Source: Pelecanus crispus (Eukaryota > Chordata > Aves > Pelecaniformes > Pelecanidae). From it: a stretch of DNA of 64,000 nucleotides. Within the stretch, counting starts at the first letter, position 1. Each line of letters opens with the position of its first letter. This document shows, piece after piece, positions 1-64,000 of the stretch. The stretch covers positions 82,209,721-82,273,720 of the forward strand of contig NC_134643.1 in assembly GCF_030463565.1 (NCBI RefSeq), written 5' to 3'. The translations under genes were made by a program, and so were the position numbers. Under the pieces are notes generated by a model that ran no database searches, had not been told where the DNA came from, and saw only the letters and a program-made list of their open reading frames with translations.

Positions 1-462
1 GTGAGCCGGAAGACTCAGTTCTGTCTTCAGGAACTCGGAAGGCAAAGCAAGGCAAACGATAGCAGAAAACTTGATTTGTTTCTGTTTTTAATGCTCAAGC
101 CATTACAGGGCTGCTCAGCCGGAACCTTAACGACTCTGTGACAATCACCAGAGGCTGCTGCGGGGCAGGGCCCTGGACGCGGAGAAGGAGGCGCTGGAGG
201 TGCTCACCTCAGCAGCAGGAAAGACCGGGGTTAAAATTAGGGCTCAGAGCTCCAGAGAGCCCGTGCGCAGGGTCCGAACCGACAGTGGCCCTCACGGAGG
301 GCCGGAGATAGCAGAGGACTGGCGGCGGCAGCCGATGCCTGGGGCCGGCCGGCCCACCGAGCCCCTGCCGCTGCGCCGGCTGGGGCTGAGGAAGACGCCC
401 GTTCGTGCCGGAGAGAGGGACAGGGCAGCCCGGCCGCGGCGAGGCGGGCAGGCGCCGGGAGC

Positions 463-480
463 CTTCTGGGAAATGTAGTT
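463..480 (-). promoter_or_regulatory. ZNF143/STAF-like site 1
   Basis: Read on the minus strand this is AACTACATTTCCCAGAAG, close to the known ZNF143 (SBS) motif, an ACTACAATTCCCAG core. It lies about 350 bp upstream of the CREBL2 ATG, and a CCAAT box follows 23 bp later. The motif match is seen; binding is inferred. Confidence 0.7.
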
Positions 481-502
481 CTCCCGCCCAGCGGGGTGGG
501 GA

Positions 503-507
503 CCAAT
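503..507 (+). promoter_or_regulatory. CCAAT box 1 (NF-Y type)
   Basis: A CCAAT pentamer in the context gaCCAATcg, 23 bp after the first ZNF143-like site inside the CREBL2 CpG island. NF-Y binding is inferred from motif and context. Confidence 0.55.
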
Positions 508-542
508 CGCCGCGCCGCTCCCCGCCTCACCCCGGCGTGGCC

Positions 543-560
543 CTCTGGGAGTTGTAGTTC
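543..560 (-). promoter_or_regulatory. ZNF143/STAF-like site 2
   Basis: Read on the minus strand this is GAACTACAACTCCCAGAG, a second match to the ZNF143 motif. It has the same orientation as site 1 and begins exactly 80 bp after it. A CCAAT box again follows about 25 bp later, so the two sites look like a repeated module. Confidence 0.7.
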
Positions 561-584
561 CTTCCGCCCCCGCCTCGGCAGCGG

Positions 585-589
585 CCAAT
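585..589 (+). promoter_or_regulatory. CCAAT box 2 (NF-Y type)
   Basis: A CCAAT pentamer in the context cggCCAATgg, placed after ZNF143-like site 2 at nearly the same spacing as in the first module. Confidence 0.55.
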
Positions 590-706
590 GGCAGCGGGGC
601 CGAGCAAAACCACTCTTCCCAGCGTGCACCGCTCCGCCGCCGCTCCCCCCTCGCCCGCCCGGCGCGGGGCGGGGTGGGCGGCTGTAAACAAACAGGGCGG
701 CGGGGC

Positions 707-742
707 ATGGCGGCGGCGGTGGGCCGCGCTGGGGGGCTGTGA
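707..742 (+). other. Short upstream ORF in CREBL2 leader
   Basis: ATG at 707 is in frame with the CREBL2 start but closes at a TGA after 11 codons, so it cannot extend the protein and supports the ATG at 824 as the true start. It matters only if transcription begins upstream of it. Confidence 0.4.
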
Positions 743-780
743 CCGCCGGGGCGGGGGTGGGCGGCTCCGGTGTGCGCCCC

Positions 781-831
781 ATGCAGGGGCTGCGGCCGTG
801 CGGGACCGGGGCTGGCGGCACACATGGATGA
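781..831 (+). other. Upstream ORF overlapping the CREBL2 start codon
   Basis: An ATG at 781 opens a 16-codon frame that ends at the TGA at 829-831. That stop overlaps the first codons of CREBL2, which begin at 824 in another frame. Ribosomes using this ATG would pass the main start, so it could lower CREBL2 translation. The overlap is seen; the effect is inferred and depends on the mRNA start lying upstream of 781. Confidence 0.5.
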
Positions 832-838
832 CAGCAAG
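824..838 (+). CDS. CREBL2: CREBL2 coding exon 1
   Basis: Encodes MDDSK, the conserved N-terminus of CREBL2, and ends in a consensus donor (AAG then GTAAGG) at 839. It is too short to be found as an open frame by itself. The next coding exon is 14.7 kb away at 15584 and joins in phase 0. The start context has G at +4 but C at -3, so initiation strength is moderate. Confidence 0.92.
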
Positions 839-3800
839 GTAAGGGGCTGCGGGGGCCGGGGCCAGGGCCAGTTTGGAGCCGAGGGCAGCCGGTGAGGCGG
901 TGCAGGGAGCCCGTGTGGCCCTTCTGCGCCTGAGCCCGACGGGTTCAGGCTCCAAGTGGTGTGCAAGTGTGTGATGTAAGCCCCCATAAAGCCTCGTAAC
1001 AGTTAGTAGACAGGGAACTGCGAGTGAGGTGAGTGCTCCTGCTAAAGGCTTTTGCATAAACTCTGAGATCTTCTCTTGAAGGCCTCCGGTCGCTGCCGGT
1101 GGGAAGGAGGGGTTGTCCCCTTCGCTCTCCTCGCTTGCTGCATGCAGTGGAGCACAGCGCTTGGATGCTGCTTCTGGCTTTTCCTTAAAGCTCCAGGCAT
1201 GGGCCAGAGGCTGGATACAGACAAGTGGTCTGATCTGGTGCGGTGGATCATATTCCTACAGCACCCTGAATTTCTTAGGTAAATAGCAACTGTGGACGAA
1301 TGGTAAGGTACTAGGGTAGGAGCTTGGGTTGCAGCCTTGTAATGGGTGCTGGTGCTTCCATTCTTCCTGCATCGTCTTATGAGAACAGCACAGTGGCATC
1401 CCTGAAGGTACACGTCTTCCATTTAAGTGGAGTGAAACATAAGATGCACAGGGAACACCTCCTCTACCTGCTTGCACCAGGGTGCCCCTAAAGCATGACC
1501 TACAGGGCCCGTGTGAGGACTGAGAAAGTAACTGCTGTGTCCACTCAGTTCAGCGTTTTGCAACTGAAACTCCCAGTTAATTTTGGGTATTTTGGCTCAC
1601 TAGAGTGGTGGGTTATGGTACTATCCTGGGCTTTGTGCTGGAAATAGCTTAAGTTTCCAGGAGTGAGCCAGGTGAAACTACACTTGAGGTAGGCTGTGAG
1701 GCAGCTGTCTTCTGACTCATAATAAACTCTGAGCCTGGCTTGAGTGTTAAGACTGGTCACGTGGTAGTCACAGGCCTGTGGTACTTTGTTCTCAAGCCAC
1801 CTGGTTTTCTTCCCACTTGAATTTTACTACAACAAAATTGTGCTGCCTGTGCTGATCCGCCTTAATTTGAAGGGGAGCTTGATGTAATTTCTTAAGGAAT
1901 AAATCTAAGAAACTTTGATCAAAATTTGGCAGTACAAAGGATCCACAGGATGGATCGTAAGTATATGTAAGGTTCATGATGATTTGCCAAATTAACATAC
2001 ATACTATTTGGTTTTACTGAGGCCTTGTCTGAGAGCTGCAAAGGAGGGTCGGGGGAGCCTGCATCACTGAAGTCAACAAAATGCTCACAACTCTGAGAAC
2101 TGCAGGAAAGTTTATGTAATCGGGGCAGTAGTCTAGAAGATCCAGAAGACTTAATTCTGGCGGCATATCTAGCTCATGAGTATTGGCTGATTTTTATTTC
2201 TTTTAGTGTTAAGAACACTTCATTTCTCCTGTATCAGAATTAACTTATTTGTAACAGGTAACTTCCAGATTTTTCTTTTAAAAAATAATTTTTTATCTAT
2301 TGATGTGTTTTGTGAAGTCCTGATAATCTGCTTTTTTCTGGAACATTTTTGGATGCATTTACAAAATAAACTAAATCTTTCATCAAGTCAGTAAGACAGA
2401 TATTTGCTCTTTTTTTCCTTAGAAAAATTGATGTTGAGGGAAGGACAAAAAAAAAAAAAAAAGCAGAGCGGACTATTTACTCGTCCTATATTAAGTCTCA
2501 AGTACAGTTTCCTAGTATGATGTTTTTATTTAATACTTATCACTGAGATACTTGAGAGGATGGTGGCATTCAAAAGGGTCCTGCCCAGAACTACTGGGTG
2601 TGGCTGTACCTAAAGAAAACTTTGAAAATCTTTGTTACCTCAGCAGGTTTTTCATTAGGTAATGACCTTGGGTGATATCGGATCCTCATATCTTCTACTG
2701 AAAATAGCTGATACTTGTCAGTAAGTGCCTGCTGCTCTGAAAGGCTTCACTGCAGTTGTTTTGAAGGGCTGTGGCTCCTTTCAGAACAAGTTCATGAGGC
2801 TACAGGTTGCCCTAAGGGTTTGGTGGCTCCATTCAAGAGATCCCATTTCTCCTGGGAGGGCTCTTCCTGTTGCATGTTGCTGTGTCAGGATGAGGCAAGC
2901 ACTATTTATACTCCATTTTATAGCCAGTGCGGTCTCTCAGCTTGAGCCAGTGTGTTCTTGAAATCTTCTAAAAGTTCCACTGAGTCACGCTTTCTTCCTT
3001 GTTGAGAGGGTTGGCCTGTGTGATCGAAGAGTCTTATCTGTAAATGGAATGAGTGTGACTGTGAAAGGAATTTCCCTGTAAAAACTGAGATAACTAAATT
3101 ACATCAGTAGCGAAGTAACCGTTCTATAGCTGCATCCACCCAAGTTCCGTGTTTTCCTTCATCTACGTGACATAAAGAACTTAGAATTGGGCTTGTGGGC
3201 TGTAATGTTTTTCCCTAATTCTTAGTGCAACATAATTTATCCGTACCTGGTTTACGAGAGCAATCGAAAAATGGTTCATCTAAACATGTTCCTCAAAATG
3301 GGAAGGAAATAGTAAGAAATAAAGGGAGAGGTAGAATATCAGAACGTCAGATCTAGAAAACTTTCATGTTCCAGTTTTAAAGGATGTTCTTTACACACAC
3401 AAAACCCTCCCAACCAAACCCCAAAACATGACCTTCTTGTCTTTCTCCTGTAGAGCTGCTCTGAAACTAGGGCTTGTTCAGATACTGGTCTCACTTCTTG
3501 CTGTGGTTTGAGCTATTGGTTGAGTAAGGGAAAGAGTTTAGTGATGCAGCTGTTCCTTAGCAATTAATCTCTGTTAAAATAACACTTACGTATCTCTGAA
3601 GTATTTAGACACAGGAAAAAGGAGAAATTCTGTCACTGTGATTTCAGCCTTTATAGGTGAAATTACTTGGTTAGTTTACAAGACTACATATAACTTATTT
3701 ATTATTTACATTGGGAAGCAGGGGTGTTGTATTAGGGTAAGAAGTATTTTTTACATTTCTGTTAGTTGATAAATAACTCTTGTTGGTAACTGTTAAAATA

Positions 3801-6800
3801 CAGTTCTACATAGCTAACTGCAATCTTTTGTGTTATAGAGGTTTTTATAGGGTGCATTCTGGCAATACTTATGTGAGTAATAAACTTTTCAGTTTATGGG
3901 TAGAAATGAGAAATAAAAAAAATTCTTAACATTAGATCACTTTTCTGTTATTCCACTGAAATTAAAAACAAGCAAACAAAAACCAAACCACCACCACCAA
4001 AAAAGTTTGGGGTTGTCCTCTTTTATTACAAATATTCTTGTCCTGTAAGGAAAAGATAGTTTTAGTTTTCAAAAAGTTTAGATTAAATGTATTTTTCTTC
4101 AAAAATGTGCTTAATTGAGCCAAAACATGAATGAGTAGATTGGATTTTAAGAAAAATATTACACTTAAACCCAAATATTATATTTAAAATGTTTTTTTTT
4201 ATTTTAAGTGGGATTTTTTTTTTAAATGTATAAGTGCATCATTCTTAATCGTAGCAGTGGAATATGGTAATTGATTGCTTTTTTTGAATGGGAATGAAAA
4301 TTTAGGGAAATGCACCCAACAGCTTTTTAAAATGCCTTGCTAGTTCAAGGTAGATACTTACATGTGTTGGATATACGAAGGAAGGTAAAAAAGCAGGCTT
4401 AGGAAAACCTTTTGTTATCCAGTTCTCATGACAATAAAACGGTCCACTCTTCAGATTTTTGAAAAAGTAGATCTCAGTCTCTTGCATTTGTTTTAATTCC
4501 AGGCTAGTTTCTCAACTTTGAACAGACTGGTTCTTGGTTGTTGGTTTTCTTTTGCTTGTAAATAAATTGCTGCATCCTCTAAATGAAGAAGCAAATTCCT
4601 TTACACCTGTAAAAGGGGCTGTGGCTGTTGAAAGCTGGGTCTCCAGCTGAGGTTGGTTGCTTTCCAGCAAGCTGGTCCCAGGGACTTGGGCAAGGATGTT
4701 GGTCTTGAGGTCTGACTATTTCTGAACTTCCACAGACTTGCAATGTGTGAAGTGAAAGAAAAACTTTTAAATAGGTACGCTGAGAGTGTTTTCATGTGTT
4801 AACTGAGTTTGAGAAAGCAAGTCCTCAGATTAACTGTTTGTATGGGGCACTTATATTTATGGATTGAGCATCTGTCAATGTCTTGCTCTGGTGTTCATAC
4901 AGCCTTTCCATTTTGGGGGAGCACTTGGTGATAAAGCAGGGGAAGGCCACAGCAAAATGCTGTGCATGAGGTCTTGGGCCACTTTCCCCACTGCCTAGCT
5001 TTGAAACATCAAATACCCAGTCGCGTGTGATCCTGAGGGGAATTTTGCTGTAAGTCATAATTATGGGGATGCAGACATCCCTTGCAGGGGGTGTGGGAGC
5101 AAGTCGGATGTGAAAGCTTGTGCTTAAAATAGAGGGCTTGATGGGTCTTCATTCATGAGATGTCCTCTGGCACGTCTCTGCCTATGACTCTTACTGTTGT
5201 GGGTGACTGGGATCACAAAGAGAGGGGTGATCTCCCAGGTGATCCTAGAATCAACTCTGAGGAATGCTTTGAAAGCCACAGCAGGGACTGAGAGCTAGTG
5301 CGGAGAGTGAAGCACAGGATCCATTTTCATAATAACCTCAGTTGTTAAGGAGGTAGGTTACTGTGTTTTCATCCTTCAGGACTTTTTCAGAGTACACAGG
5401 TTTGCAAAGTGCTGGAGACTTCTTCCATCCAGGATCGTGTCCAAATGTAAAGCGTTCTCATTGCTGCTTGCTTGGAAATATAAAACCTAAATAGCTTTGG
5501 TTATAAATTGAGATGGGGAATTTCAAATAGTCAGATGTTTTAACAAGTCTCTGCTCAGCGTTGCTCAGATGGCACGCCCACTTTCTCGCATTTGCAATGG
5601 GTAAGTAAATTGGATGAGCTGAAACCCCATAAACAGTTTGATTTCACGTTTGCAGGGGGCTAGGAGGATATACGTAGTATAGTGTTAGCTGACCATCCTT
5701 GTTGCCTGTTTCAAGCTCCAATAGATATTTAAAGAAGTGCCTGGGTGCTGTTACCTAAACTGGGAGAATGCATATGGTGTGTTGGTGGATGCGCTTCCAC
5801 GCGTGAGGCTGTAAGCCTTTCCTGGGGGGAAGAGGAAGACTCTCCCCTGTTGAGCAGTAAGGTGGCATCCAGCTGACTGCTGCAGTCTAAGTAGCGATTC
5901 CTTCCCTGAACCTTAATGATTACCCATGTTGACTTGTGGACACCTGTGTAACACTTTATGAAAACTTGATATTTATTCCTAGCTTACGATTTTAAAAGAT
6001 AGACATTTCAGCAAAGATAGTTGTCTTTACACTTCTGTGCTAAAGACTACCTTATTTTTAGTACATTAATCACTTTGTATGATTAGACTTTTAGGATTAA
6101 TTTCTATTGACATATCTGCTTAAGACTTAAAGTATTTGCTCACTAAATAATATCCTATGTTTTTGGATTATTATAGGATACATTTTGTCTGCCAGTGAAA
6201 GTTAACTAAATCTGTGTGAAACATAAAATACTGTGCGATGGAAGAATAACCAGTATACGTTCTAGCTACTGTACATATGGCTACTGTGAATGGTATGCTG
6301 CAGCTTTGCACATCGGATAACTTCATCTTTATTAGGAGACTTGTGACCAACTTAATTTGATTACTGATTTTGAGAAAATGTTTGCGAGTGTGAATTACAC
6401 CCCTCTAATGAATGCAGTGCTTAGGTTGTATTTCTTGCTAATCATTTTTTGTAGTTTTGTATAAGTTCTGTAGATGATCATCAGCTCCATGCTAAGTTAA
6501 ATTCTGCAGACCTATACCTTCAGCCACTAATGCAACCAAGAGTCTGCTTAAAATGATTCCTTGAGTTGGATCTCAAGTACTGGTTGATGGAGAGCTACTT
6601 CTTTATCTGTGAATGAACTGAGAGCTGCTAGAAGATGCTGAACTGGTCAATGCGATCAGCATTGCTGATCAGTAGTGCTGAACAGTGCTTCAGATGATGG
6701 TGTTTTAATCTGCCAAATTGTTAAAAACCTGCAGATGTCATGGTGAGGCGTGCTTTATCACAACCTTCTGTCCGAGTGGCTCAGTCTTTGGGGAGTGTGG

Positions 6801-8418
6801 GGGGTGTGTGTGAATGCTGTGTGAAGAGTGGCTGTATTATCCTTGTATCTCCTTCCGAAGGAGGACCTCTCCATGACGCAATCTGGCGGTGCTTTTGTAG
6901 AGATCTGCTGAATCCCTCTAATTAAAAAAATCCAGAAATCTGAAGGTTTTTTCTGCATCAGGGCAAGTAATTGCAGCTATTTCCAATTCCAGGTCAAATA
7001 ATTTTGTACCTGAACACTGATGCCAGGTGAGAATGATGTTATTATCCAAGTACTGTATTAAAAAGGGAGTTATGTTTTTCTATTTTCTGAGGTCTGAGTG
7101 AACTGAAATAGGAGCTTTATCAGATTTCTGACAAATGCATGTTGTTATTAATATTTCTATGACAAATTTTATGATTAATACTGTTCTGGGTCTTGATTAT
7201 ATATGACTCGCTGAAAAAAAACAAAATTCTACTACTGGATGCTAATAGATCCCATCCCTTTATAAACTCCCGAGGAATACAGAGGGAATAAAATATGTTT
7301 GCTTGCTTGTGATTTCTTGGTCTGCTGCCAAGTTCAACATCAACGAGCACTTCTGCTTTGTCTTCTTTCTGTCACATCAGCATAGCAACTGAGTAGGCAA
7401 ACATGACTAGAAGCTAGGGAGATAGGGTCATGTGGGATGGTGGCAAAGGATTTATCAGGCCTTTTTTTCCCCAGCTGGGTTGCTTAAGGTTCTAAATATT
7501 GGTGAAGAAAAGTTGTTAAGGATGCAGGATTTGATTAACTTGCTTACCGAACTAGCTGTGCAGGGTGGTGCCTAATTGTATGGTGAACTCCAGTTCAGGA
7601 TCCACAAAGACAGTATGAGTCTTTTGGGAGGGTTTGAAGGCAGACTATTAGGGTCTTGCTGCTAAAGTCAGAGTTAAAAGGGAAGGAAGCTTTTCATTAT
7701 TTCCATAGTCCTAGTGGTTAGAGCATTGGCAAGCAATGACCCAAGAGGTACAAGCCTTCTTCCTCCTATAAGAGAGCTTGTGTGCAGGGGTGCTGCAGTG
7801 GTGAAAGATCTTGGGGGAGACAGCAATTAGTACACCTATCAGGAGAAAGCTCTCTAGAGTGACTAAAGGGAAAGCAGTTAATTAATAATGGTGGATCCAG
7901 GTTTGCTGTTGCAATGTGCAAAAAAGTTCACACCAGCATCTAATTTCCTTGCAGACTACAGAGTGCCTTTAACTGTTTTATGTCCACATCTCTAGATCTG
8001 TCCATAAAAACATGCCTTTAAACTCAGAGTTTGTACAAGCTCACTTGATATCTTAGTGGCATAACAATCCACTCTCCCTTGCCCTTTGTATGTTTTCTGT
8101 GTTGATGTGACCCCTCCCTTGAAAAAGGCATCAGCTACATATAAGCATACACAAGATGCTTTGAAATAACAGGTCGCTAAAAAGAAATTATTTTATGAGA
8201 TTGTGGTGTTGGATGGATTTAATAGCTGTGCTGCTTGCGAGTGCTTTTCAATGCTGGTTCCTGCCCAGGGTGCTGGCTGTGGAAAGGTTGGGTGCCATTT
8301 CCAAGTAGTTTTAACTTGCTGGTTGTGAGAAACAACGTGGTAGCAACTATTCCACCTGCCTGATGTTCTTGTGAAAGGGCATGGCTGTGACATACACAGG
8401 ACTAAGACTCGAGTTATT
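839..8418 (+). other. CREBL2: CREBL2 intron 1, 5' part
   Basis: AT-rich intronic sequence with no supported coding exon. A 16-base A run lies at 2447-2462. No RNA gene or conserved domain was recognised in any frame; the short open frames look like chance. Confidence 0.7.
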
Positions 8419-8526
8419 CATAGAATTGCAGAATCGCTTAGGTTGGAAAAGACCTTTAAGATCATCCAGTCCAACCATTAACCTACACTACCAAGTCTAC
8501 TCTAAGCCAATCAAGGGTAGACTAGA

Positions 8527-11262
8527 CTAAACCATGTCCCCAAGTGCCACATCTACCCGTTTTTTGAACACTTCCAGGGATGGTGACTCCACCACCTCTC
8601 TGGGCAGCCTGTTCCAATCCTTGACTACCCTTTCCATGAAGAAGTTTTTCCTAACATCCAATCTAAACCTCCGCTGACGCAACTTGAGCCTGTTTCCTCT
8701 CGTCCTATCGCTAACTACGTGGGAGAAGAGACCAACACCCACCTCACTACAACCTCCTTTCAGGTAGTTGTAGAGAGTGATAAGGTCTCCCCTCAGCCTC
8801 CTCTTCTCTAGGCTAAACAATCCCAGTTCCCTCAGCCGCTCCTCATAAGGCCTGTGCTCCAGACCCTTCACCAGCTTCATTGCCCTTCTCGGACACGCTC
8901 CAGCACCTCAATGTCCTTCTTGTATTGAGGGGCCCAAAACTGGACACAGTATTCCAGGTGAGGCCTCACCAGCGCCGAGTACAGGGGGACAATCACTTCC
9001 CTGCTCCTGCTGGCCACACTATTCCTGATACAGGCCAGGATGCTGTTGGCCTTCTTGGCCACCTGGGCACACTGCTGGCTCATGTTCAGCCGGCTGTCGA
9101 CCAACACCCCCAGGTCCTTTTCAGCCAGGCAGCTTTCCAGCCACTCTTCCCCAAGCCTGTAGCGTTGCATGGGGTTGTTGTGCCCAAAGTGCAGGACCTG
9201 TCACTTGGCCTTGTTAAACCTCATACAGTTGGCCTTGGCCCATCGGTCCAGCCTGTCCAGGTCCCTCTCCAGGGCCATCCTACCCTCGAGCAGATCGACA
9301 CTCCCACCCAACTTGGTGTCATCTGCAAACTTACTGAGGCTGCACTCAATCCCCTTATCCAGATCATTGATAAAGATATTAAACAAGACTGGCCCCAAAA
9401 CAGAGCCCTGGGGAACACTGCTCGTGACCGGCCGCCAACTGGACTTAACTCCATTTACCACTACTCTCTGGGCTCGGCCACCCAACCAGTTTTTTACCCA
9501 GCGAAGACTACGCCCATCCAAGCCATGAGCTGCCAGCTTGCCAAGGAGAATATTATGGGAGACTGTGTCAAAGGCTTTGCTAAAGTCCAGGTAAATGACA
9601 TCCACAGCCTTTCCATCATCTACCAGGTAGGTCACCAGGTCATAAAAGGAGATCAGGTTGGTCAAGCAGGACCTGCCTTTCATGAACCCATGCTGGCTGG
9701 GCCTGATCCCCTGGTTGACCTGCACTTGCCTGTTGAGTTCACTCAATATGAACCTCTCCATAATCTTTCCCGGCACCGAGGTCAGGCTGACAGGCCTGTA
9801 GTTTCCCGGGTCCTCCTCCTGGCCCTTCTTGTAGATGGGCGTCACATTGGCAAGCCTCCAGTCATCAGGGACCTCCCCTGTTAACCAGGACTGCTGATAG
9901 ATGATGGAAGGTGGCTTGGTGAGCTCCTCTGCCAGCTCCCTCTGTTACTCTCGGGTGGATCCCATCTGGCCCCATAGACTTGTGGGTGTCCAGGTGGCGT
10001 AGCAGGTCGTTAACTGCTTCCTCCTGGACTATGAGGGCTCCATTCTGCTCTCTGTCCCTATCTTCTAGCTCAGGGGCCTGAGTACCCTGGGGATGACTGG
10101 TCTGGCTATTAAAGTCAGAGGCAAAGAAGGTGTTAAGTACCTCAGCCTTTTCCTTGTCCTCGGTGACAATGTTCCCCCCCACATCCAGCAAAGGATGGAG
10201 ATCCTCATTGGCTCTCCTTTTATTGCTGATGTACTTATAAAAGCATTTTTTATTATCTTTTACAACATTGGCCAGATTAACTTCTTGCTGGGCTTTTGCT
10301 TTTCTAATTTCCTCCCTGCAGGACCTAACAAGATCCCTGTACTCCTCCTGAGTTGCCCACCCCTTCTTCCAAAGGCGGTAGACTCTCCTGTTTTCCCTGA
10401 GTCCCCGCAAAAGCTCCCTATTCAGCCAGGCCGGTCGTTTTCCCCACTGGTTGGTCTTACGGCACATGGGGACAGCCCGCTCCTGCGCCAAGACTTCCTT
10501 CTTGAAGAAGGCCCAGCCTTCGTGGACCCCTTTGCCTTTCAGGACTGCCTCCCAAGGGACTTTCCCAACCAGGGTCCTGAAGAGGCCAAAGTCTGCCCTC
10601 CAGAAGTCCATGGTAACAGTTTTGCTCCCCCTCTGCTTGGCATTGCCCAGAATTGAGAACTCTGTCATATCGTGGTCGCTAAGCCCAAGATGGCCTCCGA
10701 CCTCGACATTTCCCAGAAGCCCTTCTCTGTTAGTAAACAGCAGGTCAATCGAGGCACCTCCCCTGGTAGGCTCACTTACCAGCTGCATCAGAAAGTTATC
10801 CTCCACACACTCTAGGAACCTCTGAGACTGTTGTCTCTCTGCTGTGTTGTATTTCCAGCAGATGTCCAGCAAGTTGAAGTTCCCCACGAGAACAAGGGCT
10901 AGCGATTGCGAGACTTCTGCCAGCCGCTTATAGAACGCCTCATCTACCTCTACATCCTGGTTGGGTGGTCTATAGCAGACTCCCAACAGGACATCCGCCT
11001 TGCTGGCCTTCCCCCTCATCCTTGCCCATAAGCATTCTACCTTGTCATCACCACTGTCAAGCTCTATACAGTCAAAACACGCCCTAACATACAGAGCCAC
11101 CCCACCGCCTCTCCTTCCTTGCCTATCCTGTCCGAAGAGCTTACAGCCATCCAGTGCAGCACTCCAGTCATGAGAGTCATCCCACCACGTTTCTGTGATG
11201 GCGATTATGTCATAGCCATCCTGCTACACAAGGGCTTCCAGCTCCTTCTGTTTGTTGCCCAT
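8527..11262 (-). pseudogene. CR1 ORF2 (endonuclease and reverse transcriptase), broken
   Basis: ORF2 of the CR1 element, in at least four disrupted pieces. The N-terminal piece has an in-frame TAG at 11224-11226, 12 codons after a probable Met at 11260-11262. The endonuclease piece (9865-11100) keeps the YRPPNQ and SDH motifs, but the usual GDFN is GNFN with Asn at 10879-10881, which removes a catalytic Asp. A frameshift separates it from the reverse-transcriptase piece (9201-9845), which has the palm motif FADD at its residues 173-176. A TGA follows that piece, and another frameshift lies near 8880 before the C-terminal tail (8527-8880). The product would once have nicked target DNA and primed reverse transcription; this copy cannot make it whole. 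Confidence 0.92.
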
Positions 11263-11381
11263 GCTGCATGCATTGGTGTAGATGCACTTGAGCCGGGCTA
11301 TTGATTTCGCCCCCAATGTTGCCATGCTGCCCCTGGGCTCCTCACTAGCGGGCCCGTTTATATCCCCTTCCCTCTTCAAAC

Positions 11382-12695
11382 CTAGTTTAAAGCCCTCTCA
11401 ATGAGTTCCACCAGCTCATGGGTGAGAATCCTTTTCCCTTTTGGAGACAGCTGATCTCCATCAGCCGCCAGCAGGCCCGGTGCTGTGTAAACCTCCCCAT
11501 GATCGAAAAACCCAAAATTCCACCGATGGCACCAGCCTCTGAGCCACCTGTTAATCAGGTGAGTTTCCCCATTCCTTTCAGCACTCTTAACTGCCACTGA
11601 CGGGATAGAGGAAAACACTACCTGCGCTCCCGATCCTGCGACCAATCGCCCCAGTGCCCTGCAGTCCCTCTTGATTGCTTTAGGACTTCTCTCTGTAATC
11701 TCATCACTGCCCACCTGTACAACCAGCAGCGGGTAATAATCGGAGGGCCTCACGAGATCAGGGAGTTTCTTAGTAATGTCCCTAACCCAGGCCCCAGGGA
11801 GGCAGCAGACTTCCCTGTGGGATGGGTCTGGACGGCAGATCGGGCCCTCAGTTCCCCGCAGGAGAGAATCACCCACCACAATTACCCTCCTTTTTTTCTT
11901 AACAGGGGCAGTCGTAATCCGTGGGGTTGACTGACTGGCCCTCGGCAACCCCCTGGCTGGACCTTCGCCTTCACCTCCCTCCCCACTTGCCTGACCCTCA
12001 ATTCCCAGAGCCCCATATCTGTTGTGTAAGGGCAGCTGGGAAGGTGAGGGAGGCCGGGAGGGGATTCGCCTGCCTCCCCAGGCAGGGACCTGTTTCCATT
12101 CCCCCCCATCTCTTGGATCCCCTCCTTCTGCTTGCCGGCAAGAGGGCAGGGGATCCTCCGCTCCTTGTGGGGCCTCCGCCTGCTGCCCTGGCCCCAGGGA
12201 CGGCAGGGTGCGGCTCCACCGGTCTATCTCCCTCTCACACTCCCTGATGCTCCTCAGCCTTTCCACCTCCTCCTTCAGCTCTGCCGCCAGGCTGAGCAGA
12301 TCATCTCCCTGCTCACAGCGAAGACATTTGCCATCTCCGCTGCCCTGCGGTACAAGCGACAGGCTCAGGCACTCCTGCAGCCGGCGACCTGGACGGCCGC
12401 ACGTTTGTGCGGGAGCTCCGGCTGGGTCGCCGCATTCCTTCTGGCAGAGGCTTTTGGGTGGGTGGTGACCACAGCTGCCAGGTGTTCTCCTGGGAGGACG
12501 ATGACCACTGCCTGAGTTTCCCTTTGGAACTAGGAGCCAGGGCACTCGGCCTTCCTCGCACGCCCTGCCCGTGCGAACTGACGCGCCACGCCCTGTTTGC
12601 CCGTCCTGGTCGCCGCACTCCTGTCGTTCGCGCTCCCTGGGGGCTGCTTTTATAGGTGGGGGGGTTTGGCTGCTGTCACTCCTTTCCCCCCCCAC
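11382..12695 (-). pseudogene. CR1 ORF1 with SGNH-esterase-like domain, no ATG
   Basis: An uninterrupted 437-codon frame matching CR1 ORF1. Residues 124-160 have a Cys-x2-Cys and a short Leu/Glu-rich coiled-coil-like stretch, followed by a Pro/Gly-rich linker. From about 268 comes the SGNH-hydrolase-like domain known from CR1 ORF1 proteins, with block I VVGDSLLRG (GDS at 275-277). The later blocks are altered: the usual G-x-N-D reads G-S-D-E (329-332), and the D-G-x-H of the last block reads D-G-D-Q (412-415), so the catalytic His is missing. No methionine codon occurs in the whole frame (position 1 is GTG), so the start appears lost. The first part of the frame includes a TATAAAA-like stretch and may be leader sequence. 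It is probably a decaying ORF1. Confidence 0.85.
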
Positions 12696-12850
12696 GCTGC
12701 GTCAAAGCTGCCCCACGTTAGCAGCTCGCACTTTCCCGCTCTTCCCTGCTCTAGGCTGGGCTGCCCGCTCTAACCCTGCGCTTTTTGCCGCCTTAGCAAG
12801 GGTGCCCTGGCACGAACACCCGCCCCGGAGCCCTTCGCCTTGGTGACTCT

Positions 12851-14810
12851 TTGTTCATACAGCAGTACGTGGTATGCTGGGACTCCAACCTCAAGTGCTA
12901 GCCCACTCTTCTAGAGGGTCAGAGCTCAAACAGTGGCAAAGTGGTTGATTTTGGTGGTTTTTTTTTTTTAAGAGAAGCTGGAGTGTATGTCTCTACAAGA
13001 CCTTATCTAGCTCTTGAATTCAAAGATTTACTTTAAACTACCTTGCATTGGCACAGAAAAACCTCAGGTGCTAAAAGTCTTTGAGAAGTGAAGTACTTTG
13101 TAGTGTAGAATATAATATCCAGAAATCTTTCAAGTGCAAGTAATAATAGATGGCAAATTGTGAGTGCCTGCAGCCTCTCCTGGGAAGACTGTGTGTGTTT
13201 CTAACTCCTACTGAGCTGGGAGTATAAATCACACCACCCAGAAATATGAGTGTGGTTCCATGAGAGGACAGAGTCACGCTTGTCATGCCTGAAAGGGGAC
13301 AGTCGCTTTCCTTTCTTTGGAGCTTCTTTCCCCCTTGGCCATGGCTGGTTTGTCTTATATTGTTTTGGTGAGTATAGTATCTGATCTAGAAGATCTCAAG
13401 GAGAGCAACTTGGTGGAGTGAATGAATTATTCAAACTGTATTCAGCAGTTCCAATGTAAGAGAGATTGATTTTTTTCTTTTCTGAATGTATTATGTTTGT
13501 TTCATTATCACTAGATGCCCATTAAGTACTTTCTGTTCCTTCATTTTCTTATGGTAGGCAGCTATACCTGAATGAATTAGGTGAGGCAATATACAGAGGG
13601 TAGGATTATGTTGGCATGTGGTTGTTGACTCGCTTTCCAAAGAAAGAGTATAATTTGCATAAAGGATTGTATAATCCTTTTTTTTTTCATTCTAGTACAT
13701 CAGTTCACTATGTTATTGTTTTTATTGCAGCCTGATAAGCTCATAGAACAAGTGACTTCTTTGAATGTCAAAGCTGACTTATGTCAAAGCTAACTTATTT
13801 TTGTAGCATCACACAGTAGAAAGTGCCTTTTTTTTTTATTATGAACTCTGATATTTTGAACACTGCCTATTAGAAAAGGTACCATCTATAGACAGTATGG
13901 TGAAACACCAAGCCAGCAGTGAAATTCTTGTATGTAGGTGTGTGTGTGTTAGGTGTGTTTCTCCACACCCCCTCCATTCAAACAGTGTGGTCAGAATGCA
14001 AATAAAGAGAAATACTCACTTCAGAGGGGAGGTGGGGCTGACGTAATGCTTACAGGGTGATACTACCCGATGGCCAGTGTACTGAATTTCAGATTGTTTT
14101 TAAGACTTTCATGTGCCATGCTCTCATGTTAAGAGCAAAATATTCGGGTGGGGAAGCATAGAGTAAATGTTGAGGAAACTTCTCCCTTCTTTTTTTATTT
14201 GTAGCAAGAGAAGCTTTTTGACCTGTAAAAAAGGAGGCACAAAAAAGAGGGGAAAATGATTGCAAAACCTGCAGTCCTCAGGACAAGAAACTAGGGGGTT
14301 ACAGTTCCTCAATGGAGATGTAAATTAGGTGCTGGGAGAGCTGAACATTGGAAAAGGTTGCATGAGGAGGCGTGAGGAGACAATTTTCTAGGCTGTGTAG
14401 TATTGTTTCGAAGGTAAACAGCCAGAGTGGTTAGGTACAACTGGAACAGAGGCAGCAGAGGTAGGACTTGGTGTAGCAGAGTTCCCTGTTTAGTAAAAAT
14501 CCTCAGGAGATTCCTTTGAAAGAAATCAGGACTGAGGAAGCTCAGATGGCTAGTGAGTAATTCTAACAAGTTTCATCTTTCGAGTAGGCTGAAACTGTGG
14601 TCATTTTATTGCAGCAAAACTTAAGTTTTGGGTTATACTAATATAAATAATTTTTTTTCTTCCAAATTAAAGTGTTAAACTCTGTAATACTTGCCAACTC
14701 TAGAAACACTGTATTAGGGCAGGAGTTGTTGGTAATCATAAAACAGTTTTGCTATGAATTTGAATGATCGTCTCTGTCTCCTAAGTGTCCCAGATACCCT
14801 CCTAGATATC
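12851..14810 (+). other. CREBL2: CREBL2 intron 1, middle part
   Basis: Intronic DNA between two CR1 insertions. It contains a short GT run near 13939-13949 and several T runs. No exon or RNA gene was recognised. Confidence 0.65.
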
Positions 14811-15313
14811 TGGAGTAGTGTGTCCAGTTCTGGGCTCCCCGGTACAAGAGAGAAATGGAACTACTGGAGAGAGCCCAGCAAAGGGCCGCTAAGATGATGG
14901 AGGAGCACCTTTCCTCTGAGGAAAGGCTCAGAGGGCTGGGACTGTCTAGCCTGGAGAAGAGAAAGCCTAGGGAACCTCATCAGTGTGTACAAATACCTGA
15001 AGGAGAGGGTGTAAAAAGGACAGAGCCAGGCTCTCTTCAGTGTTACCCAGTGCCGGGACCAGAGGACAATGGACACCAACTGAACCACAGGAGGGTCCCT
15101 CTGAACATCAGGGAACATTTTTTTTTACTGTGAGGGTGACCAAGCACTGGCACAGGTTGCCCAGAGAGGTGGTGGAGTCTCCCTCCTTGGAGATATTCAA
15201 AAGCCATCTGGACACAGTCCTGGGCAACTGGCCCTAGGTGGCCCTGCTTGAGCAGGGGGAACTGGACCAGATGACTTCCAGAGGTCCCTGCCAACCTCAA
15301 CTGTTCTGTGATG
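14811..15313 (+). mobile_element. 5'-truncated CR1 fragment, sense
   Basis: The 3' end of a CR1 element in plus orientation. It shows remnants of the C-terminal reverse-transcriptase tail (a frame starting near 14855 with the rgLGLSSLEKRK pattern), then the standard CR1 3' region and a trace of the terminal octamer (TTCTGTGATG) near 15313. It carries several frame breaks and is more diverged from the intron element than the CR1 at 62747, so it is probably older. It ends 270 bp before CREBL2 exon 2. Confidence 0.9.
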
Positions 15314-15583
15314 CTGTTCCTTCAAATCAGAGTAGCAGCATTTACAATAGGACTGCTTAAGCACGGACTTCAATATGAAGTCATATCCCTCCCTTTTGTT
15401 TTTGATACTGTCACTGAAAACTTCATACATCAGCCCCCTAAACAAGCTACATCTTTCCTCTGTTGCTCAGAGCCAGTGAAAGCAAATGCAAAATTTTCTG
15501 CTTGAGACACCTAGTAGGCACAATGGCATGGCTCCAGCATTCCCTCTGCAGAACAGGATCTTTAATGTACCCTTCCTTTCCAG

Positions 15584-15781
15584 GTGGTCGGAGGCAAGGT
15601 AAAGAAACCAGGCAAGCGAGGTCGTAAACCAGCCAAAATAGACTTAAAGGCAAAGCTTGAAAGAAGTCGTCAGAGTGCAAGAGAGTGCAGAGCCAGGAAG
15701 AAGCTGAGGTACCAGTATCTGGAAGAGCTGGTTTCGAGCAGAGAGCGAGCCATATGCGCTCTTAGAGAAGAGCTTGAAATG
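15584..15781 (+). CDS. CREBL2: CREBL2 coding exon 2 (bZIP basic region and zipper)
   Basis: Encodes residues 6-71 of cAMP-responsive element-binding protein-like 2, a small nuclear bZIP protein. In mammals CREBL2 is reported to associate with CREB and to act in metabolic and adipocyte gene control. The Lys/Arg-rich part (about 10-35) leads into the basic region around SARECRARKK (about 39-48) and then a leucine-zipper-like helix to residue 71. The Asn usual in bZIP basic regions is replaced by Ser, as in mammalian CREBL2. The exon is 198 nt (66 codons), phase 0 at both ends. The acceptor is a pyrimidine tract plus CAG at 15581-15583; the donor after ATG is GTAAGA at 15782. Identity over this exon to the mammalian protein is essentially complete from memory. 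Confidence 0.97.
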
Positions 15782-16922
15782 GTAAGAAACTATCGTTTAA
15801 CCTAACCGTCAGTATTATTTGGGACCTGCCCTTGTGGACATTTGTTCTTGAAATCACTGTGACTGAGAGTGGGATTTGGCTAGCCATAAAGTATCAAAAC
15901 ATGAGTAACAGATGCACTCAGCTGTTTGTCTACTTTGTGTGTTGAATATGAACCCCATGTTGCAAGTTACCTACTGGTTCTGAACTGGAATCAAGCAAAG
16001 AAAGTGCCATTGCTTATGAGTCTGTTGTATTTGAAATGTTTGTTTTGGAAAACCTCTGACAGAGGGTGGAAAGTGATGTATTAAAATATCAAGGGGGACA
16101 TACATCCGCAGTGTGTCATTGCTTCCCACAGACCTTTGTCTCTGTTGGGGAGGTTGATTCTCCCAGGATACTCTCTGTGTAGATGGTTGTACAGCTGTCC
16201 TGTGTTCCAGCATGTGTAAGATGGGTGTCTTAGCCAAATAAGCTGCATTAACCAAAGAGAATGTTTTACCTGGAAATACAGACTCAGCTCCTCAGTGATA
16301 TTGAGATGTCATTGAAATGTCACTGGAGCTGAGGATATTGCCTTGACCTTGCATTAGGTTTGTCTGAATAGACAAGGCTAATCACCACAAGTGAATAGGG
16401 TTAGGATTGGGTGGAAAGTCAGCCAACTGACCACAGGTTTTTCGGTGTGCTTCAGGGTTTGCCAATGAAGAATTTAAGATGAGGGAATTAGGAATAAGGT
16501 AGGAATAAGGCACATGTGCTGTAACTGTGCCTTGCACAATCAGAAAGGACCTCTTAATAGTCAATCAGCCCCAAAGTCATGTGAAATATTTGTTTTTAAT
16601 AGGCCATGAACTGGAACGGTATTCTGGCATGGCAGCAGTGAGAAAATGCACAGAGTGTTCCATGTTGTTTAATAATTACAGTATTGTGTCTAGTACTGCC
16701 ACTGAGTAGCAGTTTATTGACTGAAATGGGATTTACTGAGGCCAGGTATGCAACCATGGACACGTGCTTAGCTCATTAGTGCTCTGCAGTTTTGTAAGAG
16801 GCTTCAGCCCAGTAAATTCAAACCTTAAATGAATATACCGGAAGGGAAAGATTACAGCTCTGTTTTGTCTGCTAATGTGATCCTGGCAGTTTGCTAATGC
16901 CTAATGTGTTTGCATGTTTCAG
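15782..16922 (+). other. CREBL2: CREBL2 intron 2
   Basis: A 1.14 kb phase-0 intron, GT at 15782-15783 and AG at 16921-16922. Nothing else recognised inside. Confidence 0.9.
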
Positions 16923-17070
16923 TACAAGCAGTGGTGCATGGCGATGGACCAAGGGAAAATCCCCTCTGAAATAAAAGCCCTGCTAACTGGAGAGGAGCAG
17001 GGCAAAGCACAGCAGAACTCAATCAAACTTGCCAAGGCTGGGAAGACAGAAGCAAACAGCAGCAATCCCT
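16923..17070 (+). CDS. CREBL2: CREBL2 coding exon 3
   Basis: Encodes residues 72-120, starting YKQWCMAMDQG and continuing through the KIPSEIKALLTGEEQ segment typical of CREBL2. The C-terminal part is more variable than in mammals and ends in AGKTEANSSNP. The exon is 148 nt, so one base (T at 17070) is carried into exon 4 to make the final Trp codon. The donor is GTGAGT at 17071. The whole protein is 121 residues against 120 in human. Confidence 0.96.
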
Positions 17071-20000
17071 GTGAGTATCCAGCCTATGATTAATTCCCAT
17101 TTTGTTACATCTTTTGTGGCGTAGGAGGCTGGCTGTGGTGTAGGAAGAAACATAAGGATGTGCTTTTGGGCACAAATAGTTGATTGAAGCAAAGAGCTTA
17201 GTGGGTGGTACAAAGACTCTGTGTAATGTTTACATGGACAACACAGAAATTACACCAGCTAGGAAGCTGGGCAGTTATTTTAAAATACTCAATCTTTTTG
17301 TTTCACCAAGGCCTGTGGAGACCTGTGAAGACCTGAGACCTTAATCTTTTACAGTATTTTCTGTTTTCCTCATGCAAGGTAAATGGAGCATGTAAAACAT
17401 AACTGAATTTTAAAAACTCCATCAAGAAAACATTATTCTAGCTGCAGGCACTCAAAAGTGAGAAATGCTGGACTTGGGATTTCCTATGGAGTCTTCTTTC
17501 TGCCTCATTTGTGCTTGTCCAGGGAATGAAATCAGGTTCTTCTGGGGATTGAAAGGTGAAAAGATCACATGATAAAAGTCATATTCCTGATAAGTACATG
17601 CAAAGGAACAGAGTTAAGGTCTAGCACGGGCAATCCTATATCTCACATCTTCTAATTTTGAAATATTTCCTGCTACAGGTTAAATTACACTTTACTGTAA
17701 ATTTTTGAAAAATACGAATTCCTAACTTTATGTTTTTAAGAAACAACATGAAAACCACATTTGTAACTGTAACAATCTTCCCCCGTGGTGCATCATTCAC
17801 AGGAGGCCAATGCAGAACCTTCCGCACTGCAGCAGAGATAGCTTGGAAGCTAGCAGATGAATGCTGTTGTCAGAGAAGTGGATGCATCCCCAGATGCAGG
17901 GGGAAGGATCCCAGTCCGCTGTCTTCTCTCTGCTCCTCCTCACATGAAACTCTTTGATCGTGGTGTTCCTAAGCCTGCATGGAGTGGGGTTTTGGGGGTA
18001 ATAGGTGTTTGTGTAAGCAGAGCCTTGTTCTTCCTTTCTCTACACCGTCCTCCCCAAATACAGCTATGGCAGCTTTTGGGCATTCCCGATAAGAGATGGG
18101 GGCTGCTTTTGTGTCAAAGGCCAGAATTAGACTGGCTTTGTGGTCAGTAGTTATGTGGTTGGTAACCATTGTGGGAGTCTGAAAGGTTCTGTAAGGCGGG
18201 GGGGGGAAGGCAAGAGGAGGATCTTGTAACAGCTTTGCTAAAGCCAAATGGAGTACTGTAGGTCGAGGAGAAGGAACTGGATCAAAAGCTTTCAGTAAGA
18301 AGGTTTATAGTAATGTAATTTGTAACCTAAATAAAGGTGTTGCTTTCAGCATCCCCTTATAATGCAGCATGTCTTTCATGTTATTGGGACTCTTAAAGAG
18401 AGGTACTAGATATATTCCCTGCTTCTGCCCATACTTCTTTTGCAGGATGTATTTCCCACCCTCCATGCTCCCGGTAAGATAGTCAAAGCATGTCCTTCCA
18501 CCTTGCTTCCAGCAGCGGAACAACTGCCATCTCCTCCCACCCATTGTGCCCTGCTATCTTTCTGTATCTACCTACACTTTGGGCCCAAGTATCTTTCTAG
18601 CCTGCAACTTAATACGAATTCTGCTGTGCTATCCTGGTTTCCCAGCCAAAGACAATGCCAAGAACTGGTAGCAAGGAAACCAAGGTGCATCAGTTTGGGT
18701 TTATGATGAGAGGTGATGGCAAAAGTCTTGTGGGCTGATTTACTCATCCAAAATATTGACAGATAACCTGCCACTTTCCTCAGACCGCTCTTTCTCCTGT
18801 ATATGCTTTTTGCATGTATATGGTGCAGCGTGGAGAGTGGAGCTCTCGGGATTTTCAGTGGGAGTTTTGCTTGTTTATTCTCTGTTTTGTTTGTGACAAA
18901 GTCTTTCTCTGTATTTTATGAAATGCATGGAACATTTTTTAATCTTATGTTTTCTTCTTTGTTTCATAGAATAAATATTATAATGAATGACTTTGCTAGA
19001 CTGCTGCCTTCTTTTTATTGAACTAATTGGGTCTGTTTAGCATTATGTCAATTCATGATTAGTCAAAAGCACTGAAAATAATGAAGTGCCATATTTCAGT
19101 GTACAGCACAGTTGTTTTCAGAATTCAATTCTGAGCACTTAAAATCATGCTTTAAGGATTAATATATAAATTTATTCTCTAGACCCTCAACACATGTACT
19201 TAGTTAGCAATTGCTAGAAATGTTGCATAGACGTGGAAAACTTTTGAAAGGTTAAGTAACACTGAAGCAGAGATAGGCAGGATATGAGGGTTCTCCCCCA
19301 TATTTTAAGCTCTGACCTGCAGTTTGTCCTGAAAGATAGCAATGAAGCCAACCTGTAAGTTCTGGGATTCTTGTCTATGTTGAATGCTTGCCTGTCCTTT
19401 TTCTGGGTTCTCTGGAGGAAAAAAAACTAGGCCAGATGTCCAGAACTATACTCTGTGAACCTTGCAGTTGGATTTTGTAACATGACTGTGCCAGAAGCTT
19501 AATATATTATTTTTGGTTAGAATTAGACTTACACAGTCTAGTTTCAAATGTAAACCAGGTATTGTAATTAAACATATATTTCAAAGGTTATGTGCATACT
19601 TAAGTGTCTTTCTGAATCAGGGTTGTAGAAAACGTGCAGAGGAGTTACAGTATGCATGACCAGAACAGCTCCAATCTGCGCTGGGTTATGTGACAAACGC
19701 AGTTCTGATCTTGCCAGAAGTACCCCACTTGCTCTCCTCCCTCCACTCTTTCTTTGTTTCACTTTCTGTGATACCAAACAAGAAACTTCTCAGGAGTTAA
19801 GTTTTCTTTTATGGAGGAAATGGGGAGCTGGAATTTCTCATTGTGATGAGTACAGTTTTCATCTGTTCCTCATCACGGTGGCTCCTGCTTCCTGGCTTAG
19901 CCAGCAGTTGGCATTACAGGATTGTGTTTGGCAAGCCTGGGCCTGGCTCTGTGGCACAAACGTTCTAACAGGTTTTGTGCTTAATGCAGATGGGACAGGA

Positions 20001-21175
20001 GGCGTGTTACAGCCTACATCATCTTAAACTGTTTCCTTGTTTGTCCCGCAAGCCAAAATATGTGTGACACAGTTAGAGGCTTTAACTGCAATCTTCCAAC
20101 CTGCTCTAGATGCTGTAGTTCATTACAAAATGTAGGATTCCCAGCAACAATCACTAATTAGATAAAGTTCTGTGGCTTCCATCATGTGGCGTTCATATAA
20201 ATGTTCTAGCTTCAGCTGGATCTCTGGGAGTTCTTTATTTTGGAGTTTGAAGTTTAGCAGTTCTCCTTGAAAACTAACAAATGTTTATGGTTCGTGCTCA
20301 TTTGGTACTGTAATGCTTACAGTCTTTGTCCCCATTGAGGTGGCTCCTGGAAGTGATGCAACTAGGTCCTCTGACTAGGAGTCTCATATAGTACCCTAAA
20401 TAATGGAGGATGTCTTATCCTCTCTTTGTGCAAGATGGGTCCAGCCTTCCACCTATTTCTCCTGCAGTGAGTGCGTGCAGCTGGTTCTCTCTCACAAACA
20501 TTGAAGAAAGGCAATAAGCCTGGAAATGCTTCATTTTCCCACTTGCCATGGAAATCTAATGGTCAGCTAGAACCATTTGACCAGCTAAAGGTGGGTATCT
20601 CTTGGAAACTACCCACAGTCTTCCAGAAATGCTGTCTGTAGTATTTGGAGTTTATAACAATGCTAGGACTCTGTTACAGTAAGGTGTAGTGAGATTGAAC
20701 TCAATTGATGCTGATGGAGTAGGCACTGTACAGTTCCACTAATCTTTTTGGAGAATTTAACCCAAGAATTTACCAGATAGTGAAAACTTGATAAGAAAAA
20801 GATGTAGTAAATCCTGTCTTTTTAATCCCAAATATGTGCTTGGGGCATAGAATCCTGAAAAATGAAGTGGATACATTTAATTGAATTGTCACTTAACTGA
20901 GAACATTTTGTAATTATATGTATTAAAAAACCAAACCAAAACAAAACCATGGTCTGCTTTCATAATCTGATAATAAGTGTTTGCCAAAGAACCTGCATTC
21001 TTTTAAAAGCTTTTCAAGACTATTACATCAGACGTGTTTTGTTGTGGGGTTTTTTTTATATATTAGATACATTTCAAAAAGCTTTTCTCTTTCTTGACAG
21101 CTGAAACCATGACTAGCTTTGGGAAACTGCCCGTGACTGACTTGTTTTTCATTTTTTTTCCCCTTTGCATTTTAG
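17071..21175 (+). other. CREBL2: CREBL2 intron 3
   Basis: A 4.1 kb intron, GTGAGT at 17071 to TTTTAG at 21175. No exon, RNA gene or clear transposon recognised within it. Confidence 0.85.
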
Positions 21176-21180
21176 GGTGA
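21176..21180 (+). CDS. CREBL2: CREBL2 coding exon 4 (last codon and stop)
   Basis: Only GG of the split Trp codon plus TGA are coding; the rest of this exon is 3' UTR. The acceptor is a long pyrimidine-rich tract ending TTTTAG. The result, a C-terminal Trp before the stop, matches the C-terminus of mammalian CREBL2, which fixes this exon despite its tiny coding part. Confidence 0.9.
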
Positions 21181-21373
21181 AGATTAATCTACATCAGTAA
21201 AGAATCTAGTTCTTCCTGGCATCCCATGAAGAGATGGAGATTTGGCATCATAGTTCCATTTGCTACGTTCCAAGAAATTATAATGTCTATAATTAGCTAT
21301 AAAATTACTCTTAATATAAGGACCAAATGTCTGAGACTAGTCTAAAAATGTAAAGAAATCAGAGGAAAGATGA

Positions 21374-21379
21374 AATAAA
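21374..21379 (+). terminator. Proximal polyadenylation signal AATAAA for CREBL2
   Basis: A canonical hexamer about 195 nt after the CREBL2 stop codon. Use is inferred. Confidence 0.5.
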
Positions 21380-22733
21380 ACCCCTAGTCTTTCTCATTAT
21401 GCTTAAGAGTTACAGCATAAGTGACAGAGGATCGGCTAATACAGAAATCCCTGTTGTAGGTTAAGGAAGGCAAAACACCACCTTGTGAGTTTCCTGATGT
21501 TAGTGCCACCGAGCATTAATTTCTCTGTAAGTTATGTCAAAAACTGAATTTCTTGTATGACTGTTGTGGATTTGTATTAGAAAACAGAAGCTTCTAATCC
21601 GCAGTAAAACCTGCGGTATCCCATACTGAATAGTGAAGCAGTGGACTAAACTTCAGCTGATGCTGTATTTATGGAATGTATAGATTTGTATATGTAGATA
21701 TATAAGTTGAATTTGTCATGTCAGTTATAACCATTGCTTTAAGCGATTTCTGTAAAGGCTGTTGCTTGTTATTATTTATACCATTATTTGTATATTCTTT
21801 ATCTTACCCGCTTTAAATTGTAACTAGAAAATGCTGTCATTGTTCAGCTAATGATTTTCAACAGCACATCATTTAAAAAAAAAAACCTTAAAACACCCAA
21901 ATAACTGACTTTTGGTTTCTTTTTTTCCTCCATAAAAAGCACTTGGGAGGTAGAAGTTTTGCTTCCCTAACTAGTGCAAGATTAGCCCTGCTTTTTTGTG
22001 TGTCTGCCTGTAACTCTCAACTGGCTTAAATCAATACTACTAACATTAACTGCTGCTTCAAGCAATTCTTGTGTATGGTCTCTATATATTAGGGTGGGTA
22101 ATGGTGACATTCTTAACTATGCTGCAGCTGATAGGTATTCTGATGATGAAAGAAATTTGTGAGTAAAGGACTACAAGTGGATTATAAAACTGTGTTTTCA
22201 TGAGAGCGTTCAATGTGAATAGAAATAGCATGCTATGAAAGGTGGCTTTTTCCATACCGTCTTTCTCATGGCAACTTTCAAAATATATTTTGATCAAGTT
22301 ATACAGTACTGGCAACAGCAATGCTGCATATTCCTGTGGTAGAGCATACCAGCAATGTCCTCCAACTTCACCATCTCCTTATGTGGCATGCTCTGAATGC
22401 CTGTTGTTGTAAGAACAATTCTTTCCTACACCCTATCGAACCATAGATCCTGCTGTGTTGCTAGGTCAGTGTTTTCTGTTTTGCATTTCTGGGCTTTTTC
22501 TTTCCTCTCCTGTAAGCACTACTTTGAAATCTCCCACTTTTTGGTATGCATTGCGTTTTCCCTACAGAAAAAGAGTCTGCTGTGAATTTCCTTTCTTCCC
22601 TAAGTGGTCTGGCACCTATTTTCAAAAGGAGTCAGGGGTTCCTTTTCCAGAGGACTATATGAAAACATGAGTTATTCTGCTGGTTCTCTCTGCCTCTGCA
22701 CACATGCTGTACCACACCCACCAACTCAGACGG

Positions 22734-22822
22734 AATACCCCTTCTGCATTTAAAGCTCTCGGTAACATCAGAGTAAATACCGCTTCTGCATTGCAAGCTG
22801 TGAATAATATCATCACCCTTTG
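22734..22822. repeat. Two-copy degenerate direct repeat, 42 bp offset
   Basis: Two units begin AATACC, followed by CTTCTGCATT, an AAGCT-like block and AATATCA/TAACATCA, offset by 42 bp. It looks like a small old tandem duplication, probably within or just beyond the CREBL2 3' UTR. Confidence 0.6.
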
Positions 22823-23528
22823 TAGCTCAGGACTCACTTCGTGTTTCTACACATAACCTAGCAGAAGCAGTGCTGGTATCAGCTCACCCCAGACTGGTTT
22901 TTTGCTTGTTCAGACATTTTTCTGTTTAGCTGTATGATAAGGAGGAAGGCAGCACTGTTAGCAGACAGTGGCAGCAGACAGGAATGACAACGTCGTTCAG
23001 TTGTAGTTGTCAGGCATGTGTTGAAACAGTTCTGCTACTCACAGATTTGTAAGTCTTCTTTTACTGGAAACATTGAGATTCAGATTATTCTGTTCCTTGC
23101 ATGTCTTTAAAATTCCAGGCTGCCCAGCATTTTCACCAGTGACTGTTTTCAAACAGAAGGGTAAGTTCAGCTTGGGTTTAAGTACCTGAAACACTCTGTG
23201 GAGCTAGGGGGGGAATTAATTTACGAGAAAGAAAATTTTGGCCCAAGGGCCTTTATCTCATGAACATCAGCCAGAAGAGGTTTCATCAAAGTAAATAGAA
23301 TAACAGTGTTAGTTTTCCATTTAAATCTCAAATCCTGTCTGGGATCTCAGATAGAGAAAGGAGAGAGAGGTATTGCCTAGATTTCTCATCAGCAAATTAC
23401 TCTTGTGAACAAGTATTGTGTAAACCTTCACAAGGTGATAGCTCACTTAGGGAGGGACCTATTGATGAGAACAGAGGGCGTTACCATTCTCACTTCAGCA
23501 AGCTGCATCTCTCATGACTTTATTCTGA

Positions 23529-23534
23529 AATAAA
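23529..23534 (+). terminator. Distal polyadenylation signal AATAAA
   Basis: A canonical hexamer about 2.35 kb after the CREBL2 stop, consistent with a long 3' UTR. Use is inferred. Confidence 0.35.
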
Positions 23535-23560
23535 ATAGCAATTAGCTTTTTAATTACTAG

Positions 23561-26500
23561 TATACCAATGGAGCCAAAGGGATTGCTGTGGGTGTTTGAG
23601 AAACAGCCAATTAACTACTTCAGCTTTCTGGATTTATGTAATCTTGTGTCTTTTTGCAGTAGGCGCTTAATGTTGTCATCCTTTCAATCCAATGCCACTA
23701 AAGGAGTGGCGTTGTTAATGGAGCTGATATTGTCTACACATGCTGGCAGATAAAAAAGGCTGACTGACAGCTGGAGAACGATGATAGAGGTTGTCTGTTT
23801 TAATCCCTCTGCTATGAACTTCTGTCTTGTGAAATAAGCACAGTTGCAGTTCTGTGGATACATTAACAAAAAAAAGAAATGTAGGCAGAATGATGAATGG
23901 CCTCTTGTGATTGCTTGCATTCACCCTGCGTTTTTTTTCTGAATCATGCTCTTTGCATGAAATAAGTCATATAAACAAACGTGCCTGCTATTAACACAGC
24001 TTTGCCTTTGTCTGTCAGAAATACTATCACCAGCTGTAACCTTAAATATCACCTGTTAACATGGATGCAAATTATTTTCTTTGTTACTGTAAAACCTCGT
24101 TTTCACTGTCTTCATTAGTATGTAATGGTTTTCAGACATCAGTGAGAATTTTATAAACTAGCAATTTCAAGTTAGTTAGAAAGGATGGGGAGAAGTGCAG
24201 GGATTGTCAAGGATGCTTCTAAGTAGAATTTCTTCTGTCTATGCCATTTTTCTGTCATGCTTGATTTGAAGATCTACATGGAGATGGTAAGGGTAGAATG
24301 GAGGATCAATACTGATGGACTCCAGTGTCTTTTCAGTTGTGGGGAGCTGACTGCTAGCCTTCGAGGATCATTGGGAGCTTTTGAGGTCACAACTTTGCTA
24401 TAGCAAGGAGCAAGGAAAACTCAGCTAGTAGTGTTTCTCCTGCAGTGATCAGGCTACAAGAATCTTGGCAGCAATCATTTGTCCTGTGAGTAGCTGACAC
24501 TTGGAAGCCTGGACCCCTGCAAGCTCCTGCCCTCCAAAGAAAAATGGAACTTGAGCTGCTTTTGATTAAACAATGTAGGGTTTCAAGCTCTCCTTCTAGC
24601 TGTACACCAGCTTTTCTTTTCCATTCAGTTTTCTTGTAGAGAATTGTCATTTTAGCTCCCTCCTTTAAAGATTAAAATATTGTTACCTGTGTCAGAGAGT
24701 ATTTCGGATATTGCTGGGGCCACTGAAGGACTGTTTTCACAAACTCATTTTTCTTTGGCTTTGATTGGACTAGGCCTATTTAGGGTCAGTTTTTGTTTCT
24801 CATTTGAAAGGCAGAAACTTCTTAAACTGCTCCAACCTGATCACTTCTAACTGTACATTTCAATGACACAGAAGCTCATAGCTAGCATCACTAGCATCCT
24901 TTTATTTTCCTCCATTTGGATGAAGAATGAATATATAGCACACTTGTTTTTTTGCTTTTATCTTCGCTTTAATAATGCTCTTTTCATACACTGAAATTAC
25001 ACTGAAATTACAGAAATGTTTGCATGGTAAAATCTCATGGGAAGGGATTTTGACTGTGTTGCTGTAAAGCGATCTGTTCCGTTGGTAAAGTCCCTACAGT
25101 CTGATGTCCTTTGAGTTTGTGATCTTTGCCTTACTTTTCCTTTTCCTTCATTTGATTACCGCAGCTGCTGCCCTTTTGACTCCCCGAGCCCTGCTGATGG
25201 GTAGGAGAGAGCCAGGCTGTGGCTGACCTTCAGGGATGCTTGAAAATTGACTGGTGAGCAAGGACGTGCGCCGGCTGGCTGGTGCGCTGCTCTCAGAGTA
25301 CAGAAAGGTTGATGGAGGTCTCTTTTGCTTTCCTCTGCAGGTGGCTAAGTTAGCCCGATCAGCCTTAGATTTGTTGGTTCTCCAAACTGCATTAGCTTTA
25401 TGACTGCCCTTTCAAATTGAGTTGGCAAAGGGATTCGTAAGTTGCTGGTGCAGACTGACTGTGAACGCAATTGCGTAAGCCCTGGTTCCCCAGCAAGCCA
25501 AGCTGGTGATAAGTAAGTCCCGAAATGAGCTTGTGTGTGCCCAAAAGTCTGAGAGAGTCTTTGTCCCAGTTCTACATCTTTGATCCGTTCTGACCAGAGT
25601 CTATCTAAGAGAGAAGACTTCTGTCTAACCCGAGTGGTTGAAGTCTGGAGATTGCTCTGTAAAGCTGACATCAACAGCTCATTTATGTTGGGATTTCAAA
25701 ATTTACAGCTGTATTGTGTTGGTGGATGAAAAACCTTTTCCTTCAAGGAGTTTTATACATGTATGGCATGTGATAAATTGCTCAACAAATGAAAAATAGA
25801 TTATTTTCTCAACTACCGCTTCTGAGATACTCGGTAAAATACCTAAACTGAAAAAGTGTTTTCTGAAAGTGGTATTAATTAAAACTGAATATTTGAATGA
25901 TAAAAGTCTAGCCAGGTGAGCTTGAAACACTAATATTCAATTTTGATGTCTTTGGCTTAGAAATAGGAGCATTGCCACTCATTTCTCACACAGCCTCTGC
26001 CCCTATAATGGTTGGAAAACTTTCTCATGTGCTATCAATTTTAAAAGCGAGCTTTTTACCAGCTGAAGATTGTATATAAATTAAATGAAGATATAAATTA
26101 AATTATGACTGCAGTCTCTTTACGTAAGCTCTCCTGCTGCAAGTGTACACTGGCAGGTTTGGCAGTGTGTAGGTGTTTTACAGGTGCCTCCTATGAGATA
26201 TTTGTGACTAGAATGTCCTAATCTAAGTTATGCTCTATGTTTCTTTTAAGACAGGGTTTGTATGTTAAGTTAAAATTATTGTGTGTGTGTGTGTGTTTTG
26301 TTCTCCTTGTTTGTATCTTCCTACATAGTGTGCTGCCGTCGTGCCACTGGTTACATTTAAAAGCCTTAGGGAAATAAAGTGTGGTTTTATGGAAGTTTAG
26401 AAGAAAGTCATCCTGAGAACTAAGGTGAGAATGCTATTGGTCTTGCAATCATGAGGAAATCACAGGGGAAAATACTGGATGTAAGGAATGAGTTACAGTG

Positions 26501-29500
26501 AGTGCTCTCTAAAGGTTGAGGAATGCTCTTATTTCTAGATCAACGTGGCAGGCAGATAGTTGGGCTCTGCGGGGAGTTTTTCCTCTGTACAGATCATTGT
26601 ATCTCCCTTCACCAAGCAGGAGTTAAGCTGGGAAAACTAAAGAGACGTGCCACCTCCCAGGAAACTTTCTGTATGCTAATGATGAGGTTGCACTGAATTT
26701 CCTTCCGCGTATGTGCAGCGCAAGCTGGAACTGTGCAAGGTTGGTGGTATCGTACATCCTGTGCACGCTCTGCTCATGCTACAGAAGTCACTGCCATAAG
26801 TACATCCCTTACACTCTTGCAACTGTACTAAATCTGCGGAGAGCTTTGGTAGGCTACTGAAGGGGTCATTTTTGATCAAAAACGTTCCTCCTCTGTCCTT
26901 TCACAAGCCAAACTTCCACGATGATGTCAAATACCTGAAATATAATGCTCAAATATATTTTTAAAGTGTTTATTAGTATGAACAGATTTTTTTTTTTAAT
27001 GGAGGAAAGAGATAATTATGTAAAACTCACAACGCTTTGTTACCTTGATAGGAATTTCTTGTGACATGATCAACAAGTGGGAAACAATCTTTGAAGACAC
27101 AGCTAGGTAACTTGGCCATCAAAACCAATGTTTGGCTGTCAGAAGCTGGCTAGTAATAGTGTTAGGATTTGTGGGTGGCAGCCCCTGCACGGGGGCAATG
27201 AGCAGTGGTGTGGAGTGGTGGTGGAAAGGCAAGGTGTCTGTCATCGCATCCAGGGCTGGAGCTCTCTGGTGGGACGTACAGGGGTGCTGTTGTAGGTTCA
27301 AGAGCAATTTGTGGAGAGCTGCCCTTTGCCATATTGCCCTCCATTGAAGTATTTTGGAATAGCTCTTTATATGTCTATCTGACTGTTTTCTGGCCTGTAT
27401 TGAAGTGGTGGCTGCCTTCTGCTGGTGTCCTAAGATTATGCATGGTTTAGCTTGAAAACTCAGTGCTTTCTGCCACAGACTGGTGCTGGCAGCACAACTC
27501 CTGGTATGAGGGCCAAAGGCCACATCCCCAGCATCTCCCTTCCTAAGGAAAAAAATTTACAACCTCAAGCCTTCATTCTGAGAAAGATGCCCTGGATTGA
27601 TAAGAAAGACCAATTCAATAACATGGCAAGAGCTGTTTCATAGTCTGCAGAAAGTCTGACAGCAGATGAGCTCCCAGCAGTGCTGTGAGTTAATGAGAAA
27701 CTCAGGGCTACTCCTGCTGCATTTACAGGTAACTGGTAAATAACCTGAAATCTTGCTAACTCTGGATATCACTTAATCATTTTCCTTCCTGTATTTGGAT
27801 CAATACAGAGAGGGACTCTACAGAATGCATATTGCAGTGGAGACAGTAAATCTCCAGGGATGAAGAGAAATCATATGCTGTAGTGCCTTTTGAAATAAGA
27901 TGGGTAATTACACCTATCCATATGTGGCCTCTGCTGTCTAATTCTACAGTGCCTCAAAAAAAAATGGAGGTTCTTGATCCATCCCTCCTCCCAAAACCAT
28001 GGAAACAAAAGCATCTCTTGCTCTTACTTGTACATACAGTGAAAAAGCTAGTGTCTGGCCAGGCATGAGACAAGGACAAATTAAATTATTTGGTGATGTA
28101 GTATTTTTTTTTTCCTATTCCTCTGCAAATGCAGGGCCAAATCAAGAACTGGTCTAAAATGGTTGAGATACTGAACACAAAGGAATTACTGCTGTCTACG
28201 CCACTTCTGAATTTTATCCAGAGACCGGTTTCATGAGAAAACTGAAAGACGACTTTGTGTGTGTTAGCAGTAGTGTAGAACAAATCTGTGTTTTAGTTCA
28301 GACTGCTCAGCAGAAGGTGACATTTATATAACAATCTTCCAGTAGGTGTGTTATGTTTTACTAGAAGCCAGTTCAAATAAAGCTTATGTAATTTATAATG
28401 GCCTATTCCACAACACTTGCTGGGTTGAAAAGAGCCAACTAATAAAGACATATTAACTTACAGAATCACTTAGGGGGCTAATAACCCTTCCTTTGAGCAT
28501 ATGGGTCTGGCTTTAATAAACTTTAAATCTGCTTTTTGTTCTTTTAAACAGGAAGGATCTGATATTGAGAAAGGCTGAGCACTCAGAATTTCAGCTAAAA
28601 TCGATGGTGTGCATTCAACACCTTGGAAAACCAACCCCTAAATCAATGTCAATTAATTCTGAAGTCAAACCGGTTGAGTTGAGGAGACTGGAAAAACTCA
28701 GGGGATTCTTAACTGGGCATATGGAAACTCTTAAGTCCAATTATGGGTGATAGCCGCCTCACTATCACCACTGGGAGGTTGGCTGGAAAGTAGGTTCAAG
28801 TGCTGTGTGTCTCTGCTTCTCACTACCTCCCACCCCTCAAATGGAAATTTTAAAAATATGTTTAACCAAAAATCCAACTTTTTGCTGAAACTAAAAGAGG
28901 GGGGACATAATTTGACAATTTGTAATAGCAAGTCCTAAGTGCAAGCCACTTAATACCAAAAGTAAACAGCAGTGATGGAATTTCCACTTAACGGGTGTCC
29001 GCTTAATGGAAAAAAAATGTTTAATGGTTGGCACTGTGTCATGTTCTTACACAGAAAACATTTGAGACTAAGGGGCAGATGGGCTAGAGAACCAGGAGTC
29101 CTCTCTCACAGAACTGCTCCTTTGCAGATGGGGTTGAGATTTTTTTGTGGATGGGGAGTTTTTGTTTGCTCAGTGCCAAACGTGCCCTAATAACTTCTGC
29201 CAGCTTCAGCCCACATCTGCACGCTGGTTTTTCCTTGCTACACGCGTACTCACGGGCATGCTGGTGTACCCACGCAGGAGCAGTGGTCGGCATCCCGGGC
29301 ACCTAACCAACCTTTCTGGGGTCCAGGGGTGTCTGCCTTAAGAGCTGTATGAAATTCCACGGACAGTCACTATCTATTCCCACATTAAGTTGTGTTTCTT
29401 CAAGGTGCCTTTATCTGAGTAGCATTGCTTGGTTTAGGCCTAAAATTCCCTCACCCCTCATTCATTTTGTTGTTGTGTTAGATATATCACTAAATGATCT

Positions 29501-32500
29501 GTTGGCAATGAGGAGTTGTGAGGGAGTGCAGAGAGATTTGTTTATATTGATCAAGCAAATCTTCAGCGTTTTCCATTTCTTGCTTGGATAATGCATGATC
29601 TTCCTCCTGAGTCTCTGGCACCTCTGGAGCCTTGGCAGACCAGGAGGTACCTGGCAGCTGGTGCTATCAAACCCATCCATCACTCCTCCTAAAATGATGG
29701 AAGGAGTGGAAAAGATTTCTCCTTGCTCTGGCGCCAGCTCAGCACTTGTCACTCTCCATCCATTTCATTACAGGTTTCCGAAGTCAACTCTAAGCATGGA
29801 GTAGCTGCCATTTCAACTGTCAAGCTGCCAAATATTTTCCATCTTCAGCACTGTTGTACTGTGGTGTCTACTTAAGCTCTTAGAGCAGAAGCACCAAACT
29901 GCCAGTGGCTTGGGGGTCACCTGAAGGGATGGAGCTGCCGGGGTGCCTGGGGGAGCATGGGGCAGCCTTTCCTTGGGCATCTCTCCCAGGAGCAGTGTTC
30001 ACCAAGACATGAGCCTGGTCACGGCCAATGGGATTGGATTTACAGGACTTGGGAAAAAGGGAAAGGAAGGACACAGGAGTGAGTACGATGTACAGGCATA
30101 TCATTGCTCCTTTTGCTTGTGCAGCACGGTGGAGGCTGGCTTTTCAGACCAAGGGGTCTGTCAGCTAGCTAGCTAGTGGGTTTTGTTTGATTGTTCTGGA
30201 AAATTTTTGTAACCATACTGAAAGCTGCATTGTTTGGAAGTAGAAATCAGGAAGGTTTATCAGTATAACTGCATAAATGGACAGCTGCACAGGCAAATTC
30301 CTCCAAGTTCAAACACAGCTTATGTTAGTGAGAATGTGTTTTTACCAGTATTGTTTTGGCTAAAAGAAGCTATACAAGCAGAGTCACGCTTACTCTGATA
30401 CAACTGTGACTGGGCTTTTACTGGTATGGAAAGGTGGTTTAAGAAAGCCAACCTCCAGACTTCACTCATGGTCGCAGGGCCAGTTAGGCCCGTGATTTCA
30501 GGGCAGAACTGCCAACTGTTTCAACCCGGGGACATTGTGTCCCTAGCTGTTGTGTCATGGAAGTCCTGGGCTTTTCCTGGCCAGCTTGTGTAGTTCAGCT
30601 TGCATTATACAGCTTCTGGGAGATGGGGAAACGTGGTTGAGTTCACAAGAGAGAAAGTTGCACGGAAGTCTGTGGTTTCACACTTGCTGGTGTGTTCTTT
30701 GGGTTTTGTATGTGAAATGACATCTGGCAGACTGCAGGTCTGCAACGTGGCGCTAGCGCCTTAGGGATGGACTGCCGCTCTCCTTCCCTTCCTTTTCAGC
30801 AATGGAGCAAGCCTGAAGGCAGCAGCCCCTGCACATGGTGGTCTCAGTAGCATTTTCCTTTGTGATCCGTAATGGTCTGAGACCTGGTTCTCACCTGAGG
30901 GCTGGAAGCTGGCTGTGCACAGGCAACATCCACTGGAACATCTTTGGGGTCCAACTGTACAAGGACTCACTGCTTACAGCCTCTCTGGGTACACCTCGAC
31001 AGGACAGTGACTGCTATGGCCTGTCCTGTCCGTGATGCCCAGATAATGAAGCTGTCTCATGCACTCCCATCCACGTAGACTTGAAGGAAAAAGTGTCCTC
31101 GGTCTCTCTGGACTCAGAACCTAGCAGGAGGTGGGTAATTACAGCCCTGTGGTCCTCTGCAACCTCAGGCCTCATTCTGTCCAGTCCTGTTTCTTTAATA
31201 AAACTACTAACCAAAAGAACAACTGTTGGGTTTCAGTCTTGCAACCCAACGTTAAAAATAGCATTGCAAAGTTGACCTGGCCTGCTTACCCTAGATCCGA
31301 TTTTACTGTGTCAGAGGTAATTAAGTGGCAAAGAAAAACTAAGCATATGGTGATGTTTCAGGGAGAAACAACCTGCTCAGAACATGAACCACACAGAAAA
31401 TATTGGTCTTGTCTCATTTTCAAGGTCCTCTCTCTTCCCAATTCTTGGAAAATTTTACTAATGGCTTTAGTAAGAAATATCAGATCCTTATTTAATGGGG
31501 ATTTCTGAATTTGTGAAATATATACTGGAAGTGTTCCTGCAGTCAGTAAGGGTTCTTACAACCACACTTTGTGTAGTGGAGGAGCAGGAAGGAAGATTTC
31601 TACCATACATGCAGAAATATTTCTCAACAAAGGAGTTTCCCTACCCACATTGCCGTCAGGAGAGTCTCTTGGAGGATGTCAGCTTGGGGCTCTACCACAC
31701 GTGTGCTTCTGCTCCCTGCTGACGGGAAAGGGAGTTACTCAAGCGTGCTTAGTACACCCTGTAGTACTTGCTGCTCTTGTTCTATTAACTTTCATTACTG
31801 CAGTGCTTTCAGGCCCCAGGCATGAACAGGAACCTAGCTGTGCCACATTTGTTGTGAAAGCAGAAGAAAAAGATAATCCTTCTCTGAGGAGGTTGTGGCT
31901 GAGGATGTCTCTTTCAAACAAGCGGGGAGCTTGAGATTTTGAAATAGGAGTATGTGGAGGGATAACTGACACCTACACACTGTCTTCTATTGCCTAGTTT
32001 AACACCTGGGATCAAAATATCCATAATGCTTTTAGGATGACTTGAGTGTGAAATGCCTGCTGGTAGTTTGGACTTGAAGATGCTTGGCCATGCCCTGGCT
32101 GCTACGTTAGGGTACTCCAAGCAGAGCCTGGTCTGGAGCTGGTTCTGTGCAAGAAAAGACTGAGTAGGATGAGACTCTTCAGTATGGAGGCACAGAGAGA
32201 CTGGCACAGAGAGACTGGGTGGGGATCAACTATCCACCATGTACTCACTTTGTTAGAGCTACCTGAGAAGAAAATAGAGAATAGGAAGGAAGTGCTTGAC
32301 ATCCTCAAATGAAAAGAGGACAAATTGTCCATTCTCAGGCAAAACTCTCCTGAAATCTGATGGAGCCTGAGCAAGCAGGGTGGGGCTGCTTGTCCTATCA
32401 TTGGACTTTGTCACTAGGCCCATTATGGACCTCCTCTGGATTTAGTGCATGGCACCACTTTTCGGCAGCTACCCTGGTGAAGGGTGTTAATTCTTAGCAG

Positions 32501-32951
32501 CAACTGCTAGAGGCTGGAAGGAGGTGTCAGGAGACTTCTCTCTATATTCCCTGCTTCCTACGTTCTGTCCTCAAGCACCTCCTGATGGCTACGGTCAGCG
32601 ATAGGATACTGGGATGAACGGACTTCTGGTCTAAACCCTGAGGGACTCTCCTGTTGATGTTGTAAGAAGACAAAATGGAACTAATTCCCAGGGGAGGGGT
32701 GCAGCAGCTGGGCTGGACCTTCCACAGCTCCACCTGACGGGAGAAATTGATCCAGCATAGTAAAGGGAATTCACCAACTGGACGCAAGTGCTGACATCAT
32801 TTTGTGGATAAATGGTTATCTCTGTTCTCTGAGGGCATGCTACTGTAGCTCTGGGCAATACTATGGGAATTGAGAAAATAAATGAATATCCCACATGCAG
32901 ACTCAGCCCAGTTTTTATAATGAGCTTGACAACTGCAAAAAAAAGAAACAA
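23561..32951. other. Intergenic DNA between CREBL2 and the GPR19 array
   Basis: No open frame over about 135 codons and none with a recognisable domain. It contains a GT run at 26281-26296. No tRNA, rRNA or clear transposon was recognised. Confidence 0.6.
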
Positions 32952-33056
32952 CTGGATGTTTCAGGAAGTACAGATGATTTTGGGTGGATTTATGCATTTA
33001 TACAATGTGGTGAAAATAAAGCAATATAAAAAAGCAGTGGTTTTCATTTCCCTTGT
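32952..33056 (-). repeat. Old diverged copy of GPR19 3'-end sequence
   Basis: Matches 34272-34376 (the region holding the GPR19 polyadenylation signal) at roughly 75-80% by eye. The GGTGGATTTATG and TTTATACA blocks and the TTTCATTTCCCT / TTTTATTTCCCT block line up. It is far more diverged than the main units, so it marks an earlier duplication event at this locus. Confidence 0.75.
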
Positions 33057-33071
33057 TTCCCTACACACAGA

Positions 33072-33160
33072 AAGCGTCTTGGCCTTGGCACGTGCCAAAT
33101 TTCTGAAGTTCAGGAGTCCTCTGTTGACATGACCTGCGGGTTTGCAGGGGTGCGGGGCTT
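33072..33160. repeat. Left-edge remnant of an earlier array unit
   Basis: Matches 37247-37335 in unit 1 with about four differences in some 86 bases (about 95%). At 33161 it jumps to sequence equivalent to 37829, so about 490 bp are missing relative to a full unit, with GCC microhomology at the join. It shows the array once extended further left. Confidence 0.85.
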
Positions 33161-33289
33161 GCCCTGAAATACAACTTCTGGACCTAGCAGCGTTGTCACC
33201 TCATCCTCATGATCGGAGTGGACCTACATCCCCGATGGAGCAGGCCAAATTCGCCTCCAGGGGAAATGCTGCCAGCCAGTGGACACAAG

Positions 33290-33640
33290 GTTTAGGTGCC
33301 CACCAGGTGCCTACCCCCTTGTTCAGCTGGGATGTAGGGCTGGCGCAGCTGCCCGATCAGCCGAACGCCTCCCACCACGGTCCCCTGCCCCGCAGCCTCG
33401 TGCCCCGTGCCGGTGGAGCCGAAGGTCAGCCTCTGCAGGGCCAGCGCCTGGGCGCCCGTGTCCCCCACGCACACGCCCCACTGCCCGCTTCTCACGAGCG
33501 CATCACCGTCATGGGGCGCAGGGGGGTGCAGAGGAGCCCCTGCCTCTCCCCGCTGTTCGCTGGCCGGCACAGCCAGTGCCGCTCCCCTTCCCAGCAGGAA
33601 CGAAGGCCCGTCCGGTCCCATTGGGTTGTTTTCTCACTCT
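33290..33640. other. GC-rich, CpG-dense block downstream of GPR19 copy 1
   Basis: A CpG-rich segment about 1 kb beyond the GPR19 stop, present again at 37958-38308 and 42626-42976. Long frames are open on both strands (177-194 codons plus, 109 codons minus), as expected of GC-rich DNA. Their conservation across near-identical units says nothing about coding. No domain was recognised. Confidence 0.5.
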
Positions 33641-34362
33641 GCTCTGAGAGAAGAATAGCAGCAGGAGCCATGTCCACGTGCAGCCACAGCTCCGTGCCAG
33701 CTTCTCCCCTCTGGGACGCCTATTAGGGACCTATTAACACCACATGCCCCCATGGAGGATGCCATCAGGCGAGCGTGTGACTGCGGAGCTGGTCTCCCTG
33801 CTGCCGTTTGGGAAAAAACACTACTTGCTGCCGCTGCCAGAGCCGTACCTCAGAAGAAGGGGCTCAGGCCAGGAGACACACAAAACTGAAGACGTGAGGC
33901 GTCCCTGGGTGCCTGGGAGAGCCGTGGCCCCTTTGGATCAGCAGGTCTTCTCCCAGGTGGTGCCCACCCCTGGCTTGCGGGTGGGTGCAGCAGGCTGGGT
34001 GTGGTGTAGAAGCAGCTGGAGAGGAGGCGGGGAGGGCAAGAGCAAGGGGAGGACTTTTCTCAGGCGGTTTGGACCCTGAGACCTCTGGAGAGGTGCAACG
34101 GCGAAGATGCAAAAGCCTTCAGTGTTGGCCTAATGCAGACCCTACTGCGGCTGTGGGCATTTTACCAGTGATGTCAGCGGGCTCCGAGCGATGCCACCAT
34201 TGCCCACATACGGATACTTACCCATGGGGTCTGCGCAAGAAGGAAAACAGCAGGGCAAGAGAAGTCATAAGGATGTAACGGAAGGAAGTATAGGTGGCTT
34301 GGGGTGGATTTATGGGTTTATACATGGCGGCCAAAGGACAGGGATGAAAAGAAGCGGTGGGT

Positions 34363-34368
34363 TTTATT
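34363..34368 (-). terminator. Polyadenylation signal for GPR19 copy 1
   Basis: AATAAA on the minus strand (TTTATT on plus), about 270 nt after the stop codon at 34637. It is repeated at 39031-39036 for copy 2. Confidence 0.65.
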
Positions 34369-34636
34369 TCCCTCCATCCAGAGAGTGTAAGAGCTTTTCT
34401 GTTTTGTGAAAGGGTAATGGTCGTGCTTTGGGGAGAGTGGTTCCAAAAAGCAGAAGCTAACTGAAATGAAATAGACTGGACACATCAAAATCAACGCATT
34501 TAATAAAATAAAACATCTTTCTTTCTTTCTTCCCTAAAAGTTGTCTTAAAAACATGTAAATATACATTGATTGAGAACCGAGAGAAAGCTTCTTGTTCTG
34601 GGGGCACATTGCAATTTGTCAAAGCAATGAAGCCAA

Positions 34637-35881
34637 TTAGACAAAGGTATTTGGGGGGTTGGAGTGAATGGGCCAGGCAAGCTTTTTTTCCTTTGCTTCT
34701 CTGTTAAAGGCTTCATAGATGGAGTCTTTGGTGGCAGTTTTGGCCGGAGCTGGGTTTTCTACAATCCCAACGTGATTTTTTTTGGCTATCCTGGAGCTGG
34801 TGGTGATGGTGTATGCGTTGCTTCTGTAGCACTTCATGGTGGACATGCAGAAAGTTTCTTTCATGCCTCTTCTGAAGTTTGCATTGTATATGGAGTAGAG
34901 GGTCGGCTTAGAGGCTGAAGAACTGAAAGAGATGCAGGTGATGGACAGGAAAAGCAAGGAGCTCTTCCTGTAGTCTGTTTCCTGCGGGTGCCACAACTGT
35001 ACCACGTGAAAAGGGAGCCAGGAGAGGAGAAAGAGGGCGTTTAACATCAAGAACATCTTGATGGTTTTCACTTTTGTCCTTGGGACAATATTCATTGTCC
35101 TCCTGACAGTCCTGCCGTCGGTGCCTATTCTCCAAATGTACTTGATGACCTTCTGGTAGAAGAGCATAATGAGGACGGCTGGGATCAAAAACACCACCAA
35201 GAGGTGGACGATACTGTAGACGGCTCCTTCCCACGAATCGGGGAGAAAAAAGCTGCAGTGGTCGTCGCTGTTGGAGCCATAGAAGAAGAAAGCCGGTGAT
35301 GCAAATACGGCGTCAAATAGCCAAGAGGCCAGGATCATTTTCTTGGCTTTCTCCCTTGACACTTTGAAGCTCAGGGGGTAGACGATAGTGTAGAATCGAT
35401 CCACGCATATGGAGAGGAGCACGTATATCTGGACGCCAGGGGTGAGGTACTGTACGTACCTTACCAGCTTGCACATCACATTCCCCAGCGCCCACCTGCC
35501 GTAGGCGAACTGGAGGAGCACGAAAGGCACACTTGCGACACTGATGAGGAGGTCTGCGCAAGCCATGGAGACAACAAAATAGTTGGTGGTGGATTGCGTC
35601 CTCCTGCTCCTGTGGATCACTAAGCAAACGAGGGAGTTTCCAAAGACAGAAAGCAGCCACAACGCTCCCAAAGCCACGCTGGCAGCTGCAATTTCCCCCG
35701 GCCTCAGTTGATACTGCAAGACAGTGTGGTTCCTGCTTGAGCTGGCTCCGGTGGGAGGCTCCGTCATCTCGTAGCCAGCAGCAGGGATGGAGGTTTTGGG
35801 GTCGCTCTTGTTCTGCAGCAGGAGCAATAAGGTAGGCAGAACAAAAAGACTGCTGCTGTTATCCATGCTGTGGGCAAACAT
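34637..35881 (-). CDS. GPR19: GPR19, orphan class A G-protein-coupled receptor, copy 1
   Basis: A 414-residue rhodopsin-like receptor of the plasma membrane, colinear with mammalian GPR19 (415 residues) throughout and ending in the same NPPNTFV. The natural ligand is unsettled; adropin has been proposed. N-glycosylation sequons lie at residues 8, 24 and 51. TM1 (about 64-90) has Asn82, TM2 has Asp110, and Cys137 at the start of TM3 pairs with the Cys of extracellular loop 2 (DDHCSF). The DRY motif reads Asp161-Arg162-Phe163, and NPxxY reads KPTLY, both as in human GPR19. The ATG at 35881 is chosen because the acceptor AG at 35902-35903 lies just upstream; the frame can be extended only to a GTG. 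The coding sequence is one exon. Residue 61 is Pro, as in human. Confidence 0.97.
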   Translation of the reverse strand: MFAHSMDNSSSLFVLPTLLLLLQNKSDPKTSIPAAGYEMTEPPTGASSSRNHTVLQYQLRPGEIAAASVALGALWLLSVFGNSLVCLVIHRSRRTQSTTNYFVVSMACADLLISVASVPFVLLQFAYGRWALGNVMCKLVRYVQYLTPGVQIYVLLSICVDRFYTIVYPLSFKVSREKAKKMILASWLFDAVFASPAFFFYGSNSDDHCSFFLPDSWEGAVYSIVHLLVVFLIPAVLIMLFYQKVIKYIWRIGTDGRTVRRTMNIVPRTKVKTIKMFLMLNALFLLSWLPFHVVQLWHPQETDYRKSSLLFLSITCISFSSSASKPTLYSIYNANFRRGMKETFCMSTMKCYRSNAYTITTSSRIAKKNHVGIVENPAPAKTATKDSIYEAFNREAKEKKLAWPIHSNPPNTFV

Positions 35882-35901
35882 GGCCACGTCTTTTGCTCAG
35901 G

Positions 35902-35920
35902 CTGCGTAAAGAGAGAAGAG
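35902..35920 (-). other. Splice acceptor before GPR19 copy 1 coding exon
   Basis: On the minus strand a pyrimidine tract ends in TTTACGCAG, and the exon starts at 35901, 20 nt upstream of the ATG. It shows that the mRNA has at least one upstream non-coding exon, as in mammals. The same site is intact at 40570-40588 in copy 2. Confidence 0.8.
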
Positions 35921-37004
35921 AAAAGGTTGTATTTGACAAGCATGTGTGAAAAGCCTACCTTAGGCAATGAAAGATACGTCTAAGTACTATACGTAGGCCT
36001 TAAGGCCGTAGATTTCAGAGAAATGGTCAGAAATACCCGGTGAGACTCGCTGGTACAGCAGAGGCCATTCAGTTTTGTGGCAAGTTTTATTAAAGGCCTG
36101 ACGATGTTAGGACAGGCGTTTCTGTCCTCTGCAAGATAAACGTCCCTCTCGCAGATCGAGACTGAGGTGCAGGTTCACCAATGCTGGTGGCCCGAGTCCC
36201 CAGCTGAGTGAGCGGAATGTGCTCCACTGATCCCAGAAATGAGCTGTCCTTCCCGGTGTCCGTGGAAGTTGCAAAAAACCAGACCAAGAGTGTCCCTGAT
36301 GGCCTGATTTGACATAAATCCATCAAGTGGATAGACAAAGGAGGTGTTTCTTATACTGAGAGGTGGAATGGGAAGTAATATTTTCCACGATAATAACATC
36401 TTCGTTGCTAATGATACTAGCTCCCGTCCAATCCTTAGTAACATTGGTGTTAATATCCCTAATATCCCCGAGTGTTTTTGTTTCTGGACATCATTTTGGA
36501 AGGTAAGCGAGGTTTGGATTTGAAGGCAAAAGGGAGGTCAGCCCAGTGCAAGGGCTGCACCAGGCTGGCTGGGTGCTCCTCACTGTGAATCATCCTCAGC
36601 CCTTCCACCGTGAGGAGCTGTTCATCAAGAGCTGGACCTGTACACCTTCAAGAGTCTCAACGCTTAACATCAACACTGTGCCTGCACGCCCTTGCCTCAT
36701 TAGTGATGGGCCCCATGGAGGGTAGCATTTCCCTCTGCCACCCTGAGAACAAGGTGGCACCACAACCTCCCCCCAAAACCTGCAGCAGACTTTTTTTATC
36801 CATGGCAGAGTTTTGATTTGGGAGGAAAACTCGGGGGGAGGACGTAAATGCCCTCAGGCAGCTGAGAGGTGCAGGGAGCCTTTTGATTTGCAGCAGTGGA
36901 ACCTTGGGTGGTGCCGGTTGAACTGTCGCTAGATCCGGCTGCAGGCAGCCGTTGAGGATCTCTCTGCTCTGGAGAAAACCGGGGGAGAGGGTCCATGTCC
37001 TTAC

Positions 37005-37150
37005 CTTGGTCAGGGACCTCCCAGGCAGCAAGTCTGACCCTTCACAGCTCGGCCTGTCGAGCGCAGCTGCCGAGCGCAGCCGATCCTCCAGCGACCTGAA
37101 GGCTCTGCAGCTCTGTGGGTGACCCGAGGGCAGCTGAAGGGTTGCCATGA
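37005..37150 (-). other. Candidate non-coding 5' exon of GPR19, copy 1
   Basis: A consensus donor on the minus strand (CCAAG then GTAAGG, cut between 37005 and 37004) follows a CpG-rich stretch at about 37040-37110. Splicing to the acceptor at 35901 would remove about 1.1 kb. It may be a local first exon or an internal leader exon; the 5' limit is a guess. Three of the nine differences between units (37010, 37024, 37091) fall in this short stretch. Confidence 0.35.
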
Positions 37151-39030
37151 GCAGCTGACAGCAACACACAACACGGAACCTCTGCCCGCAGCTGTGTCAC
37201 GGGAAGGCCCTTGCCCAGCTCTGGGGAGGGACCCAGCCGCCTTGTCTTGGCCTTGGCACGTGCCAAATTTCTGAAGCTCAGGAGTCCTCTGTCGACATTA
37301 CCTGTGGGTTTGCAGGGGTGCGGGGCTTGCCAGATGAGTCCAACCCCTGTTCTTTTTAAACATGAATGGCTCAGCTTACAGCCCCCCCGTCTCCTTTTTC
37401 CATTTAAGTGGGTCCCCTTCTTTGCCTGCCAGACCCTTGCAGTCCTTCCCCCTTCCTTCCCTCCCCTGTACAGACACGGCCTTGCCTGGGCACTGCTAAC
37501 GTAGCCTTCGCAGCTCTGAGCCCCGGTAGTGAACGTCAGCAAATCGGTGAGCACAAGGTAAAAAAGGAGGTTAGAACTGTGTTGGAAGGGGGTTATGGCT
37601 CTGTTAGCTGCCACACAGCTCACTACTGCAGAAGGATAGCAGTGGAACTTGGGGGCCCTCAGTGTTTACCTCTCTAAAGCAGAATAGAGCAGTCACCCGA
37701 TGTGGACTCTCACTGCTGACTACACCACCCCCCCCCCGAATGCTAACAGAATCCATAAACCGTCTACTTTGTAGATGGTGTTTTTCACCTGCCTCGACAC
37801 TCGAGTGACCTCTGTATTTCTGAGCAAGCCCTGAAATACAACTTCTGGGACCTGGAAGCGTTGTCACCTCATCCTCATGATCGGAGTGGACCTACATCCC
37901 CGATGGAGCAGGCCAAATTTGCCTCCAGGGGAAATGCTGCCAGCCAGTGGACACAAGGTTTAGGTGCCCACCAGGTGCCTACCCCCTTGTTCAGCTGGGA
38001 TGTAGGGCTGGCGCAGCTGCCCGATCAGCCGAACGCCTCCCACCACGGTCCCCTGCCCCGCAGCCTCGTGCCCCGTGCCGGTGGAGCCGAAGGTCAGCCT
38101 CTGCAGGGCCAGCGCCTGGGCGCCCGTGTCCCCCACGCACACGCCCCACTGCCCGCTTCTCACGAGCGCATCACCGTCATGGGGCGCAGGGGGGTGCAGA
38201 GGAGCCCCTGCCTCTCCCCGCTGTTCGCTGGCCGGCACAGCCAGTGCCGCTCCCCTTCCCAGCAGGAACGAAGGCCCGTCCGGTCCCATTGGGTTGTTTT
38301 CTCACTCTGCTCTGAGAGAAGAATAGCAGCAGGAGCCATGTCCACGTGCAGCCACAGCTCCGTGCCAGCTTCTCCCCTCTGGGACGCCTATTAGGGACCT
38401 ATTAACACCACATGCCCCCATGGAGGATGCCATCAGGCGAGCGTGTGACTGCGGAGCTGGTCTCCCTGCTGCCGTTTGGGAAAAAACACTACTTGCTGCC
38501 GCTGCCAGAGCCGTACCTCAGAAGAAGGGGCTCAGGCCAGGAGACACACAAAACTGAAGACGTGAGGCGTCCCTGGGTGCCTGGGAGAGCCGTGGCCCCT
38601 TTGGATCAGCAGGTCTTCTCCCAGGTGGTGCCCACCCCTGGCTTGCGGGTGGGTGCAGCAGGCTGGGTGTGGTGTAGAAGCAGCTGGAGAGGAGGCGGGG
38701 AGGGCAAGAGCAAGGGGAGGACTTTTCTCAGGCGGTTTGGACCCTGAGACCTCTGGAGAGGTGCAACGGCGAAGATGCAAAAGCCTTCAGTGTTGGCCTA
38801 ATGCAGACCCTACTGCGGCTGTGGGCATTTTACCAGTGATGTCAGCGGGCTCCGAGCGATGCCACCATTGCCCACATACGGATACTTACCCATGGGGTCT
38901 GCGCAAGAAGGAAAACAGCAGGGCAAGAGAAGTCATAAGGATGTAACGGAAGGAAGTATAGGTGGCTTGGGGTGGATTTATGGGTTTATACATGGCGGCC
39001 AAAGGACAGGGATGAAAAGAAGCGGTGGGT

Positions 39031-39036
39031 TTTATT
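39031..39036 (-). terminator. Polyadenylation signal for GPR19 copy 2
   Basis: Minus-strand AATAAA, the counterpart of the signal at 34363, about 270 nt after the copy 2 stop. Confidence 0.65.
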
Positions 39037-39304
39037 TCCCTCCATCCAGAGAGTGTAAGAGCTTTTCTGTTTTGTGAAAGGGTAATGGTCGTGCTTTGGG
39101 GAGAGTGGTTCCAAAAAGCAGAAGCTAACTGAAATGAAATAGACTGGACACATCAAAATCAATGCATTTAATAAAATAAAACATCTTTCTTTCTTTCTTC
39201 CCTAAAAGTTGTCTTAAAAACATGTAAATATACATTGATTGAGAACCGAGAGAAAGCTTCTTGTTCTGGGGGCACATTGCAATTTGTCAAAGCAATGAAG
39301 CCAA

Positions 39305-40549
39305 TTAGACAAAGGTATTTGGGGGGTTGGAGTGAATGGGCCAGGCAAGCTTTTTTTCCTTTGCTTCTCTGTTAAAGGCTTCATAGATGGAGTCTTTGGT
39401 GGCAGTTTTGGCCGGAGCTGGGTTTTCTACAATCCCAACGTGATTTTTTTTGGCTATCCTGGAGCTGGTGGTGATGGTGTATGCGTTGCTTCTGTAGCAC
39501 TTCATGGTGGACATGCAGAAAGTTTCTTTCATGCCTCTTCTGAAGTTTGCATTGTATATGGAGTAGAGGGTCGGCTTAGAGGCTGAAGAACTGAAAGAGA
39601 TGCAGGTGATGGACAGGAAAAGCAAGGAGCTCTTCCTGTAGTCTGTTTCCTGCGGGTGCCACAACTGTACCACGTGAAAAGGGAGCCAGGAGAGGAGAAA
39701 GAGGGCGTTTAACATCAAGAACATCTTGATGGTTTTCACTTTTGTCCTTGGGACAATATTCATTGTCCTCCTGACAGTCCTGCCGTCGGTGCCTATTCTC
39801 CAAATGTACTTGATGACCTTCTGGTAGAAGAGCATAATGAGGACGGCTGGGATCAAAAACACCACCAAGAGGTGGACGATACTGTAGACGGCTCCTTCCC
39901 ACGAATCGGGGAGAAAAAAGCTGCAGTGGTCGTCGCTGTTGGAGCCATAGAAGAAGAAAGCCGGTGATGCAAATACGGCGTCAAATAGCCAAGAGGCCAG
40001 GATCATTTTCTTGGCTTTCTCCCTTGACACTTTGAAGCTCAGGGGGTAGACGATAGTGTAGAATCGATCCACGCATATGGAGAGGAGCACGTATATCTGG
40101 ACGCCAGGGGTGAGGTACTGTACGTACCTTACCAGCTTGCACATCACATTCCCCAGTGCCCACCTGCCGTAGGCGAACTGGAGGAGCACGAAAGGCACAC
40201 TTGCGACACTGATGAGGAGGTCTGCGCAAGCCATGGAGACAACAAAATAGTTGGTGGTGGATTGCGTCCTCCTGCTCCTGTGGATCACTAAGCAAACAAG
40301 GGAGTTTCCAAAGACAGAAAGCAGCCACAACGCTCCCAAAGCCACGCTGGCAGCTGCAATTTCCCCCAGCCTCAGTTGATACTGCAAGACAGTGTGGTTC
40401 CTGCTTGAGCTGGCTCCGGTGGGAGGCTCCGTCATCTCGTAGCCAGCAGCAGGGATGGAGGTTTTGGGGTCGCTCTTGTTCTGCAGCAGGAGCAATAAGG
40501 TAGGCAGAACAAAAAGACTGCTGCTGTTATCCATGCTGTGGGCAAACAT
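39305..40549 (-). CDS. GPR19: GPR19, orphan class A G-protein-coupled receptor, copy 2
   Basis: A second complete 414-residue GPR19 frame, head-to-tail with copy 1 and 4668 bp away. It keeps all seven membrane segments, the TM3 and loop-2 cysteines, DRF, KPTLY and the sequons. Three coding differences from copy 1 were found: two synonymous (40157, 40298) and one that changes Pro61 to Leu (40368), just before TM1. Human GPR19 has Pro there, so Leu looks derived. The splice acceptor is intact, so this is a DNA-level duplicate and not a retrocopy. It is the copy nearer the distal CpG island at 52.5 kb, so it may be the one spliced from that promoter. An assembly duplicate or two haplotypes joined in series remain possible. 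Confidence 0.95.
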   Translation of the reverse strand: MFAHSMDNSSSLFVLPTLLLLLQNKSDPKTSIPAAGYEMTEPPTGASSSRNHTVLQYQLRLGEIAAASVALGALWLLSVFGNSLVCLVIHRSRRTQSTTNYFVVSMACADLLISVASVPFVLLQFAYGRWALGNVMCKLVRYVQYLTPGVQIYVLLSICVDRFYTIVYPLSFKVSREKAKKMILASWLFDAVFASPAFFFYGSNSDDHCSFFLPDSWEGAVYSIVHLLVVFLIPAVLIMLFYQKVIKYIWRIGTDGRTVRRTMNIVPRTKVKTIKMFLMLNALFLLSWLPFHVVQLWHPQETDYRKSSLLFLSITCISFSSSASKPTLYSIYNANFRRGMKETFCMSTMKCYRSNAYTITTSSRIAKKNHVGIVENPAPAKTATKDSIYEAFNREAKEKKLAWPIHSNPPNTFV

Positions 40550-41672
40550 GGCCACGTCTTTTGCTCAGGCTGCGTAAAGAGAGAAGAGAAAAGGTTGTAT
40601 TTGACAAGCATGTGTGAAAAGCCTACCTTAGGCAATGAAAGATACGTCTAAGTACTATACGTAGGCCTTAAGGCCGTAGATTTCAGAGAAATGGTCAGAA
40701 ATACCCGGTGAGACTCGCTGGTACAGCAGAGGCCATTCAGTTTTGTGGCAAGTTTTATTAAAGGCCTGACGATGTTAGGACAGGCGTTTCTGTCCTCTGC
40801 AAGATAAACGTCCCTCTCGCAGATCGAGACTGAGGTGCAGGTTCACCAATGCTGGTGGCCCGAGTCCCCAGCTGAGTGAGCGGAATGTGCTCCACTGATC
40901 CCAGAAATGAGCTGTCCTTCCCGGTGTCCGTGGAAGTTGCAAAAAACCAGACCAAGAGTGTCCCTGATGGCCTGATTTGACATAAATCCATCAAGTGGAT
41001 AGACAAAGGAGGTGTTTCTTATACTGAGAGGTGGAATGGGAAGTAATATTTTCCACGATAATAACATCTTCGTTGCTAATGATACTAGCTCCCGTCCAAT
41101 CCTTAGTAACATTGGTGTTAATATCCCTAATATCCCCGAGTGTTTTTGTTTCTGGACATCATTTTGGAAGGTAAGCGAGGTTTGGATTTGAAGGCAAAAG
41201 GGAGGTCAGCCCAGTGCAAGGGCTGCACCAGGCTGGCTGGGTGCTCCTCACTGTGAATCATCCTCAGCCCTTCCACCGTGAGGAGCTGTTCATCAAGAGC
41301 TGGACCTGTACACCTTCAAGAGTCTCAACGCTTAACATCAACACTGTGCCTGCACGCCCTTGCCTCATTAGTGATGGGCCCCATGGAGGGTAGCATTTCC
41401 CTCTGCCACCCTGAGAACAAGGTGGCACCACAACCTCCCCCCAAAACCTGCAGCAGACTTTTTTTATCCATGGCAGAGTTTTGATTTGGGAGGAAAACTC
41501 GGGGGGAGGACGTAAATGCCCTCAGGCAGCTGAGAGGTGCAGGGAGCCTTTTGATTTGCAGCAGTGGAACCTTGGGTGGTGCCGGTTGAACTGTCGCTAG
41601 ATCCGGCTGCAGGCAGCCGTTGAGGATCTCTCTGCTCTGGAGAAAACCGGGGGAGAGGGTCCATGTCCTTAC

Positions 41673-41818
41673 CTTGGCCAGGGACCTCCCAAGCAGCAAG
41701 TCTGACCCTTCACAGCTCGGCCTGTCGAGCGCAGCTGCCGAGCGCAGCCGATCCTCCACCGACCTGAAGGCTCTGCAGCTCTGTGGGTGACCCGAGGGCA
41801 GCTGAAGGGTTGCCATGA
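41673..41818 (-). other. Candidate non-coding 5' exon of GPR19, copy 2
   Basis: The counterpart of 37005-37150. The donor GTAAGG is intact, and the nearby exon sequence differs from copy 1 at 41678, 41692 and 41759. It would splice to the acceptor at 40569. Confidence 0.35.
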
Positions 41819-42496
41819 GCAGCTGACAGCAACACACAACACGGAACCTCTGCCCGCAGCTGTGTCACGGGAAGGCCCTTGCCCAGCTCTGGGGAGGGAC
41901 CCAGCCGCCTTGTCTTGGCCTTGGCACGTGCCAAATTTCTGAAGCTCAGGAGTCCTCTGTCGACATTACCTGTGGGTTTGCAGGGGTGCGGGGCTTGCCA
42001 GATGAGTCCAACCCCTGTTCTTTTTAAACATGAATGGCTCAGCTTACAGCCCCCCCGTCTCCTTTTTCCATTTAAGTGGGTCCCCTTCTTTGCCTGCCAG
42101 ACCCTTGCAGTCCTTCCCCCTTCCTTCCCTCCCCTGTACAGACACGGCCTTGCCTGGGCACTGCTAACGTAGCCTTCACAGCTCTGAGCCCCGGTAGTGA
42201 ACGTCAGCAAATCGGTGAGCACAAGGTAAAAAAGGAGGTTAGAACTGTGTTGGAAGGGGGTTATGGCTCTGTTAGCTGCCACACAGCTCACTACTGCAGA
42301 AGGATAGCAGTGGAACTTGGGGGCCCTCAGTGTTTACCTCTCTAAAGCAGAATAGAGCAGTCACCCGATGTGGACTCTCACTGCTGACTACACCACCCCC
42401 CCCCCGAATGCTAACAGAATCCATAAACCGTCTACTTTGTAGATGGTGTTTTTCACCTGCCTCGACACTCGAGTGACCTCTGTATTTCTGAGCAAG

Positions 42497-43349
42497 CCCT
42501 GAAATACAACTTCTGGGACCTGGAAGCGTTGTCACCTCATCCTCATGATCGGAGTGGACCTACATCCCCGATGGAGCAGGCCAAATTTGCCTCCAGGGGA
42601 AATGCTGCCAGCCAGTGGACACAAGGTTTAGGTGCCCACCAGGTGCCTACCCCCTTGTTCAGCTGGGATGTAGGGCTGGCGCAGCTGCCCGATCAGCCGA
42701 ACGCCTCCCACCACGGTCCCCTGCCCCGCAGCCTCGTGCCCCGTGCCGGTGGAGCCGAAGGTCAGCCTCTGCAGGGCCAGCGCCTGGGCGCCCGTGTCCC
42801 CCACGCACACGCCCCACTGCCCGCTTCTCACGAGCGCATCACCGTCATGGGGCGCAGGGGGGTGCAGAGGAGCCCCTGCCTCTCCCCGCTGTTCGCTGGC
42901 CGGCACAGCCAGTGCCGCTCCCCTTCCCAGCAGGAACGAAGGCCCGTCCGGTCCCATTGGGTTGTTTTCTCACTCTGCTCTGAGAGAAGAATAGCAGCAG
43001 GAGCCATGTCCACGTGCAGCCACAGCTCCGTGCCAGCTTCTCCCCTCTGGGACGCCTATTAGGGACCTATTAACACCACATGCCCCCATGGAGGATGCCA
43101 TCAGGCGAGCGTGTGACTGCGGAGCTGGTCTCCCTGCTGCCGTTTGGGAAAAAACACTACTTGCTGCCGCTGCCAGAGCCGTACCTCAGAAGAAGGGGCT
43201 CAGGCCAGGAGACACACAAAACTGAAGACGTGAGGCGTCCCTGGGTGCCTGGGAGAGCCGTGGCCCCTTTGGATCAGCAGGTCTTCTCCCAGGTGGTGCC
43301 CACCCCTGGCTTGCGGGTGGGTGCAGCAGGCTGGGTGTAGAAGCAGCTG
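42497..43349. repeat. Truncated tandem unit 3 (about 850 bp)
   Basis: Repeats the first 850 bp of the unit, including the GC-rich block, but stops before the GPR19 3' end. Apart from a 5 bp deletion near 43337, where GTGTGGTGTAG becomes GTGTAG, it looks identical to unit 2. It contains no part of GPR19. Confidence 0.93.
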
Positions 43350-43432
43350 CAAAAAACCAGACCAAGAGTGTCCTTGCTGTCCTGACTTGACAGCTCCCTG
43401 CCAGCTTGTGTCCTCTGGGATGCCTATTAGGT
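43350..43432. repeat. Right-edge mosaic of two older unit fragments
   Basis: 43350-43396 matches unit positions about 36272-36318 (the AAAAAACCAGACCAAGAGTG block) at about 90%. 43397-43432 matches about 33689-33725 (the CTGGGATGCCTATTAGG block) with several differences. Their order fits an older tandem junction with a large internal deletion. Confidence 0.8.
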
Positions 43433-43448
43433 CGTAGATATTCTAAAT

Positions 43449-43517
43449 ACATACATATATATGTATGTGGAATATACATATATATACACACATGTATATA
43501 TGTGTACACACACATGT
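43449..43517. repeat. AT/GT-rich palindromic microsatellite at the array edge
   Basis: Alternating TA, TG and CA steps. 43449-43468 is a perfect 20 bp inverted repeat with ATATAT at its centre. Such sequence can form hairpins or cruciforms. It lies immediately beyond the last recognisable unit fragment. Confidence 0.85.
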
Positions 43518-45575
43518 GTTGAAAATCATACATATTCTGGGATGAAACTGTTGCTGGTCCCTCGTTTTTGGTATGGTACTCAGCGCTGTATATGATATCT
43601 GTGACATCCTGTTTTAAGGACGTGTGAGACAAGAATGAATATATTGCTAGACAGAGTTTCCTATCTTTGATTTAGCAGGATGTTTGGGAAGGTCCTAGCC
43701 TATCACAGGGATAAAACGGAAAAAGACTCAATATTAGTGCCTGTGTTTTTCAAACACCTTGCTAGGAGCTGGGGCTGTAAACATATTCTTTCACTCATGG
43801 TGTTGACATACAAAGCCTCTAACTCTTTAGAAATATAACATCTGTTTCTGTTGCATCTATTGTGTGAATGCTTAACAGTAGAGTCTTGATACTGTGCAAG
43901 ATAAATCAGGATTCAATTAATGACCAAAAGGTCAAAAAGTTCATCCCAGAAGCCAAATGGACAAGTTCAAAAAGGCACCACCATCCTCCTCAGCTTTCCA
44001 GGTGAACCAAATTCCCAGCTTTGCTTTCTGAGGTTTTTTTCAGTGTTTTGCTGATGCTTTTTGCTCTGCCTCCTCTAGCTCTGCATCTATCGCTAATTAC
44101 TTTCTCCTCATCTGCCTACTCAGAACGGAGCCTGAAAGTGCAAAGCCATTGGATGAATTTGGGATCTTGCTCCTTGCGCTGTTTTGCATGTCATCTTCAA
44201 TAACGCAATGCAAAAAATAATTAGATGTGGAAAAGATGTATTAATTGCTTGATGTGGTTAGAGAAGACTTTTTTTCTTCTAGCTTTTTAGACCCTGTATT
44301 CATTAGCTATGCTTAACATTGCATTGCGTGTTTCACACGAACAGGCTTGATGTACAATGAGCTGCACAGCACAGGCATAAATTTAGCGCGCTTGAAAATG
44401 CAGAGTGTGTTTGAGAGCAGCGTGGCATAGCTGCATGGACACAGGCAGTCCACGTAGCTGGAGCCAGGCCTCCGCAGGACCCCGCTGTGCCTCTCCTCCA
44501 CGCCTCGCACCATGCCCGGCTGCTGACTCTGCATCGTCGGAAAGTGGGTCAACGTGTGAGTCACCAACGCTGCTCCCAAAGCAGCTAGCCTTATTTAGCA
44601 GCTTTTGCATGAAGGGAACTGAAAACACGTCTCAGATTAAGTTGGACTGGTGGCAGTTTGAGGGTAGTAACAACTGGGTTTGTTTCAGTGGGCTTGTTAA
44701 ACAAGGAACTTTGCATGGCACCATCCTGTCAAAATAACACTCAGAGACGTCGGTAATGAGACCCAGAAGTGGGTGTCGTGGTGGTTGACTTGCCAGCCGC
44801 CTGCAAGGGGCACCATCTGCAGATGATGCCCTTCCCCTCATCCCGTCTTCTGCTGGAAGACCGTGCAGTCCTGCCCAGCCTGGCCTGTGCTTTCCCCTCA
44901 TCCTTAGCTGCCTTCCCTCATCATTTTCTTAGTAGCTTTGCCTGGCAGATGATTCCTAGTTTCTCAAACAACTCCTGTTTGCATTTCCCCACCTTCCGTC
45001 AGGTGGATCTGCTCCCCTGGATATATCCTGCTACCATCATCTGTCTGCAGGGTATTTGGGCTGCTGTCTCTGGCAGAGTGACAGAATGCATTGACAGTAC
45101 AACCCGCTAAATTACATGTTGGAATTATCTGTAATAGAATAATATACCTGGAGCCTATTAACCAGATAGAAAAGAAGATTATGGGCTAGTTTTCTTCCTT
45201 AATTTCCCTTCTTGCCATGCAGGAGTATGTGCCATTTAAAAATAGCCAGCTGCACAAATGAAGCTCATTAGAAGAATAACCAGATGAACTTTCTTGACCC
45301 ATACTGAGGAGTACTGGAAGTCAGGTACAAGAATGAAACGACCTTCCTAAGCCTTTAAAATATGCATATTTTCTAACACTGTTCTCACCATATTTCTCCT
45401 GGTGAGCCAAATCTGCTGTCTGTGTCTTTTCAGACCTGAGACGTTTAGTTATGCAGGTGGGTAAACCCAAAAATAGTTACAGGGTTGTAGCACTCAAATA
45501 ATACTTTTCTCTGTAGCATTTTGGCTAGAAGGCAGCCCAACCACTGTTTACTGGAGAACGCAGGTAACCTGCAAG
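43518..45575. other. Gene-free stretch, probably GPR19 5' intron
   Basis: No coding exon recognised. If the CpG island at 52.5 kb is the GPR19 promoter, this DNA is intronic to GPR19. Confidence 0.5.
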
Positions 45576-45718
45576 CATAGAATCATAGAATCATTTAGGT
45601 TGGAAAAGACCCTTAAGATCATTGAGTCCAACTGTAAACCTAACACTGCCGAGTCTACCACTAAACCATGTCCCTAAGTGCTATGTCTACACATCTTTTA
45701 AATGCCTTCAGGGATGGT
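45576..45718 (-). mobile_element. Short CR1 3' fragment, antisense
   Basis: Only about 140 bp of a CR1 3' end in minus orientation. The terminal octamer repeats (CATAGAAT twice on plus) are at 45576, followed by the standard CR1 3' sequence (TTAGGTTGGAAAAGAC). Heavily 5'-truncated, as is usual for CR1. Confidence 0.92.
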
Positions 45719-48700
45719 AAAACAGAAGAGGCACCAAACACAGGTGCAAGTATACTGTATTTTGTGATTCTTTCTTCATTGGAAGAATCAAGTCATTCAG
45801 CACATTGCCCACAAGATCCAGGTGAAAATACAAGTGCAATAATAGGGACTTTAACTAGCCAGAGCATAGAATTGCTCCAGTTGAACAGCAATTACTTGTT
45901 TTATTTTTTAAAAAAGTAAATGCTATCCAATTAACCAGTGTGCTCTGAGACTCCTGCATTCCTAGTCATAGATAATTTTTCCTTCTAATGGGCCAGAAGC
46001 TGATCTCCTTTTACATTAAAGGATGTCTATTCAACCCTATTTTTCCTAGGTGGCACTGAGATCAGAATCATGCCTTGATTTAACGCTAAGAACCTTAGTG
46101 TCTATGGCCCAGCATATCTTTTTCTTCTGTGGGCAAGTCTGGTTTTTATGGTGGAGACTTAAACTGCTGGATTACGAGCAATGCTCCTAATGGCAGCATG
46201 AGTGTGAAAAGCTCAGCATATGCACCACTCTGTATGGGTCTAGGACGCAAATAATTAGAGATTCTGTGTCTTGCTACATTACGAATCTCCAATTCCCCTG
46301 TCCCCGTCTGCTGCACATTTTACTGAAATATGATTTAAGTGTTAGCGAACTGTTCAACTTGCAAATATCAGATCCATAAGAAAATAGTGATGAGCTCTTT
46401 AGTCTCCCTCTGCCTTGCAGGTCAATAAGCAGGTATTAGAAACACAAGAAGTATAAATTACGTATAGCAAATATGTGAGGCCTAATGACATTTTATTTAA
46501 CAAAAATGCTTTTGATTGGTTTTCTCTTTAAATCTATATAACACTGAGCTGAGTGAAAGGATACTTTCTAGTAATTGTGAGTCTCCATGGCTGCAGCAGT
46601 GCCAAAAATCTAACCTTTCCTTTTGAACATTTTAGAGTGGGAATCCTTTTAAAACTGGTATAAGGACTTCCTGTATTTCTGTTTAAAACCCTAAATTTTG
46701 TGCATCTGCTTGGGAAAAAAAAAAAAGTGCATGTGAAATGAGTCATAATCATCAAAGAGGGATTTCCTGGTGCCACAGCTCCTATTTTATGGACCTTAAT
46801 TTGCAGTTTGAAGGCCCAAACACTCCCTTTTCAGGGTTATTCCTTTGGGTTGATAGCAAAGGAAAGATATTCTTGCTAACTCTCCAAAACAGATCTGTCA
46901 CTTAGAGAAGTATCTGAGCCACAAGAATTTCATAAAATCACTACCATGTCTACTTTGCTGTTGCATAAAGCCCATATGGCATAGTTACTATGTGTTTGCA
47001 TGTTTACTGTCCTGTCTAGAAATGTAGTGTCCATTGCAATTTGGAAGACTAAAATCTAATCAGATTGGCAAAGGAATGCAATAAATGGCTTTTTAAATGT
47101 TTAATCAAAAGAATTTTTTTTTTCCCAACCACTGTTTTTCAGGATTAAAAAGGTAGCTAAAGAAACAGATCATTGTACATTGCTTAACCTAGCACTAGCA
47201 GAGGGGCTCTTTTATTCAACATATTTTACCTCTCTGCTTCATAACTGCAAAACAGTAGGCAAGCTTTGGCCCAGCAAATTATTTCAAAAGCATTAAGCTG
47301 GTCATTTACTCCATAAACTTCCTTCTCTGAAGAATATGTCAGGAATAGCTGCCAGACTGGAAGAGGAATGCTTCATCTAACTGAGTTTAATCAGCATTAG
47401 AAGTGGGAGTAAATTGAATCAGAATGGGGAGGGCTTTTGTCTGCATGTAAGATGCTAGAAGGTGACATTCATCCCTGCCTAAATTCAAATTAAATACCCT
47501 GTGCATGCATCATCTCAATGTAATAATCCTTTTATAGAAGAGCACAGAGTCTTTTAAGCTCTCTCTGTTTCTTGCTATGCGGAGATATCTGGGTGCATAT
47601 TGAGGCCATTTAGTACTTCTGCTTCCAGTGGAGGAATGCAGATGCACATGCTTTTGTAAGCACACAGATTCCCTGCCAGTTCTTTTCTCTGGTCTAGTGC
47701 TCATAAAAATGCTCAGCTATTTGCCCTGTTCCTCTTACGAAGGCTTTTCTATTCTCCGGGCAGCTCTTCTGAGCAAAGCCTGAAAATCTCTTGAGGTGAA
47801 GTGTGTTCTTTCTCACTCTCTGCATTCCAGTGCATGGGGATAGAAAACATCTGCCTCTCTTTTATCAGGAGAATAAAATGTTTTGAATGCAATAAAACTT
47901 TTGAGATCCATAGCCATATCTCATACATTGCTGCCTGCTCCCTGGCTCTACCCAGCTGGTGGAGATTCCTGTTCTGCAGCATGGGTAGCTGAAGATGACA
48001 TGACTGGAAGTGTGGATAGGCTGTTTCATGGATGAAGCTTTCAGTGCCAGTGTAATCTCAGCTCAACTTAAGGTAAAAGCTTCTGAAGTGAACTGATGAT
48101 GTAAGTTGATATATGTTACTGTATTTTATATCAGCAATACCCTGTGTTGCAGGGTGAGGTCATGGGAGCAGGAAATCTGGATGGAATCAAATAAAGGAAG
48201 GAAATGTTCTTAATTTCCAGCACATCTAAAGAATGTATGTTATGCTCAGCTACTGCATGAGCATGAATCTAAACAATTTTTTTCTGCTGTATGCTTGAGG
48301 GAAGTAAGAGCAGCTAGACAGTCTCTTTGCCATCAACCTTCGCTGACTCTTCATGTTCTTTCCTGACTATTTTAACAAGGTATTAAAGCTGAGAACAAGG
48401 ATATAATACTGCAACACTTGCTGGGATTGGGACCAATTTATATTTCTTGTACTGGTTGCCTGAGGAAGAATCCTTTTTCAGCTTTATCCTTTTAACTGAG
48501 CTTACTAAGTGGTGAGCCATGCAGTAGCTAGACCAAGAACAGGGTCCATCTGTTGCTTCTGGGTCTATCATCTCACATCTGGAGCAACTACTCTGACTGC
48601 AGACCTGTAGCACGGGGCCTGAGGCCTGGCCTAGGGCAAATCCATGAGGCATGATTTTGATGAACATTCAGGGTTCAAAACCATACATAAGTCACAAGTT

Positions 48701-51700
48701 ACTGCGTATTGGCCGAGTCTTCTTAAGAGATGGTGCCATCTCTTGAAGCTCATTGTGGTCTTAAAGGTTCTGGGAGCAACGGCTTTTTCCTGCACCTGAA
48801 GTCAATGAATTTTTCTCATGTATTTACTGTGGGTTAAGAAGGACATGTAGTCAGTCACTGTGGGTCTGTTAACCTGAGGTGAGTTGCTAAGACCCAGTAG
48901 TTTATTCATGCATCTAAGCCCTAAGAGTGCATTTATTCTCTGTTGGCAGTGGGAAGGAGCCCTTACAGTAACTGCGGATTCCACTTATACCCAACATCAT
49001 GCTCTGGTTCAGGGACAGATAGCGGTAAAATACGAGCCAGATTTGTGCTCACCACTACCCAGATAGACAACCTTACCTCATCAGCATCTGCAGAGTGAGG
49101 GAACAGGTAGAGCTCTCTTCAAACAGGGCTATGCTGAAGCATACATGGAGTTTGCAACCCTCAAATCTGTAGAGAGGATGACCTTTCTGAAGAGGTGGGC
49201 AGGGTCACCTACAGTGAGAAATTAATCTTCCAGTGGCTGTGGGGTAGGGTCATCCGCAAGGCCCAAGGAGGACACAGCCTTCCTTCCACAGACCTGGGCT
49301 GTGCCGAATGAATTGTTGGGTTTGCCATGACCTTTTGACAGCCTGATTCTTCCATCTGTCTCCTCTGCTCTTGCCCATGGCCTGGTCTGGCTAATCAGAG
49401 ACACACACCACACAGTGGTCTGGCTACTGCCTCCTGGGCATAATGAGTGTAACACTCTGTTTGCAAATGGGTGCACAGTAGTTACGAGTCTCCTGTTATA
49501 GATGTAACTCTTCTTACCCAAAGGAAAGACCCACAGAGTTTTAAGTGTCTCAGAGCTTTATTCTATCCCTCTACTGACTGCTGTGACTACTAGGCAAAAC
49601 TCTAGATTAGCACTGATCTAAAAATGATGGCAGAACCCAGATCTGTCCCCAGGTGTGACTGTGGGGGCATGAAAAAGTGAGAGCAAGGAGAAGAGGGGCC
49701 GACCTCATTTCCATCTCTGCTGTCAAAATAGGTTCCACCTACTGGAGTTGTCCAAGAAGAGTGTGGAGAAGCTTGAAATACAGCTTTGCAGGTTGCTCAC
49801 CTTCCTTAATGGGGATTGAGTCTGTCCTTGGACATGGCTAGGCTGGACCCTTTCCTGATTCAGAGGTAAAAAAATAGATGCTTTCTCCCACATACTTACA
49901 TTAATTTTTGGCAACACCAGACCCTGCCCACAACATCAGCATGCTATTCTCCTCGACATAAGGAACGCAGGACTTACCAGGGCTGGTTTGCCATGGTGGG
50001 TGTTGACAGATAAGCTGTGGTGAATCTCACGCTTGGCTGATATCTCTGCCCATCTCTTGGAAGTTCTAACCCTCTCCCCACCCAGCATCCTCTCCCCCAC
50101 AGGGAAAACGTGCCAGCAGCTTCAGTGAGGACTCCAGCAGCTTAGCTTACCCTCTCACTAGCAGTGAGCACAGGTTCTCCTAGGAGGAGAACCTTAGGGG
50201 TTTTTTGTTGCTTCTATATGAAAAGGTCATATAGAAATGAATTCTTCATATTAAATCTTGCAAAAGCTGCTTTTTCAGCACACAGAGTGAGAAGTTAATA
50301 TGGTAACAGGATGCACTGGGATGTGAGAGTGCCTGTCATATGGCTCTCGACCCTTTTCAGTAACATGGAGCTGGTCCTCACATGACACAGGTCACCTGTG
50401 CCAGACAGTGACAGAGAGTGGGGTGGCACTGGCGGCCAATAACCATGCCAGGGATAGAGTTGCCAGAGATCGGAAGATGCTTCCAGGAGGACTTACCTGA
50501 TAGGAATAAGAGGAGACCTGAATGAGCAATAGGAGAATGTTCCCATGGGCCTCCATCAGAGGATATAGCCAGTAGTGAGAGTATTTCATAGTCTTCCTAT
50601 ACTAACTTTGCTGGAGGAGCTGGGAGGGCTGAAGGCCATGCAAAGCCCATAGTTAGGTTGGAAATGCCTGGTGCAGATATGATTGTTGGAAGGGATGTCT
50701 CAGCTGAGCTAGGCTCAGGGAGGACAAAAGCAGGCTAGAGCAAGCCACTGAGGCAAGATGTTGGCCTGCTGATAACCCCTGAACTGGAGATATCTTCTTG
50801 GGCAGGGTGCCAGCTGCAAGAACTGTGTTGGCTGCCTGTCAGAGGGGAGAATCTAGGGAATAATGGAAGCTGCTAGAATGGAGAAAACCCAAACACACAA
50901 GCGCTGCGTCATGTTTTGGTGCTGGGAGAACTATGTGTGTGGTGGGGAGGGCGAGCAGACTGTACTTGAGGACGTTAGGGTGTTATTCTGCATTGTGTGA
51001 TTGAAATTGCTCTCTAAATTGTTTAACACCTAAGGGGGGATGCCTGCTGGGGCTGCAAAGGAAAATGCAGATGGAGATTATATGGTGTGACCCAGATGGG
51101 GGAATTGCACTGCACAGCTTTGCAAACAGAGGCTTCACAGGAGAACTGCGGGGGAGTAAGAGTCTGCAAGCTCTTACTTTAAGCTAAGGAGCAGAGCTCC
51201 CCAAACGTGTCTAAGGCATAGAAATTCCTCCCCTTACTGACTCATCTGAGACCAGGATGTTTAAAATAAACTCGTAAATCAAGCTTCCAGAAATCTATAT
51301 TTAGACACCCGAATAAAGATTAGCTTTTAAGGATGCCTCTGGGTTGGCATGCAATTTTTCTGCAAACCAAGCCACTCATTTAAGTGATTAACAGTGGCTT
51401 TAACAACAAATCTTCAAGAACCACATTTGAACAACTTTGCCAGAACGAATTGGCTATGAATCCTGCCTCATGCACACAAACGGTCCTTTGAAAGCAGAAG
51501 GCAGTTTTACTTCTCCACTGCTCTGTGGAGCCAACATACTGTTTGACATGCTGGAAGCCAGCTGGATAAATGAAAAATATTGCTATGCATTCTTAGAGAG
51601 TATGTGCCTGAATTAGCAAAAACAGAATAGCCTTCTTGCCTCTGCTGGCTACAGATAAGCAAAGATTACTATGCCTGTGGTGTTTCCCTAAGTAGCTGCA

Positions 51701-52250
51701 TCCAGACACCCACACAGAAAAAGGGAGACAATGCTTTCAGAAAGGATGATTTCGAATTAATGACTGAAAAATACAAAAGCAGCTGTTTTAGTGCAATAAC
51801 ATGAGGAAGGAAGAAGCTGTTGGAGTGTATCTAGAGAGAAAAAAACCACAGATGGGCAGATTGATCTGCTCCATCTCAGTAAAAGTGATTTTCTGCTTTC
51901 ATCAAACTGGTCATATCAGGGGATTGTTTTAAGACAAATAAGTGGCATAATTTAAAAATAATGAATATAGGTAGACAAAACATAGATTTGTGTAGAAAAT
52001 ACAGAGAGTTATTCTGCAGTCATTCTACACACCTCTCTGCTTTCAGCAGAATCAGCTTAAAATTCAAGCCCTGCAGAGCATTAGCTCCTGAGGAATGAGT
52101 CCTCCTTGCTAAAACCCGAGGATTTTAAATGCACATAAGTAAATACACAGAAGATCATTTGCTGGAAAAGACCGTGTTGCTTGTCTCTGCAAAGAGAACT
52201 ATCCCTTTAGCCACAGCACTGTTCAGCACAGCACCTATCCATCCACATAC
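45719..52250. other. Gene-free stretch, probably GPR19 5' intron
   Basis: Short chance frames only, none over 100 codons and none with recognisable motifs. No RNA gene or transposon recognised. Confidence 0.5.
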
Positions 52251-52251
52251 C

Positions 52252-52860
52252 TGCTCCAAAGCATAATCCCAGAGGCGCCGGGCTCGTCCTTTCTCTGTGT
52301 GTAATCCCAAGCGAAGGCACCCCTGGGAAGGCGCCAGTCATCCTGGAAGCCAGGGAGTACGTTCGCGTCCGTAGCTGCCCGCGCCCGGATATTTTGTAGG
52401 TCTGGCTGAGGGCGAAGGGATGGGGTATTCGACCCCTCTTCTTTGACGGAGGAAAAAATGACGTTTCGCAGGGCTGGCTGCTGCCACCAGTCTCTTTCTG
52501 TGTCATGTGGGACGCGGATCATGTGGCTGTCCCTCCCCAGGACCCAGCCGCCCCGGGCCCTCCTTTCCCCCCCAACTCTTCTCCCTCCGGCCCCCGCCGC
52601 GGCGGGGCCCGTCAGCACCACGGACAGCGGCCGCCCCGCCGCCCGCCCCGCCGCCCCACCGGCCGGGCCCCCGGCCGCCCCCGCGGGGCAGCCCCCCGGG
52701 CCCCGCCGCAAGGCCCCGGGGGGCCAGGGGGAGGGCAGCCCCGGGGCCGGGCCGCCCCCCGGGCTGCTGCGGGGTTTGGCTGCCGGCGCTGACGTCCTGG
52801 TTGCTATGGCGAGGCGCAGCTGCTGCAGAGGATGCTTTTCCTCCGCGATGGTCGCCATGG
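52252..52860 (-). other. Candidate distal first exon of GPR19
   Basis: On the minus strand a consensus donor (GGAGCAG then GTATGT) cuts between 52252 and 52251, just downstream of the CpG island in that direction. In mammals GPR19 has non-coding 5' exons far upstream of its single coding exon and its promoter lies toward CDKN1B, which fits. A 207-codon frame is open across here, but its composition reflects GC-rich DNA and no domain is recognised, so the exon is taken as a leader. The exon start is not defined. Confidence 0.4.
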
Positions 52861-52900
52861 GACCCCGCCGCTTGGGAGAAACGGGGCGAATGAATAGGGA
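52440..52900 (-). promoter_or_regulatory. GPR19: CpG island, probable distal GPR19 promoter
   Basis: The strongest CpG island in the window, most extreme at 52540-52800. It carries a CRE-like TGACGTCC at 52790-52797, an X-box-like GTTGCTATGGCGAG at 52800-52813 and a second X-box-like GTCGCCATGGGACC at 52851-52864. No gene other than GPR19 is known here between CREBL2 and CDKN1B. A transcript on the plus strand from the same island is also possible. Confidence 0.6.
52790..52813 (-). promoter_or_regulatory. CRE-like and RFX X-box-like composite
   Basis: A CRE-like element (52790-52797) is separated by 2 bp from an X-box-like element (52800-52813). On the minus strand it reads X-box then CRE, the arrangement of an RFX plus CREB pair. 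The motifs are seen; binding is inferred. Confidence 0.5.
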
Positions 52901-52929
52901 GAAGGAGGTGGAGGGAATATTTAATTAGC

Positions 52930-55900
52930 TTCCTCTGGGAATTTGTGTTCTTTTTTTTTATTTATTTTAATTTTTTTATTCCCACGTAGGTAATGAAACT
53001 CGTTAGGAAGAAAAGAAGAATCAGACTGCTTGGTCCACCCATTTAGCACTGGGAACCTTTTTTTTTTTTTTTTAAAAATTTTACGGGGAATGGCACTGAC
53101 ACCATTTCCTTGTGTTCTCTGCCACATACACTTTATTAAGCAAAGCAGAGTAATCACAACCACCCCCAAATCTCAGTGAGCAGTCTCTCACAGAAGTCTC
53201 TCTTCTTTGTCCCACAGAAGTATGACGGGATTGATAAATTATATTACACTGTAAGTTTAAGGCAGGAATGTATCATTTGAGTCCTGACAAACTTTCTGCC
53301 TGTGAACTAAGCAAGAAAATTTTTTGGCACGTGGATTTCCGCTATTCCAGGATTTCTCATTAGTTGCATGGCTAAACTGAACCGACAAAGGCTGACTCAA
53401 AGGCTGGGTATTTTCCTTTGTTTTCCGTCATTTTTCAGTGGAGAACTCCAAGTATATTTTTATAATTTTTTGCTAGACTTCTTTAGGGCAGTGGAGAAAA
53501 AGTACAGTTGCTTATTGAAAGTTACTTTCAAGGAAGAACATGGAAATAAACAGTGTTTTTTTCCAAGTAATTACTGCTGTATAGCTTCATTTCTTGTATT
53601 TTGTATTTTTAAGCTACATTACATGCAGTGAAGCAGGTATCCTGGGAATCAAGTCTCAATTATGGAATAGCTTCTATACAAAGTATGGTTTGAATAGACT
53701 AGGACTGTTTTGCCCAGTCAGAAATGGGTAAGGTGTGGGCAGATTTGATAGAATGAATGACATGGAGAGTGTGAAGAGGGGCTGTCTGTTCATCTTCCAA
53801 CAGAAGAACTTGGAAAGGGGGCATCAGATGAAGGAACCTGGTTCAGAACATGCAGAAGGGGGGGTGGGGGGTGGGGGGGGGGGTGGGGGTTGTCCCCAAA
53901 GTGTCGGTGTAGCTCTGTGGGGCTCTTTGTTAAAGGATGTTGTGAGTACAGAATTTCACTTGAATTTGAAGGGAGATTGAACAAATGTTTGGAAAAGTGC
54001 TAAATAGACCTAAACTGTCCTAAACAAATAAGCCACATCACTTTCAGAAAATCACCTGAGCTCAGAACAGTTGGATGTTGGAAGAACTCTTGGAGAAAAT
54101 ATTGTGCTGGGGTTTAGTGAAAGGTATCTTTGTAACCAAGACAATAAATAACTTTATAAAGTTTGAGGTGGGAGTATGGTTTTCCATCTACATCTACATC
54201 AGGTAGAGGGTGGCAATGGTAATGGCAGCTTGACTATACACCAGCTTCATTTCCAGGTATTTCACACTGTGTATTTCAAACTTTGTTGATTTTTCCCAGC
54301 AAGTTTCCTGTCTTTCTGTTTTCCTTCCTGTGATTATCCCTGTCAGAGAAAGATAATCCTTACTTTTCACCTTCTTTCAAACTTGGTTTCACTGACAGCG
54401 AAGGAGGGTGAAGGAAGGTTGCTGATGTGTGTTGATGGAGTGTTGCACAGGGACATGGAAACTGCCGGACTGACTCACACAATTGTTCTTCTAATATAGG
54501 GATGCAGCCTTTGGCAGTGGTAGATGCACAGTGTTTTGGAAGAAGCCATGAAAACCTGACAGTTGTTTTGGGAGTTCACTTTCTCTTTCTTGCCACACAG
54601 ACATAAGGATCAAGGCTTGAAATATGAAGTGATATTAGTTTCTCATGAGCTTAGCTCGCACTGTCTACTCTAGTGGCTGCTGAATTAATCAAGCCTTTAT
54701 AAAATCCAGGTACATCATTTCAGTATGATAAACTGGAAGAGGAGCGAGGATGTACACCTCATTCAGCATTTCCAGAGAGCCTGAAACATCAGTTGTTCTT
54801 ATTATTTGGAGACTCATTTCTCTGAGTCTCCAAAGCGTTAGGTCCAAAGACCTAAGTGTTTTGTCAAGTTTGTCCCAAGTGACCCAGATTATCCCAAATC
54901 TGATGTCAATTGTTCCCAGAGCCACAGCTGCTGTTGATTACTTTGGAACTGCTTTTGCAGGGCAAAGAAGTTTTTGCTCCATATCGATTTGTTCTGAATT
55001 GTGCATTTGTTTGACCAAAGCTGGAAGTAAATCTCAGATTCATTTTTTGACACCTGTCACATTCCTGCTATTAAAGAATCTTCTATTCCTGTCAATGAAT
55101 CTGGCGACAAACCCCATCAGGTCCCCCAGCTGACACCTGACTGGGGACAAAAAGGCACTCTGTGCACTCAGTGCTAAAAAGTTTGCTTTAGTGAGTGCAG
55201 GGAGGCAGGAAAATAAACCGTATAAAGAGATATGAGGTAATAGGTGCAAATCAAAATACATGGCATGTTGTGCCTTCTGTGTATTGGGACCATTATGCCT
55301 GAGGTGATGCATACGGAGTCTGTGCTTGTAGGGTCAGGTAGTAGGAAAGCAGTTGTGATTTATGCACGGGGCCAAACTCTGATCCATCCTGAGCCTTTCC
55401 ATTTTGTTCAGTTGGACCAAGCTCTGGAGCTCAGTAGACAAGGGTCACTAGCCCTGGAGGGCTGAAGGCAGCTGAGGTTGCATAAGAAAAACTCAGTCTT
55501 AAATTCCTGCCTTCATTGATGACTCAGATGTGCAGTTTGGGATACATCATTTAACCTTTCTGGGCCAAATTCTGCTCAGGACCACTGGAGTAAATTCAGG
55601 GTGACTCCACTGAAGCCACATGGCAAAGCCCAACCTCCCAACCTGTTACAAGTTAAATGCGTCTCCACTGGCTGTCCTAGGGCTGAACTTGGCTCAGGGA
55701 TTTGAGAACTCAGTCCAGTGCACAAATGGCTCCATATTATCTAACAATGCTGCATTTCAGCCTGGTTTTGTTTGAGGGATGGGTGGGTGACTTGGTGTAT
55801 GCCTCAGAGAGGATCCCTCTGGGCTTTTAGATCTGATGTGAATTGTGCCCCTAAAGGGTAGCCCATCAAGGGTTGGGTTTTTTTTTTGGTTTTGTTTGTT

Positions 55901-58900
55901 GTTTTCATCTGTTTAAATCCCAACAGTGGTTCAGAGAGTAGTGAGAAATATCCCACAGCTGAGCTAAAGCCATAGCTTTGCTTAGCTTTGCTCAGGCCCC
56001 TGTAAGGCTCCTAAGCACAGACCCATGAAGAGAAAGGGAAACTCTGGGATAACAAGCTCTGAGGACACCTTATCTCTGCTTGGTGTCGGAAATAGTAAGC
56101 TGCCCAGAGGAAATATGACTCACTCTTACTTGTGTTCAGAAAAGTGGGGGAATGCCTGCGTTTCTGTTTAATCAAAGCTTAATATGAACGAGTTTTCTTT
56201 GTCTCCTCCCCAAGCATTACATGCAAAGCAGCATTCACTGGCTTTTGAAGTTAATATACTGTATTATGCATTCTAATAGCTGACATTTCAGGTGACATAC
56301 ATGCACCTCTGTGCAGCTGTGATGAGTCAGATTTCTGTGCCTGTGGTTGCCATGTCTCCTGCATTCTTAAATTAATGCATATATTTGAAACAGGGGGAGG
56401 ACTGCTGCTGAAGCATTCATTCAGAAGCAGCGGTAAGATCTGTACCTGCTTTAAAGAGGAACTCATTTCCCTGGAGACACTGATCCCGTGCCTCTTACTC
56501 AGCAACAGTTTCCAATCACGCTGTGATGTCAAAGTCAGGTCTGCAGGATCAAGACAGAGAGGATTTCTGGCAATGCCAGTCAGGGAATCCTTAAACAGGG
56601 GGAAGAGCTGTAAAGGATGCTATGGCAAGCACAGGAAGCATGGATAATCCAGTGCGAAGGAATATGAAGTCACAATTTATTATTTTAACCTGATACACAC
56701 TCCTAAATTTGAACATGATTTTTTTTTTTCCCCCCAAGACTGAATGGGAGATCTTTTTTGGATTGTTTGGGTACCTACCTTCCACTTAGCAGAGCAAAAA
56801 AAAGAGGTTTTACTTTCCTGCTGCAGAGCAATCATTTTTTCCTTTGAATTAGTGAAAAAGAGGTGACAGAAATGATCTATTGTAGTCACAGTGAGTCAAA
56901 GAACTAGAGCTTACATTGCGGGCATTGTGTGGACTGGAACTGGTGATGTGAGCTTGCCTTAAGCCAAACCAAATCAAACAAAATAAAACAACCCACACCA
57001 AACCCCAAATCTATTAATTGCTTTAATCTGCCTACCTTCAGGTAAGAAGAGTGGGCCACTGCAGGCTTCCAAGGCTCTTCTTAGAAGATCTATCCCCATT
57101 ATAAGTTTAACATGCTTATCAATAAGCAGGATTGGTTTCCCACAGTGTTAACCCAGCTTTATATCAACATTGCTCTGCTGGGCTGCAGAAATGTGAACTG
57201 GCTATATTGAAGGGTCTCCTGAAAATAGGATGGTAGCTTTGCTTTCAACATAGGCTTGCTATGTTGAAGAGAGTAATACTTAAACATATTTCCAAAATCT
57301 GGGCCAAATTCTGATGAGCTCTATCTTATGCTTGGGGAAACAGAAGCAAAAGTAAGTGAAATCCTAGATGTTGGTAGAGCTGTAAATTGAGCCCTTATCA
57401 ACCTGGTCAACACAGAAAGCATGCTTCTCTCTTGGCCTAGGCAAATAAAGAAATAGGACATTTTACTTTTTTTAATAATTACTCACATGCAGTTCTTGAG
57501 TTTTCCCAGTAAGGGAATCTAAACTGGAAAGATTCCTCATAAAAACACTCTCATAAGCATTTTTACATGTTCACATTTAATGCATTGGCTATTTTCAGGT
57601 ATGTTTTGTAAAATCCTTGCCTTGTTATAGTCAGTGGCTTGTCTCTGTTTCAGTGAAGGAGGGCCAAGGACTTCCCTGCACAGCTTGAACCCACACGAGG
57701 CCCCAATGACCTTCTCATCTTACATACTTCTTTCTCATGCTTCCTTTTTAAACATGTAGATACTTGCCTGTGCTATGATGGAGTTCATTCAGCAAATACA
57801 GCATATGGCTTAGGAGTTCTGTATGCTCTAATTATCCTTGTTCACACCCCTCTGGTCAAGCCTGGCTGACGACGGTGGCTGGAATATCAGGTCCATCTGT
57901 TCCCTCCAAAAGATGCAATCAAATGGCTTTAGCTAGGAAAATACACCCAAGAAGTGCTACAGGCATGTTTGCTTTCAGCCTGATGGCAGTCTCATTAAAA
58001 TCAATAAAAAGACTCCCACTGACTTCGGTAGGGAAATCATTTCCTACTCTGGAATTGTCTGCTTGAGTTACACAGAAGAAGAAAGGTCAGGCTTTATCTT
58101 AATGTTACATATATAAATAACTTATTACAGGATTAATAACTGATGACTCAATTCTTACAGAGCCTGAAAGGTCAAAGGGCTGCTTACAACAACTGATAAA
58201 ACACCCTTGACTGATGTTCTCACAGCACCCATGATAAATGCTGCTGATAGGCATATCACGCTTATCCATCAGTCTTTTATGCACTACTTATGAACGCCGT
58301 ATCATTATAAATCTCTACTAGGAAAACAAGTAACTTCTGTGTCAGAAAGCTGTGCACAAAGTTTGGAAACTCAAGTCTCTTTTGACATCTACAGAACACT
58401 CGACTGGTGAGTTGAATGTTACTTCAGTTGTGAAATATATTTCTGGGAGAATATGAGATACAAAGCTTTGTGGCTGGAGCAAAATGTGGCATTATAAAGC
58501 CAACTTCTTTTCTGGCTTAGCTTTACCATTATAAAAAAAATAGGGAACTGATTTCAAACAAAAATATAACAAATGAAAGACAAGCCCCAAGAATGGACAC
58601 TGGGTTTTGCCACATATTGGCTGTTGTTTCCTCTGACCTCTGGATTTGCTCTTAAAAATGAGTGCAAGGTTATTATGTATGTCTATTATAAAAATAGCCA
58701 TCATCTGTCACTCACTAGGGACACCAGATTTTCTTACTTGAACAGATATGGTAATTTCTTTCCCCCCACTGTGCAATAAACTCTGAGGTTATTTGTGAAG
58801 CACTCCAGCCCTTAGTTTGCATCCTATCTCACTGGGAAGAACTTAAATGGGGTCACCCCTTTGAAGTGTCAGCAGCAGCGCTGCTGGACTCAGGCCCTTT

Positions 58901-61900
58901 GTCTTCCCTGGGCAAAGCAGTGGCTGCATACCAAATCCCAGTGTCAAAGGCAGAATGGGGACGCTGATGATGCAGGACACTGGGGGTGACCACGAGGACA
59001 CCAGCTCTGGCTCTGCGCCAAGCTTGTGGGCAGCGAGGCTTTGGGAAGTGGCGATAACCAGGATGACCCCTTCTGCTTGCGGAGCACAAGATGGATTTGG
59101 CGGGGAAACACTTGTGTCAGGAGGCACTTTCCTCTCTGGAGCATCAGCTCAGTGCCCAGTTCATTAATCCTTCCTGGGACAGGTTCAGGTTTTACTCCTT
59201 GAGCCACTTTCTGAAGGCTGTTAGGAGCCAGGAGAGCTCACAAGTGTGCGGCTCAGAGGAACGGCTCTAGCAGTGCCCTGGCAGCTCTTAGCTTGCCTTG
59301 GGGAAGGGCGGAGAAGGATGCACGTTGCAGGGACTTCCACCTCTCCCCTATCTCCCCAACAGATTTTCACAGTTATGGCAGAGAAAATTCTCATATGCAT
59401 AAAATTTTACAAGAGAGAAATGTACTCCAAAGAGACACAGAAAACAGTGGGCATAGGTGGTTATTTTTATTTACTGTCTATATTCAGCGTGCTTTTGGGA
59501 CAGTGATGTTGAAAGGGACCTGTTCCTTTTCCCAACCTTCTGGCTGAGAAGGCTGCACCACAGTGAATTTGACTGGAGTGGCTTATAAACCAGAAATGAG
59601 ATGCTGCCTCCCTGCACGAGAAATCTGCCAAGGCTGCACTTGCACTTTCTTAGTGACACTCCATTGTCACTTTTTACGCTTTCACCAAGACAAAAACCCA
59701 CAACAGTTTTGCATCATTACTCTGTAAAAATGCTCCCTCCCTGAAGAAGGAACTTATCTGCGATCCCATACACGGCGCTTCGGAAAGAAAATCAATGCTG
59801 CCCTCCTGCGGCCTCGGGCTCTCCATGCCAGGAAGAAGCTGCAGATGTCCATCAGCCTCTCCAGATGGTTTTTCTGCTCTGGAGGGAGAAGGGAAAGCCA
59901 CCAGGCAGTGTGATTTCCACACTGGGGTTATCCAGACCTCCTCCCATTCTCACACCTAAATAAGGTGCCTGAGTTTGAAGCCCCATCTAGTAAATCAAGG
60001 AATGATAACAGCTTAACTGAGCTGTTCCTCATTGCCCTTTGGAGGAACTTGCCTTCTTCCCTTGAGTAGATGGTGAACTCAAGACTCAATGCAGAGGCAG
60101 CAGCCTGAGTAGCCATTGCTGCCAGCACATCTTCTGGACAATGATGGTGCCGACCACAACTGGGCTTCCCTGAATCCCATTTTTTATCCACAGTGCCTAT
60201 TTAGGACTTCTCAGTGACTGGATGTAGAAGGTGGTAGCTCTTCAAGAGGCCTTACTATCTCATTTATCTTCCTTGTTTCACACAAATACTCCCGTTCCTT
60301 GTACTAAAAATCTCCAGGCCACTGCTGATGACCTGTGTCTGCTGGGCACTGAGGGCCAGAGATGCCTGCACTGCTATAACAAGACCTCAGTTAGGGAGGA
60401 TTTTTAGTGGAGGAATGTCGAGACAACAGCAGTTGCAAATTAAACAAATGTGCTATGCTGGGTGACAGCTGGCAAGCTGGGGAGGTGGTGATGCGTTAAA
60501 CAGGGCTACATTCTGTACTAAGTTTAAGTCTGGAGTAACCGCCCTGAAATAAGTAAAGTAACTTTGGACTGACTGTTTTATTGGAGAGCAGAAGCTGTCC
60601 TTGGGATTATGTCAAAAAATGCAGCAGATTAAAAGTTTCAGGAAAAGTTCAATCAAGCCAGAATGAAATCCAACAGCTCCAATCAACCCTTTCTCCTCTT
60701 TTCTAGTAGCATTTCTGAGGCTGGCTTCTTACACCACATTTCTCTATTTTTAGAGGGATTTATGGATTTGCTTTTATAAAAGATGCCCAGACTCTGCTCT
60801 CATTTACACCATTGCATGCCTGCCTGTTTCAACGAGTTCAGCTCTACTTGATCTTAAGTAGACAAGACAAAAAAATCACAACTAGGCTTATTGTAGCTGA
60901 GCATCAGGTGAACCAAGAGATGTGCCTGTTTCAACAGACACCTTGAATGCCATGAACAGAAAGACAACCAGGCTGACTTCTGTCCTCATAAGTAAATCCT
61001 GCTAACATCAACAGATCCTGGGAATGCACATCTGAGGACAGAATTTGGCATCTCTTGCCTCTTCCCCTCCTCCAGCTTTGTAGTTGGGAAGGGAAGCCAA
61101 GAGTCACAAGGAATCACTACAGAGGGCAAGACTGTTCTTGCAGGAGTAGGTTTTCTATTTTTTGACTGGATTTTAATGCTTATCAGATGTGAAGTTCATA
61201 GGAGGAATAATGAAGCCCAAGCGAAGTATTATTTATGCTGAGAAATGGTTGGGCATGCAAGTATGTTGGTGCTGAGGGACCATACTTGTAGCAGATTAAA
61301 ATGTATTACATATAGTTAGGATTATAGTTAAGGTTGGCTTAGGGTTGCCACCTTTGAAATAAAAAAGGCATGTTAGCCACATGGTCACTGTGCCTGCTCT
61401 GTATGTGTGTACTGGCTTTAAGAGCAGTGGACAAATTTGTAACACCCCAGCTCACTGCTGGCGACCTTGTGCTGGGGCCATGAAATGAATTACTGGCCTT
61501 GCCTCAGCAAGCCAGGTCTCACGCTACCCCTTCTGCCAGGGTCTACGTGTTCTGTTGAAATTCAGCATGTGTTTCATGGTGACGATACTATTTCTCTTCT
61601 TCCAAACCAGCATTGTTCAGAAAAACATCTGCTGATATCAGCATTCCCAGCCTTGGTTTGCAAATGAACCAAAGTTTTGCTGAAATCGATGGTACTGCAC
61701 TAGTTTGTGTTAGCTGGTGCTCTCTAGCAATGAAGTTATGGGAATTTTAAAATTCTCAGGAAAGGAAAATTGAGTCAGATGTCTCCCCTGTTGTTGTTAA
61801 TACTGTCTGACCTTTTCTGCTGTACTTTCTCCTGAGCATCATTTTGCATGTGAGCACTTTAGGGAAGAGGAGAGGAAGGAAGTAACATAATGGGCTCTTT

Positions 61901-62746
61901 CGTGAAATGAGGTGGATTAGGTGACTGATTTTTTTTGCTGTAGAAGACTGTAGATTTAGCACTGCAGACTTTACTCTTTTAAACTGTTTTGCCCTCCCTT
62001 AAACTGTGAATTTGGCTTAGAAAGGATTAAAAGGTAGGTATTTATACCTCTTTTCCTTTGCCCCAGCATAGTCTAAATGCCTGGGTCAGGCTTTTACTGC
62101 AACCCTGAGCGTGCTAAAAGCTGTCTTGCTATCTTTTAAAATGAAAGCAGCCACAGGATATCAGTAGCGGGGCGATAGGAAAACCACCAGGTATTGTGCG
62201 ACCCGAGTTAATGCAGTAAGAGCTGGCAAAGCTGTCCTCTTGCATGTGGGGCGCTGGCTTGCTAGCAAAAGCATGCCTGACTATGGCACATATTGGTGCA
62301 CAGCTGTGTCTTGGGATGAAAGGGGTTACCTTTTGTGAGAGTTGCCTCTGGGTTGTAGTGCTTATACCTGAGTGAGACTTCTGCTCATTTAAGTTTAAAT
62401 CCTACCTTTCCACTTACACTGGATGGTGTATTTTTCTGTAAGGCGATGTGCCTGAGATCAGTGTAGATGCATGTGGTCTGTTAGGTACAAGTCTCTGCAG
62501 ATGGGAATGACGAATAATTTTATTGGAAGGGTTTGACTGAAAAAGTTTTGTCTGTAGTGCTTCTGACAAGACATAGATTGGTCCCAAGACGCCGAACAAT
62601 TGGGCTACCAAAATGCTGGCAATCAAGGAGAGGTGGGCTCCTGGGTGCTAATGTAAAGTCATGGTCTTCGTAACACCAGACACTACTTAAACAATCTGTG
62701 TGTCAGTCATTATCTATAAAGTACAACAGCACTTTTCCTGTCTTAC
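52930..62746. other. Intergenic DNA between GPR19 promoter and CDKN1B side
   Basis: No supported coding exon; no frame matches CDKN1B or any other protein recognised. It contains a T run (53058-53072) and a G-rich tract (53858-53890). No RNA gene recognised. Confidence 0.55.
53858..53890 (+). repeat. G-rich tract with quadruplex potential
   Basis: 33 bases of almost pure G interrupted by single T residues, with runs of seven, six and more G. It satisfies the usual G-quadruplex pattern many times over on the plus strand. It lies about 1 kb from the CpG island. Confidence 0.85.
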
Positions 62747-63387
62747 AAGGACAGCATCCTGGCTTGTATCAGGAATGCTGTGGCCAGCAGGAGCAGGGAG
62801 GTGATTGTCCCCCTGTACTCGGCGCTGGTGAGGCCGCACCTGGAATACTGTGTCCAGTTTTGGGCCCCTCACTACAAGAAAGACATTGAGGTGCTGGAGC
62901 GTGTTCAGAGACGGGCAACGAAGCTGGTGAAGGGTCTGGAGAACAAGTCTTATGAGGAGCGGCTGAGGGAACTGGGGTTGTTTAGCCTGGAAAAGAGGAG
63001 GCTGAGGGGAGACCTTATCGCTCTCTACAGCTACCTGAAAGGAGGTTGTAGTGAGGTGGGTGTTGGTCTCTTCTCCCAAGTAGCTAGCGATAGGACAAGA
63101 GGAAATGGGCTTAAGCTGCGCCAGGGGAGGTTTAGACTGGAAATTAGGAAAAATTTCTTTACGGAAAGGGTGGTCAGGCATTGGAACAAGCTGCCCAGAG
63201 AGGTGGTGGAGTCACCATCCCTGGAGGCGTTTAAAAAACGGGTAGATGTGGCACTTCGGGATATGGTTTAGTCTGGTCTACCCTTGATTAGTCTAGAGTG
63301 GGCTTGGTAGTGTAGGTTAATGGTTGGACTGGATGATCTTAAAGGTCTTTTCCAACCTAGATGATTCTATGATTCTATGATTCTATG
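62747..63387 (+). mobile_element. CR1 3' fragment, sense, relatively intact
   Basis: The 3' 640 bp of a CR1 element. A 163-codon frame (62780-63271, opened by GTG) encodes the C-terminal part of the reverse transcriptase and its tail without a break, and lines up with the broken frames at 8527-9170. The 3' end has three perfect ATTCTATG octamers (to 63387). It is the best preserved CR1 end in the window, so probably the youngest insertion. Confidence 0.95.
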
Positions 63388-63795
63388 CTGAATCAGGCCC
63401 ACATACGCACCCATTGCCAGTGGCTTGTGGACACCATCTTTGGCCTGCAGTCCCTGAGAGCAGGTCATGCCCTCATGGGGTAAATAACCGGTGGTGGGAC
63501 AGTGGTGTGAAGGGGACAGGACTGTAACAGAGGTGCCTACAGGGGACTTCAGGAGGAGAAGGACAGGCGTGGAGGCCCTGTGGTTACAGAAGGGCAAGGC
63601 TCTGCATATATATCAGCATGTCAGCCTTTCATGACTTTTAATCTGGACCCTGTGAGGCTGAACATGTGAGGTGCACATCAGTTCAGAGGTGGGAAGTGCC
63701 TCATTGCCAGTGTTTGGCTCTGCTTGGTCCCTTGGTAGCCACAAGCCATGTCCTTCCTCTCCTTCCCTTCTTTCCTCCCTCCTTTCTTCACACAG

Positions 63796-63960
63796 TCGTA
63801 GAATGGTTGAGGTTGGAAGGGACTTCTGGAGGTCATCTGGTCCAACCCCCCCTGCTCAAGCAGGGCCACGTCGAGCAGGCTGCCCAGGGCTGTGTCCGGT
63901 CAGGTTTTCCATATCTCCAAGGATGAAGACTCCAGAGCCTCCCCAAGCAGCCTGGTCTTG
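63796..63960 (-). mobile_element. CR1 3' fragment, antisense
   Basis: A CR1 3' end in minus orientation. The octamer-like start (GTAGAATGG) at 63796 is followed by GTTGGAAGGGACTTCTGG and the CR1 tail complement. It belongs to a different CR1 subfamily from the 62747 copy, judged by its 3' sequence, which resembles the 14811 fragment. The upper limit is uncertain. Confidence 0.85.
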
Positions 63961-64000
63961 CCTCCTCCCCTCCTTCCCCAGCCCCTGTGCACTCCTTGCT

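Follow-up and report, generated by a model that had tools for sequence, protein, structure and literature searches.

Does Pelecanus crispus carry the coding exon of GPR19 twice in tandem, or has an assembly recorded a single exon two times? The window analysed here, a stretch of 64,000 nucleotides (C1:82209721-82273720; C1 is 227.9 Mb long), belongs to a 1.31-Gb genome of 310 contigs. A first-pass annotation had proposed that it holds two head-to-tail units of 4668 bp ending at 42496, representing either a very recent receptor gene duplication or copy-number polymorphism, or else a false assembly duplication. From the sequence features described below, we consider it likely that the GPR19 coding exon underwent a real and recent local duplication in tandem, present in at least one haplotype of the sequenced animal and formed by nonallelic homologous recombination (NAHR).

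Comparison of the window with itself returned a direct repeat between 33161-38670 and 37828-43338, with 99.78% identity over 5,511 columns and a period of 4,668, together with a third self-match of 843 columns. The array comprises ~2.18 copies, two full head-to-tail units and one partial unit, with a spacing of 4,668 bp throughout (Table 1), and it cannot have originated by chance. Each unit contains the GPR19 coding exon, part of the upstream intron and the 3' flank. The period confirms the head-to-tail duplication of the coding exon proposed in the first-pass annotation, which had also named the right pair of options. It had, however, overlooked the third, truncated copy, which places the end of the array near 43349. 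The proposed length of 4668 bp holds for copy 2 only: copy 1 is one base pair shorter because of a 1-bp indel at 33179, which, together with substitutions at 33186 and 33188, adds three differences from copy 2 within its first 28 bp.

Table 1. Positions of the features discussed in the text (window numbering).
Feature	Position	Strand	Remarks
Old relic of the unit, similar to window 34203-34373	32890..33053		GPR19 3' flank with poly(A) signal; 116/177 columns identical
Old relic X0	33076..33163		84/88 bases shared with 37244-37331 (unit 4085-4172; likewise 41912-41999)
Copy 1 of tandem unit	33161..37827		4,667 bp; self-comparison, copy alignment
Edge repeat r1, left	33161..34018		858 bp
Poly(A) signals, copy 1	34363..34504	-	AATAAA 34363-34368, ATTAAA 34499-34504
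GPR19-like CDS, copy 1	34637..35881	-	414 aa + stop; Pro61
3' splice-site AG, copy 1	35902..35903	-	20 nt before ATG; sequence read directly
Copy 2 of tandem unit	37828..42495		4,668 bp; self-comparison, copy alignment
Edge repeat r2, middle	37828..38686		859 bp; hybrid, r3-like at the left markers and r1-like at the right ones
Poly(A) signals, copy 2	39031..39172	-	
GPR19-like CDS, copy 2	39305..40549	-	414 aa + stop; Leu61
Copy 3, partial (edge repeat r3)	42496..43349		854 bp; unit 1-859 minus 5 bp
Old relic of unit 3108-3155	43345..43392		89.6% identical
Old relic of unit 527-568	43390..43431		88.1% identical
CpG island on the upstream side of GPR19, in the gene's own direction	52100..53150		Candidate promoter or first-exon region, judged from composition

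Both full units were said to hold an intact frame with its processing signals, and this was borne out: a GPR19-like frame is intact in each, and copies 1 and 2 do not differ in the 3' splice site, whose AG lies 20 nt ahead of the ATG, or in the pair of poly(A) signals. The copy 1 protein is a class-A (rhodopsin-family seven-helix) receptor (Pfam 7tm_1, E = 3.5e-46), from which copy 2 differs by one residue, and the solved chains that match copy 1 best are other peptide receptors, such as NPFF receptor 2. The two copies are 76.3% and 76.1% identical, over residues 2-415, to the human GPR19 sequence used for comparison. Peptide queries located DUSP16 and CREBL2 on one flank and CDKN1B on the other, with CREBL2 at 15581-17066 (+) and the CDKN1B domain at 161918 (+) when the numbering is continued past the window. 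By the same queries, the GPR19-like frames (-) have CREBL2 on one side and CDKN1B on the other, both encoded on the opposite strand, and DUSP16-CREBL2-GPR19-CDKN1B is the gene order expected around GPR19.

The edges of the units bear on how the array arose. NAHR is a known source of tandem duplications, in which direct repeats flank the duplicated segment and the middle repeat is a hybrid. Here, an edge repeat r with a G+C content of 0.64 is found three times around two exons, that is, as n+1 direct repeats for n units, and a genome search with r returned three matches, all of them inside the array. At the left end, r1 is unlike r2 and r3 at 33179 (the indel), 33186, 33188 and 33252 and in the adjoining sequence. 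At the right end, a 5-bp deletion (33998-34002 in r1 numbering) is confined to r3, which departs from the unit after 43349. Between these markers, ~745 bp (33253-33997) are identical in all three repeats. The middle repeat r2 is r3-like on its left and r1-like on its right with a single switch, so that the crossover interval corresponds to 33253-33997, inside identical sequence. Recombination between r3 on one chromatid and r1 on a second would be expected to create such a hybrid, and we favour NAHR because one crossover accounts for the r2 markers on both sides.

The order of events that we infer begins with an ancestral locus in which one GPR19 exon would have been placed between direct edge modules, X-Y-r on the right and X-r, lacking the 499-bp segment Y, on the left. 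Older local duplications would have left these modules behind. The arrangement r1-exon-r2(hybrid)-exon-r3 would then have been generated by an unequal crossover within r, the reciprocal of which would be without any GPR19 coding exon.

Relics of the unit flank the array on both sides, with identities to the unit of 66-95% overall. The outer left relic is 65.5% identical over 177 alignment columns (73.4% of the 158 ungapped ones), its core (32963-33053) has 74.7% identity with unit 1124-1214, and its local score of 101 compares with 46 for the best of 200 shuffles. X0 joins copy 1 across a 3-bp GCC, and Y (37332-37830) is missing at that joint. Of 59 segments of 4,668 bp drawn at random from the 264 kb around the array, 0 showed comparable matches within 500 bp on both sides and 1 showed them on one side. 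All five genome matches of the left relic query, itself included, fall at the GPR19 locus. The right relic query returned 19 genome matches, three of them at this locus; for the other 16 the alignment is confined to an AT-rich tandem stretch (query part 104-185), and the relic part (11-58) is matched only at the GPR19 locus. As far as r and these relics are concerned, a dispersed repeat or mobile element was rejected as the cause, since r, the left relic query and the relic part of the right query match only this locus in the genome searches. The reversed unit gave no match, and tblastn over the 264 kb with the array masked (E up to 1) found no relic of the GPR19 reading frame outside the array. 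Two weak unit matches are doubtful: 29550-29610 (71%, E = 0.009), absent from a larger search at E up to 0.05, and 101056-101171 in the continued numbering (minus strand, 63%, E = 0.004). The order of the relics fits decayed older tandem copies, and other histories are conceivable because the relics are unequally diverged. With the outer left relic at 65-75% and X0 at 95%, the older layer does not look like the outcome of one simple event.

Alignment of the two full copies from 33190 onward gave exactly nine single-base differences, the number previously counted by eye, at 33252, 34495, 35489, 35630, 35700, 37010, 37024, 37091 and 37510. This amounts to 9/4,639 compared positions, or 0.19%, which lies within ordinary heterozygosity and is allele-like for one bird; in the collared flycatcher, heterozygosity is given as ~0.4% in PMC12047795. 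The copies might accordingly be alleles of a single exon per haplotype, which the assembler traversed twice while joining the haplotypes within the ~745-bp stretch that all r copies have in common, and such a misjoin would produce the same hybrid as NAHR. In three VGP assemblies, according to PMC9516828, the share of false duplications was 2.3, 0.5 and 0.3%, with 61-92% of these duplications on the same scaffold, and their marks are half depth, gaps between the copies, discordant linked reads and one-copy k-mers. The gap mark is absent here: not a single N occurs between or near the copies, or anywhere in the 264 kb around the array. The CDS search of the bird's own genome returned two matches, both in the array, and r had three; no further GPR19 exon or r copy was thus found elsewhere in the 1.31 Gb, and no stray haplotig copy. 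Moreover, a long-read assembler, the use of which is suggested by the contiguity, would seldom stumble at the r-exon-r block, because long reads are typically longer than this block of ~5.5 kb. Four more repeat pairs above 300 bp are listed in the 264 kb; they are 91-94% identical and lie 54-225 kb apart, so that the region has no second near-identical tandem pair. Taken as gap-free, confined to a single locus, edged by older relics and hybrid at r2, the sequence shifts the balance towards a real duplication, and we regard a false one as unlikely.

A replication-based origin, by template switching or rolling-circle-like re-replication, would yield 2.18 copies with one repeated junction in one event and without prior flanking repeats, and could draw on three older joints whose sequences overlap exactly by 3, 2 and 3 bp, although overlaps this short are also common by chance; it is highly improbable, since the edge relics are ~5-35% diverged, so that the repeats predate the duplication, and since r1 and r3 differ on both sides with r2 a single-switch hybrid, which is predicted by NAHR and not by one-event copying. 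When NAHR and replication-based mechanisms are taken together, a real duplication appears probable.

Three of the nine differences lie in the CDS, where codons 84 and 131 are changed synonymously and codon 61 is Pro in copy 1 and Leu in copy 2. The Leu61 of copy 2 is probably derived, because human GPR19, compared by eye, has Pro at the matching place. Transitions account for 8/9 of the differences, and 6/9 fall at CpG sites; in all six, copy 1 retains the CpG that copy 2 has lost (CpG totals of 158 and 152). Under equal ageing of the copies, a sign test worked by hand gives a two-sided p of 0.03 for this asymmetry. Simple equal ageing does not predict it, which counts against a recent NAHR event; it may have come from chance, from a methylation difference or from one older haplotype. 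At the zebra-finch substitution rate of 2.0e-9 per bp per year, taken from PMC12047795, a divergence of 0.19% would place the duplication at most ~0.5 million years ago, and any allelic differences already present at its birth would lower this estimate.

A composition scan found no CpG island beside the exon within the unit; at the thresholds used, the only island inside the array, again judged by composition, is at 33350-33850 in r1, and the closest on the gene's upstream side is that at 52100-53150. Duplication of the whole gene is unsupported, the unit having, on composition, no CpG island beside its exon. As transcription runs leftward, copy 2 would be met first and should be the exon normally spliced to the upstream non-coding exons. 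Lying closer to the upstream end of the gene and equipped with poly(A) signals of its own, it should capture most transcripts. Copy 1 would serve as a distal alternative last exon, reached by read-through and skipping or from a promoter of its own, and is probably little used because the unit offers no CpG island beside the exon. The effect is likely to be small: a pair of almost identical alternative last exons, of which the one that is probably used encodes Leu61.

A wider reading, which we offer tentatively, is that the locus acts in this lineage as a long-lived recombination trap. The layered relics would then record repeated local duplication and loss, NAHR between the edge repeats would yield double-exon and exon-less alleles, and GPR19 might segregate in a wild bird as a presence/absence and copy-number polymorphism. 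If the duplication is real, a conserved, circadian-clock-linked orphan receptor would be available in a natural series of dosages or nulls, and the locus would be a clean case of exon-sized NAHR in a bird; if the assembly is wrong here, the false duplication has no gap and would escape N-based screens. GPR19 is an orphan class-A receptor reported to modulate the free-running circadian period (PMC8599615; cited in PMC10746142). The gene has been described as a pseudogene in a hadal fish (PMC10746142), and searches of an open-access library, including passages of PMC6504862 and PMC10746142, yielded no report of its duplication.

Among known systems, the array resembles NAHR-mediated tandem duplications (mechanism review: PMC2583991). 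As in such duplications, its segment lies between direct repeats, with three repeats for two segments and a one-switch hybrid. It differs in its short repeats (~859 bp) and short segment (4.7 kb), and it is known from one genome. With the false heterotype duplications described in PMC9516828 it shares adjacent, near-identical copies of allele-like divergence on one chromosome, but it is gap-free, its period runs into a third copy and its edges carry relics. Set against GPR19 elsewhere, the locus agrees in its 76% identity to the human protein (residues 2-415) and in its neighbours as found with the peptide queries, whereas it holds two intact coding exons rather than one, with P61L in copy 2.

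A stretch of 499 bp, located at 37332-37830 and bounded by GCC at both ends, precedes the middle and right edge repeats of the tandem GPR19 units but is missing before the left one, which could reflect either a deletion on the left side or an insertion on the right. CpG differences between copies 1 and 2 number six (33252, 34495, 35489, 35630, 35700 and 37510), and at each of these the CpG is present in copy 1 and gone in copy 2.

Self-comparison of the window also returned an inverted pair of 630 bp (8418-9046 and 62751-63380; 91% identity). Further similar copies lie elsewhere in the surrounding 264-kb region, and the pair is probably a dispersed repeat.

An open CDKN1-type frame, flanked by GPR19 and CDKN1B, lies on the strand opposite to the latter.

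CDKN1-type frame on L019, a DNA piece beyond the window
Feature	L019 position	Window position	Strand	Basis
Open CDKN1-type frame	~3325-2920	about +97.3 kb (outside window)	minus	Pfam CDI; similarity to CDKN1B domain

Its first 120 aa match CDI at E = 3.3e-19, and comparison with a CDKN1B domain sequence gave 45%. Its tail, KRRQTSL, resembles a p21-type PCNA-binding motif.
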